Source: Cephalotus follicularis
Lineage: Eukaryota > Streptophyta > Magnoliopsida > Oxalidales > Cephalotaceae
Reading direction: 5' to 3'
DNA length: 64,000 nt
Assembly: GCA_001972305.1 (NCBI GenBank)
Contig: BDDD01002954.1
Location: forward strand, 1 to 64,000
The position numbers and the translations under genes were made by a program. Under the pieces are notes generated by a model. It worked only from the letters and a program-made list of their open reading frames with translations, was not told the origin of the DNA and ran no database searches. Positions within the stretch are counted from its first letter, which is position 1; each line of letters starts with the position of its first letter. Below are positions 1 through 64,000 of the stretch, piece after piece.

Positions 1-3000
1 TAATATATATATATATTTATTTATTTATTTGAAAATATATTGTGATTTATAGTATAATAAAGGGTAGTTTTAGTTGGTTTGAATTTGGAGACCCCTTGAA
101 TGGCTGTTTAACATCCATTACACCGTATCAAATTCATCGTTGGGGCAACCTTTGGTGGTCCTTAACTTTGATGATAGGTCGGCATCCATTCAATTGCTGT
201 CAAAAAAAAAAAGGAAAAAGTTTTATAATTAATGGTTGGTGCCCAAAGAGCCAGCTAGGAGTTGACAAATTAACCATGTTTTTACTCCACGTGTGTTGAA
301 AGCTACAATTGAGGAAGAAAGATGATGGAAATGACGGATCAAATTCATTCGTGCTCCTTTTAGTGACGAAAGAACCAATTGAGATTTTGATTTTTTGTCT
401 AAACATCTCACATCCTAAATCAAGAGGTTATTGTGAACACTTAACACATGGCATACGTGGCTATCCATGAAACGAATAATGTACAATCACGAAAATCTAA
501 AATTAAATTTGTAGTAACCACTAATTAATTAATATTTATGTAATTGTGTGTTATTAGATTACTGCATTTTATTTGAGCATTAAAATATACTTAAGAATTT
601 TTACTAAACCTTAGGAAATTTAACTCTTTTTGTTCCACGCATCAGACCATAAGGTAGCATAGAAAAATTTGAACCTGAGATCGTAAAGATCTCAAATTTT
701 ATCACATGAGTCCTCTTGTAATTAATTCATTATTTAAAACCGTTCTCTTTGTTATATTATGAAGGCATTATAATTTACGCAATTACTTTTGACAGAAAAT
801 GGAGAGAGATTAAGGAGGTTATAATCTCGGTTATATTCTATAATTAAGAAACATGAAGATGAAGTCATTAATTAGTTAAATGAGTACATGAATTTTTACG
901 TGTGGCTTTTTAAATGTATTTTTAATGTTCTTAAGGGTGAACATCGATTATTCAAAAAAATTTTTACTAAATATATATATGTGATTGAGACATATTTTAT
1001 CGATTTCTTTGGTAACTCTTCAACACTCTCTTATTTATTAATTATTTAAATATAAAGTAAGGTTTACCTAATTATGTCTTTATTATGCATGATCGATGCT
1101 AATTTCGGTAAAGATGAGATATGAGTGTTATCAGATATGGGATAATAAGTTATGTGAATACTGGATTCTGATATCAATATTGAGATAATCTATCTGTTTT
1201 CTTATTTTTGAGAATTAAAAAAAAAAAGAATATTATCATTAAAAATATCGATAAGGTTTATATTAATTAAAATTTTCAAAGAATAAGGAACTGATGACGA
1301 GTGACTGACCATAAAGAGCCATCTAATTACACCGTCTATACATAATCAACAACACATCCAATGAGCGAGAAACTAATTAAGAAGCCAAAAATTATTATAT
1401 ATGCTAATAAGCAATTGGCCAAGTCAAAGAAAAAAATTATCATGTTTTTTTACCATAAAAGAATTATCGATTCTATCCTAAATTCTATAATTTATACGTG
1501 TGATTTCCTAAATTCTACGTGTAAAAGAAACATATTTTTGATTTTTGATTTTGTCACGAGCAACCGCTTCAACTTAAAACTCGAAATTGAAAATCTTAAA
1601 AAGATTCATTATTATAATAGAATTAATTGTAATCTAACAGTTTGGCCTAATGACGTTCATGAAGTCTAATTGCACGCTTCAGTGAACCTTTTATTTATTT
1701 ATTTATTTATTATAGGGCTAATGTTCCCAGCTAATGCCACGAGTAAGTGTCAAGTAAAAACGAAAATGATGCAATTAAGGTAGACAAAACGCACCTGTTA
1801 ACGTCGCCGCAATTATATCCATTATAAACGTCATTAAATTCATCTCAATTATATTCGAATTGTACAATACTAATCTACAACTGAATAAAGTATCATAATA
1901 CTTAGATAAGGATTTAGAGACGACAAAGACTCTTACATAAAATAATCAAGAAACGCGGTGTTATATATAATTGACTAACTGTTTTTTTGTTATGATTATC
2001 TTCGAAATAGTATACTATAATGTTTTGAAACTTCTTCTGGATAATGGTATGACAAAGCTTGTCCACCAGTTGGCACACATCGAAATGGACAAGTTCTCTG
2101 ACAATTATGGGTTAAATTAATTATTAATGCATTCACATTAGAGCAATCAAGCCATATTCTCTGCAAATAGTAACTATATACTACAATAAAGTTCTCTATA
2201 ATAAAACGATTCAATGGTTGGGGCACCTTGTTTTAAACATATTTTGTTATATCTTCTTATTTTTCTTTGAATCAAGAAAGTTAAGGGAATCATTTTGGAT
2301 TTTCGCCGGACTTTAAATTTTGAAAAGTGTGATTCTTTACATTTTATGTATTAAAAAAGCAAATCAAAAGCCTTTTAGTGATCACAAAATTGTGTGATAA
2401 AATTTGAATTTGAGACCTTATAATCATATTTCTCAATATATATACATATAAAAATATCTTTTAAATCAAAGAAAAAAATTATATACGAATAGAAATATGT
2501 TGATTTATTTATATTGTTAGATCAGATTGAAAAATGAAGGCTTCACACCAAATAAATTATTTTTTAAAATATTTTCATATTGTGAAGAGAGAAAAAGACA
2601 TAAATTTAATTGTTTATATATACATATATATCAAAAGAAAAATAGATATGAATAACTATTCACATCCACTTTTATTTTTTTTAGTACAATTGTTTTATGC
2701 CTATTACTCACATAAAATACTAAGCAATTGGTCATATCCATTAACCCCATATATTTGTCAACTAGAAATCTTTCTAATTAATTTGACGGCAGAATCTTTC
2801 CAAATTATAAATTTTTTATTGAGATTTAATTGATAGACTACTAAAATATGATGGCATATTCATTAAATATATATTCATTATATATGACTTCTTCCCTACC
2901 TTAGTTTGCTATCTTAGCAAAGAGGAAACGAAAATTATGGGGATGTACATTATTAGTCATCGATTATGAGATTTTTTCTCCTTTTAATATATATTATTGG

Positions 3001-5015
3001 AAAAGGGAAAATGAGACTAATCACGTTTCGGAATACTTGATCCTAGAAACTTTTACTTACAAGATTAAAAATAATATCATTAAACTATAAGATAATTAAC
3101 AATAATAATGAGATATAACATTTTTTTTAATTTTAGACATAATTAAGCATTTGAACGAAGAATCGAATCTAAAATTAATGTATCACTATCAAAATTCTTA
3201 ATATCTAAATTAGGTAACGCATACGCCCTGACAGTCATTATAAATGTACATGTTAGAAGGGTAATATTGGAACCGTATCATCCAAAGAGGTTTTCGTTTA
3301 GAATATTTTAAATATGATTCTGTTGGTGTTTTTTTTTTAAAGATGCTTTGTCAGTTTATTAACAAATTCCATTTCATTTGTCCTATCTTTTGGTTTTCTT
3401 ACCCTACATGATTCATAGCAATTGACAATACGAACGAGAAAGAACTAAATAAGTTTGGACATGTGTATAATGACGTGAAATGCTTGAGATTGTAACATTT
3501 TCAAATAATTTGAGTTTTTAATACATAGTATACATTTACATAAACGTCAGACATAAACTCCTTATAAGGTTCAAAGCTAAACACTAATGCTCATTTATTT
3601 AATATTTTATAATCTCAATTAAATGTCATGATATTTCATTAATATTTTTTCGTCATATCTTTAGTTTGTACTTTAGTTTGTACATTTTATGTGTTTGACT
3701 AACTATATAATCTCACTTTTGAGATAAGAGATCGAGTTTTAGTATTGAATTTTTTTTATGTAAGTACGGTTTACGGTCTATCACGTGAGAGGTAGAGATA
3801 ACCAATATTAAAATGTTACGTCATGATTTTATCATACAATTATCTTATAAATTGTTAAAATTAATAATGACTCATTTAATTATTGGTTGTGTCCACAATT
3901 CCTTTGTTAATTGATATTATAGTTGTTACTTCAATACTGAAATTATCACTTTATTCATAAGGATGAATTTTACGATAAGTCATCTATATCAAATAAGATA
4001 TAGTATTTCTACAATAATAAGTGATAAACATATTTATTGATTCAATAAAAACTAAAAAAAAAATGAATGAATTCTCAAACAACAAAAGAGATTTATATAA
4101 AAAATATGTCCCATTATTACACGAAAATAATTAAACAACAACCTGAATCAGCACCAAAGAAGTTTTGGCTGTTACTATATTATATTTATCTTTATTTTTG
4201 GTGTAATGTCACATTTTTTTGTCTATTGTCACAATAATTTAGTTTAATAAAGAATATTTTTCAAAGGAAAATATTGTGAAAGAAATGAAAATTATTGTGG
4301 CATTTAATGTTTATATAATAATTGGATTAAAAAGGAAGTTTGGTAAATGATTGATTGACATTGAATGAGTGAAAAGTAAAGTCGTACGTATTAAGCTAAG
4401 CAGTGGGTGGGACTTGCGCGCATTGAGGAGCGAAATAATGAGCCAATAGAGGGGCCCCATACCCTCCTGATTGGAGACAAGAGTATGTCAGCTCGCACCA
4501 AGATTCACAAAGTCAATAACCACGTGCAAAACAAATTTAGCACGTTTTAATACAGCGGTGGTTGGAAGAGGAGCGCCATAAAGAAATTAGGGTAAAATAT
4601 ACGAAAACTCTCATGACTTAGGTGAGTTGATACTTTTACATTTCAAAGTTTAAAGAATGTCATTCAAGGCACGAGCTTTGAATAACGGAACAAATATACA
4701 TTTTTGTCGTTAATCATCTGTCAATAATTGTGACAGTGAGGGTTTAGTTTTCACAATAGTTATGTGAGTTTGTTTGATAATAATTTAGAATTTTAAAGAT
4801 ATACATATATAAAATTTTAAGTTACTATTCACAGTGTCAATTTAGAAATGTAAATTATCATTTTAAAATTTTAAAGTGTTAAAGCGTCAACATCCTTAAT
4901 CACAACCGTTTTTTTGTAGTTTTTAATCTAGAAAAAAATTATCATAATACAAATATAAGATATTTTTTTTATACATATTAGTTCACGTAGTGTGTATTGA
5001 TACAAAAATATATGT
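1..5015. other. AT-rich intergenic DNA, no gene recognised
   Basis: About 5 kb of strongly AT-rich sequence with short homopolymer and AT runs. Only short reading frames occur, none with recognisable protein motifs or plausible exon structure. A GC-richer patch near 4380-4600 contains a CACGTG G-box core at 4521-4526, which could belong to a promoter, but no transcript or coding exon can be tied to it. I see no LTR ends, transposase motifs or RNA gene here, although I could not scan exhaustively for degenerate tRNAs or MITEs. Confidence 0.6.
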
Positions 5016-5555
5016 TGTTGATGCAAAAATCATTCCCTCAACAGTACCTCACGTGTAAGGGCTTGATTTGTTTAGGGAAATGCTGGAATCTGTCCGAGAA
5101 AGGTCGTTTCGTGGTTGACGATCCCTGCACAACAAGAGCACAAAGGTTGAAGGTTCAGGAAGTTGTTCTCCCGGGGACACTCTGACGTTCAAGTTAGTAA
5201 TTGCACAATGCTAAAGTGGCTGACCTGGTTGAAGTCATTTGATTTTATATTTATAGACCTCCAATGTAACTGTTGAGCATAGAAACAGGAGTTGATGGTT
5301 GCCCCTAAGGAAAATGTCCGGGCTCCTCAGGCATTCCCCCTGATCTTCGTCGGATTTGGTGCGCCTTCCTTGCAAGATGTGGTGTCATGCATGAGCACAT
5401 CTCTGGTTGTGGGCTAGCAGCGCCCGAGGATCACGACACATTAATGCCATTCAAATTATAACGTCGGGCCACGTGTCCAGGCCTGGAAAAAACATCTGAC
5501 ATCTTCCCCTGAGAGTACGTGGCACTATGCTTTAAATAGAAAATTCCCCGCATCA
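5016..5555 (-). repeat. LTR of Tat-family remnant
   Basis: About 540 bp, reverse complement of the LTRs at 15567-16119 and 26269-26821. Shared landmarks are the U5 end (TGTTGATGC on plus), the TATA-box region near 5250 and the U3 start next to a C-rich complement of the polypurine tract at about 5556-5570. No target duplication can be recognised because the other end of the element is lost. Confidence 0.8.
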
Positions 5556-5885
5556 TATGCCCCCCTGGTCCTTCTTCTCTGGCCTTGGTAGAGGAGGAGG
5601 AGCAGAGTTGAGAGTTCTTACCCGGGCAGAGCTCCATTGAAGGATCGACCCTGGCTGACCAGGGGAAGAGGAGTAGGCCTTACAATTTTCATGCCTAAGT
5701 ACCTAAGATTTGTAGTCCTCTTAGGACACCTTATTTCAAAGGCGCTTAGGCAAAATGATTTTGTCTTTACGAGTTCTGGTGTGTTTGTAGACTAAGTTTT
5801 TGGTCTGCTCAGACAAGTTCCTATGGGTTTGCCGAGCAGAATATCGTCTGGTTCATCATGTTTTGAACCAGGTCGTCTGAGGTCA
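5016..5885 (-). mobile_element. Truncated Tat-type Gypsy remnant: LTR plus 3' internal end
   Basis: Read on the minus strand, 5016-5555 matches the 553-bp LTR of the Tat element at 15567-26821, including the TATA region and the end reading TGTTGATGC on the plus strand. 5556-5670 matches that element's polypurine-tract side (about 26130-26268). 5671-5885 then matches about 22250-22440. The roughly 3.7 kb that carries the antisense genes in the big element is therefore absent, with the join near 5671. The 5' LTR, gag and pol are missing. The relation was seen by aligning by eye; divergence is clearly higher than between the two LTRs of the large element. Confidence 0.8.
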
Positions 5886-6421
5886 TATTACATAAATAAT
5901 TAACTGTCATGGAAATGTGATTACATAAATAATTATGGAAAAACTAGCACATGACCCATTTCTTACATAAAACCTCATTTTAATACTAAGGTTGAGTTTG
6001 ACGATGTAATGTGATAGGAGTTTCAACTCTTGTTGTTTTAGAGGTCATATTACACTATAATAATGTTTGGTAACTAAAATATAATTGAAATTTCTTACAG
6101 TAGATAGTGGGACAACAACTCAAAGTTGTTATCGTCGAAAAACAAAATTGCAAACAATTGGAGAGAGATTATTGAAATTTTCAGTTTTGACAATTTTATC
6201 TTCATATTAATTTCAAAATAACAATTTATATCCCTATAAACATACATACGTTTCTTCTTCTTTTTTTAACTTTTTATTTATTTTAGTGTTCATCTTCTTT
6301 TTTCTCAGAAATCATTCTCTCATCTCTTCTCTACACTCCAACACAATTTTTTCGTCTGTTCAATCCTCTGTTTGTGTCAATCTGTGTACTTTCCCCTTGT
6401 GCTCACAACCTGTTTGTCAAA
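5886..6421 (+). other. Non-coding leader upstream of the post-pol ORF
   Basis: AT-rich with no coding signature. Just upstream of the ORF at 6422 there is a T-rich tract ending in TTTATTTTAG at about 6276-6285, which looks like a plant 3' splice site. Post-pol genes of Sireviruses are thought to be expressed from spliced RNA, so this could be the acceptor, but that is inference. Confidence 0.35.
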
Positions 6422-7738
6422 ATGCCGAGGACAAAGCAACCAGCCAAAAAGAAGGCTGCCTCGTCTTCTCAACCCAAGAAATCTGCTAAGAAGCAGAGAT
6501 TAGAGGTTAGGGAATCTTCTTCTGAGTCTTCTCATTCCTATTCCTCATCCGAACAGCCTGTTCCGATTAGAACCGTAAGTTTTGTTGAAAAACGGGTCAT
6601 GGGAGGCAGAAACATCGATTTTGATTTCTGTTCCTCCGAATTTTCATTTGTTTCATGGTTAGATGACCTACATCTACTTCCCCTTGTCCAAATCTCTAAC
6701 CCATTTTACATAAAATTGGTTAAAGATTTTTAATCTAACCTAAAAATGGTTTCGGCTCAAAACGAAGAATTCGCTGTCACCTCTGTTGTTAAAGGCCAAC
6801 GAATGTATCTTGATGCTAGGATTCTAGCTTCAATCCTTCACATTCCACACACCGGCATTTATGTCTTCGAACATAAAAAATGGCCGGAGGTTGACGGTTT
6901 TCACCCTAACCAAATTCTCTCGATTTTGTATCCCAATGATCCAAACATTCATCCAAACATGGCTCTTACAACCAATCGTTTGTCTGTTGATCATCGGCTC
7001 CTCCACCATCTCATCGTGCATCAAATTCTACCCACCGGTGGAGGGTATGCCAAATTGTCTCGGATGCAAGTGTTTATTATGTGGTGCATCCTATCGAAGA
7101 TTGAGTTTTGTTTCCCGCTCTTAATTCTCAAGACTATGATAAGAGCGTTTTCTCAGAAGAAATCTGTCCTTCCTTACGGATCCATCCTTACCCTAGTCTT
7201 CCTACACTATCACATTCCTCTTGAAGGAGATATCTCTACAAAATTAAAGAAGGAAGACACGTACACCAAAAGCACTTTAAACAGAATGGGGTGGAAGAAA
7301 CAACAAGGAATATGGACATATGTGCCTAAGGTCGATCAAGGACCAAGAATCGGCATTGAGGAGCAAGAGGACAACCCTCCTTGGGAACAAACTGCCCCTG
7401 CACAATCTGCCCCTACCACTGCTCAGCCTCATGCAGAAGGAACATCATCCTCCACTGATTACGACCGCATGATGGAGTTTATGCAAGCAAAATTTGCTGC
7501 AATGGAAGCCTCTTTTAATGAAATCAACTCACGGCTTAATCGATTGGAGGGTGATCATAAGGTTATTCAAAAGGACTTCCAACACATTGATGGCACCATC
7601 TTCTATGATTTAAAGGTCACGAAGAGACGTTTAAAGAGAATGGAAAGGAAGCTCGCCCAATCCAAGACAATTGATCAATGTGAAGAAACTTCGGGAGATG
7701 AATCCGATTCCGATGTTTCCACTCCTGCTGAGTCTTGA
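6422..7738 (+). pseudogene. Sirevirus-type post-pol ORF, plant transposon-protein-like, with in-frame stop
   Basis: The ATG at 6422 opens a basic, Ser-rich tail (MPRTKQPAKKKA...), followed by a globular region with the DFDFC motif. A TAA at 6731-6733 interrupts it; the same frame resumes without shift through 7738, giving about 438 codons plus the stop. The central part resembles plant proteins annotated as putative plant transposon protein (Transposase_32-like). The C-terminal third is acidic with a predicted coiled coil (residues roughly 340-420). The homologue at 46133-49290 lies between pol and 3' LTR of a Sirevirus, the env position, and this copy is likewise followed by a polypurine tract and LTR start. 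No signal peptide or clear membrane segment is visible, so calling it an envelope would be unsupported. Confidence 0.65.
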
Positions 7739-8243
7739 TGTTTTGATGTTGTTTGTTTTATTTTTTTTGCTGTTTTGTTGTTATCATAAACCCTTGAGTT
7801 CATTTTCTTATTTTGTTTTTGTAATGAACAAGTTTGTTTTTTTAATGATATTAATGAAATGTTTATGCAATTGTGTTTATGATTGTGTGTTATGAATTGT
7901 GTTTACAATTATATGAATGATTTTCTAATATAATTGCATTGAATGATTATGTCTTCTCTATTGTTTTTAAATTTTTTGCGGATATTATAAGCCTTTATGC
8001 ATTTCTTGCCCTATTCATTTTTTTAACCCCTGCTGTGATTTAGGGGGAGCTGATATTTTTCTGCCTTTGTAGGATCTTTTTGATGATATACAAAAAAGGG
8101 GGAGAATGGTATAAATGTTAATCGAACCACTCTAAATTTCGGAGAAGTTTTTCTTTCCTTGTCTATTTACATTTAAAGTTTTTAAATTTCCGCATTTACT
8201 TCAATATTCAATTCACCCCCCCTCTTGTATATTACAAGAGTGT
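7739..8243 (+). mobile_element. 3' terminus of Sirevirus-like element with LTR stub
   Basis: After the ORF comes untranslated sequence, then a polypurine tract at 8092-8106 (AAAAAAGGGGGAGAA) and an LTR start TGGTATAAATG at 8107. The LTR-like segment ends near 8243 after a C-run and CTCTTGTATATTACAAGAG, which matches the end of Sirevirus LTRs (compare 44491-44520, inverted). At about 130 bp it is far shorter than the 1.15-kb LTR at 44491, so it is internally deleted or truncated. It abuts an unrelated Copia fragment at about 8250. Confidence 0.6.
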
Positions 8244-8249
8244 TTTATT

Positions 8250-8462
8250 TCAAGCCTCAAGATCTCGGCGAGATTGTGCAGTACTTCCCTCTGGTAGTCT
8301 GGTCATTATGGTAGTGAGATGCTCAAAAAGTTCTTGCTCGTTAAGTAGAAAAGTCATTTTCTTATGCCAAATGTCATAATTGGTGCCAGTTAACTTTTCT
8401 CCTTTATTAAGATCAGCAATAATGTTTTTAGTGGCCATATTATCACTGCAATTAGAAGACAC
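8250..8462 (-). pseudogene. Copia gag N-terminal fragment
   Basis: A 70-codon minus-strand frame with the typical Copia gag opening: a lysine-rich segment, then GEKLTGTNYDIWHKKM, the conserved aromatic/Trp motif of UBN2-type gag. The frame ends exactly where the sequence joins the preceding Sirevirus stub, so the rest of gag and all of pol are missing. The LTR and primer site of the same orientation lie at 9750-10140, consistent with one truncated 5' end. Confidence 0.6.
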
Positions 8463-9749
8463 AAGATGACATTATACACATTCTTTTTATTTATTCAAAA
8501 CGCTTAATTATGAAAAATACATTTTTATTTCACACAGTGAGATCGAAAACTCGCATAAAGCTCATGATCATCTTCCACGTATGTGAATTAAATATATATT
8601 TTTCGTAATTGTTTCGAACAAATGTATATGACTGAAAAGGCATTTTATTCAATTATTAACAACAATCCTTGACTTATAACAATAAATATTAAATAAATCT
8701 CAATACTAAATTATTTAATCATTAAATTGAATTTTAACCAATTAACATTATGTGTGACATATTACATAATTCATTTTACAGAAATAATAACTAATAATTA
8801 ACATTTACACAGTAAATATACAAAGTTAATATCAATCAAGTAAATGATATATCACGTTTAAACAGTTAAGTACTTAATCAATTAAACTGTCAATGACCAA
8901 GGAAATTAGGCCATTATACGCATATGCATACTCAGTAAATGAGTTTTATAAAAAAACTGAAATTGAAGAAACAAATAAAAAACAAACAACAAACAACAAA
9001 AAACTCCTCTGTCACTTCTTCATAGCGCCAGGCGCACATCATCGCAGAGGAAGCGATCGCGCGACATCGCAGAGGAGAAGAGAGGAATCGACGCCATCAA
9101 CGCCGGGCGTGTGAGGTGTGCGGCGCGATTAGACGCTAGTCGTCTTCATCAGAGCGCCAGGCACAGGACAGAGGAAGAGCGATGGCACTGGGCGTTCGAG
9201 CGCCTGGTCGCCGGGTAGAGAAGGCGTACGGCGCTGGTCCTCAACGCCAACGGTAAGCCTCTGCCTCTGCCTCTTCTTTTGCTCTTCTTCCGCCTTCTCC
9301 CCGGTGGCAAAGCGAATGCTTGCCACCACAGGCGATTTAGTTTTTGTTTTTGATTTTTTTTGATTTTTAATTTTGTTTAATTTTGTAATTTAAACAAAAT
9401 CAATTTCATCAATTTCTTTGTCATGTATAACAGAAATTATGTGTAAATTTAGGACTGTGATTCTCAATGCCGCATTTGCTCTATTCTTGTAAAAATTTTG
9501 ATTCTGTTCTTAGATAATTTGTGAAATATGGGTTTTGAATTTTGTTGGATGCCAATCACAAATTAAATGCAGTAACATCGTCGTCGGTTTCACCGATGAA
9601 CAATCATCAGTGAGATTCATCCCACAATCGATCGCACTGATAATCGGTGTTTGCCAGATAGTGTAAAAACAATATTCTCTGTGATTTTGTTTTGTTTTGT
9701 TTAATTTATTGCATAGTAATATGATATAGGCAAATCTCAAATTAACCAT
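8463..9749 (-). other. Leader region between primer site and gag, with a GC-rich patch
   Basis: About 1.3 kb separating the Copia gag fragment from its primer binding site, unusually long for a Copia leader. 8463-9000 and 9330-9749 are AT-rich. 9025-9310 is GC-rich and repeats the words GCGCCAGGC and CGCAGAGGA on the plus strand. No protein motif was recognised. The patch could be captured host sequence or an unrelated insertion. Confidence 0.4.
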
Positions 9750-9761
9750 GCTCTGATACCA
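9750..9761 (-). other. Primer binding site (initiator Met tRNA)
   Basis: The plus strand reads GCTCTGATACCA, the reverse complement of TGGTATCAGAGC, the standard plant primer site complementary to initiator methionine tRNA. It starts 1 bp from the LTR end at 9763 and fixes the element as minus-strand. Confidence 0.85.
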
Positions 9762-9762
9762 A

Positions 9763-10140
9763 TGTTAAATAAACATAATTATGACTAACATAATTACAGG
9801 AAACTTACAAATACTTTGAGATTGCTTGTTCTTGATCCAAGGAGATACTACTAGAGTTTCTCCGTATAAATCACGTTCACAAATCCTAGAAACGATTGGT
9901 GATGTTTCTAGAGTTAAGGAAGATAATTTTTATTTAGAGATTAGGGAGGCAACAACTGTTTTGTTCTGCAGAGGAACATCTTTATAACCAGGAGTTATAT
10001 CTCCTTTAAAATAACAGATAATAACTCCCTGGCAGTTATCTAACTGCCTGGGAGTTAGATAGAACCCACCCATTTCATGTGAGTGGTTCATGGGTCATGG
10101 GTCGGGTCAAACCCGACCCATATACTAACCAAGCCAAACA
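9763..10140 (-). repeat. 5' LTR of truncated Copia element
   Basis: 378 bp bounded on the plus strand by TGTT...AACA, directly next to the primer site. On the minus strand a TATA box (TATAAA, plus coordinates 9981-9986) sits suitably inside. A near-palindrome with GGGTCGGGT/ACCCGACCC lies at 10098-10122. The partner LTR is not in the window, so no target duplication can be checked; the outer boundary is inferred from the terminal inverted dinucleotides. Confidence 0.7.
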
Positions 10141-10786
10141 CCAGAAATTTCCTCAAACACCCAAGACAGACCCAAAATTACAAACCGAAACCACTGAACT
10201 ACAAAATTCATTCGAAAGGCTCACAATCACAAACTGAAACCACTCCATACCCACTGCCGTAGCCAACCAAATACCCAAAGCCTCATCCCCTGCATACAAT
10301 ACACCAACAATCCACCCCTGCAAATAGAATCCACCAACTGCCATCATTCAAACAAGAACCCACAAGCAATCGTCATCAACAAAAATCACAGTAACAACCG
10401 AAAATCAAAGTCAAAATAGAACCCAGTAGCTTCATCCTCGAACACACACCTCCCCAAAACCAAACGGATCACACATGTAACCCACAAAGCTGTCGAATAC
10501 TCATCAACCTCCAAAACCCATTGGCCACAGTCACCGTCCTGATCGCAACACCAAAAGTAAAGACCACGGAGCCGCGTCACATCGTAGCTTCACCTTCCTC
10601 CAACCAGAAAATCACCCAAAACCGCGGCAATGCCTCCAGAGACACACACACCTCCAAACCAAAACCCCTGTTTAAAACTCAAAAACCCATACTCACATAT
10701 CAATAGCACCATGCCGTAGTGCCCTTTTTTTTGGTTTGGTTTCATTTTTTTTATTTTGTTTTGATTGAAACCTCAGAGAAAGAGAG
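10141..10786. other. Unassigned A/C-rich sequence
   Basis: Plus strand rich in A and C with no convincing coding frame, RNA or repeat end. It was cut by the S-family LTR inserted at 10787; its continuation resumes at 13929. Confidence 0.4.
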
Positions 10787-13700
10787 TGTCACACCCCGTT
10801 CCCGTAACAACGATAAAAGTGGTGACAATCAACATATAAATCCAGTTTATACAATTTATCATAAATTTAAAACTTTTCAATGCCATAAACAAATTACGGA
10901 AGCATTTAAATATAAGCCGAATAAAACGTAATATCCATCCCATACTACATGCTACAACAATAAACATCATCAAAGTTAACTGCCTTCAAACGGAGCGTGA
11001 ACAATATTTATCAATACATCGATTCATTTATTACAAAGATCCATTAACGTTTCTCAAAGGTAGAAACAACATAAACTCCATTTTGCTCCACGGAGCTCAA
11101 CGGTAGCAATCCGCTGCATCAACCTGAAATCAATCTGAAATTGTAGGGGGGTTAGCTTTTGTCCTCACTCGGCTAAGCTATAAACATGATTTGGGGTCAA
11201 CGATAAAGAATGCTATGTAATGAATGCAACATGATGCAATACATACTATATCCCAATGCATATATATATATACCCAACCACAATGTCACAGTTCACGATG
11301 TCACAATAACACATTATCACATTTCACGGTTCACAATCACGTCCCAAAAGGGACTACACAAATCTCGATGGGTACGAAGAGCGTCGCCAACTCCTGGGCC
11401 CAACGTCGTACATCCCGTCATCGACCCCAACTCCGGACGGCACGATGCAGGTCACGATGCAGTGAGTCACCCAGCCAACTCCTGGCTCCTGAGTCGACCC
11501 GACCACTAGTCATCGCTGGTATCTCCGCCACGCAACTAGTACAATCACAATCACAACCACAATCAATATCACAGTCAATCATCACAATCACAATCATCTC
11601 GAAGCTCAATCAGTTTTCCAAGTAAATTTATAAAACAAAGATACTTGAAAACAAACTCATTTTCACGATGTCACGGTTCTCGATTCACGATGTTACAAAA
11701 CCCAGTTCATGATGTTTACAAAACTCAGTTCACGATGTTTGGAAGCCATTTTCACAGTCCTTCGAAAATATATATTTGCTTGAACATACATTTTCCTGTA
11801 AAATAATGATTTATAATGATCATAAATGCACTTCCAAAAGGATGATACAACAGTTCACAATCAGTTATCACGATGCACAATCAGTTCACCACAGTTCACA
11901 ATCAACATTACTCAATCACAATTCACAATTCACAATCAACAATATACAGTCACGAATCACAGTTCATCATAGTACAAGATGCATACACATGCCCACAATG
12001 CAAGACAGACACAAACAATCGGCTGTCCCTCACTGACAGTCGATTGTTTTCCTTCAACAGTCGGCTGTCCTAAACTGGCAGTCGGCTGCCCACACTCGAC
12101 AGTCGGTTGTCATCCTTGACAGTCGGCTGTTCATACCCAACAGTCGGCCGCTGGCCTACAGCACTCGGCTACTCAAGCCTCCGCAGGCATTTCTCAGTAA
12201 TACACATGGATAGTCGACTGGCTCCCAAGCACAGTCGGCTGGATCCATTGAGTAGTCGGCTGTTCACACCGAACAGTCGACTAGCGCACTCGAGCAGTCG
12301 ACTGTCCTCTTGGACAGTCAGCTGGATTCTGCAGACAGTGCAGAAAAACAACAGCAAAACAAAGCCACAACTCACAATAACCCATTCTAACACACAACGA
12401 ATCATAGCGTCGACGTTATCTCTAAGCGTCGACGTTTATCGCGAATCAGGACTCGTACTCCGTATAACAATCTATAGCGTCGACGGTTGAGCGAACCAAA
12501 ACATGGTTCCTTCAACACGTCTTAAAACTGATCGAGTTCAAGGCATACAACACGCGCAATCCGATCTACAATCATCGTAAAACACAATATGCATAACGGG
12601 TTAACTATTCATAGCAACCCTAACACAGTCACACAATTCACAATCCACAGCCCACAATTATTTCAAGACACGATATGCACGTATTTCATCAAGGAACATT
12701 TATTATAATTGAACTCAAACCACATTTACAAAATCCCCTACCTTTGATTCCAAGTTAGGAATCGCAGTATCACCAACACAGTCGAGCCGTAGGTTCAATT
12801 GCCGAACCTTTTCGATAACCGTTGAACCAAAGCCGATTATTGTCGATTGGTCAGTTCCTCACTGCCAAATCCAATTGCCACTTACACACTGCACATACAA
12901 CACATTTCCATTATGTTCGACACACAAAACATTTCCGTCGCCGAAACGACGGCCGAAATCCGGCCGACTCATCCAGCTCACGAAACACCCATCAACGGGT
13001 TCCACATTGAACGGTCTACTCAAAACCAGTCAAGACTCGCCGGGAATCGGCGCCGAACGCCGCGCCACGGCCGGCAGCGAGTTGCGACTCACTGAGTCAA
13101 CTCGTCGGACCTTAACAGGTCCGATCGCCGCCCAAAAACACCCCACATTCACCAGTTATACACATCCCTGCCCGTGACTCGTCGAGACTCGGCGCTAAAT
13201 GCCCGGTCCAAGGCGACAGTGAGTCGACTCGCTGAGTCGACTCAGTCAACTGATTCCGGCCATTTTCAGCCGAATCACGCCTCACCGGTGGTCAAAATGG
13301 GTAAAGTGGGCCTTCTACACCATAACCCACGCCATCCGCGACACTAACGGCACCGGGAAACGCCGGGAAGAGGCGCGACAGTGGCGGGGAAGAGGAAGAA
13401 AAAGAAGAGAAAAGAGAAGAAGGGGGAGGAGGTTACCGTCGGTTGGAGGCCCTGGGCTGACCGCCGTGCTCTCCCGGTCCGGTGGCTGGCTCCGACGCTC
13501 TCTCTCTCCCTCTCCTCCGATCTCTCTCCCACTCTCTCTCGCTCTCTCTCCGACGCGGGCGCACAGAGCTCCCGCTCCTCTTTCTTGCACGGGCGTGTGA
13601 TACGCCCGTGTCTCTCCCTCTCTCCTTTTATCATTTTGCTTCCCCCTTAGTATTTTCTGGTAAAATATTAAGGTCTGGGTCCCGATTTTTCCGCAAACTG

Positions 13701-13923
13701 TGACATAAATTATCCAAACGACCACCAAAATAATCGCAATAAAAATGCGAACATTCGGGCTTTATTGTCGCGTATTAAAAATAGGTTTTATTAGCCATCT
13801 TAGCTAACACTATTACGACTTAAATGCGTAATGCCTTTTTATTACACCGGGCTCTATCGATTTTATTACAACTGTGCACGCACCAATTTTATAATAATTA
13901 TTTATGAAATTCGGGACGTTACA
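10787..13923 (-). mobile_element. Solo LTR, family S copy 1 (3137 bp, TSD GAGAG)
   Basis: Starts TGTCACACC and ends CGTTACA on the plus strand. It is flanked by identical GAGAG at 10782-10786 and 13924-13928, so it is a complete insertion without internal DNA: a solo LTR made by recombination. Its minus orientation follows from the gag-bearing relative at 58898, whose LTR starts TGTAACG and ends GTGTGACA. It holds the 21-bp pitch arrays at 12016-12345, a CT-microsatellite near 13498-13560 and CGACTC/GAGTCG-rich stretches at 13020-13250. Reading frames inside, some over 100 codons, arise from these low-complexity parts and are not genes. Confidence 0.9.
12016..12345. repeat. Palindromic-word array, 21-bp pitch (CAGTCGGCTG type)
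   Basis: Fifteen copies of a degenerate 10-mer near CAGTCGGCTG (palindromic consensus CAGYCGRCTG). They start at 12016, 12037, 12058, 12079, 12100, 12120, 12141 and 12162, then after a 49-bp step at 12211, 12232, 12253, 12274, 12295, 12315 and 12336. Spacing is 21 bp except two steps of 20. The 10-11 bp spacers differ in sequence. A second word (GCGTCGACG) follows at 12407, 12426 and 12477. Confidence 0.9.
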
Positions 13924-15240
13924 GAGAGAGTAGAGATTAACTTTGAGAAGGGAGGATAAAATAGAAACATAAATTGAAAGACAGAGATGAGAGATGATGA
14001 AGAGTTACTAATAGTGGGAGAAAGAAGGCTAGAATGATTAAACAGTGGAGAATTATTGGGTATTTTAAATGCTGAAATGATTTAATATGGGGTTTAGGTC
14101 TTTGGGCTTAGATCCAAATTAATCTAGTCAACTTTTGTTTTTATTTTGGGCTTGCGTATTTAGACTGTTGATTAGGTTTGATTTAGTGTCTATATTAGAA
14201 TTGGTATCTATGTTTGCTTGGCTCGAAATTTGGATGTGTTTAAGCCACTTAACTTGGTCATTTTGGGCCAAACTAAGATTAGTGTTTTCTTTTCTTTTTT
14301 TCATTTATTTATCTGTTTTCATTTATTTTCATGTTTTGCTACTTAATTCATTGTCGAATTTAGTTTATTTATTGATCTATTTGTTTATTTTTTTCACCAC
14401 TAACTTTTTGAATCGTTTGTTTTATTGGATTATTTCTATTAACTTTGTTTTATTTTAGAATATTGATTTCATTAAGGTAACGTCAAAAAGTAAATTATCT
14501 TTTTTATATTTTGTTTTGACGTATAAATATGTGTTTTGCCATAATATTTTATTAATCAATTATCGTGAATGCATGAATTAGACATTGGATTTTTAATTTA
14601 AAATTGAATTAATTAATTTACCCAATAATTAATATATTTTAAGATATTGTGGTAACAATATTTTTAAATACATTTGAAAGTCAAGTGGGTTTTACGTTAC
14701 AAACAAATATAGTGTAAGTCTCGTAAAAATTCATTGAAAACTAAAATAAATAAATCATTAGTCGTTGATATGCTTAGATGTATTAATTAATTATCCGAGA
14801 ATGAATATATTTTGGGAAATTGTAGTAAAAATATCTTTGAGATATATTTGAAGGTCAACAAGTTTTTATGTTTCAAACACAGGTAAAAATTCGTTGAAGG
14901 CTAAAATAAAAAACGCTAAACGTTGTCAATGATGTAAATAGTAAACCTTAGACTACGACCACACTTGCATGTCTATGCATCTTTATACTTATTCATTTGT
15001 ATTTTTATTTGAATTTTGTTGTATTTTTTGTATTCATATTTTTAAATAATTGAGCATGTGAAATTAAATGAACTTGGCACAATCTTAGTAATTAGAGGTA
15101 CCGTCTTTTGAAGGACATCGTAGGGGTACTAATACATTCCCCACACGTAACCGTACTCTCGAATACAAATCTGGTAACGTAGACCATTTTAATTAAATTG
15201 ATAGGTGACCAGCCGCACCTAAATAAAAATGATTTGTGGC
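13924..15240 (+). mobile_element. Tat/Ogre-type LTR remnant with diverged primer-site region
   Basis: 15095-15235 matches the characteristic end of plant Ogre-like LTRs: a GGGGTACTAATACATTCC-like stretch, the CTGGTAACGTAGACCA segment, then GTGGCGACTGG where Ogre elements have their GTGGCGACTC primer-site region. Upstream 14000-15090 is AT-rich and could be the rest of the LTR, but the start is not definable. No Ogre coding sequence follows. Recognition is from memory of the family consensus. Confidence 0.45.
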
Positions 15241-15393
15241 GACTGGATAATTGATTTTTGAGAATACTTTGAAAACTAACCCATTTTTTGTCACTCACAC
15301 GTGTCGGTTCCCCGGACGGATACGGTGCAACACCACCACAACCTTAAAATAGCCATCACTCCATTACCACCATCAGAGAGAAAATATTTTACA

Positions 15394-15566
15394 ATGGCTA
15401 CAGGAGAACTCTACCTGGGGCTTGTCACAAGGTTGTTAAAGAGCATTAACAACAACTTCTCATTCTCGAGACTTTAAGCATTTATCATACTAACACCTCT
15501 TCAGCAATAGATACAGCATTCAAGAAGTTGAACGAAAATGTTGAGTGTTTTATATTGGAACGTTTT
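15394..15566 (+). pseudogene. Host-like gene fragment, left part, split by Tat insertion
   Basis: An ATG at 15394 opens a short frame (MATGELYLGLVTRLL...). After a frameshift near 15475 the frame runs into the element boundary reading NENVECFILERF. Joining across the GTTTT duplication to 26827 continues in the same frame, so this is one older coding sequence cut by the Tat element. I do not recognise the protein. It lacks retrotransposon or transposase motifs, so a decayed host gene or captured fragment is likeliest. No promoter was identified. Confidence 0.5.
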
Positions 15567-16119
15567 TTATATGGGAAATTTCTACTTTAAAGCATAATGA
15601 CACGTGATCCCAAGAGAGAACGACATGTGTCTTTCCAAGGCATGGGCACGTGGCTAGGAGTTACAAGTTTAATCCATTATTGAGCCACTATCCCCGGGCG
15701 TTGCCAACACACAACCAGAAACGTACACAGTACCACTTCCTAAAGGGAAAGTACCACCAAATCTGGCGGAGATAAGGGGAAATGCCCGGGTTCCTCGGGC
15801 ATTTTACTTAGGGGCAACAATCAACTCCGATTTCCACGCTCTACCGTTACTTTCAAAGCCTATAAATACCAAAACCAATGACTTTAACCAGGTCAGCCAT
15901 TTTTGCACTCTAAAGAACCTAGTTTTCTCCGTGAATCTACTAACTTGAGCATCGGAATGTCCCCGGGAGAACAACATCCTAGACCTTCAACCCTCTTTGC
16001 TCTATTTGTGCAGGGACAATCAATCAAAACACTTTTCTCGGATATACTCAAGCGTTTCCCTAAACAAATCAAAGCCCTCCACGTAGGGTACTATTGAAGG
16101 GAGATTTTCTGTATCAACA
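15567..16119 (+). repeat. 5' LTR of Tat element
   Basis: 553 bp, ends ...CTGTATCAACA. Its first bases read TT where the 3' LTR has the expected TG, a probable point mutation. A TATAAATA box lies at 15861-15868. Partner LTR at 26269-26821. Confidence 0.92.
15861..15868 (+). promoter_or_regulatory. TATA box of Tat 5' LTR
   Basis: TATAAATA, conserved at 26563-26570 in the other LTR and lying mid-LTR as expected for the U3/R border. Confidence 0.6.
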
Positions 16120-16120
16120 G

Positions 16121-16137
16121 TTGGCACCGTCTGTGAC
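16121..16137 (+). other. Primer binding site of Tat element
   Basis: TTGGCACCGTCTGTGAC lies 1 bp after the LTR end. This is the TTGGCRCCGTCTGTG form common in Tat-lineage elements. The tRNA partner was not assigned because it needs a tRNA alignment. Confidence 0.7.
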
Positions 16138-16164
16138 AAAGGCAGTAAAAAGCCATCGAGAATC

Positions 16165-17817
16165 ATGCCTCCGAGAAAAAATATCAACAATTCTAGAGCC
16201 ACCAATAGCCGACAACAAGAGATCCCACCTCCTCTTCCTGAGGCCGGACAAGTTGTGGCCCAAGAACAATCTCCCGTCACTGGAGAGCAGCTCAATCAGC
16301 TCCTCCAAGGAATGGAGCACCTCACAAATCTGTTGGTAACCAATCTAGCCAACCAGGCCCAGGCCAGACTTGTCCAAGCAGGAAGCGGGCTTGACAGGTC
16401 AATGGTGGAGATAGGGCACCCCCGAGGTGCCAGGCGAAACCCACCAAGAGGAGAGAGACTTCCTCCGAGGTGGTCAGGGGATAATATTCCCTTGTGGAGG
16501 AGACCTGAGATCAATGCATCTCAGAGGGCAGAGTCCTCAACTGCTCGGGATCAGCCCAACGATCCCAGGAGAGAGCATCCAAAGCACCAAGCCATGGAGG
16601 TGGATCCTCAAGGGGGAGCCAGGGGCGCAGAGGATGCGTAAGTGCGATCCAACGCCCCACGCAGAGCAGCGACTATCCAAGGAAGCAGGGCAGGTCGCAC
16701 GGCTACACTGGCCGGGGGGTCACGTGTTTCTAGCAGGGCTAGAAACATTGAGGACGTGGAGCAAGCAATGAACAGAAGGCTTGCTGAGGTGGAGAGAAAA
16801 CTCCAAGGAGCCGAAAAGCCAAGCGCATATCTGTCAGAGGTGCACAACCTTAGCACCCACCCCTTTACACCTGAGATTATGACGGAGCGTATCCCCAGGG
16901 GATTCCGGCTCCCTAGCCTTGATAAATACGATGGGACCACGGATCCCATCCAACATGTGCGCACATACATTCAGACCATGTTGGTGCACTAGGCCTCAAA
17001 TGCCACACTATGCTGAGGATTCCCGGCCATATTGACTGGAGCTGCCCAGTCGTGGTTCTCTACCCTGGCTCATACGTCAGTGAAGGATTTTGACCAGCTT
17101 ACGGAGCTGTTTGTCACCAAATTCCTCAACAGCACTACGCAAAGGAGGAACTCTACCCACTTGATCAATGTGGTGCAGGGGAGAGATGAGTCACTGAAGG
17201 ACTACCTCACCAGGTTCAACAGGGAGTCTCTCACAGTGAAAGATCTAGAGCCGTCCTTCGCCCTAGAAGAATTAAACAGTGGCTTAAGGAACAACTCCTC
17301 ATTCACCTTCTCCCTTCTGAAGAAACACGCGGTGAACATGGAATACCTGCTGAGGAGAGCAGAAAGGTATGTCAATGACGAGGAAGAGATGGCAGCCAGG
17401 AAAAAGAAAACCCCTTGGTCAGGCCATCAGGAGGAGAAAGGGGAGTAGTCACAGAATGCTCCCGGGAAGAAGGAGAAGAGGAAAGAGAGATCCGACCTAC
17501 CAAAGGATGACCTCAGACACAAGCTCTCAAGGAGGGGTGACTCACCCAGGAGAGGGGCGCCTGTCCCATCCTACAACAACTTTAACCCCCTCCTAGACAC
17601 GCGCACTAGAATACTTGTCATGGAGAAGGACAAGGTCCCCAACCAGTGGTCTGAGAAGATGAGGTCCCCAACAGAGAAGAAGGACACAGAAAAATATTGA
17701 CGGTATCATAGTGACCACGGGCACGATAACGAGGAGTACTGGCAATTGAAGAATCAGATTGAAGACCTGATTCACAAGGGGCACTTGCGAAAGTATGTGG
17801 ACAGAGAAGCTCCATAG
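16165..17817 (+). pseudogene. gag: Tat gag polyprotein, several stops
   Basis: Single frame from the ATG at 16165, with stops at 16639, 16990, 17014, 17446, 17698 and 17815 and no frameshift. The N-terminal third is polar with a Glu/Lys-rich helix. A Retrotrans_gag domain follows (about 16880-17400), including the GAAQSWFSTL and RNSTHLINVVQGRDESLKDY-type segments. A basic Arg/Lys-rich linker follows. The RYHSDHGHD motif near 17700 is the zinc-knuckle-region signature of Tat gags, though its cysteine position is now a stop. The product would form the virus-like particle and bind element RNA. The protease follows in the same frame. Confidence 0.85.
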
Positions 17818-20800
17818 GGAGGAAGGGAACAAAAGAGAGAAGGGGATCATCGCCATCAAGAGGAGCCACAGCAACAACAACCCAGGGGTATTATCCACAC
17901 CATATCTGGGGGGGTCGCATCTGGTGGCAACCACAGAAATGCCAGAAAAGCCTATGGGAGGCAATCCCTTGCTGTGCAACAGATCCATCACATCAAAAGG
18001 CTGAGGACAGGTGGAGGTGAGGAGGTGATATCCTTCTCAGAGGGAGACTATGAGGGGGTACGTCTCCCTCACGATGATCCAGTGGTAGTAACTTTTCAGG
18101 TGTCACTTTTCACCATGAAGAGGATTCTCATTGACAGCGGGAGCTCGACCGATATCTTATACAATCATGCATTTGACCAGCTCAGGATACCGATCGACCA
18201 GCTTAAGCCCATGAAGACGCCACTGGTTGGCTTTGCAAGGGAGATGGTCCATACTCTAGGATCCATCGACCTATCCGTGGTTGCAGGCACTGCCCCACGC
18301 TAGACCCAGGTAGAGATGACGTTCCTGGTGGTGGACACCCCAAGCCCATACAATGCCATAATTGGGCGATCAGGGCGTAACCTGATGGAGGCGATAGTGT
18401 CCACGAGACACTTACTTATGATGTTCCCAACAAGGTTTGGTGTGGGGGAAGCCAGAGGAGATCAACAGGTGGCAAGGCAGTGCCACAAGACTGTCATCAT
18501 GGACAAAGGGAAGGACAAGGTACTTCCAATCGCAAACGTGGAGCTCAAGGGGGACGTGGAGCCTGAGTGTCCACAGCCTGTTGAGGACGTGATCCAAGTG
18601 CCCCTAGAAGAGGGCAACCCTGAACGAGTTTTCCAAGTTGGCTCACAGCTTGGAGAGGTGGAGGAGGGGGAATTAATAACATTCCTCCGAAACAACAAAG
18701 ATGTTTTTGCCTGGACGGCAGAGAAGGTCCCTGGGATCAGCCCAAATGTAATGGTTCATAAACTAAGTGTGGATCCAATGAGGCCTCTGACCTGGCAAAA
18801 TAAGAGGAACTTTGCTCCTGAGAGGCAGCAGGCAATAGCCGAGGAGGTGAGCAAGCTCTTGCAGGCAGGGTTCATAAGGGAAGTGCATTACTCAGACTGG
18901 TTGGAGAACCCAATCCTAGTCAAGAAAGCAAATGGTAAGTGGAGGATGTGCATCGACTTTACAGACCTCAACAAAGCTTATCCCAAGGATCACTTCCCTC
19001 TCCCAAAGATAGATCAGTTGGTAGATGCGACATCGGGCTACAGAATGTTGGGCTTCCTGGATGCCTACTCGGGATACAATCAAATCCCCATGTACGGGCC
19101 CGACGAGAACAAGAAAGATTTCAGCACGGACCGGGGGATGTATTGTTATAAGGTCATGCCCTTTGGACTGAAGAATGCATGTGCCACCTACCAATGACTG
19201 GTGAACAAAATCTTCGAGCCCCATATTGGGAGAAACATGGAGGTCTACATCGACGACATGCTCGTTAAAACCCCAGCCAGGAGCCCACATATCAAAGATT
19301 TGGAGGAAACGTTTGAAGTGCTGAGAAGATACAAAATGAAACTCAACCCCTCCAAGTGTACTTTTGGGGTCACCTCTGACAAGTTCCTCGGATTCATGGT
19401 CTCTAGCAGAGGAATAGAGGCCAATTCAGAGAAGATCTCAGCGGTTCAGAGTATGAGACCTCCCCAAACCATCAGGGATGTTCAAAGACTGAATGGAAAG
19501 ATAGCAGCCTTGAGCAGGTTTCTGTCAAAGTCAGTTGAGGAGTGCCTCCCTTTCTTCAAAGTACTTAGAGATCCCAAGGGATTTTCTTATTCAGACGAGT
19601 GTCAATCAGCCTTTGACAAGTTGAAGGAATACCTCGCTTCCCCTCCTCTTATCTCAAAACCTAAGGACGGTGAAGACCTGTATTTGTATCTTACGGCCAC
19701 CTCGGGCGCAGTGAGTGCAGTGCTAGTCAGGGAGGAGGAGAAAGTTCAAAAGCCAGTGTACTATGTAAGCAAGGCTTTGGATGACGCCGAGGGGAGGTAC
19801 CCAGAGGTGGAAAAGTTTGCCTATGCTCTGATCATAGCGGCCAGGAAATTGAGGCCATATTTTCAAGCCCATACAATCAAGGTCTGACTAACAAACCACT
19901 CAAACAAGTTCTTGCGAAGCCTGACACCTCAGGAAGATCAATCAAGTGGTCAGTCGAACTAGGCGAGTATGATGTGAAGTTCGAGGCAAGACCAACCATC
20001 AAATCACAGGTCTTGACCGACTTTGTTGGAGATAATACACCTACGGAGTGTACGGAGGAGAACCCCTCTGAGAGCGAGAGGGGGTTATGGAAGCTATCCG
20101 TGGATGGCTCTTCCTGCATCACTGGCAGTGGAGCAGGGCTAGTGTTAACAAGTCCAGACGGGTGGACGCTGGAGTATGCTCTGAGGTTCGGTTTCAAAGC
20201 TACTAACAATGAGGCCGAGTGGGAAGCTCTGATTACCGGGATGACGATTGCAAAGCACTTGGAGGTACAAAAGATAGAGGCCTCCAGTGATTCTCAGTTA
20301 GTGGTTAGTTTGGCAAATGGAGAGTACGAAGCCCGAGAAGACTCAATGGCCAAGTACTTGTCACATTTTCAGAGTTTGAACTCAGCCTTCGAAGTTCTAA
20401 GGGTTTTGAAAGTCCCAGAGCAGAAAATGCCAGAGCAGACCAGTTATCGAAACTAGCCATGACAGAGGAGCTAGAGAAGAATCAAACCGTGTTAGTTGAC
20501 CACCTGGACAGCCCCACCATCTCTGAAGTAGATGTGATGGAAATTGATGTACCACAGAAGCCGAATTGGATGACTCCCTTTATCAACTGGTTGAGAAATG
20601 GGATCTTGCCCGATGACCCCGTGGAGGTGAGGAAACTTGTGTACAGAGCAAACAGATTCCAGCTCCGAGATGGGATTCTCTACAAAAGGTCTTTCTCCTT
20701 CCCTTGGTTGAGATGCTTGACTCCCTTGGAAGCCGATTATGCTCTGAGGGAGGTCCATGAAGGAGTTTGTAACAACCACACAGGGGGCAGGACTTTGTCG

Positions 20801-21799
20801 CACAAGCTATTGAGGTAGGGCTACTATTGGCCGACCTTGCACCAAGATGCTATAGACTTGGTAAGGAAATGTGACAAGTGCCAGAGGAACTCAAATATAA
20901 GCCGATGTCCCTCTCAACCCTTGACATCTATCACGACCCCCTGGCCCTTTGCACAATGGGGAATGGACTTTGTCGGACCACTACCTATGGTGACAGGCCA
21001 GATAAAGTTTCTCATTGTAGCTGTGGACTATTTTACCAAGTGGGTAGAAGCAGAACCCCTGGCCACAATTACAGAGAAGAACACAGAAAGCTTCGTATGG
21101 AAGTCCATCATCTGTAGATTCGGAGTCCCGAGGACAATAGTCTCAGATAATGGTAAACAATTTGACTACCAGGCCTTCCGTGACTTTTGCAAAGAGTGGA
21201 GAATAGAGCATAGGCTTGCCTCAGTAGCCTACCCCCAGAGCAATGGTCAAGCAGAGGTGATAAATAGAGAAATCATCTCGGGCTTGAAGAAACGCCTTGA
21301 AGATAACAAAGGAAGATGGACAGAGGAACTACCAAGTGTACTATGGGCATATAGAACCATTCCTCGGACCACAACTGGTGAGTTCCCATACAACCTTTGC
21401 TTTGGAGCTGAAGCTATGATACCGGTGGAGATTGGTGTGCAATCACCAAGGGTTGTGCACTTTACTAAAGAGAATAATGAAGAAGGACTTATATGCCTCC
21501 TGAATTTAGTAGAGGAGCTCAGGGATAAGGCCATCAGAGTTACAGCCTACCAACAGAGGATGAGCCGTTAATACAACAAAAGGGTAAACCCCAGACCACT
21601 AAGGCAAGGAGATCTAGTCCTACGCAACTCAGCTATTGTAGATCCAACCAGTACCAGAGGAAAACTAGCCCCCACTTGGGAAGGTCCATACAAAATCAAG
21701 AGAGTGCTCCGCCCAGGAACATTCAAACTAGAAACTCTGGGGGGAAGAGAGATTGCCAGAGTTTGGAATGCTAAACATCTCAGAAAATACTATCAATAG
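17818..21799 (+). pseudogene. pol: Tat pol: protease, RT, two RNase H, integrase
   Basis: In-frame with gag to about 19885. Protease has LIDSGSSTDILY near 18130. RT has FRKAN-type fingers ([14 protein letters not shown], 18920s) and an intact YIDD centre near 19247. The first RNase H ends near 19885 at a frameshift. The second, archaeal-type RNase H (about 19974-20400) keeps its Asp, Glu and Asp residues (VDGS, NNEAEWEA, SDSQ). A second frameshift near 20430 leads to integrase with an HHCC zinc region and Asp, Asp and Glu of the core (MDFVGP, SDNGKQF, NGQAEVINRE). Stops are at 18301, 19195, 20816 and 21568, and the natural end is at 21797-21799. The catalytic residues survive, but the chain does not. 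Confidence 0.9.
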
Positions 21800-22763
21800 A
21801 GTTTGTAAATTGTAAAAAACACAGAATGGCAATAAAGTTGAATTTTTCTTCAAAAATTGTGGTCAAGATCGTAGTTCCTAGTTTGCAAGGGACTGGAGGC
21901 CCATTGCTCATGTCCTTAAACCTCTGAACAGCCGCCGATCAACTCCCAAAAAGCCTCCTCCAGGGGAGCACTCAAAAAGACCCCCCATGGGGCATTACAA
22001 AAAGACCCCCCATGGGGCATTACAAAAAGGACCCCCTAGGGGGCAATCCCAAAAAGACTTTCAAGGAAGTGATAAGACTCCTCAGGGAGCGAACCCTGGC
22101 CGGTAACATCATGGGAACTTGTTCAACCAGACCCAAAATAGTGTCTTGAGAGGCGAATCCATGGGAACTCGCAACGATCAAGTTCGTTGGACTAAGCACT
22201 TTAATACAAGTGTCCCTACATGGACTGCAAGCTCAGCCAGCCTGGCCTAGAACACAATGGGCCAGACGAGACCCTGTTTGGAAAACACATAGGAACTTCC
22301 CCAAGCAGACCTAGAACTTAGTCTACGAACACGTCAGAACTTGTAAAGACTAAGTCTCTTTGCCTAACCGCCTTTGAAACAAGGTGTATTAAGGAGACTA
22401 CAAAGCACAGGTAATTAAGCCTGGAAATTGTAAGGCAATGATTTGAAGTCTACCAGTTAGACTAACTTAAAGTCCCCAAGGGGAACAATGGTGCTCAATG
22501 GAAATTCAGGTTCTGTTATTTATGTTCAATTATCCTAAGGGAATTGTGAATGCCCGGGAAGAGCTCGAGCTTAGTATACTATGCGTAGGTGGGAAAGCAA
22601 GCCCGGGGACAAAAAGCTTAGTGCTTATTGATACTTTATAACTTTTCAAAGCAAAAAGGTAAAGCGCACAAAAGAGAGGTACAAAAATACTTCTTATAAT
22701 TGATTAGTAAAAGAGTTAGAGTGAAAAAGAAAGAAAAATTACAATGCAAGACAAACAAAACAT
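21800..22763 (+). other. Non-coding strip between pol and antisense block, with short tandem repeat
   Basis: No reading frame of interest. It contains the tandem repeat at 21974-22050 and several spaced GGGAACTTG-type phrases. The stretch 22250-22440 is retained in the remnant at 5671-5885, showing it belongs to the core element rather than to the antisense block. Confidence 0.6.
21974..22050. repeat. Three tandem units with C-run/G-run hairpins
   Basis: Units of about 26-28 bp, each AAAAAGACCCCCCATGGGG or a close variant followed by CATTAC-like spacer. Each unit has a CCCC...GGGG self-complementary core able to fold as a hairpin. The third unit is variant (CCCCCTAGGGGG). Confidence 0.75.
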
Positions 22764-23759
22764 CTACTCTAGGGTCTCATCCCCCGAAGGGATGTCATAC
22801 ACGACTGGAGGAGGAGGAGGATCTTGAGGAGTTGGATCAGTAGGCAAAGGCGGAGAACCATCCGCCAAGTTCTCGAGGGGAGGATCCACGGCCACGAGCC
22901 CAGGTGAAGGATCCCCTGCCAAAGGGGCAGAGCCAGAGGTCTCGGCAAGGAGCGTAGAGAGGGGTTCCACATCCGAGGGCTCAGCGTCAAGCCTCCCAGC
23001 ACCACCAAGAAACATGACAACGTCGTGCCCCTCAGGCGTACACTTAGGGTCCCAAGCTGGATCCTGACCATCGTCCGAGGCTTGGAAGGCCCTCTCCTCG
23101 GCTTCGTCAACCCCGTCAGGGATGAAATCATAATCATTCACCTGAGGCCCGCAGATGGTGGTCTCCAAGGGAAGCTTAGGATGAAACTCAACCATGTTTC
23201 GACAAGAGTAAAACCCCCGCCGAAATAGGACTGAAGACTTATTGAAGACCTCTTTGTTGAAGTCCTCTGAGGCCCTAAAGTTGTCCACAACCATGGCCAT
23301 GGCATCTTGAAACTCCATGGAGGTCTTGTAGCTTTCCATAGCCCTGGCTTGAGCTTCTTGAAATTCTGGAGAACTTCTGTAGTTCTCCACAGCCCTGTCC
23401 TGGGCCTCCTGAAACTCTGAGGATGCCTTGAAGTCAAGGATGGCCCTCTCCACGGTAGCTTGGGTTCGGACCCCCTCAAGGTCCTTGTATTCACTTAGCC
23501 TGTTGCCATTGCCCTTCACCTTGTCCTCAAGAAGAGCGATCTTGTCGACAGCAGCCTGCCTTATCCTATTCTCCTTCGCCAGATCTTCGAGGGCTTTGTC
23601 CTTCTCAGCAGCGAGACCGTCCTGGACGCTGATCATATCCTTGAGTTGGGCCTTTAGCACATCCTCCCTCCTCTTGTACTCAGCGTTCTCAGCCCTAATT
23701 TGCTCGAGCAGGGCCCTCTCCTGGTCAGTCCTCTCCATCGCGGGATGGGCGACATTCAT
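22764..23759 (-). CDS. Antisense Tat ORF, last exon: coiled-coil protein
   Basis: 331 codons from the ATG at 23759, uninterrupted: the best-preserved frame of the element. Residues 10-80 are a charged heptad coiled coil. Residues 100-170 hold three or four imperfect repeats of the form FKASSEFQEAQDRAVENYRS. The C-terminus is acidic and Pro-rich. A splice acceptor-like TTTTTTAG directly precedes the ATG on the minus strand, and a donor-like GGTTAGTG lies about 75 bp further upstream, so this may be the final exon of a longer antisense gene rather than a separate ORF. Antisense extra ORFs at this place are known in Tat elements; their function is unknown. No enzymatic motif is visible. Confidence 0.6.
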   Translation of the reverse strand: MNVAHPAMERTDQERALLEQIRAENAEYKRREDVLKAQLKDMISVQDGLAAEKDKALEDLAKENRIRQAAVDKIALLEDKVKGNGNRLSEYKDLEGVRTQATVERAILDFKASSEFQEAQDRAVENYRSSPEFQEAQARAMESYKTSMEFQDAMAMVVDNFRASEDFNKEVFNKSSVLFRRGFYSCRNMVEFHPKLPLETTICGPQVNDYDFIPDGVDEAEERAFQASDDGQDPAWDPKCTPEGHDVVMFLGGAGRLDAEPSDVEPLSTLLAETSGSAPLAGDPSPGLVAVDPPLENLADGSPPLPTDPTPQDPPPPPVVYDIPSGDETLE

Positions 23760-23836
23760 GAACTAAAAAGAAGAATGAATCGTTAGAGGAGAGTAAGATA
23801 TCCAATGGTGTCTAGAGTTAGGAAAAATTCACTAAC

Positions 23837-24555
23837 CCTGAAGCTGCTTTAAAAAAGGTGAGTCCAGAGGTGGACAGTGTCCCAATCCTCCCTCAAATCC
23901 ATCTCATAGGGGAAGAGGCCGGCCTTGCCCAACGTAACAGCAACCCCGAGCGTCTTCAATTTCACCCCAGTCCTGCCAAGCCTGGTGAGGATCTTACTAA
24001 TTTGATCCATATCCTTGGCAGGGTATATCATGGCAGGGTCCTGGGGGCCCTCCTCAATGAGTTCGGCCCTAGGAGTGTCCCCCCCTTCAGTCATCTGCCT
24101 CCTCGACAGGTGGTCAAGGTCATTTACAGCAGCCCGCTTCCCCTGGGAAATCTCAGCCGTCCTCGCTTCAGTCCTGGCCTCCACGGCCACGGTGGTCCCA
24201 GGAAACTCGGTACCCTTTTCCTGGGTATCAATGGCCCCATCGCCTCTAGCCCTGGCCTCCTCAGCACACTTCCGGGAATGCTCCTCTGCCCGGGCCCTTG
24301 CCTCCTCGACACTTTTGCGGGCTCTCTCCTCAGCCCGGGCTCTTGCCTCCTCGACACCTTTCCGGGCACGTTCCTCCGCCCTGGCCTTGTCAGCGGCCCA
24401 CTAGAAGCTCCTCTTCCTGCCCCAACAGTGGTTTTCCTCCTCATGAGGGCCCTTTTCTTCGCCTTGGCCTCTCGCCTCAGCTGCTCAAGGTCCTGCGCCC
24501 TGACCTGCTCCCGGGTGGACCTAACGGCGTTCAGAGCTGATTCCTGGTTTGTCAT
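23837..24555 (-). pseudogene. Antisense Tat ORF, middle exon: coiled-coil region, frameshifted
   Basis: The ATG at 24555 (MTNQESALNAV...) follows a T-rich stretch ending TTTGTGCAG, a good splice acceptor. The frame continues to about 24410, then the coding signal moves to another frame running to 23849. That part carries three near-identical 14-residue units (RAEERARKGVEEAR type), a strong coiled coil, then a mixed domain ending near DLREDWDTVHLW. The frame stops at a T-run just before the next donor-like site, suggesting a one-base slip. Together with the flanking frames this reads as one intron-containing gene on the strand opposite gag-pol. Confidence 0.5.
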
Positions 24556-24614
24556 CGCTGCACAAAGATGTAGAAGGATAGTAAGAAGAACATTCAAAGC
24601 ATAGATGAAGAAAA

Positions 24615-25675
24615 TTAAAAATTGAAAAATGATCCAAAGGAAAGCATAATACGGCTCTCTCTTTGGCCCGTTGCCACGGATTTAGGTCCGTCTGGGGCAC
24701 CTGTGCTTCCTCTTCTCTCATCCCCCATAGCTGAGGACCCAGGTCTGTCTCGGGCACCCAAATTCCCTTCAATCCTAACTCCTATGGGAACCTCCTCCGT
24801 CAGGACCGGCCTAACCCTATGGCCACAGGCCCCGCTAAGCCCATGACTTTGCAAGCTGATTTTAGAGACCACCACCAGCACCTCCTCCGGAAGAAGTGTC
24901 AGGAGTTTCCCCAGGTCGGCCTCCTCCTCCCTAGTTAGTAACACTCTCTGGCTGAGCGCCACAGTATCCAGGGTGTCAGTCCATGGGCTTGGAGTGAAAC
25001 CGGGAAGATTCTTGACCATAAAATACTTCTCCCTCCAGTTTTTGACTGTCCTGGTATTCTTCGTAAATAGCCTGTGATGACCTGCACACGATTTGAAGTA
25101 GAAACCCCGCTTCTTTGGGGAGAAAGTTATGGTATGAAACTCCTTAAACAGCCCTACAGTGGCTGTCACCCCCACCTCGAGGCACCGAACTAGGAAGTCG
25201 ATAATGAAACCCAGGACTGGGCCTGGAGCATCATGGGATGGACCTGGTAGTGCTCGAGGATGCTGATGGCGAAGGAAGTCAGGGGGAGCCTTAGCCCGTG
25301 CACTAGGGCCTCTTGAAACACCACAAAATAGCCTTGCCTGATCTCTGTCTCCACCCTAGTGTCAGAGGGGATCTCTAAGTCCAAGCTGCCAGGGATAGAG
25401 TATTCCTTAACTAGCTCATCCAGTTTCTTTACACCCATCGTGGTCTTTTCAAAATTGGCCCTAACGACTTGGACCCCGGCCTTTCTGGCCGCCACGTTGG
25501 GGTTCCCTACAGTGGAAGCCTCCATCTCCACCTCCATGTTAAGGAGGCGCTCAGCAATGGTGACCCCCGGGGACAATCGGGCCACCACTTCAGGGCGCCT
25601 GACCAACCTCCTGGTCTGTTTGGTCCTGACCATGGTGCTTTCGGAGAGAGAGGAAGAAGAAGACGAATTGGACAT
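24615..25675 (-). pseudogene. Antisense Tat ORF, first exon: putative gypsy-type transposon domain
   Basis: The first ATG is at 25675 in a weak context; a second at 25633 has an ACCATGG context and begins MVRTKQT. The domain that follows contains RQGYFVVFQEALVHGLRLPL and FAISILEHYQVHP. After a frameshift near 25225 come FIIDFLVR and SPKKRGFYFKS...NWREKYFMV. These match the plant family called putative gypsy type transposon (Transposase_28, PF04195). Downstream is a Ser/Gly/Arg-rich tail. The role of the family is unknown; despite its name no transposase catalytic residues are recognised. The tail frame runs into the inferred intron at about 24620. Confidence 0.65.
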
Positions 25676-26268
25676 AGAAATCAAGCAAAAGGTAAAGAGA
25701 AACTAAAGAAAGCTATTCACCTGAAAATCTGGGTAAAGAAGAAAGCTAAGAGGAAGCTGGGTTTGAAGATTGGAAGAGCTAGGGATTCAAGAAGTCTAGA
25801 CCTTTTGAGAATTATGAGTTCATAAAGAGGAAACCCCAAAGTGGGAGAGGGGTAATTAAAGGCCCTGGGAATGCATCCAGGCCAAATATCCTATTTGATC
25901 TCAACGGTGGAAATCCCTCTCCCAAAACAGGAGTGGTAAACGAAGAGTTTGAACGCGGGCACTGAAGCGTCAGACGTTTAAAATTAGTAAGTTACGGCGC
26001 AATGATGAGAATTAATTGAAGGGGTATGGCACAAAATGACATCTGTCACATCACATCTTATCAACAATTGATGTGGGCTATAAGGTTAGGCCCACATAAG
26101 GATTGGGCTTAACTTGTCTACAAAGAGCAAGGCCCATCACAAGCTACTTTTCCTCTTCCCCTGGTCAGTCCAAGATCAACTCTTCAATGGAGCCTTGCCC
26201 GGGTAATAACTCTCAACTCTGCTCCTCCTCCTTTGCCAAAGCTAGAGAAGAAGGACCAGGGGGGCATA
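25676..26268. other. Region between antisense gene start and 3' LTR, with polypurine tract
   Basis: Likely holds the antisense gene's promoter and 5' leader on minus and the element's 3' untranslated end on plus. The purine-rich AAGGACCAGGGGGGC at 26251-26265 is the plus-strand primer for second-strand synthesis, just before the LTR at 26269. The part from about 26130 onward is conserved in the remnant at 5556-5670. Confidence 0.65.
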
Positions 26269-26821
26269 TGATATGGGAAATTTCTACTTTAAAGTATAAT
26301 GACACATGTTCCCAGGAGAGAACAACAGGTGTCTTTCCAAGGCATGGGCACGTGGTTAGGAGTTACAAGTTTAATCCATTATTGCACCACTATCCCCGGG
26401 TGTTGCCAGCCCACAACCAGAAACGTACACAGCACCACTTCCTAAAGGGAAAGTACCACCATATCCGGCGGAGATCAGGGGAAATGCCTGGGCTCCTCGG
26501 GCATTTTCCTTAGGGGCAACCATCAACTCCGATTTCCACGCTCTACCGTTACTTTCAAAGCCTATAAATACCAAAACCAACGACTTTAACCTGGTCAGCC
26601 ATTTTTGCACTCTAAAGAACCTAGTTTTCTCTGTGCATCTACTAACTTAAGCGTCGGAGTGTCCCCGGGAGAATAACCTCCTGGACCTTCAACCCTCTTT
26701 GCTCTATTTGTGCAGGGAAAATCAATCAAAACACCTTTCTCGGATATACTCAAGCGTTTCCCTAAACAAATCAAAGCCCTCCACGTAGGGTACTATTGAA
26801 GGAAGATTTTCTGTATCAACA
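26269..26821 (+). repeat. 3' LTR of Tat element
   Basis: 553 bp starting TGATATGGGAAA and ending CTGTATCAACA, followed by the target duplication GTTTT. TATAAATA at 26563-26570. Clear point differences from the 5' LTR but no length change. Confidence 0.92.
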
Positions 26822-26826
26822 GTTTT

Positions 26827-27240
26827 AATTATATCGTCCCAAATAGAAGCGATTAGAAGCTGGAACGCCTAATTGATTCCACCCAAGAGGAGGTGTAGAT
26901 CCTAACCACTGTGTTTTCTAGTTTGATGGATATGATACAAACGGGAACGACTAATGTGAGAGCTCAGGAGAGATTTCTGTAGAAGTTGAAAACTTTGGAT
27001 GTGTCTTGCTACGAAAACATGGGTTGTATTCTTCCAAAAAAAAAATGGTTACACATATTGCAAAACCTTGAAGCAGTGGAAGATGAGTTTTGCGATGAGA
27101 TGCAAGAGATATTTAGACTCGAAGGATCCAACGATCATGTTGTCAAAGGAGATCAAGAGAAGTTGCTCTCCAACTTAACATCGTTGTCCTTCTGGGGCCA
27201 TAAAGACTGTCGGATATTGTTAATGTTGCACTGTGAGAGT
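26827..27240 (+). pseudogene. Host-like gene fragment, right part
   Basis: Continues the frame of 15394-15566 across the Tat insertion. TAG stops occur after NYIVPNRSD, after DSTQEEV and after NVRAQERFL. Then comes a longer open part with VSCYENMGCILP and WLHILQNLEAVEDEFCDEM. It is helical and Glu-rich with no domain I recognise. At least three stops show it is dead. It lacks Gypsy/Copia or hAT motifs, so the parent is probably a host gene; an intronless source would suggest retrocopying but cannot be judged here. Confidence 0.5.
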
Positions 27241-27683
27241 GGACACCATGAGAGTGGATATTGTGAGGTGGTCATTTTTGTGTGGGCTTAGCACAATCTT
27301 CTCTATTTGAGTATGCTAAGCCTAGTTCCCAAGTTTGTTAAAGAGAACTTTGAGAAAGAGTGTTTATATTGCTTGAAGGATTCTTCAATGATGTTACAAA
27401 TGAGGAGCTTAGCCTATTTATAGGCAAGACAAGAACATTGTGTTTGTCTCTAAACTATTCTACAACTCCCTTGCTATCTACATGTTTCTAGAAGTTTCCT
27501 ATCCCTACAATAGAGTTCTATCTCTACATGCTTCTAGGGAAAGTTCAACAAAACAAACACAATTTAGCTCAAAATAACCAAAATTCACTTAAAGAAACTA
27601 GAAATCAATTCTAATATATTATCATTTTCAAGTCTTTCAAGATCTTCAAATTTTTCTACAATCTCAACTGGGCAAGGTGCAGA
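27241..27683. other. AT-rich spacer
   Basis: No coding signal. A TATTTATAGG box-like word near 27416 and repeated TCTACATG/TTCTAG phrases suggest a Copia-type LTR relic, but no ends or primer site were found. Confidence 0.3.
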
Positions 27684-28600
27684 TCAAAACCAATTTTGTG
27701 AACGAATGAGAGTCTCTACCATCCTTGGAGTTAAAGATGTACAGAATGCATCAAGCAAACGACCTCTGTTACTGAAGACTGATTCTGAGGAAACTGTAGA
27801 AACTTGAATAGCTAATACATCTCTAGCCATTGCTGGAAGCACTTTAAATCTAAAATAATTCACCTTCCACCAATTTAATATATCAAAGCTCTTGTCTGAA
27901 CCATCTTCAGTTGCTTCGTCCAAGTACCTATCCAACTCTGATTTTCCTTCTAAACATTGCTCCTCAACCCTTTTTTTTCTTATATTTTGCTTTCATATTA
28001 GAGTTATTATCATCAATAACTAAATCGATATTAGTTCCTTGGATAGATTGAGAATTTTTTTCTTGATCGGATAGCGGAATCCCCCAAACAAGAGCCATAA
28101 AACTCAAACAATGACAATAAAGATTTCTTCACCTCAGAAATTAACATCCCATCTTTACTAGCCTCATAAACCTCCTCAATAACAAATTCTACATAACCTA
28201 ATTTACGTCAAGGATCAAGTATCGCAGAAATAAACAACATCATGTTCATATTTTTTAGGTTATCCCAATACTTAACATGCTTGCCTTTCATTCTTGAAGC
28301 CGTAAGACTACGACTCAAATCATCACTATGTATGCTATCAAGTATTTGCAAATAAACAACATATGGCTCATTAAAATATGAATTAGTAGTGACATATAAA
28401 GAACTTGAAATGAGCATAGTAGCATCATAAAAGTATTTCAAAAAAGGTCACAATTCAAAGCATAATCTCAATCCTCTTTTGTAGGAAAACCCCTATTTCT
28501 ATTACTGATAAGCTCTGAAATAAACTTAGGATCTTCCTCTCCTAACCTGTCAAATGTTGGTTCAAACTTCAAAGTGGCATCCAACCCAAATCCGTAAGGG
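27684..28600 (-). pseudogene. hAT transposase pseudogene, C-terminal half
   Basis: Minus-strand fragments in family order: a FDRLGEEDPKF segment (about 28545), the FLKYFYDATMLISSSLYVT region with MKGKHVKYWDNL near 28265 (plant hAT-like RNase-H-fold part), and at 27684-27935 the hAT dimerisation domain with LNWWKVNYFRF, ARDVLAIQVSTVSSESVFS and SLTPRMVETLI. Frameshifts separate the blocks. The N-terminal side continues at 30927-31146 beyond an inserted LTR. Such domesticable hAT relatives (RICESLEEPER-like) are common, but the broken frame argues for a dead transposon. No terminal inverted repeats were found. Confidence 0.75.
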
Positions 28601-30926
28601 GTTCGTGACGTCACCCAAATCCATTCAATCACTTATGTCAGGTTCTATTAAGTCTATTCTGTACAGTAGAAAACCATGCAAATTGAAACTTTGTTAATAT
28701 GTGCGTGTCTCCATTCAAATAATTTTAAACATTAAACTATTCATAAACAAAACATGTCATATCCATAAACATCCTTACATCTCATACCAATCACTACACT
28801 ATTAATATAAATCTTTAACATCTCTTACATACATAAACATACTATCCAAAGACAAATCCTTAAAATATAACATGAAAACTCATAAATAAAACATCCTTGC
28901 ATCCCTGATCCATCCATCCAAGCCATCACTGATCCTCATGTCCATGACCACTGTCACTAACTCCATATCTGTCTATACCTAAACACATAAAGATGACCCA
29001 TCCTGAAGGATGGGCCAGCCCAAAGGTCTTGCAGAAACACAACCCCTATGACAAGTATCGTAGATATCAATGCATGTACAATCGCGATTAACAAATCTAT
29101 ATATGAAACCGTCCTATACCAGCTTGGTTATAAACCGTTAACCTAATCATACACTCATATTCGTACATCTATCAGACAAACAGGAGATTAACTAGATATA
29201 TACACTATCTCATACCAGCATATAAAAGTAGTTAATCTAAACATACCATCATCCGTAAGTCCAATCCGGCCAAAGCTAGAGGTTAAGAACATCTAGTGCC
29301 TACCAGTAGACCGATAAGAGCTCACCAGAACTAGTTGCCTATAGGTAAACTGGTAGGAGCTCAATTAGTTACAAATCCATACAATTCATACCATAGCATA
29401 CAATCATACCGTCCATCATAGTGAGTCTAGAACCTACCCGAAGGCAGCACAAGCTCTAGGCCTAGACATCTAGTACCTACTGATAGACCGATAGGAGCTT
29501 ACTAGACCCAGTTGCCTACCGGTAGGCAGGTAGATGATCAACTAATCACTCGATCCATACCCTATCCATACATGTATCTAAACCCCCTCGAAGATGCAGA
29601 AGCTATAGGATTAGACATCTAGTCACAGATCAGTAGACCAATAGGAACTCGACTAGAATTGGTTGCCTATTGGTAAGCCAATAGGAGCTCAACAATTCAC
29701 ATACCATAAGTAACTCTAGTAGATGGTTAAGTCGATTATAGATCGATGTCACGTACCTGACTAGGAGTTACTGTTCACTCTACGGTGGACAAAACTAAAA
29801 ACTCTACTCTACCATTTCCCTTACCTTGTCATCATGAAAAACCTAGGAAGAAACCCAGTCTATACCATAAACGAGCCAAGAAAAGGACCCGTGAGAAAAT
29901 CCTTTGAAAAACATGCTTTAAAATCATTTCCAGAAAAACTGTTTGCCAAAGCGGCGCCGACTTGGCCTTAAGCAGTGACGCTTTGCGCTAAAGCATTGTC
30001 AGTTAAGCCTCAAGTGTCAGCGCTTTGAGATAGTGCTAAAATAATTTTGGAGGAAAAGGCCAAGCGGTGACACTTAAGGACTAATCATAGACGATTAGGC
30101 TAAGCATTACCAGGAAGGCAAAGTGCCATCGGTTTATAAAACAATTTCCTTTAAACCCGATCTAAGGGATGATGCTTTAAGGGAAACCGTCAGTGCTTAG
30201 ACTCGTAGAACTTAAGATTTTACACTTTAAACTTTGCAAATCCAATTCTTTTCTTTAAATTAGTTCAATACCAGTTCCATAGACCAATTCTATGCCCTTA
30301 AAACAAGTTTCAATCCATTTAATCCTTCCATTTCAATTCTAGGTATAAAACGCCCTTTTTCCTTTAAAACCCTAACATAAAAAAACACTCAAATCATCCA
30401 TTTTCAATCCATAGAAACAATTTATATATATGCATAAATGTATAAATCATAGTATATTTAGATAGAGAAGGTTTCTACCAAAAATTAGAGCTTGTTCTTG
30501 GTCTCTAGGTCATAAATCAAAGAAAGAAGTCAAGTTCTTAGCTTGTGGAGCTCAAATATTATGTCAATCAAGTTCTCAATCAATCTAATACCCTTCCCAT
30601 TCGACTCCCCATGTCAAATAGTCAACTTGGGTGAGATTTGGATGAGTTTTGGTAGAGAAAAGAGAGAGAGACGGGTTTTACAGAGAGAAGAGAAGAAAGA
30701 GTGAAATGAAATGTGTTTTAGTTCTCTATTTATAGGTTTCTCGCTAATTCTACCCCTATGCATAATAAATACTGTAAACAGACATACAATACAATTATAT
30801 GACAATTGAAATACTATCATGTCATACATATCCATATGCACAAACATTTTCATAATATCCGTAATTATCATGCCATGTAATGCAATTAAATGCTAAAGCA
30901 AGCAGGGGTTGTTTCGAGGTGTTACA
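28601..30926 (-). mobile_element. Long LTR (family E) inserted in the hAT pseudogene
   Basis: The plus-strand right end CGAGGTGTTACA at 30926 is the complement of an LTR start TGTAACACCTCG. The left end lies near 28600 (TGACGTCACCC) but is not certain and has no target duplication. About 100 residues of expected hAT sequence are missing at the junction, so insertion was followed or accompanied by deletion. Inside are repeated CATACC/ACCGGTAGGC-like phrases (29100-29700), the palindromic-word array and a stretch resembling an LTR promoter. No coding sequence. Confidence 0.6.
29950..30135. repeat. Palindromic-word array in family E LTR
   Basis: Degenerate AGCGTCGACGCTT-like words start at 29950, 29971, 29992 and 30013 (exact 21-bp steps), then 30032, and again 30063, 30084, 30103 and 30122 with 19-21 bp steps. 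Spacer sequences differ. Confidence 0.75.
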
Positions 30927-31146
30927 ATATAAGTGAAGTTGTTTTAGTCAGTAGTGAGACTAGCCCTTTGAGCTGTTTTAGTCAAATAATCTTTCAATTT
31001 TTCTTTTCCTCCATAAAGAGATCATAGGCATCTCTAGTGACAGTGGTACGAGAGGGAATTGTAAACTTAGGTTTGGGACACCCCAAACCCATAGAGGCTC
31101 AAAGACATCACTAACATCAATTCGGTCCCTTAATCCATAAGTTGGG
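30927..31146 (-). pseudogene. hAT transposase pseudogene, central fragment
   Basis: The minus strand reads PKFTIPSRTTVTRDAYDLF, then, after frameshift and stops, an ASLTTD segment and NFTYI, matching the region before and around the first catalytic Asp of plant hAT transposases (usual form SLTTDTWTS). It lies directly against the start of the E LTR. Element D begins at 31147, so the fragment is cut on both sides. Confidence 0.65.
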
Positions 31147-31659
31147 TGTCATGCCCCGAACCTAGGGATGGGCCCAAAGACCCAACACGTGGCATTCTGT
31201 ACAATTTATTTATCAACTATCATAAAATTTAAAACTTTAATTCATAAACTTATATGCGGATATAATCTCCAATAAAACATGTGGATAATGCCCAAAATAA
31301 TACGATAATGTCTCAAAAGAACTCTGCCACAAGCCTACAGGTCATATAGACAATTAATACATAATCCTTACTTATTAAATAGGTCTTCAGGACTGCACTA
31401 CCGAGAAGTACTTGCACTATCTTTTATCTCCTGGGTTGCTGAGATGCTTGCTGAGATGCTTCACCTGTCCCTAAACCTGGCCCATTACAATGAATGGGTC
31501 AGCACCCCGTAGGTTATGTAGGCTATCACATACAGAGACACACTAACAAAAGAAATACAGTACAACCAGAGAAGATGCGTGCGTACCACATCATCCATAT
31601 CATAATACAATCCACTTTGAACAATAATGTCGACTTCTTTGGACTATGTAAAGTTTGGT

Positions 31660-31960
31660 CTGACCACTATGTAAGGTTCCCCTTAGGTTCACCTATATTA
31701 GTTTGATTTCTGTGTAAGGTTCACCTTTAGATTCACCTGCCTGCGAAATTCACCATTAGGTTCACCTGCCTACGGAATTCACCCTTAGGTTCACATGCTG
31801 GTGAAATTCACCCTTAGGTTCACTTGCTATGGCAGAATTCATCTTTAGGTTAACCAATTAAACGGGATTCGCCCGAGGTTCACCTGCCATGCCCAATTCA
31901 CCCTTAGGTTCACCTGCTCTGGCAGAATTCACCCCTTTTGAGCTCACCAGCTAAGGGACA
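31660..31960. repeat. About 30-bp degenerate tandem repeat in D LTR
   Basis: Units built around AATTCACCCTTAGGTTCACC with spacers of roughly 10 bp, repeated about nine times and again in the other D LTR at 43690-43915. The unit length varies from 28 to 32 bp. Confidence 0.75.
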
Positions 31961-32160
31961 GTCTCTATGCAGAATTCACTACTTAAGTTCACCTGCTATA
32001 GGACGTGTCCTAACAATTCTATGTGTGTGTATTCACTTTAGGTGGATAAGGTGGTCAGCTCGGCGCTGTACCATTAGGACTGGTCAGTTCGGCACGCATA
32101 GAATGATTGTGCTCGGCGACCATGTGGACATGTCTGCCCGGCATGCATGAGCAAGTCATA

Positions 32161-32258
32161 CTCGGCCGACTCATGGTCTGACATGCTCGGATGACTCATG
32201 GTTTGTCATGCTTGGACGACTCATGGTCTGGCATGCTCGGACGACTCATGGTCTGGCA
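32161..32258. repeat. 25-bp tandem repeat in D LTR
   Basis: Four units near CTCGGACGACTCATGGTCTGG plus CATG, starting at 32161, 32186, 32211 and 32236. The last is cut by the insert and the array resumes at 38039-38075. The other D LTR has six units at 44136-44285. Confidence 0.85.
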
Positions 32259-32764
32259 ATTGGAACCCCGGAAGGTTCCCAGTCGATTTTGGGTCTAGGA
32301 TGCAAGTGTGTATCATTTTAATTTTTTAAAAACACCAAGACACGAAGTCAAGATTCACATTTATATCCTAGTACCATAATCAATCCGCCAAGGATCTCCT
32401 TTTAATATTCAATCGAACAAATAAAAACGTCAAGCATACATCCACTTAACCGAAACCAATTCGGTAAACAATAAATACACATGATAAGGAATCATACCAT
32501 AATTAGCGGCTCCACCACTTTGACGCTAAGAGCTTGCTGCAGCCAATGTCGGTCACTGGAGCACCTGCCAGATTCAGGACATCACAGCAGAGGTCCGACC
32601 AGGACATATTAGGACTCTTGGAGCGCCGATCTACCCACTGCAGGTGAAGACTCGGCGAGAAGTACCACGGACGGCGCTGGCGCAGCTAGCAGTGGCAGTG
32701 ACTCACTGAGTTGGACTCAGCGAGACCAGGTCAAAGCGCCATGACCAGCCGCGCCATCACCAGA

Positions 32765-35700
32765 TGTCACACCACATTCCCATAACAACAATAATATTGG
32801 TAGCAATGAACATAATATCAGGCTTATACAATTTTACGCGGAAATTTAAAACTTTCAAAACAATTAATAAATTGCGGAAGCATTCAATTATAAGCCGAAT
32901 TAAAAACGTAACACGCATCCCATACTATGTGTTACCAAAATAAGACATTTAATTGTTAATTGCCCTCAAAACAGAGCGTAATAAAAACATGTCGATAAAA
33001 TATTTCATTCAGTGTGGAAATCCATCAAGTACGATAAATACATTATCCCAAATTAGTAATGTCATAAACCATTATACAATAATACAGTACAAGATTCCAT
33101 CATATCAATAGCCAATTGATACAATCATCCAACTGATAATTCTTAACAAGCACGTCTCATCATTCTCTTAAAACACGAGCATGATTATTACAATACAATA
33201 CAATTAAAACAACCTTCAGGAAAGAAGCTTCCAACACAGCTTCAGCAGCACTTGTTCAATTGCCCCTGTCAATCTGAAATTGTAGGGGGTTAGCCTTTGT
33301 CCTCACTCGGCTAAGTAGAGAAAGTATAAATACCTTTCGGGATCAACAATAATGTAAATCATGTAATGAATGCATAATGATGCAGTACAATATATATACA
33401 ATACATATTTGTATATGTATCTGGATCAATAGTTACGCAACCATGCCAAGTGGCTACATCAACACAATCCATCAGTCATGTCAATAAGGACCAATCAATT
33501 CAATCAGTATTCGATAACCACCACCGTAGGTCAGCATTATCTCACGTCGACGCTAACCAGCCCATAGGCGGAGGAAAGCTCAATCAATAATTGACACTAA
33601 CCGACACATAGCGGAGGAAAGTTCAACAAACAAATGAGTCTAACCGGCACATAGGCGGAGGATAGCTCACAGTGTGGATGTCAACCAGCACATAGCGGAG
33701 GAAGACCATCCGGTGTGGTGTCCCTAGCCATCTCCTGGACCCTAGGGCACAACTTGCCATTAGCGTAAGTGACAACCTCCGTCACCGCACTAACAGCGTA
33801 ACAATCACAATCCAAGTCAAGCAATTTTTATAAAATAATTACTTGATCTTATATATTTGTCAAATATATCACAATCCATTTTCAAGTCGTTTAAAAGTTA
33901 TAAACACTTGAATCAATACATTTTCATTATATAGAAAATCCCTTGAACAGTTCACAGTCATTGGAAAATACTTTCCCCAGTCATTTGAAAATATACATTT
34001 TTGTATAAATAATGATTTAATCAAAATCATACATGTATTTCTAAAACGATAACACTTTTAGAAATCAATCACGTTTCAATCCACAGTTCAATAAACAGTT
34101 CAATATGAAATGCAAACATATGCTCAAATGCATATAGAATCGTTCTAGGATCAACGTACGTCATTTTAGACGAAAATATACAAACCAGTATCTTAAGCGT
34201 CAGCACTTTAACCAGTAACATTCGCGTCAACAATCGTCTTTGGCGTCAACACTTCAAGGTCAGGATCCTTGAGCGTCGACGCTTTGAGGTACGACCTCAG
34301 GCGTCAATGTCCAAATGTCCATCTTTACGTATTTCAAAACAGGGCGTCGACGCTATCTCTAAGCGTCGACGTTTACCATGAAACCAGTATGTAATTTCGA
34401 ACAGGACGTCGACGCTGTGCTCAAGCGTCGACGTTTATCGTCAAACTAGTATACATTTTTCGTATAACATGTCAAAGTGTCGACGCTTATCCTTTAAGCG
34501 TCGATGGTTAAAGAAGACCAGGTCGTCTTCTCCAACACGTCACAATACCACAGGAAAACCAATACAAGTCAAGCATCCAATCCGATCCAATATCATACCA
34601 TAACATGACATGCATGTAGGTCAACACATTACAGGAACCATGACACCAATCATGCTCTTAACAGTTCACAAAATCCATGCAAACATCAATGAATGAACAT
34701 TATCCTTGAACTCAAAACTGCATGTATAATTTCCACTACAATCCCCTACCTTTGAAGCAGTAATAACAGTACAGTCGAGTTGCAGGTTCAATTGCCGAAC
34801 ATTTCCAATTACTGTTGAACCGAACCCGGTTCTCACCAATTGATCAATTCCTCACCGCCAAATCCAATTGCCACTCACACACTGCACATACAACACATTT
34901 CATTACACTCAACACACAGAAACCAACACAGCCGTTACAGGAGCGCCGGCCAGAATCTGACCGACTCACCCAGCTTGTGCAACACCCATAAACAGGTTCC
35001 ACATTGAATGGTTTGCTCAAAACTGCTCAAGACTCGCAGTGAATCGGTGCCGAACGCCACATCACGGCCTTCAGCGAGTTGCGACTCATTGAGTCAACTC
35101 GCCGGACTTCAACAAGTCCGATCGCCACCCAAAAACACCACACATTCACCAGTCCTACGCATTAATTCCCAAAACTCGCCGAGACTCAGCGCCAATCGTG
35201 CGGTCACAGGCGGCAGTGAGTCGACTCAGTCAACTGATTCCGGCCAATTTCGGCCGAGAAACTCCTCACCAGTGGTCAAAATGGCCAGAGCTGGCCTTCT
35301 ACACCAAAACCAACACCATCCGCGACACTAACGGCGTCGGTAAACGGACGGCAGAGGCGCACAATGACGGGAAATAATAGAAGAAAAAGAAGAGAAGAGA
35401 AGAAGGGGGAAGAGGTTACCGGGGGGTGAGGTCCTGGGCTGCTCGCCGTCGTCTCCTGGTCCGGCAATGGCTCCGGCGTCGTCTCCGTCGCACTCTCTCC
35501 TTCTCTCTCTCGCACTCTCTCCCACTCTCTCACCTCTGTCTCTTCTCTTTCTCACGGGTGCGCTATGCGCCCGTGCAATCCCCTTTTTTTCATTTATTTC
35601 TTTCTCCCCCCATTTCTTTATTAATTTATTGCCTTTCTTCTTGGTATTTTACTAGCAAATATTAAGGTCTGGGTCCCGATTATTCCGCAAATTGTGATAT

Positions 35701-35980
35701 TAACTAACCCAACCGCCACTAAAATATTTGTAATAAAATGCGAACATTGGGCATTACTGTCGCGTATTAAAAAAATGTTTTTACTAACCGTTTTGGGCAA
35801 CATAATTGCGGTTTCAATACGAAATGCCTTGAACATTTCCTTATCATTCCTCTTTCAAAACTCAACATTATAAAAGGGAAAACATCATCAAAGTCAGGAA
35901 TTTCACTATTCTCATCAATTCCATAATAATATTACATTAAAATTGTAATGTTGCATTTTGAGAAAAACTCGGGCGTTATA
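32765..35980 (-). mobile_element. Solo LTR, family S copy 2 (3216 bp, TSD CCAGA)
   Basis: Starts TGTCACACC, ends CGTTATA (expected TTACA), flanked by CCAGA at 32760-32764 and 35981-35985. Homologous over most of its length to 10787-13923 and to the LTR at 58898-61842. It shares the segment with CAATTGCCGAAC, the CT-microsatellite (35485-35530) and the end region. Its variable slot at 34190-34510 carries GCGTCGACGC words instead of CAGTCGGCTG words. A further degenerate repeat with CATAGCGGAGGAAAG occurs at 33550-33700. Confidence 0.9.
34196..34510. repeat. Palindromic-word array in S copy 2 (GCGTCGACGC type)
   Basis: GCGTCGAC-like words at 34197, 34224, 34243, 34273 and 34301, then pairs 34344/34363, 34406/34425 and 34477/34498. 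Steps within pairs are 19, 19 and 21 bp. Less regular than the CAGTCGGCTG arrays. Confidence 0.75.
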
Positions 35981-38912
35981 CCAGACCCCAAAACACATGA
36001 TCTTCACAGTGGTGGCGGAGAATCACTGTGATTCTCCATGGAACCGGCGGTCACAGTGAACAGTGAGTCAAACCCGGTGAGTCAACTCGCCCGGTGAAAA
36101 CGGGTCGCTTCGACATCGCACCGCCACATCCGACCACCAAATCTTGCCATCTACACGATGCGATGCAAGACTCGCTGTGACTCGGACCAGAACGCCAAGT
36201 CAAGGCGCACAGCACACCGAGTCGATAGGGTCAACTCGATGCATAAAAATTGGCCAAACAACGGACGGTATCACCTCGTCTAGGATCAAAAGAGGTAGAG
36301 CCAAGAAGGCTCCACCTATAGAGACCACTAGCGGCGGAAAGAGAAGCTGCAACAGTGGGAGACGTTAAAAATGCCACGGCTAAACCAGAGAGAAAAGAAG
36401 TGAAAACGGGGAGAGAAAGGAAAGAGGCTTACCATGGATGAAGGCGTGCCTCTTTTCCTTGCCACTGACGCCACTGACGTAGTCTTCTCCGGGCTGAACG
36501 CGTCACCAGCGCGCAACGCATGCGTAGCGTGCTTCTCTCGCCCCTTTAGCGCTATCAACCTCTATTTTGGCGCACCCGTGCACCAAAAGGAAAGTGTGGC
36601 CAATGTTAATAAGCCATGTGTCCCTTTCTCTTTTATGTAATGTCTCTCTATGTTTAATTATGTGCCCCGCACAAGGTATGTTAAACATACTCCCACTATG
36701 GTTTTCTTTAATATATCGAAAAGACAATACGGTGGTATATAAATAAACCACTAATGTCAAATTAATATATACTAGTTAAAACTAGATTTTTTGCCAAGCT
36801 AGCATGTGTGCAGCATGCATCGCTTTTCCAATAATCAGGTAGGACCCGAAAGCCCGGTTTGAATCTGGTACGACTATAAATTTCCCAGAACATCTCAGGA
36901 GTTTTGGTCTGACTATCCCAATAGTTCTCGACTATTAAAACAGCCCCGGTGTGAATCCCATCACCCCCCGAATTCATAGAATGAACTACGTCTATAAGTC
37001 GACATCCGGTAAACCAGTAATTTATCTAGTCAACGGCATATGTGTCATGTATCCTACATCATACTTGGCTCCGACCGCGACCTAGGGTTCGGAATAATGT
37101 CACCCCTAGGTAAAGCCGCGATAACTATAAATTCACGTAAGCATTGAGACTGCCAGCAGACCTCCTCGAAAATCTCATTTCCAGTCTGCCTATACCTGAT
37201 CAGGGTTTTGAAGTCTCAATGGACAGAAATAATATAGAGCTGATCACCCTGCATACCGGTGTGACGATCCTTTATTACGCACTCGACCATACATCTCAAT
37301 GAAGCTCCCACAAGGCCCAAAAACAAACATTTTGCCAGCACGTGGTTAGTGCTGGAGAAGGCAAAAATCAAAGCCAAGCAGTCACAACACAACGCATGCC
37401 AGCCGCTCAGGTATAAGGATACAACGCAGTCTAAGAATGGTTAACTAGTCACCATAAACTATACACTTCTGAGACTGTAGGAATCCTATTGACATATGTA
37501 TGAATTTCCAAATAGGTTTCCTATCATGGGTCTGTTCAGTCTCATGCTCTCTTAGCACGAACCCCGCATCAGTTTTAGGATAAACCCAAATGGTAACGAG
37601 ATGATCCATCCTCCACTTGACCTGGGAGAAAGCATACTACGTCAAGTCTTTACGGTTCATCAATTGCCCTAAGAAAGTGAAACTATGACATGGAAATTTC
37701 TGTCAGAAGGGAGTAAGGATCTCATTCTCATAACCTCTCAGACATGAGATCCAACCCCTTGAATGACAGGGCACTATATGTGTACTTAGTTGACATGGTG
37801 ATCAACTGATCCATGAGATGGGTTGGGATATACATATAGCGGGTTGCCATTGTTGATTGAATAGGAACTATAAAACACAAAAAAGGAATTTAGATTGTAT
37901 AAATAGAGAGTGTAATATACACACATGCAGCCGCCCTTTGGCTTAAAGAGATATCTCCTGTTATGGAGTGCATCTCATACATACATATATATTAATACAG
38001 CCATCTTGTGGCATGCAACGACACCCCTACTGCAACACTGGCATGCTCGGATGACTCATGGTCTGGCATGCTCGGACCGCTTGAGCTAGTTGGACTTCAA
38101 GCCGAGAAGTTTCAAGTCCTCAAGAGACTATTTTGGCTTAGCGTTGGGATTCAGCTCTAAGTACTTTTCAAGTACTAAGCTCCACCAGGATCATTTGCCT
38201 TGTCAAGGAAACAACAAAGAAATCCTAATCTACCAAGCACAACAAAATCACACAATACAAGCAACACATACAAACAATCAATATAACAAAACAAACAACA
38301 CACACACAAAACACATAATACACAAATGCTGGTAGGCACTCGGACACATAGCACCCTACCTCAAAATCGGTTGAAAACGGAGATCACCCGATTCCTTCTT
38401 GAACTTACTCCAAGCCTAGAGCTGCTACTCTCCTCAGCTTCCTTCTCTTTTCCACTCTTGCATTGCTCCTTCACTCCCTGGAGACAGGGAATTTATGCGG
38501 GAGCACGGGAGACTTCAAACTCTCCTGAGGAAGCTCCTCTCTTGTCGCTTAGTTTATCTTTCTAGTGACACCAGGCCCCATCTCCCACTTTTTCACCTTT
38601 CTCTCGATTTCTATAGAATGAAGGAGTGTGAGAGTGACCAAAATGCGCCTCACGGGCATCCTTCATTTTTATAATGGCATAAGGAAGAGTCTAGAATTCT
38701 CCAAGCGTTTTTCGACAAATGCGGGCCGACTTGCACCACTTGGGCCATTCCTTTCTTCCTCCACTTTGAGCCCAAATGCCATACTAGTCATATCCAGGCT
38801 CGGCCTAATGGAGAGGAATAGTTCTTCAAAACCCAAAAATAATTCTTTATAATATTTAAGGGCATTACATCCTCCCCTCCTTAGAAGAATCTCATCCCGA
38901 GATTCCCGGAGG

Positions 38913-41900
38913 TCAAAACAAATGGGGATACATGGCCTTCATATCTTCTTCTATTTCCCAGGTAGCATCTTCCACTCAGAGGTATTGCCACAACACTTTT
39001 ACCAGCGGAATGGTTTTGTTCCTTAACTGTTTAATCCGACGGTTGAGGATCTGGATAGGTACATCTTTGAAACTCATATTCATCCTCAATTCCAACGATT
39101 CCCATTACAACACATGAGAAGGGGTCAAGGTGATACTTCCTCAGCATCAAAACATGGAATACATTATGTACATCCGCTAGGCTAGGTGGTAAGGCAAGTC
39201 GGTAGGCGATGGTACCCACTATCTCAAGGATCTCAAAAGTTCCTATAAATCGAGGGGATAGCTTTCCTTTCTAGCCAAATCTCATAATTCTTTTAGTCGG
39301 AGAGACTTTAAGGAATACATGATTGCCCACGGTGAACTCCAACTTTCACCTGCGGTGGTCTGAATAGCTTTTCTGCCTGCTTTGTGCAGTAAGAAGTCTT
39401 TCTCTGATAACCTTTGCCTTCTCAGTGGTTTCTTGCAAAAGCTTAGGTCCCAAAAAACTCTGTTCACCAACTTCAAACCAACAGATAGGGGTTCTACATT
39501 TTCGTCCATAGAGAGCCTCGAACGGTGCCATTCCAATAATGGCATGAAAGATGTTATTGTACGAGAACTCTATTAATGGCAAGTGGTCATCCTAACTACC
39601 ACCCCAATCTAAAACACATGCACGTAGCATGTCTTCCAGAGTCTAAATAGTCCTCTCAGACTATCCATCAGTCTGGGGATGAAAAGCTGTGTTGAAATTC
39701 AGTTGGGTACCAAAAGTTTCTTGCAGTTTCTTCCAAAACCGCGATGTGAATCCGGGGTCTCTGTCGGACACCATACTAATTGGTACTCCATGAAGCTTGA
39801 AAATCTCTGCAATGTATAGGTTTGCTAACCGTGTGAGAGAGTAAGTCATCTTGATCGCAAGAAAATGGGCTGATTTGGTAAAGCGATCGACGATCACCCA
39901 AATAGCATCATGATTAGTCTTTCTTCTAGGTAGTCCCGTCATAAAATCCATCATAATGTGTTCCCACTTCCACTGTGCCATAGGCAATGGTTGCAGCAAT
40001 CCTGCTAGCCTCTGATGTTCTGCCTTGACTTGTTGACACGTCAAGCAGGAAGAGACATACTCGGATATTTCTCTTTTCATATTGCTCCACTAGAAGTTTA
40101 GCTTTAAGTCTCAGTACATCTTGGTACTCCCCGGATGTACAGAGAAGCTGGAGCGATGTGCTTGTGACAATAATTCATCCTTTAACACTTTATCTTTTGG
40201 AACACAAATTCTACCTTGATGTCGGACTAACACGTCGCCCAAAATTGAGAAATTGGGCTTCAATCCTCCTCGTCCGTTTAGAGCCATTTTGAGTAACACT
40301 CCATCTTTACTCCAGGCTTCTCTAATTCTATCCATTAACCATAGACGTGCCTGAATAAGAAAAATGGTTAGGAAAGCCAATCGAAGACTCAAAGCATCTG
40401 CAACTACATTAGAATTTCCCGGATGGTACTGTATTTCACAGTTCTAGTAATTGAGTAACTCCATCCATCTTTTTTTGCCTCATATTCAGGTCTTTCTAGG
40501 AGAATAAATATTTCAAACTCCTGTGATCGGTATACACCTTGAACTTAGTACCATAGAGAAAGTACGTCCATTTACGCAGCGCAAAGACTATTGATGCTAA
40601 CTCAAGGTCATGAGTTTGATAATTCCCTTCAAAGGGCTTCAATTTACTTGAGGCATATGCAATCACCTTTCCATTCTACATCAGGACACATCCCAAGCCA
40701 TTGCCTGATGCGTCACTGTATATCACAAAACCTTCACTACCTTCTGGTAAGGCCAAGATTGGAGCAGATATCAAACGGTGCTTCAGTTCTTGAAAGCTCT
40801 GTTCGCACTTATCATCCTATATGAACGTTGTATTCTTCTACGTCAATCGAGTCGGAGGTGTAGCTATTTGCGAAAACCCTTTCACAAAGCGACGGTAATA
40901 TCCTTCCAAGCCCAAGAAGCATCGGACTTTCATCACATCCGTTGGTCGTTTCCAGTCCCTTACTGCTTCTATCTTTGAAGAATCTACTGACAATCCGGCA
41001 CTGGATATAACATGACCAAGGAAAGTTACCTCTTATAGATATAATTCACATTTGCTAAACTTGGCATATAACTGATGGTCTCTGAGAGTTTGCAATGCCA
41101 AGTGCAGATGTTTTCCGTGCTCTTCTATGGACTTGAAATATACCATGAAGACTACTATAAATTGATCAAGGTATGGACTGAAGATCTGATTCATCAAACT
41201 CATAAACGCGACAGGGGCATTAGTCACCCCGAACGGCATTACCACGAATTCATAATGTCCATATCGTATCTGAATGATGTCTTCGGAATGTATTCTGCTC
41301 TAACTCTGAGCTGATGATATCTTGATCTTAGATCCAATTTAGAGAATACTGAAGATCCCTTCAGTTGATCAAATAGGTCATCAATATGCGGCAGCGAATA
41401 CGTGTTCCTGACAGTGACCTTATTAAGCTGCTGATAATCAATGCGCATTCTTAACGACCTATCTTTCTTCTTAACAAATAGGACCGGTGCTCCCCATGGA
41501 GATACACTCGGTCTAATGAAACCTTTATCAAGCAGCTCCTGTAGTTGTATTTTCAATTCCTTTAATTTAGGAGGGGCCATTCTATAAGGAGCTCTCGATA
41601 TGGGTGTTGTCCCTGGTAAGAGGTCTATGGTAAATTCCACATCTCTCTCAGAAGGCAAGGATGCTAACTCTTCTAGAAATACATCCAGGTATTCACAAAC
41701 AGCCAGGACATCTTTCAACTTCGGCACCCATCTGCTGTCATCCATTGCATGTGCTAAATAAGCATCACAACCCTATCTCAAAAGTTTGTCAGCTTGCATA
41801 GCATATATCATTCCAGCTGACTGATGTTCTAAGGTTCCAATAAACTGGAACAGAGACTGGTTTGGCATATGGAAGGTTACGACCTTCCTATTGCAATCCA

Positions 41901-42395
41901 CAAAAGCACAGTGTGCCGATAACCAATCCATTCCAAGGATTATATCAAGATCATCCATTGGTAACATTATTAGATCTGCCGGGAGAATGTGACTGGAAAT
42001 CTCGATGGCACAAGATTTACACACCCATTCAGAGGTAACAGACTCTCCTACTGGTGTGCTGACTTCTATCACAAAGGGTAAAAGCTCTGGCTCTATATCC
42101 ATGTGACATATGAAATAAGATGTAATATATGAATGTGTCGAGCCTGGGTCTATAAGAGTCTATGCCATAAACTGAGATATATATACTATACCTTCAATCA
42201 CTGAAGCTAATCCCTCTACGGCCCTATGATCCATGGTATATACTCTGCGTTGCACCATAGGTGTTGATCCCACTGGCTGCTTTCCTCGGTCTCCATGTGA
42301 ACTGGTGCTAGGACGACCTTGCTGGAAACTTCCACGCGATTGGGTCAAACCTTGCCCTGTTTGGTCCCCTAATCCGATCCTATTACGGGGACATT
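38913..42395 (-). pseudogene. pol: Chromovirus D pol: protease, RT, RNase H, integrase, chromodomain
   Basis: Protease motif LIDPGSTHSYI near 42140. RT block 41239-41745 has [13 protein letters not shown] and a [13 protein letters not shown] motif. The catalytic strand at 41141-41158 reads VVFMVY, so the Asp-Asp pair of the usual VFIDD motif is deleted. RNase H lies about 40400-41000 in broken frames. Integrase 39661-40080 has CLTCQQVKAEHQ, MMDFMTGLP and SDRDPGFTS; its third block is at 39282-39582 (EFSYNN...PFEALYGRKCRTP). The C-terminus has GTIAYRLALPPSLADVHNVF, then a chromodomain-like KVLWQ...EDATWEIEEDM before the stop at 38913. The fold targets integration to heterochromatin in living relatives. 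This copy is inactive. Confidence 0.85.
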
Positions 42396-43090
42396 CAGCA
42401 GCCATATGATCTATGGCTCCACAATTCTGGCACCCGCTGACCTTCCACCAACAATGATTTGATACATGATTAGTGCGGCCACAATGTACACAGGGATCAA
42501 TAAAATCCTAGCCATTATCACTGGTAGGTCTAGAAGAACCTCATTGCTATGTCATCATTATCTGTTGTCTTTTTTGCGATTCACGACCCCGTCTCCTCTG
42601 CTGAGGACCACGAGATTCCCTTCCAAATCTTGAGGGTCCTGCTTGGCTACCGATGCTACCGGGAGATTCACCCTGCCTCGGGCTGCTTTGATATCCAGAC
42701 CTTTGGGATTTATAGCTACTTCTAAAACTACTTCCTGAATATTCGACGGAAGGAACAGGTCTCCGACTACCTGTTTGAATTCCCAAGTTCTGAAATTGTT
42801 GAGATAGAGCTTCGACCTCTCGAGCTCCATTGGCCAGATCAAAGAAAGATCTCAAATGTAAGGGTACTAGCTTCTCCCTGATATCGGGACGAAATCCTAT
42901 AAGAAACTTCTTAGCTTTCCTTGATTCAGTTTTAACCATGTACGGATCTATCCTTGATAATTCGATAAACTTGGCCTCATATTGGGCCACGCACATGTCT
43001 CCTTGGGTTAGGCCTAGGAATTCGACCTCTCTCTTGTTAACTTCAACTTCGGGATAGAATCTTTCATTAAACTCTGTCTTAAATCTATCT
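42396..43090 (-). pseudogene. gag: Chromovirus D gag, 5'-truncated
   Basis: Begins inside Retrotrans_gag with FNERFYPEVEVNKREVEF and QGDMCVAQYEAKFIELSR, then an Arg/Ser/Gln-rich linker and two zinc knuckles, CVHCGRTNHVSNHC and CQNCGAIDHMAAEC, both with complete CCHC spacing. A stop lies between linker and knuckles. The N-terminal part is replaced by the inverted integrase fragment at 43091. Confidence 0.8.
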
Positions 43091-43351
43091 CAAGAATATG
43101 ATATTCAGAATGCTTCCCAAGATATGAAAGCGTGAGATCCCTGAGTATATTGCTAAGTGCTTGACTTGTCAAAGAGTCAAGGCCAAACAAAAGAGACCAA
43201 CAGGGTTACTACAATCGTTGCCAGTGGAGGAATGGAAATGGGAACACGTGACTATGGATTTTGTTTCTAGTTTTACGTTGACTCAAAATCTTCATAATGT
43301 AGTGTGGGTTATCATTGATAGACTCACGAAATCAGCTCACTTTTGTCCTAC
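43091..43351 (+). pseudogene. Inverted integrase fragment of another chromovirus
   Basis: The plus strand reads CLTCQRVKAKQKRP, then EWKWEHVTMDFVSS and VVWVIIDRLTKSAHF: the zinc-binding end and first catalytic Asp of a Gypsy integrase. It is related to, but clearly distinct from, the D integrase at 39661-40080, and lies in the opposite direction. It is bounded by truncated gag on the left and truncated D LTR on the right, so it marks a rearrangement. Confidence 0.75.
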
Positions 43352-44135
43352 ACATGTGGATAATGCCTAAAATAATAGAATAATGTCTCAAAAGAATTCT
43401 GCCATAAGCAGGCAGGTCATATAGATAATTAATACATAATCCTTACTTATTAAATAAGTCTTCAGGACTGCACTATCTTTTATCTCCTGTGTAGGCTACC
43501 ACATGCAGAGACACACCAATAGAAGAAATATAGTACAACCAGAGAAGCTGTGTACGTACCATATCATCCGTATCATAATACAATCCACTTTGAACAATCA
43601 TGTCGACTTCTCTAGACTATGAGTAGACTGCTAATTCTAAATACAATAAGCATAGGGTTTGGTCTGACCACTATGTATGGTTCACCTATATTAGTCTGAT
43701 TTCTGTGTAAGGTTCACATTTAGATTCACCTACCTGAGGAATTCACCCTTAGGTTCACCTGCTGACGGAATTCACCCTTACGTTCATCTGCTCTGGAGAA
43801 ATTCATCTTTAGGTTCACTTATTAAGTGGGATTCACCCGAGGTTCACTTGCCATGCAGAATTCACCCTTAGGTTCACCTGCTCTAGCATAATTCATCCCT
43901 TTTGGGCTCACCAGCTAAGGGACAGTCTCTATGCGGAATTCACTACTTATGTTCATCTGCTATAGGACGTGTCCTAACAATTCTATGTGTGTGTATTCAC
44001 TTTAGGTGGAGAAGGTGGTCTACTGAGCGCTCTCTAGGCACTGTACCATTAGGACTGGTCAGCTTGGCACGCATAGAACGATTGTGCTCGATGACCATGC
44101 AGACAGGTCTGCTCGGCACGCATGAGCAAGTCATA

Positions 44136-44285
44136 CTCGGCCAACTCATGTTCTCGAGTGCTCAGACGACTCGTGGTCTGGCATGCTCGGAAAACTCATG
44201 GTCTGGCGTTCTCGGATGACTCATGGTCTGGCGTGCTCGGACGACTCGTGGTCTGGCGTGCTTGGATGACTCATGGTCTGGCAAG
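44136..44285. repeat. 25-bp tandem repeat, six units
   Basis: Units at 44136, 44161, 44186, 44211, 44236 and 44261 near CTCGGATGACTCATGGTCTGG plus CGTG. Two more units than the undisturbed part of the other D LTR, so copy number changed after the element was formed. Confidence 0.85.
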
Positions 44286-44490
44286 CTCAGACCGCTTGAG
44301 CTAGTAGGACTTCGAGCCGAGAAGCTTCGAGTCCTTAAGAGACTATTTTGGCTTAGCGTTGGGATTCAGCTCTAAGTACTTTTCAAGTACTAAGCTCCAC
44401 CAGTAACATTTGCCTTATCAAGGAAACAACAAAGAAATCCTAATCTACCAAGCACAACAAAATCACACAATACAAGCAACACATACAAAT

Positions 44491-45640
44491 TGAAAGTACT
44501 ACAAGAGGGGGGTGAATTGTAGTATTAAAAAATCTAATGAACTTTTCTGGAAAATTAAATTTAAACTATGAAAACAAACTAGATAAACAAGCAAATAAAC
44601 AATGTAATTAAAGAGAGAGAGTTAGAGAGATGCAAACAAGATTTTTATAGTGGTTCGGATAATCTCGTGCCTACGTCCACTTTTCCCCAAGGACCTCCTT
44701 GATATTCCACTAGACTCCTTCTAGTACACTTTGATTTAGGATTCCGGGTACAAATCAAAACACCTTACAAGTTTAGTGATTGACCTCAATCACTTATGGG
44801 TTCACTCCCTTCACTCCCCTTTTACAAATGTGGATTACAAAGATGGTTTTGTGTTTGTAGATAACCTCTCAAAAGGTTGGATATAGCTATGTAAACTCTC
44901 AAGAATAATACTCAAGTATGGTTACAAAAATGAATATTATGCACTGGAAGCAAGCTTTGATATTAATGTGAAAGTTGGAGATTTTCTCTAGATGTTCTTG
45001 TTGTTGTTTGATCTTGTTCTTTCCTTCTTTTTGTTGTATTCTTCAGTTTATAGTCATTGGTGAAGTAATAGATCCGTTGGGGATGTCTTGGGACTTGTCG
45101 ATTTAAACACAGCGCTTTAAAATGTAATTAGTGATTGCTTCCAGCCGCAAAGTGTCGACGTTGTTCCTCAAAGCGTCACCGCTTATGTGACCATTGTACA
45201 TTTGAATTTGAAACTGTCTGCTCAAAGCGCTAAAGGTTTCAATTTGGTGTCGACGATTTGACACAAAGCGCTGACAGTTTGTGTAGAGCGTTGCCGCTTT
45301 ATGCAAATCAATTGGCCTTAAAAGTTTCTGTGATAAACCGCGGATGTAGTGTGCTTAAGCGCTGACGCCTTGGCTTAAACTGCTGACGCTTTTCTCTGAC
45401 CGTCGACCCTTTAAGCAATTTCTCCTTTGCTTAAAACTCTTCAACTGTTGACGCTTTGCACTTAGGCTTCGAAGGTCTCCTTAAGTGCTGACAGTTGTAT
45501 CTAGACCGTCGACGCTTAGCCTTGTTCCTGCAATTTCTTGTTTTGTCTTTGCAAGTTTTATCTTTACTTGCACAAAAAGAAACTTCGTTAAATGCAAATA
45601 TGTTATCATCAAAATTCGGATTAAGACATAAATGTCAACA
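44491..45640 (-). repeat. 3' LTR of Sirevirus
   Basis: 1150 bp, TGAAAGTAC...AATGTCAACA on plus (TGTTGACATT...TACTTTCA on minus). It is followed at 45641 by ATCTCCCCATTTTT, the complement of a polypurine tract. Contains a palindromic-word array at 45151-45520. Confidence 0.9.
45151..45520. repeat. Palindromic-word array in Sirevirus 3' LTR
   Basis: AGCGTCGACGCTT-like words at 45151/45172, 45226/45246/45267/45287, 45358/45379/45399 and 45444/45464/45484/45505. Steps within groups are 20 or 21 bp. The homologous array of the other LTR lies at about 58018-58390. Confidence 0.85.
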
Positions 45641-46132
45641 ATCTCCCCATTTTTGATGATGACAAAAATTTGCTATATTTTAGACAAATTTAAAATATAA
45701 CAATGTATAAGTTAAAATGATAACAATTCGTTTGGAAAATACGAAATCAAATAACTCCCCATTAATATGACAAGGGTTATCGTTTTAACGTCTCATTCTC
45801 CCCTTTACTATTCTCTCCCCCTTTTTGTTATAACATCAAAAAGCTAAGAATAATAAATGCGAAATTAAAATATATATCGACAAGCATTCATAACACAATA
45901 ATTCATTGTTTCCAAAGATACGAACCATTCAAAAGCATCCAACACACAATATTAAAACAAGTTACAAATCATGTTCTCATCATAACAAATTACAAAATAT
46001 TAAAGTTTTCACACTCCATAACCAATTACAAAAATATCAAAGTTCAAACTTCATAACAAATTACAAACTTCAAATTGTTTTTGAAATACCAATCATCAAA
46101 ATGAACAAAATGCAAAATGAAGATGCGGAGAT
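45641..46132 (-). other. Sirevirus 3' untranslated region with polypurine tract
   Basis: Complement of the polypurine tract AAAAATGGGGAGAT at 45641-45654, followed by AT-rich non-coding sequence up to the stop of the post-pol ORF. Confidence 0.7.
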
Positions 46133-46954
46133 TCAATCGGCCATGGGATCATCCATGTCGCCCACCTCATCGGTACCTCCGTCTTCTCTTTGGTTAGCAT
46201 ATTCTTCTTGGCTTGAGGATGTTATGATGCCTTCGTCGCCAATAACTCCTCTTTCTACAAGCTTTCTTGCTATCCTCTTTTGCCTCTGCTTAATTGTTTG
46301 AATGTCCATTTTCATGCCTTTAATAGCTTGCATAAGTTCTTCGAATTGATTGCTTGGAAAATTAACATTCAGTGCGGCATCAACTTGTGGCGCTCTTTCT
46401 TCTTCACCTTTAGCCTCTTCTCCTCCTTCTTCTCCACCTTCTTCTTCTTCCCTGATTATCCTATTAGAATCCTCCTTTCTAGGGATCCAAGTCTCAAGCA
46501 TTTTGTGCTTTTTGAGCCCCATTCTTCCTAGGGTTCCTTTGCCTAATTTATTCGTACTTTGAAGTGCATGGTGCACTTCTCCACTCAAGTCAACACCAAA
46601 GTGCATGAGGATTTTGGTGATTATGTTGCTATAGGGTATTCTAGCATTTTCCCTAGAATGCATGGCTTGCATGTGGTTTATAATCAACTTGGGCACACAA
46701 ATCCTTTGACCCGTAATTATATGGAACATTGTGAATGCTTCCATATAAGTCACTTCATCAAACCCACCGGCTTTAGCAAGATATGCATAGCTACCACACG
46801 GTGTAGGAATCTAGGTGAAACCTAAGGTTCCTAGAATACATCTTTTGGAATATGGTTGCGTTTTCACCAAACAACAAACGCACGCAATCTTCCTTCTTAA
46901 AAGCTTTATCAGTAGCCCATTTCTTTTGATTCCAAGCCCTGGTGCATACACAAG
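46133..46954 (-). pseudogene. Sirevirus post-pol ORF, C-terminal part
   Basis: Continues the minus-strand frame of 48902-49290 after removal of the solo LTR 46960-48896; the reading LATILEIP|CVYAPGLGIK crosses the GGATT duplication. One stop occurs near 46820. It aligns with the ORF at 6746-7738, for example GRMGLKKHKMLETWIPRKED against GWKKQQGIWTYVPK. A Glu-rich segment (EEEEGGEEGGEEAKGEEE) and a C-terminal coiled coil around IKGMKMDIQTIKQRQKRIAR follow. Position corresponds to the env-like gene of Sireviruses, but no membrane segment is evident. Confidence 0.65.
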
Positions 46955-46959
46955 GGATT

Positions 46960-48896
46960 TGTAACGCCCCTGACCTGAGTTCACTTTATGCTCAAAGCGA
47001 GCTACGAGGAATCGGTGCATTACGTGGGGTGTGTAACCTTCAACCATTTTTAACAATCTTACTTATTGCTAACATTTATCATAACTTCTCATAATCTCAT
47101 ATGTCGTACAATTCTACACTAAACATCAAGATATCATACTCTTATATGAAAATATCATATACTATAATAATCATCATCAACGTCTTGCATAACACATTAC
47201 ACAACGAAAAATTTAAACTCATTACATGATAAAACAGTTTATGCAAAATGTAATTGCTTCTCAAAACTCGTTTTATGAACTTCTGCTAAAGCTCAAAATC
47301 CACGTTCAACCACTTTTTGGAAAATTTTTATTTGAAAACAAAAACATTGAAAGGAGTGAGCATCAAAATAGCTCAGTAAGGGTTTAAAATAAATACTTCA
47401 TCATATTCATCTTCTGATCATATCTAATGAATTAGAAACATTTCATAAATAACTGACGGGTTATATATACTTAAAGAACCCAACTGAACCATTCTTCACC
47501 TGGGCCTTGTGCACTCCCCGATTATTATCCTTACATCACATGCATGTCCGTGAGCACTCTCCGCTCCATTATCCATATTTAAATCACAATCCAAGAGTTT
47601 TTCATCTCAGTTCATTATGTTTTTACATTTTGCAAATTCAGTTCTTAATACTTTGAGTGATAAGCTCAATGTATTCATAAAAACAATATCGTATAACATT
47701 TGTAAAACATAAATTACATATAGAAACATTCATTTACAGAGAAAATGTAAAACACTAAAGTTATAGTAGATGTTTCAAAGATTTCAGAATGATAAAGATC
47801 ATAAATTTTCATTGAGAAACGAAGCTACAATGAATTTTTAAAGTTGCATATTCCATATGACAGCAAAACATGAGCAGTAATTTTAAACATAGATTTTTGT
47901 CAAGAAAATGACTGAAATTCAAAATACATAAAACATAACAGTTATAGAATACATCTTAAAGTTTTCAGAACAAAGAACCATTCAAAATTTCATTGAGAAA
48001 CGAGTAAGTTATGATTAAAACAATATGCTACATAATTCTAGAAAATAACAGAAGAAAACTTTGACATAAAAGAGTAGAATTTTCCTTACTTTGATTGTAA
48101 TTCTCTTTCTTCCTTCTCTTAAAAGAATTGTTTCAGCAAAACTCAGTAGAAAATAACCTCTTCTCAAGCCAAAACTACACATTTATTTATATAAAGAGAG
48201 AAACTTAGGGTGCAAGCTATCCCTAATGAGTCACTATGCCACTTTTCCATATGATGTCATCTCCTCACGATGACACACACACTCTCTCCAATATAATGAC
48301 ACTTGTCCTTTTCTTCATTTCTAACATTAAAAACATCTGAATCTCACTCCCTATATTGATGCGTTTCCCCTAATTAGTGTAATTAAATCGCAAAGAGACA
48401 AAAGTTAGATTTTGTAGCTGGTCTACATGCCAAAGCGCCAGCGCTTTACATTGAAGCGTCGTTGCTTACAGGCTTTGTCAAAGGTTCTTCGGCTGATACA
48501 CATGTTAAGTGCTGACGCTTAAAATTAAAGCGTCATTGGTTTACTCCAAGCATTGCCGCTTTCGTGCGAGGCGTCGTCGGTTGAAAAATGTTACAAAGAA
48601 AAAAATGCACTGGTATAAAGCTCTGTTGGTTGTTACCCAATCGTCGCCGGTTTACTGTCAAAGCGTCGCCGCTTCTATGGAACCATCAGCGCTTAAGCTC
48701 GATTGTTTTGGAAATTCAGTCGACGCTTAATATTATCTGTTAGCGCTTTATACCATTTTTCCGATGCTTTATTCCTTGCATTCGACGCTTTCAACATAAC
48801 ACATGATTCCAAACACAAAACAACACATTTCCAAGAGATATAAAGCAAACATATTTCTATAAACAATAACTTCAACGGAAAATTCCGGTCATTACA
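46960..48896 (-). mobile_element. Solo LTR, family G copy 1 (1937 bp, TSD GGATT)
   Basis: Plus-strand ends TGTAACGCCCC and TCATTACA, flanked by GGATT at 46955-46959 and 48897-48901. Its left end is the reverse complement of the right end of 55251-57532, so the two are one family in opposite directions. It has no coding sequence and carries palindromic words at 48434-48690. Confidence 0.9.
48434..48690. repeat. Palindromic-word array in family G copy 1
   Basis: AGCGTCGNCGCTT-like words at 48434/48455, 48508/48529/48549/48570 and 48619/48640/48662/48682. Steps are 20-22 bp within groups. Confidence 0.8.
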
Positions 48897-48901
48897 GGAT
48901 T

Positions 48902-49290
48902 TCTAGGATAGTTGCTAGTGTAGTGAAATTTAAATCAATCTCCTTATACTTTACCTTAGTGCACAGGTCTACACTAGAACTAGGGAGTATGTTCACATAA
49001 AACTCCTTCATCAATTCCGGGCAGTAAGGGAGGTTAATCTTAAATAAGGGAGCTAGTTCTTGGGCCTCTAACCATCCAACTGTGGAAAAACCTTCATTAA
49101 TACAAAAATCAAAATCAAGAGTTTTACCTACTAGGATTTTACGTTCATAGTATGCCTCGGGATACCTTACAACTTGAGGAAACTCCTCCGATGAAGATGG
49201 TGCCTCAACATTTCTACCATTCTTCTTTCTTCCAATACTTTTCCTCCTCTTTGAGCCTTCTCCAATCTCCATATTCTTTGTTTTAGGCAT
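48902..49290 (-). pseudogene. Sirevirus post-pol ORF, N-terminal part
   Basis: ATG at 49290, MPKTKNMEIGEGSKRRKSIG..., a basic tail followed by KTLDFDFCINEGFSTVGWLE, matching the NIDFDFC region of the ORF at 6422, and PELMKEFYVN where that copy has its stop. The frame is open up to the solo LTR. Upstream (49420-49455) lies a pair of palindromic words 21 bp apart. Confidence 0.65.
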
Positions 49291-49463
49291 TTTTGGTGAT
49301 AGTGTGTGGTTTAGAATCGATTTTTGGCATGAAATCGCCAGAGAGAGGTTTGGGGTTTAGGGTTTTGCGTTTAAAATGACTAACAGTCGATTTTTACTGA
49401 TATAAAGTTCGTCTAAAGCGTCGACGCTTTAAGATAAAGCGGCATCGATTTGCACATTTGGCA

Positions 49464-50304
49464 CTGAAAGTAAAGTATGGCAACCTTTAACTAATGCAAT
49501 TTGTTCGCGGAATTAACAAATTAAGCAATGAACATAAATAATCACACAAGAACAATTAAATAAAGAGTTAAGGGATAGAGAGTGTGCAAACAGATTTATA
49601 GTGGTTCGGCAAATCCGTGCCTACGTCCACTTTCTCAAGAACCCCTTGAGATTCCACTAGCCACCACTAGCAACCTTTGATTTTTGGCTTACGGGTGCAA
49701 ATCAAAGAATTCAGATTATAGCCGTTGCAAAAGTCTTTGGGCATTTTGGATATAACAATATGTTGATGCAGCCTTGTTTTAGTCTCTGCTGGTAGAAAGA
49801 CGTCGATGTCTTTTGGAAAGGCATCAATGTCTTTCACTGTTGATAGCCGTTGAAGGTGCGCCAAGTAGCCGTTCCATGTTTCCCGGGTCTGTCCATTTAA
49901 AAAGACATCGATGTCATTTCTGGGAAATGTCCAGGCTTTGAATGTTTGAACATCACGTCGACTTCTTCTTCCTTGGTCGATGTCTTTTCTGGTTTTGGCT
50001 GAAAGACGTCGATGTCTTATGAAAGGGATCGACTTCTTTTGTACGGACGTCGACTTCTTTGACTGTATGGATCGATGTCTTTACCAGAATTTGTCCTGTA
50101 ACTTTGGGCAAGAAAGACGTCTATGTCTTTTTGAAAGGCGTCGACTTCTTCTGTACGGACGTCGACTTCTTTTCTGGAAGGTCAATGTCTTTTGCTCTGC
50201 AGAAGATTTTTGCTTTGACAGCAATCTTTCCAATATCTTGCACATTAAACAAACATGTTAAATGCAAATTTGTAATCATTAAAACATATTATTGAGATTC
50301 AACA
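49464..50304 (-). repeat. Second, different Sirevirus-type LTR between pol and post-pol ORF
   Basis: Plus-strand ends TGAAAGTAAAG and GATTCAACA. It shares with the flanking Sirevirus LTR the block GTGGTTCGG...CGTGCCTACGTCCACTTT and the terminal sequence, but the middle differs. The complement of a polypurine tract (ATCTCCCCATGATTG) follows at 50305, so it looks like a 3' LTR attached to the pol on its right. Flanks GGCAC and ATCTC are not duplicates. Confidence 0.65.
49799..50190. repeat. Palindromic-word array, GACGTCGATGTC type
   Basis: Words near GACGTCGAYKTCTTT. The TCGA or equivalent core is at about 49803, 49824, 50009, 50029, 50050, 50072, 50120, 50141, 50162 and 50182. Steps are 20-22 bp within groups, with variable spacers. 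A third word type on the same pitch. Confidence 0.8.
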
Positions 50305-50497
50305 ATCTCCCCATGATTGTGACTCAACAGGCACAATTCGAGCCCTAAACGCAGTGTAAAACGCTGACGCTTTGTGTTTAGACGTCAGCGCTTTGCTCTG
50401 TTTTTCTTCCGATTTTTTGATATCGCGATTTAATGAGTGCAAATGATGCAAGAATGATCATACAAGCACATCAAACAACAACATATAATCATATCAA

Positions 50498-53400
50498 TCA
50501 ATCAATTTCACACAAACCTAATTCCAATCTAAATTTTGAGAATGTTTGTTCATATAAGGGTTTAGTGAAGATATCCGCTACTTGGTCTTGTGTAGGTAGA
50601 AAGACTAGTTCGATATCTACTTTTTCTATGTGGTCTTTTATAAAGTGATATCTGATATCTATATGCTTAGTTCTTGAGTGGTGTACGAGATTTTTTCCTA
50701 AGCAAATCGCACTAATGTTATCACACCTTATGGGCACTTTTTCAAAACTAAAGCCATAATCGAGGAGTTGTTCTTTCATCCACATTACTTGTGCACAACA
50801 ACTTCCCGTGGTAATATACTTAGCTTCGGTAGTTGAAAGAGCTACCAAATTCTGTTTCTTGCAAAACCAAGAAATGAGCATATTTCCTAGGAATTGGCAT
50901 ATGCCACTAGTACACTTTCTATCTACTTTATATCATCCGAAATCGCCATCGGAGTATGTATGAAAGTCAAAAGATGAGTTCCTAGGATACCAAAGTCCTA
51001 ATGTTGGTGTATAAGCTAAGTATTTAAAATCCTTTTTATTGCATGCCAATGAGATTCTTTAGGGGATGCTTGAAATCTAGAACACAAACATACACTAAAC
51101 AAGATATCCGGTCTACTAGCAGTTCAATAAAGTAACGAGCCTATCATGCTCCTATAGAGTTTTTGGTCGATAGATTTACCTTGCTTGTCTTTATCTAACC
51201 TTGTTGTTGTGCTCATTGGAGTTTTGCTTTTCTTGGCATTTTCCAATCCAAATCTCTTGAGAAGGTCTTTGACGTACTTGAATTGATTGATGAAGATGTC
51301 ATCCTTAATTTGTTTAACTTGAAGTCCAAGGAAAAAGTTGAGTTCTCCCATCATGCTCATCTCAAATTCCTCCTACATGATCTTAGCAAACTCCTTGCAC
51401 AAGTCCTCATTAGTAGATCCAAATATTATGTCATCAACATATATTTGCACAATTAAAATTTCTTTATTAAGAGATTTAGTAAATAGAGTTATATCTATTG
51501 TGCCTCTTTTAAAACCGTTTTCAAGTAGATAGCCACTTAATTTTTCATACCAAGCTCTAGGAGCTTATTTTAAACCGTATAAGGCTTTTGAAAGTTTAAA
51601 AACATGATTTCAAAAATGTGGGTTTTCAAATTCGGGATGTTGTTCTACGTAAACTTCCTCCTTTATCAAACCATTTAAAAATGCACTTTTTACGTCCATT
51701 TGAAAAAGAGTGAAATTTTTAAAAGATGCATATGCAAGTAAGATACATATGAATTCTAATCTAGATACCGGTGCATAAGATTCATCAAAGTCAATTCCCT
51801 CTTCTTGGGAATAACCCTTAACAACTAATATAGCCTTGTTTCTAATAACTATACCTTGTTCATCCATCTTAAATCTATAGACCCATTTTGTACCAATTAT
51901 GTTATGGTTTTTAGGCCTAGGAACTAGGTTCCATACTTTATTACGTTCAAATTGATTAAGTTCTTCTTGCATGGCATTTATCCAATTTTCATCCTTTTTT
52001 CCGCTTCTTCTATATTCCTAGGTTCTATTTAAGATATAAAAGCAATATAGTTGTGATTTAGACTAGATCTAGTAGTTACTCATAATCTAGGATTACCTAT
52101 GATAGATTCATGATGATGTCCTCTCACCACCTTCAAGGTCTTGTTGTGAAGGGCTTCTTGGTAGCTTTGAGAGGATTCTCCATTTATAGACTCCTCCTTT
52201 TTGCTATCTTTTAAATTTAGCTCCTCAATTATATTTTTGATAAAATCTAAAGAGTCAACATCAATAACTTCTTTTGGAAGTTTTGGGTTAGTTTCATTAA
52301 AAATTACATGCATAGATTCTTCAACTAATAAAGTTCTTTTATTGAAAAATGTAAAGGCTCTACTAGAAGTTGAGTACCAGAGAAAAATGCCTTCGTCGAC
52401 TTTGGAGTAGAACTTACCAAGATGGTCTTTTCCATTGTTTTGGATGAAGCACTTGCATCCGAAGGCATGAAAGTAACCAATGTTAGACTTTCTCCACCTC
52501 CATAATTCATATGGAGTCTTTTTTAGAATATGCCTTATAGATATACGATTCAAGACATAACATGAAATATTTATAGCTTCCGCCCAAAAATATTTTGGCA
52601 AATTATTTTCGTTTAACAAAGTTTTACACATTTCTTGTAGAGTTATATTCTTCCTTTCAACAACCCCATTTTGTTGAGGAATTCTAGGAGTAGAGAACTC
52701 ATGTGTAAAGCTGTTTTCATTGGAAAAGTTTTCAAAAAGATGATTTTCAAATTATTTTCCATGATCACTTCTAATTTTTAAAATCGATCTGTCCTTTTCT
52801 TTTTGAACAATTTTACAAAAAATTGAAAATTCTTTAAAAGCTTTATTTTTGTGGGCAAGGAAAATAGTTCATGTATATCTAGAGTAATCATTAACAATAA
52901 CCATAGCATATGATTTATCACCTAGACTCCTAATATCAATAGGTCCAAATAAATCAATATGCAATAATTGCAATGGCCTAGTAGTAAGGACAATGTCATT
53001 GCTCTTAAAGGATGTTCTAGTTTGCTTTCCATGATGACAAGCATCACATATTCTATCTTTTACAAAACTAATTTTGGGAAGGACTTTAACTAGTTCATGC
53101 TTTAAAAGCTTTGTTATGGTTGACATACCAACATGACCTAGTCTCTTATGCCATAGCCAACTACTTCATTTATGGATACTAAACATTTAAAATTTTACAA
53201 GTCATTTAAATCTACAACAGATACATTTCAATGTCTATATCCAATGAACTTAGTTTGGTTATTGTTGATGTCTATTAATTTACAAGAATCTTTTTCAAAA
53301 GTGACTCTACAATCCTTGTCACATAATTGACTTATGCTTAAGAGATTGTGTTTAAATCCATCCAAACACAATACATTATGAATAGAAGTTTGATTGTTAC

Positions 53401-53596
53401 CTATGGAACCAAAACCCATAATCTTTCCTTTTGCATTATCTCCAAATATGACATCTCCTCCTTCCTTTGACTTGAAGTTGACAAATATGCTTTTGTCACC
53501 CGTCATATGCTTGGAGCACCCACTATCCAAGTACCATTGCATCTTCTTGGTTAGCACCTTCAAACACATCTACAAAAAATAAATTCAAAATTTTGT
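50498..53596 (-). pseudogene. pol: Sirevirus pol: protease, integrase, RT, RNase H
   Basis: Copia order on minus. Protease WYLDSGCSKHMTG at about 53530. GAG-pre-integrase and zinc end with CDACHHGKQ near 53040. Integrase core with LLHIDLFGP, SDHGK (then a stop, FENHL) and TPRIPQQNGVVERKN, so Asp, Asp and Glu are all recognisable. RT from [12 protein letters not shown] (51930) through [15 protein letters not shown] to an intact YVDD (about 51435). RNase H with LVALSTTEAKYI and KHIDIRYHFIKD, ending in ELGLCEID near 50498. Several stops and frameshifts. This single-polyprotein layout is typical of Copia. Confidence 0.88.
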
Positions 53597-55097
53597 TTAA
53601 GGTACCCAACTAATTTTGGGTCCCTTGGGGTTAGTTACAATGGTTCCTTTAGGAACCCAACTTTTCTTAACTCTAATAAAATTTGAATCATGCAATATAT
53701 TTCTCTTGTAAAAGCATGAAGAGGAAACATGTCCTTGTTTACCACAATTATTACAAGTGACATTTATATTTCTTTTATTCATGATATTTCTTTTATGCAT
53801 GACATTTTTCTTGTAGAAGAAAAAAGATGATGCATGTCCGTATTTACCAGAATGGTTACAATAGGTATTTACATTTTTCTTATACACAACATTTCTCTTC
53901 ATGTCCATATTTGCCACAATAGTTACACGAAATATTTACATTTTTCTTATTCATGGCATTTCTCTTATGGAAACAAGATGAAGATATATGTCCATTTCTA
54001 CCACAATAATTACAAGTAATATTTACCTTTTTCTTCTTAATAGAAATTTTTTCAACTTTATCCTTTTCTATCTTTTCTTTTCTTTCAAAGAAATTTTGAT
54101 ATAACTTGACATTATCCATTTCTTTATATCTTAATCTGGCCTTATCAAAAACACATATTTGCATTCCTAAAAGATTTTCTAGTTTTTCACTACTATTAGA
54201 AAACTTTGAGAAAGTTTTCTTTAGAGCATCTATCTCATCCTTAAGATTTTTATTTTCCTTTTCTAAATAGGCTACTTCATTTTCTAAAAGATCTATTTCA
54301 ACTTCCTTTGAGTTATCTTCCTTAGTCAAGTTAATCGATTTTAATTCATCATTTTCATTTGCTAAGGTTTTGACCTTTTTCTTTAGGGAAGCTATAATCG
54401 AACTATATTTTTCAACAATAATAACAAGTTCGTCATAACTTACCTCATCATTTTCTTCCTCTTCTTCTTCCTCAATAGCCATCAAAGCCAATTGAGCTAC
54501 TTCTTCACCTGAGTCTTCATCTGAGCTTGACTCAACGCTATCATCCCATGTTCTTGGCATGCACCTAAGAATCTTCCTCACCATTTCACTGTTAGAATAC
54601 GTTTTATTTAAAGCTTGCAATGCATTAATAATATTGGAAAATTTAGTAAACATAGATTTAATATCCTCATTCTCATTCATTGTGAACATTTCATAATCAT
54701 GAACTAGCATACTTATTTTAGCTTCTTTGACTTGGTTTGTACCTTCGTAGGTAACCTCAAGTGTATCCCACATTTCTTTGGCTGAAACGGAAGATGAGAC
54801 TCTATTAAACTCACTAAAATTTATAGCACAAATTATGATATGTTTAGCTTTAGCATTCATTTGTACTCTTCTCCTATCTTCATCATTATAGCTACTTCTA
54901 GGTTTAGGAATTTGTTCACCATTTTCATTTCTAGATGTAGGCAAGTTTGGACCATCAACAATGAGTTCCTACAAGTTATAGTCTAATGATTGGTTGAATA
55001 TGGTCATTTTTGCCTTCCAATGGCTATAGTTATTTCCATAGAAGAATGGAGGCTTAGAGATATTTTGGCTTTCTCTGGAGTTCATGTTCATTGTCAT
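53597..55097 (-). pseudogene. gag: Sirevirus gag with zinc-knuckle array
   Basis: ATG at 55097 (also 55091 and 55085). Near the N-terminus is FFYGNNYSHWKAKM, the standard Copia gag motif. A TAG at 54969-54971 interrupts it, and the long frame then runs to 53880. It contains a UBN2-like domain (SAKEMWDTLEVTYEGTNQVK), an acidic stretch, a long coiled coil (about 54250-54420) and the knuckles CNYCGRNGHISSSC and CNYCGKYGHEEKCC. In another frame (53597-53917) follow CNHSGKYGHASSFF (degenerate) and CNNCGKQGHVSSSC. Four knuckle units are unusual, Copia gags normally having one or two. Sirevirus gags are known to be long with coiled coils. Confidence 0.85.
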
Positions 55098-55141
55098 AAA
55101 AGATCTTTAAGGCTCTAGCAATTAAGATTTATAAGCCTACC

Positions 55142-55153
55142 GCTCTGATACCA
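55142..55153 (-). other. Sirevirus primer binding site (initiator Met tRNA)
   Basis: Plus GCTCTGATACCA, complement of TGGTATCAGAGC, 2 bp from the LTR start at 55156. Confidence 0.88.
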
Positions 55154-55250
55154 ATTGAAAGTGCTACAATGTAATTAAAGAGAGAGAGTTAGAGAGATGC
55201 AAACAAGATTTTTATAGTGGTTTGGCTAATCTCGTGCCTACGTCCACTTT

Positions 55251-57532
55251 TGTAACGACCCGAATTTCCATTAAAGATATTAATTATGGAAAGATATTTG
55301 TTATTGTGTAATTGGCAAATATTTCAAGGGACCCGTAGTATGACCCTACGCTCGGGGGGTTCGGGGGTTCCGCTCCCTTGTGAGCGGACGAGGGGTCCCG
55401 CTGCCCGGTCAGCGGGCAGGGGCTCGGGGCAGCGCCCCTGGAAGAAAACATAAATTAGTTATTACATTGTGCTAGAAATGTCTAAAGCGCTGACGGTTCC
55501 AGGTAAAGAGCCGACGCCTTGGAGGCAACCGACGACGCTCTAAATGTAAACGTCGACGCTTTGAAGACAAGTGTGTCAGTTGACCTGGAGGAGACTTAAA
55601 GCGGCGACGCTTTGTAGGAAAGCGTCAGCGCTTTAGTTGGGATAGAAGTTGGAGAACTCAGTATAAGCTCGTAACTGGCGATGCTTAGGGATAAAGAGTC
55701 GACGCTTTGCCCTGTGTCAGGTGCAAAATTCTAGCTTTTTACCCCGTTTCAGAAGAATTAAATGGATCGAGGGACACGTGTCAAGCAAGGGATGGAAGAC
55801 TTATTTTTTTCTGCTAGAAAGGGGCAGGTGGCATCATTGGATTTGATGGAATTCCATCACATGGGCAACTAGGAGGCAAACTCACATGGGTGAGGTCATG
55901 GATGACACCATGCAAGCTTGGCCTCTAAGTTTCCCTTTCTCTTTATATATGTGGGCTTTCTTAGCTGAAAAATGGTTAGCTTTCTTCTGAGATTAGAGAG
56001 GAGGATGCTTGGGAGAGAAGAAGAGAAGGAGATCAAGTGAGGTAAGGAAATTCTATACCCATTTATGTCAAAGTTTCCTTTGTTTTACTTCCAAATTATG
56101 TAGCAGATAGTTTTATTGATATCTTGATCATTTATTCATGAAAATTAGAATGGTTTAATGTTTTGGAAACTTCAAGATGTATACTTTAACTGTTATGTTT
56201 TATGCATCTCGAAATTCTGTAGAATTCTTGATGAAAAGCCATGTTTTCTTCTACTGCTCAGGTCCTGTTTTCAAAAGGAAACTGCAACTTTAAAAATTCA
56301 TTGCAGCTTCGTTTCTCAATGGAATTTTATGATTTTTATCTCTATAAATTCATTGAGATGTCTACTTTAACTTTGATGTTTTAAGTTTTCTATGACAATG
56401 ATTATTTCTATATGAAATATATATTTTAGAAAAGTTATGCAAAACTGTTTTCTAAAGGTTTTTGAGTTAATTACTCAAAGTGAAGAGAAATATTTTATGA
56501 TTGTGAAATGAAATGAAAGGAAGGTTTCTACATGAGAAACCAGTTTTACAAAAGGCTTTACAATGATGTTTTATGAATGCTTTGGGCTGATCACTCAAGG
56601 TATTAAGAAAGATTTTATGAAATGATTTTATGAATGCATTTGAGTTAACTACTCAAATGAAGAGAAATGTTTTATGAATGCATTTGAGTATTGGAAAACG
56701 TTTTTTGATTGTTTTCAAGTATGCTGGTTATATATACCAGAAAATGTATGATTTTAGAAATGTTCTGGTTTTATAAAACTAGAAGATGATTTTCAAAGAT
56801 ATTTTGAAATGTATGATGTTGAAACGTTTTGATAAAGATTATCAAAAACAAAGGATTTCGATAATGTTTAATGACTATGATTCTTACTGGGCTCTTAAAA
56901 GCTCACTCCTTTTAATGTCTTGTTTTTAAACAAATCTTCCAGGAAATGTTGAACGTGAAGTTGCGAGTTTTAGAGGAAGTTCGCGAAAGAAGAGTAAGGA
57001 AAGAAAGTATGATATGCTATGAAGTTATGTTTTAATGTCATGTGTTAATATTTTTCGTTGTGTAATGTTTTATGATAAACGATGTATAGACGTTAAAGTA
57101 AGGAAATTAATGCTATAGGTTATGATGTTTTTATGTAAGATGATGATATCAAAGGTTATTGAACATACTTGAGTGTATGAGATGTTAATGATAAAGGCGA
57201 GTATATGATTATTTTATGATGTGATAAGTTTATGTTTTTCCGCTGTGTAAGGTTACATGTTAAGTGATGTATAAATGCAAAGGTATTAGAAACGAATCAT
57301 GATAATGAGAATATGATATTTTGAAATTGATGTTTCAAAGATATAAGCATAGGCGATCCTGTGAAGTTATTAAGTAATAACATTAGGTTTTAAATCTAAG
57401 CCAAGATTATATGATATGAAATGGATCGTTAAATGATTATATGATTTGACGATCAAAGGTTACACCCACGTAACGCACCGATATTCGGAGCTCGCTTTGA
57501 GCTTAAAGCGGACTCGGGTCGGGGGCGCTACA
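55251..57532 (+). mobile_element. Solo LTR, family G copy 2 (2282 bp, TSD ACTTT)
   Basis: Starts TGTAACGACCCG, ends GGGCGCTACA, with ACTTT at 55246-55250 and 57533-57537. Removing it restores the Sirevirus LTR phrase CGTCCACTTTTCCC. It is related in reverse to 46960-48896. It holds a GC-rich segment (55330-55445), an array at 55486-55710, and TTTTATGAATG/ATTTGAGTTA repeats at 56460-56700. No credible ORF. Confidence 0.92.
55486..55710. repeat. Palindromic-word array in family G copy 2, exact 21-bp steps
   Basis: Words AGCGCTGACGG, AGAGCCGACGC, ACCGACGACGC, AACGTCGACGC and AGTGTGTCAG start at 55486, 55507, 55528, 55549 and 55570 (21 bp each). Then 55600/55621 and 55674/55695, again 21 bp. Confidence 0.88.
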
Positions 57533-58897
57533 ACTTTTCCCAAGGACCTCCTTGAGATTCCACTAGACTCCTTCTAGTACACTTTGATTTAGGATCCCGG
57601 GTGCAAATCAAAACACCTTACAAGTTTAGTAATTGACCTCAATCACTTATGGGTTCACTCCTAAATCACACTAAGGGTTCACTACCCTTTTACAAATGTG
57701 GATTACAAAGATGGTTTTGTGTTTGTAGATAACCTCTCAAAAGGTTGGATATAGCTATGTAAACTCTCAAGAATAATACTCGAGTACGGTTACAAAAATA
57801 AAGATTATGCACTTGAAGCAAGCTTTGATATTAATGTGAAAGTTGGAGATTTTCTCTAAATGTTCTTGTTGTTGTTTGATCTTGTTCTTTCCTTCTTTTT
57901 GTTATATTCTTCAGTTTATAGCCGTTGGTGAAGTGATAGATCCGTTGGGGATGTCTTGGGACTTGTCGATTTAAACACGAAGCTTTAAAATGTAATTAGT
58001 GATTGTTTCCAGCGAGCAAAGCATCGACAGTGTTCCTCAAAGAGTCGCCGCTTATGTGACTGTTGTACATTTGAATTTGAAATTGTCTGCTCAAAGCGTA
58101 GAAGGTTTCAATTTGGTGTCGACGGTTTGACACAAAGCGTTGAAGATTTGTGTAGAGCGTCGCCGCTTTGTGCAAATCAATTGGCCTTAAAAGTTTCTGT
58201 GATAAACCACTGATGTAGTGTGCTTAAGTGCTGATGCCTTGGCTTAAAGCGCTGACACTTTCCTCTGACCGTCGACACTTTAAGCAGTTTCTCCTTTGCT
58301 TAAAACTCTTCAACTGTTGACGCTTTGCACTTAGGCTTCAAAGGTCTCCTTAAGCGCTAAAGGTTGTATTTAGACCGTCGACGCTTAGACCTATTCCTGC
58401 AATTTCTAGTTTTGTCTTTACAACGTTTTATCTTTACTTGCACAAAAAGAAACTTCGTTAAATGAAAATATGTTATCATCAAAATTCGGATTGAGACATA
58501 AATGTCAACACAAACAATCAATATAACAAATCAAACAACACACACACAGAACACACAATACATACATGCTGGTAGGCGCTCAGACACATAGCAACATACC
58601 TCAAAATCGACATACCTCAAAATCGATTGAAAACAGAGATCGCCCGATTCCTTCTTGAATATTGAACTTCCTCCAAGCCTAGAGCTGCTACTCTCCCCAG
58701 CTTCCTTCTCTTTTCCACTCTGGCATTGCTCCTTCACTCCCAGGAGACGGGGAATTTATACGGGAGCACGGGAGACTTCGAACTCTCCCGAGGAAGCTCA
58801 TCTCTTGTCGCTTTCTTCATGTTTCTCGTGACACCAGGCCCCATCTCCCACTTTTTCACCTTTCTCTTGATTTCTCTAGAATGAAGGACTGTGAGAG

Positions 58898-61842
58898 TGT
58901 AACGCCCGAGGTTTTCATTAATGTGATGGTGTGTTTCCCGATGTAATCTACACCTTGAATTTAAGAGAGTCATGAGTTTCCATCTTGTGTATTGAAACTT
59001 GCATGGAGAGATAAGTGCAAAGTGTGGGAACAAGGGTGGGCAGCCGACTGCCAGAAGGAGGCAGTTGACTGGACCCCCTGTAAGTAAACCAGCCGACTGC
59101 TGGGGGAAAACAGCCGACTGAGGAGAGTGTCGGTAGAAACAGCCGACTGCCGAGACAAGGCAGCCGACTGCCACGTGGTCTGTCAGTCAAAAACGTGTTG
59201 AAATACCAAGATTTTGGAGGAGAGTTGAGGGGAGAGAAGTGTTGTTGAGTAGAGAAGTGGATGGGGGCGATTTTCCTCCATAAAAACACATCTCTTCTCC
59301 TCTTTGAATTAGTTTTCCAGAGAGAAACAAAGTGTGAGGAAGAAGAAGAGGAAAGTGAGTGTGTGACTAAGCCTAAGTGCTTTGTTTTGAACCGGGGACT
59401 TGGAAGATCAGACCAGTGGGAGAACCGGACTTGTTGGAGTTGCTGGACGGGCCTGGGAGCGTGGAACGCCTCGGATCCGGGACTTAAAGAGGTGGATTGC
59501 AATTCCTAACTTGGAATTCAAGGTAGGGGAAAGTTGTAATTGTGATTTAATTTCAATAATAATAATGTTCATGGATGAAATGCATGTAATATACTGTGAA
59601 TGGAGCATGAATGTGTGTTGTGGTGATGGTGCTATGTGTTTTGAGTGGATTAAAGTGGGTTGAATATGTGTATTTTCTACTGTTTTGGGGCATTGTCCGC
59701 AGAGCCAGCCGACTGTCCATGGAGGAAAGCCGACTGCCCAAGGCTACCAGACGACTGTTCAGTGTGAACAGCCGACTACTAAAGGGAAAAAACCAACTGT
59801 GCAAAGGAGCCAGTCGACTATTCATGCTTTGTGATGAAGGATACCTCCTACAATTTGACTAGCCGACTGCCAAGAAGGGCAACTGACTGTTGAGATAGGA
59901 CAGACGACTGCCAAGGAGGGCAGCTGACTGTTGAGATAGGACAGCCGACTGCCAAGGAGGGCAGCCGACTGTTGTTTGAGGGCAGCCGACTGCCGATAGA
60001 AGACAGCCGACTGTTGAAGGAATATAGCCGACTGTCAGTGAGAGACAGGCGACTGTTGAAGGAAAACAGCCGACTGTCAGGGGGAGACAGCCGACTGTTG
60101 AAGGAAAACAACCGACTGTCAGTGAGAGACAGCCGACTGTTTGGGATTGTTTTGCATTGTGAGCATATGCGTGCATCGTGCACCATGATGAACGGTATTG
60201 TGAATTGGTTATTGATGATTGTGAAACGTTTTACCACTTTTGGAAGTGCAAACATGATTTATATAAATCACTACTTTACTCGAAAATGTATGTTTTGAGA
60301 GAATATATTCTCGAAAGATTGTGAACTAAGAACTGTGACATTGTGAAAAATGTGTTTGTTTTCAAGTACTTTATGTTTTATAACTTGCTTGGAAATGTTT
60401 TGATCGAGTTGAATTGTTGATTGGGTAATCAACTGTTTCCAAAAAATGTACTCCATTTTGGAAGGGAGTAAATGGTTTATTAAAATAATTACTAAGGGGG
60501 AAAAGTATGTTTTCCAAAAGGATTGTTATATATATATATTGACAAATATATATGTTGCAAGTAGTTATATCTATAAATTACTTGAAATAAATTGAAGGAA
60601 AGCGTATCGTTGCAAGTATTTTATGAAGCATAATTTACTTGGGAAATGGATTGCTATATATATGTTGTAAGTATTTATACTTTTGAACGTTTTGGAAATG
60701 AACTTCAACGTATTGAACGACATGTTTTGATCAAGTAATTATTTTATAAATTGCTTGAGCTGGAACGTGTGTGCTGTGATTGCACTGTGCTATTGTTATG
60801 AATGTACTATTATTGTGACTGTGACTAGTGTTGGTACTTAGCCACTGTGCTAGTATCGTTTTTTGTGTCCTGATTATTGTTACTTAGCCGCCGCGCTAGT
60901 AACGTGAATGTTATTGAAATGATTGTGCTTGAGTGTTACCGCTAGCGGGGTAATGTTGGTAATTAGCCGCCGTGCTAGTATCGTGAGTGTTGACATTAGC
61001 GGGGTAGTGTTGGTACTTGCCTCGTGATTGTATCGTATTGTGTTCCGAGTGTTGTTACTCACCGTCGTGCCAGTAACGGGGACAATTGTTTGCATTGAGT
61101 AAATTGATTGTCTGATATGACATGTCTGATTGATAGAAGTGTTGCCCTATATGGCATGACTGATTGTTTGACTGTTTGGCAGTGTTGGACTGAGTTGTCC
61201 ATTGTGGTTTTTATTGACTGGATCGAATCGATGGGTCCTTAGGGACCTGAGGCTTGCTTGACTGTTTGTGTGGAGATCGGTCCCTTGCGAACATCAATGT
61301 TGTTTGAGTCGGTGTAACCGGGTCGAGTTACACCTATGCTGTGATATGCATACTTTGAACATATATGTATATACTGTTGTACATACCGTACTGCATCTTT
61401 TTGCATTCATACATGACATGTTTTATCTTAGATCCTGAATTACTCTTATGACTTTAGCCGAGTGAGGACAAAGGATAACACCCTACAATTTCAAATTGAT
61501 TTCAGGTTGATGCAGCGGATTGTTACCGTTGAGCTCCGTGGAGCGAATGGAGTTTTATGTTGTTTTTACTTTTGAGAAACGTTAATGGATCATTGTAATA
61601 AATGAATCGATGTATTGATGATTATTGTTCACTCCCCGTTTGGGGGCAGTTAACTTTGACGATGTTTTTGTTGTAGCATGTAGTATGAGATGCATGTTAC
61701 GTTGTAATTCGGCTTATATTTAAATGCTTCCGCGAGTTGTTAATGGCTATGGAAAGTTTTAATTTTATGGTAAATTGCATAAGCCGGATTGATATGTTTA
61801 TTGCCACCACTATTTATGTTGTTTGTGAAACGGGGTGTGACA
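58898..61842 (+). repeat. 5' LTR of S element
   Basis: TGTAACGCCCGAGG...GGGGTGTGACA. Homologous to the solo LTRs 10787-13923 and 32765-35980 in reverse. It has palindromic-word arrays at 59041-59170 and 59706-60139 and a TTAGCCGCCGTGCTAGTA-type degenerate repeat at 60835-61080. Confidence 0.9.
59041..60139. repeat. Palindromic-word arrays, 21-bp pitch (CAGCCGACTG type)
   Basis: First group: 59041/59062, 59090/59111 and 59140/59161 (21 bp within pairs, 28-29 bp between). Second group: 59706, 59727, 59748, 59769, 59790 and 59811; a 49-bp step; then 59860, 59880, 59901, 59921, 59942, 59962, 59983, 60004, 60025, 60046, 60067, 60088, 60109 and 60130. Twenty copies, steps 20 or 21. The same 49-bp step occurs in S copy 1. 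Confidence 0.92.
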
Positions 61843-61846
61843 ACAG

Positions 61847-61858
61847 TGGTATCAGAGC
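61847..61858 (+). other. Primer binding site of S element (initiator Met tRNA)
   Basis: TGGTATCAGAGC four bases after the LTR end at 61842. Confidence 0.9.
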
Positions 61859-61959
61859 ATATATCCATTTATATGCTTAGCTTGGATAAGTTCCTTGGCA
61901 ATTAACGAATTGTTTCCTTGAGATGATTACTAATGACATATTTTCCATATAGGAACAAA

Positions 61960-63192
61960 ATGGACGGTCGGAGAAGACGCGGAAGGCGTGGATTTGTTAA
62001 CGAGAATGTTCCCGAGGAAATGAATGTTGGAGAGGATCCTATGAATAATGTTCCTCAGGGGGCGGCTAATGTGGGTGTGCCGGGGGCAGCGCCTGATGTG
62101 AGAGATCCATTGGATCGCATCGCTGATTACTTTGAACAGCAGATGGCTGCCTATCAGCAACAGATGGCCGCTAATGCAGCGAATATGGAGGAGATGCAGA
62201 GATTGTATATCCAAGCTCAGCCTCAGTACATGGCTCCTGCTCACGGTGCATGTGATGACGGTAATCAGTTTTGGAGGGACCTTGAGAGGTTCATGAGACA
62301 GAATCCACCCAGTTTCAGAGGAGAGTTGGATGCTACCGTTGCTGAGAGGTGGTTGTAGGATCTAGAAAAGATCTTCGATGTGACGAACTGTACAGATGGC
62401 CAGAAACTAAAATTTGTTGTGTACCGTCTATGGGGTGAGGCCATCCACTGGTGGGAGATGGTCAAGGCAAAGTGGGAGTCAACTGGACTCGGTAGTAATT
62501 GGGAGAGGTTGCGGAAGGAGTTCCTCGATGCTTATGTGCCTCGACTTGAGCAAGAACAAAGGGAGACAGAGCTCCTGGAGCTACGCCAAGGAGAAATGAC
62601 TGTGTCGGAGTATACAGCAAGGTTTATGGAGCTAGCCAGACATTCCCCCTATCTGGTAGCTGATGATGAGAAAAAGATACGGAGGTTTTTGAAAGGTCTA
62701 CGATCGGATCTTCGGTCAAGGATCAGGGCTATGGAACTGGGGACTTTTGTAGAGGTTGCTTAGAAGACAAGGTTGTTAGAAAGCATCTCAAACGAAGACT
62801 GTGCTGAAAGGGCTCGTACGCAGCGGAGCAAACAAGACCCTACTCAGTTCAGGCCAGCATCATCACAATGGCAAGGCAGTGATTCTCCGCCCAAATTGTC
62901 CAAGAACCAATCTCAGCAGACTGCCACCCAAGGAAACCCTAGTCAAAGGAGTAATGTGAAGTCTGGGGTTTTTTTCCACTGTGGTCGTACCGGTCATCAA
63001 GTGAAAGATTTTTGGGTAAAGAAAGGGTTGTGTTTGAAATGTGGGGCACCTGGTCATTTGGTGAGGGATTGTCTGGAGATTTCAATGGCAGTACCCACAA
63101 GATCTGCGGGTGATAGTGGCGCTGCAGTTGGGCCTTCACAGCGAAAAGATACCGGCAAGGGCATCATGAGAGGTAAAAGTCTTTACTTTTAA
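61960..63192 (+). pseudogene. gag: S-element gag, two in-frame TAG stops
   Basis: ATG at 61960 (MDGRRRRGRRGF; an in-frame ATG also at 61933). One frame runs to 63192 with TAG at 62356 and 62761 and no frameshift. A Gln/Met-rich helix (EQQMAAYQQQMAANAANMEE) precedes the capsid-like Retrotrans_gag domain (GEAIHWWEMVKAKW, RLRKEFLDAYVP, GEMTVSEYTARFMELARHSP). The first zinc knuckle is degenerate (FHCGRTGHQVKDFW), the second complete (CLKCGAPGHLVRDC). The frame ends without a protease motif, and 386 bp later the 3' LTR begins. Few lesions compared with D and Tat suggest younger age or recent gag function. Confidence 0.87.
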
Positions 63193-63578
63193 ATTAAGCA
63201 TGAGTTTTGAATTCTTTTGCTATTATATGTGACTTGTTGCTATTAATCGAAGTTGTTCTGGACTTCCGGACCATTTAAGTTGTGAATGAACTGATTGGAG
63301 GGCTAACTACTTATATATGCTGGTATGGGTTGTAAGCGAAAACGAACCGTAGACGGCTGCGGACCGTAAACGGGAAGGGATGTAATTTAGATGATGCATC
63401 ATGGGTTGATATAGGACGTATAGTTATGGGTAGAAGGATATGATGAAGATTCAGTGACAGACCCTCTGTATGGATCGGGCGATGGGGGATCGTGAAAGAG
63501 AAAATGCGAGAGCGTTGTTCTCACTTGTCCCGGAGTTGTTTTAATTTCGAGGATGAAATCCCTCGAAGGAGGGGTGGA
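63193..63578 (+). other. S-element 3' untranslated region with polypurine tract
   Basis: No protease or RT remnant visible. TCGAGGATGAAATCCCTCGA (63547-63566) is a near-perfect inverted repeat. It is followed by the polypurine tract AAGGAGGGGTGGA (63566-63578) against the LTR start. Confidence 0.8.
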
Positions 63579-64000
63579 TGTAACGCCCGAGGTTTTCATT
63601 AATGTGATGGTGTGTTTCCTGATGTAATCTACACCTTGAATTTAAGAGAGTCATGAGTTTCCATCTTGTGTATTGAAACTTACATGGAGAGATAAGTGCA
63701 AAGTGTGGGAACAAGGGTGGGCAGCCGACTGCCAGAAGGAGGCAGTCGATTGGACCCCCTGTAAGTAAACCAACCAACTGCTGGGGGAAAACAGCCGGCT
63801 GGGGAGAGTGTCGGCAGAAACAGCCGACTGCCGAGACAAGGCAGCTGACTGCCACGTGGTCTGTCAGTCAAAAACGTGTTGAAATACCGAGATTTTGGAG
63901 GAGAGTTGAGGGGAGAGAAGTGTTGTTGAGTAGAGAAGTGGAGGGGGGCGATTTTCCTCCATGAAAACACATCTCTTCTCCTCTTTGAATTAGTTTTCCT
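63579..64000 (+). repeat. 3' LTR of S element, first 422 bp
   Basis: Collinear with 58898-59320, including six palindromic words at 63722-63852. Cut by the window end, so the 3' target duplication is not visible. Confidence 0.9.

Follow-up and report, generated by a model that had tools for sequence, protein, structure and literature searches.

A ten-base word, CAGYCGACTG (W1), recurs at a pitch of 20–21 bp in both copia (Sirevirus-like) and gypsy elements of Cephalotus follicularis, and it is this occurrence of one word at one pitch in both that is new here. From sequence comparison we propose, with a probability of roughly two in three, that the arrays are operators at promoters, read by a dimeric DNA-binding factor, and that the word is a 'repeated motif' of the Sirevirus type which different superfamilies have in common. 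Many near-palindromic sites, two helical turns apart and near promoters, would be occupied by a sequence-specific protein, probably dimeric and cooperative, and the bound protein would turn the promoter of the element on or hold it open against silencing. Directly supported are the word, the pitch, the promoter-proximal place in copia elements, the fast change after insertion together with the conservation between families, and the presence in two superfamilies.

Arrays and elements in the window

The window, i.e. the whole stretch of 64,000 nucleotides that was analysed, holds a gypsy element, E1 (plus strand), whose 5′ LTR (TGTAACGCCC...GGGGTGTGACA, 58898–61842, ~2.94 kb) forms a direct repeat with 63579–64000 and is adjoined by the PBS TGGTATCAGAGC at 61847. 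The first-pass annotation had counted 26 copies of a 10-bp near-palindrome with starts 20 or 21 bp apart in this LTR. This count was confirmed, with six words in array A1 (59041–59170, +, beginning 143 bp into the LTR; steps of 21, 28, 21, 29 and 21 bp) and 20 units in array A2 (59706–60139, +; steps of 20–21 bp and a single one of 49). Taken together, 21 of the 24 steps measure 20–21 bp, the other three being 28, 29 and 49 bp, and the unit at 59790 has three mismatches to the word. The proposed word CAGYCGRCTG is present, but its R is never seen in the E1 LTR because position 7 is A in 26 of 26 units; the form is the directional CAGYCGACTG. Strict palindromy is not supported, as the commonest W1 form carries a fixed C4/A7 mismatch and the perfect palindrome CAGTCGACTG accounts for 85 of 429 words. 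The core is YCGA, with T at position 4 in 144/429 words.

A TATA-like CCATAAAAACA lies ~108 bp downstream of the end of A1. The larger array, A2, is located downstream, not upstream, of this box and therefore, judging from position, probably within the transcribed leader of E1, which counts against the operator reading. The gag of E1 (61960–63190, +; Retrotrans_gag, Ty3_capsid and CCHC, with the pieces between stops searched one by one) is broken by two in-frame stops, and no pol was seen between it and the 3′ LTR (63579–64000, +, cut by the window end; A1 copy at 63722–63851). E1 is thus a non-autonomous Ty3/gypsy element, and no ENV-like gene was seen in it.

Three further elements of the window, all on the minus strand, carry a second palindromic word, W2. 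The solo LTR S (10787–13923; flanking repeat CTCTC read directly), a gypsy LTR related to that of E1, has both: a W1 array of 14 words (12016–12324, −; steps of 20–21 bp and one of 49) with partial homology to A2, and three W2 words (12406–12487, −). LTR T (32765–35980), assigned to gypsy because it is homologous to the LTR S (75% across 1.1 kb), has the W2 word AGCGTCGACGCT (34272–34487, −) and no W1 array. In the copia element U (44682–58510; LTR copies at ~44682–45640 and 57535–58510, 91.7%), W2 words are found both in the LTR and above the ENV-like gene (5′ part at 48899–49290, −, ATG at 49290), where they start 160 bp (4 mismatches) and 139 bp upstream, i.e. one 21-bp step apart. A copia gag at 53883–54968 is tied to U by position only, because U holds nested insertions. 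A third word, W3 (AAGACATCGACGTCTT-like, up to 5 mismatches in 16), forms an array at 49797–50191 (−), seemingly in another copia LTR, with steps of 20, 21, 21 / 22, 21, 20 / 19 / 21 bp.

W2 repeats at the same pitch as W1, and so does W3 at one array. The W2 word GCGTCGACGC has 6,264 matches genome-wide against 7 for the control, some places being counted on both strands; its pitch is 19–22 bp in 50 of 78 distinct places among the matches listed, with 16–46 allowed and 10 expected if uniform. Of five W2 loci compared with the LTR references, four match none of them; the fifth, L061, is 66–69% identical to gypsy S and T. W1, W2 and W3 are found in different, partly related LTRs, as dense same-orientation arrays in non-coding TE DNA.

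Conservation of word and pitch

In the 1.577-Gb host genome the pattern CAGCCGACTG-N8-14-CAGCCGACTG occurs 32,658 times, against 92 for the reversed pattern. When the spacer was widened to N5-35 (pitch 15–45) there were 44,701 pairs against 111 for the reversed control, and all 100 places listed, the first from the first contigs, fall at one (19–22) or two (39–45) pitches. When the middle word was left free and only the outer two were fixed at a distance of 42 bp, 7,465 pairs were found, versus 10 in the control. The first 100 of these places make up 92 distinct strings, and in 92/92 the best CAGYCGRCTG match lies at offset 20–22; 90 of these 92 listed middles are within two mismatches of the word, as against 2.8% of shuffled middles. 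A few W1 arrays with a reversed middle word are among the matches listed in this search. A chance origin of the word arrays is excluded. Other CG-centred near-palindromes gave no clear 19–22 bp excess in the sequences examined, and single exact pairs turned up in 6 stretches of the viral and 16 of the bacterial collection, which we treat as chance.

Word and spacer differ strongly in entropy. Per position, it is 0.13 versus 1.54 bits in A1, 0.38 versus 1.37 in A2 and 0.41 versus 1.48 in the S array, units at 20-bp steps being one spacer column out of register. Among the free-middle matches listed, 41 spacer-distinct cases have word columns of 0.0–1.0 bits, and the spacer columns reach 1.2–2.0 bits in the 31 of 41 with offset 21. 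Steps of up to 34 bp with distinct spacers measure 20–22 bp in 213/227. The claim that spacers are free in sequence and constant in length holds for the entropies and for most steps of the E1 LTR; it does not hold for the 3′ part of A2, which consists of 41/42- and 84-bp repeats and is a recent 42/84-bp duplication. A single-base precision of the pitch is not shown by the spacer lengths of L033 versus L048, where a hand count over this one homologous comparison gave about equal length changes per base inside and between tetrads. Likewise, the proposal that all words face one side of the helix fits within runs and fails across the recurring longer steps, because 28, 49–50 and 60 bp correspond to 2.7, 4.7 and 5.7 turns; other longer steps (42, 52–53 and 73 bp) come close to a whole number of turns. 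The gaps out of helical phase count against operator arrays.

Comparison of the two LTRs of single elements shows how the words change after insertion. In E1, 6/60 word bases are substituted versus 8 of ~361 outside the words, one of these 8 being the final base of the window (one-sided p 0.008). For words versus spacers the values are 27/180 versus 19/333 in L048 (p 0.0005), 7/180 versus 7/326 in L036 (p 0.19) and 5/180 versus 6/326 in L033 (p 0.35), all one-sided. The word excess is not significant in the two youngest pairs alone, and the four pairs pooled give a Mantel-Haenszel odds ratio of 2.6. Transitions make up 38 of 45 word changes and 25 of 40 other changes, with L033 at only 2 of 5 word changes. 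This faster, mostly transitional decay is as expected for methylated cytosines. Between closely related LTRs, S versus L039 gives 0.085 for words and 0.032 for spacers, and in one LTR family of no assigned superfamily close pairs are without word excess (L034 versus L035, 1/60 and 1/95; L034 versus L037, 1/70 and 4/106); in all gypsy/S pairwise divergences, these included, word-to-non-word columns were dropped.

Between distant relatives the order is reversed. Distant copia pairs from 12 arrays (39/66, spacers at 0.357–0.512) have words at 0.087–0.189, and the gypsy comparisons E1 versus L038, E1 versus S, E1 versus L039 and L044 versus S give 0.107–0.143 for words against 0.349–0.554 for spacers, values in which the word-calling rule (2 mismatches) somewhat limits word divergence; the free-middle search avoids this limit. 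Since words change faster after insertion yet differ less between families, the data suggest that the word is under selection and the spacer is not, and they argue against an ordinary minisatellite. The unequal entropies, the free-middle search and the divergences thus bear out the earlier claim that word and pitch are conserved and the unit is not, and on the two points named beforehand as capable of refuting it, equal entropy and a drifting pitch, the results largely came out in favour of word plus pitch.

Hosts, promoters and the candidate binders

The W1 word and pitch are common to copia (Retrotran_gag_2, RVT_2) and gypsy (Retrotrans_gag, RVP_2, RVT_1) elements. A single LTR superfamily, as obtained when single-linkage clustering of flanks joined 40 of 42 arrays downstream, was rejected because Pfam showed copia and gypsy mixed. 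The mean best identity of copia and gypsy spacers is 0.642 versus 0.626 in column shuffles, with 4/200 shuffles as high; the difference is marginal, so that some spacers may share descent through recombination.

In copia elements the arrays lie close to promoters. Those of L033 and L036 begin 164–165 bp into the LTR, and the array ends 42–44 bp before a TATA box in 4/7 LTRs scanned; in the other three no box was found by pattern at this distance. A four-word array also stands above the PF20167 region in 6/6 copia elements (the ENV-like ORF being shortened by stops in L031 and L047), with 114–116 bp from its end to the ENV-like ATG in 5/6. Units 2–4 of this ENV-promoter array are CAGTCGACTG in 5/6 elements despite differing spacers.

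As the binder of these putative operators, we slightly favour a nuclear factor of the host on which many element families would draw. The rather unlikely alternative is that the copia elements supply the binder, their ENV-like (PF20167) protein recognising the word both in the LTR and at the promoter of its own gene, with gypsy elements hitch-hiking via the same word. The like distance to the ENV-like ATG in 5/6 W1 copia elements and the W2 pair above that of U speak for it. The N-terminal part of the U protein shares 25–26% identity with four W1-type proteins and 31% over 29 residues with a fifth, while W1-type proteins share 50–89% among themselves. Their N-termini are basic as read from the DNA (PKRQK, SRKRK, SKRRK), and one PF20167 family model has a confident long helix at its end, probably a coiled coil. 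VANC systems offer a precedent: their motif arrays keep one orientation, related elements have different motifs, and one motif is common to an unrelated element (PMC5735166). However, the PF20167 model is too poor (mean pLDDT 44) to show a DNA-binding fold, and a PDB profile search gave only weak matches, the best with E 0.16. DUF1985/DUF287 were absent from the ORFs scanned (14 of 16 window ORFs of at least 180 aa, three gag pieces and 23 of 44 ORFs of at least 120 aa from six of 20 array loci). Only 19/102 and 3/110 models starting with M carry a basic cluster within their first 60 residues, and none of the gypsy elements seen encodes the protein. Since a hydrophobic 19-residue stretch is present in 119/120 and 35/120 proteins of two sets, there is room for an envelope-like role. 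The fuller version appears to us somewhat less likely still: by analogy, the Sirevirus-type ENV-like gene would encode no envelope; its product would instead be a VANC-like DNA-binding protein that regulates itself, as activator or anti-silencer, by reading palindromic words at 21-bp pitch in the LTR and in the promoter of its gene. Protein and word would co-diverge into 'channels' (W1, W2, W3), and gypsy elements would become parasites of a channel once they had evolved its word and pitch.

That the palindromes are silencing targets, through hairpin transcripts feeding small RNAs or CG/CHG cytosines drawing methylation, seems improbable. Such a role has been proposed for the LTR palindromes of maize Sireviruses, and palindrome-rich Sirevirus LTR regions are small-RNA hotspots according to the available text of PMC5311732. 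The RNA of 59860–60141 (most of A2) folds better than 200/200 shuffles (z −4.0), all cytosines in either strand of CAGCCGACTG are directly read in CG or CHG context, and the transition-rich decay of words also counts for it. Such targets would fail to explain the long-term retention of the word in source lineages, are at odds with the common C4/A7 mismatch, which weakens pairing, and leave the promoter-proximal tetrads and the fixed pitch without explanation.

DREB/CBF-type factors recognise a GCCGAC core (DRE/CRT). This core lies inside CAGCCGACTG and is present in the commonest W1 form (165/429 words), but a known host factor of this type is a very unlikely binder: RCCGAC is missing from CAGTCGACTG, and thus from units 2–4 of the ENV-promoter array in the 5/6 elements above, 144/429 words have T at position 4, and W2 is also without the core. 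A functionless 21-bp minisatellite in random decay, to which the duplicated part of A2 would conform, is hardly credible, as the whole unit is not conserved between copies, the same word stands in 41 different spacer sets among the matches listed, and the long-term rates of word and spacer differ in an order that reverses after insertion.

Comparison with known systems

The Tnt1 LTR has repeated enhancer boxes. The putative operator arrays resemble such plant LTR boxes in being tandem cis elements thought to be activator sites. LTR boxes and Tnt1 box I are mentioned in the available text of PMC2829016. Literature searches found no LTR arrays of the W1 word by title among the matches listed, and none on GTCGAC as a motif in plant LTR retrotransposons.

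VANDALs are DNA transposons. Their VANC target arrays, as described in the accessible parts of Hosaka et al. 2017 (PMC5735166), are dense same-orientation short motifs in non-coding TE DNA that differ between related TEs and grow in tandem, one being shared with the unrelated AT9TSD1, and the TE-encoded binder was shown by experiment. The W1, W2 and W3 arrays are likewise dense, same-orientation, non-coding and different between partly related LTRs; in contrast to VANDALs, no VANC domain was found in the ORFs scanned.

The closest likeness is to the repeated motifs (RMs) of Sireviruses. As far as the available text of Bousios et al. 2010 (PMC2829016) goes, RMs are palindromic, with 8–32 copies per element, high identity within an element and diverging flanks; their clusters occupy the 5′ half of the LTR and precede a TATA box, with extra copies directly upstream of ENV, contain a CGG-CCG core in all but Tnd-1, and are Sirevirus-specific and missing from classic copia. 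W1 is palindromic, though often imperfectly (C4/A7), and occurs in at least 8 copies in E1 (26 units per LTR) and L036 (17 in the LTR and 4 internal). In placement the picture is mixed: in copia elements W1 stands before a TATA box (4/7 LTRs) and above the ENV-like/PF20167 region (6/6), whereas in gypsy E1 A2 follows the TATA-like box and no ENV-like gene was seen. The Tnd-1 RM ACAATCGATTGT differs from ACAGTCGACTGT by two bases. Since L036, L048, L031 and L045 encode copia proteins together with an ENV-like ORF, W1 there may be the RM proper and its hosts Sirevirus-like. In contrast to RMs, W1 has the core YCGA in place of the CGG-CCG signature and is also found in gypsy LTRs, the gag of E1 being Ty3-type and not that of a Ty1/copia Sirevirus host. 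Moreover, W1 has a 20–21 bp pitch and tetrads and was put to a selection test, whereas the available text of PMC2829016 describes neither a gypsy case nor a pitch that is fixed. The comparisons within this one genome give evidence that LTR words can be strongly selected while their surroundings vary freely, and that word and spacing are common to two superfamilies. With a defined probe, the reader of Sirevirus RMs and the purpose of the ENV-like gene become testable, and both questions are thereby placed within the transposon–silencing arms race.

Word, pitch and spacers

The two W1 arrays noted first in the window (contig C2954, bases 1-64000) lie in the 5′ LTR (58898-61842) of E1, a non-autonomous gypsy element with a broken Ty3-type gag, a PBS at 61847 and a 3′ LTR starting at 63579. 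The 26 units reported in the first-pass annotation are present, six at 59041-59170 and 20 at 59706-60139 (array A2), and the proposed stepping holds, as 21 of 24 steps measure 20 or 21 bp. Part of A2 consists of a recent 41/42- and 84-bp duplication. The word had been described as the near-palindrome CAGYCGRCTG; it is indeed present, but since position 7 is always A in the E1 LTR, never G, W1 is directional, CAGYCGACTG. Among 429 words from 42 arrays the most frequent forms are CAGCCGACTG, with 165 occurrences, and, with 85, the perfect palindrome CAGTCGACTG. Arrays at C4:675711-675783, C5:48788 and C11:177235 differ from the directional W1 arrays elsewhere in having a reverse-oriented middle word, CAGTCGGCTG or a decayed form. 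The window contains 82 CG-centred 12-bp near-palindromes versus 24-37 in five shuffles. The suggestion that the word is conserved over the spacer was borne out, mean word entropy being below 30% of mean spacer entropy in all three arrays measured.

In the whole 1.577-Gb genome, exact W1 pairs number 32,658 at pitch 18-24 (92 for the reversed control) and 44,701 at pitch 15-45 (111). Pair listings cover the first contigs only; with 15-45 bp allowed, all 100 pairs among the matches listed lie at 19-22 (68) or 39-45 bp (32). W1 pairs 42 bp apart with an unconstrained middle occur 7,465 times genome-wide, versus 10 in the control. Among the matches listed, the best middle word sits at offset 20-22 in all 92 distinct strings, which represent 41 sets with clearly different spacers, and 90 of the 92 middles are within two mismatches of the word (shuffled middles, 2.8%). 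W1 within one mismatch also occurs in three of six word-blind 5-kb stretches (1, 7 and 2 matches over both strands). Other near-palindromes, W1 and W2 aside, show no clear 19-22 bp excess in the window, the array loci or the background (2, 2 and 0 pairs, where the frequencies of their own remaining distances predict 0.7, 1.8 and 0.6).

Among distinct-spacer steps up to 34 bp long, 213 of 227 measure 20-22 bp. The idea of a fixed spacer length survives only in part: most steps measure 20-22 bp, but a hand count on the homologous arrays of L033 and L048 (copia loci) found 4 of 12 intra-tetrad spacers to differ by 1 bp, so the arrays do not demonstrate single-base precision. Whole-turn phasing (10.5 bp) fares similarly, with steps of 42, 52-53 and 73 bp being nearly whole turns and recurring steps of 28, 49-50 and 60 bp speaking against it. 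There is a case for a ruler because different spacer sets and different words hold the same pitch. Pairs of the second word, W2 (GCGTCGACGC), number 6,264 versus 7 in the control, a total in which some places count twice, once per strand. Of the 78 distinct places among the matches listed, 50 have a pitch of 19-22 bp, 16-46 being allowed. Since five fetched W2 loci show steps of 25, 31, 44-53 bp and longer besides 19-22 bp, the W2 pitch is looser. A third word (W3), AAGACATCGACGTCTT-like, forms an array at 49.8-50.2 kb of the window, where steps of 19-22 bp are interrupted by longer gaps. At one locus (L057), W2 words at 20-25 bp steps (1956-2099) and W1 words at 21-27 bp steps (2688-2766) lie less than 1 kb apart.

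Carrier elements and promoter architecture

Twenty array loci of 10 kb each were picked from the listed W1 pairs at pitch 18-24. By sequence outside the words, the 42 arrays (at least four words each, window included) divide into 24 with matches to copia LTR or ENV-region references, 11 with matches to references for gypsy LTRs, one of them weak, and seven with neither. L048, L036, L031 and L045 jointly encode copia-type Retrotran_gag_2, Pol_BBD, SH3 and RVT_2, and each carries a PF20167 'ENV-like' ORF, whereas gypsy proteins are encoded by L043 and E1. L043 has two W1 arrays downstream of its gypsy gag, protease and RT, and after the arrays comes a repeated LTR end; both arrays would lie inside this LTR. 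Three further L043 ORFs yielded neither integrase nor chromodomain. Copia and gypsy spacers are marginally similar at most.

The few examples at hand place W2, like W1, both in a copia element and in gypsy-related LTRs. The solo LTR S (10787-13923, minus strand), related to the E1 LTR, has a partly homologous W1 array plus the W2 word AGCGTCGACGCT; a third, gypsy-related LTR, T (about 32.8-36.0 kb, minus strand), contains W2 and lacks a W1 array. In the copia element U, W2 occurs in the LTR and 139-160 bp above the ENV-like ATG, and a solo-LTR-like sequence, TGTAATGACC...GGGCGTTACA, with W2-like words is located inside its ENV-like gene (46960-48899, minus strand). One of the five W2 loci matches S and T, and four match none of the LTR references used. 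Elsewhere in the window, the repeat pair 31720-32284 / 43713-44309 has 29-bp (TTCACCCTTAGG) and 25-bp (CTCGGACGACTCATGGTCTGG) tandem arrays, neither with an obvious palindromic word, and a gypsy element at about 15.5-26.8 kb contains three long ORFs without Pfam match (22764-25355).

The L036 LTR (732-2006) has 17 called words from 164 bp in, largely in fours, and L033 is organised likewise, its 20-21-bp steps being followed by ones of 50, 60 and 65. Longer inter-tetrad spacers of L033 (3290-3795) and L036 (896-1401) have a common second motif, roughly AAAATCNGGCAGTAG. A TATA box lies 42-44 bp past the last word in four of seven copia LTRs scanned. All six copia elements carry a separate four-word W1 array upstream of the ENV-like region, and in five the ENV-like ATG follows 114-116 bp past its last word; the ORF at this ATG is cut short in L031 and L047, and none begins at the position in L048. 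Units 2-4 of this array are CAGTCGACTG in five of six elements despite differing spacers, a pattern that speaks against a binder of the DREB type recognising GCCGAC. In gypsy E1, about 108 bp separate the end of one array from CCATAAAAACA, the other array being downstream of it, and in L043 a TATAAAAACA box lies 226 bp after the first W1 array.

Divergence of words and spacers

Words were compared with spacers of the same arrays at different ages. Between the two LTRs of one element, changes amount to 6/60 in words versus about 8/361 outside words (E1), 27/180 versus 19/333 in spacers (L048), 7/180 versus 7/326 (L036) and 5/180 versus 6/326 (L033), the last two not significant alone; pooled, words changed more (odds ratio 2.6). 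Transitions make up 38 of the 45 word changes (E1 6/6, L048 24/27, L036 6/7, L033 2/5). Among 66 copia pairs, word divergence exceeds spacer divergence only in the three LTR pairs, and the 39 pairs with spacer divergence of 0.357-0.512 have word divergence of 0.087-0.189. For ten further pairs, leaving out columns that pair word with non-word, the word and spacer values are 0.085 versus 0.032 (S-L039), 0.107 versus 0.418 (E1-L038), 0.108 versus 0.349 (S-E1), 0.108 versus 0.354 (L039-E1), 0.143 versus 0.554 (L044-S), 0.308 versus 0.486 (L043-L050, poorly aligned), 0.017 versus 0.011 (L034-L035), 0.014 versus 0.038 (L034-L037), 0.060 versus 0.147 (L035-L042) and 0.060 versus 0.162 (L034-L042). 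Fast word decay after insertion together with slow long-term change is what purifying selection in a transposing lineage would predict; neither simple homogenisation nor a mutation cold spot predicts this combination.

Putative binder and known systems

Most likely, the arrays are operator arrays near promoters, which would be bound by a dimeric, probably cooperative, putative factor. The ENV-like protein is a candidate binder: the ORFs read from the DNA have a basic N-terminus, and a long C-terminal helix is predicted for one family, while structure modelling gave no fold. Its hydrophobic stretches would also make an envelope role possible. The window PF20167 ORF (6734-7738, plus strand) is a member of a large protein family of Cephalotus follicularis, a pitcher plant, with 426 relatives (best 120 listed) and, its own 100% entry aside, up to 94% identity to CFOL_v3 proteins. 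Long PF20167 versions have a lysine-rich start and a predicted long helix at the end. One ORF of L036 is 100% identical to CFOL_v3_00009 over 71% of the query. From these matches, C. follicularis (Oxalidales) is almost certainly the host.

In the open-licence literature, as far as its text was accessible, we found neither a 21-bp pitch nor a word common to the LTRs of copia and gypsy elements reported. The nearest known counterpart, going by the accessible portions of PMC2829016, is the repeated motif of Sireviruses, described there as palindromic and Sirevirus-specific, with numerous copies located ahead of the TATA box and above ENV. The nearest worked-out mechanism, in the available parts of PMC5735166 and PMC10398659, is the VANC system of VANDAL transposons. 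By the tests made, E1 is a member of neither system; it would work like them.
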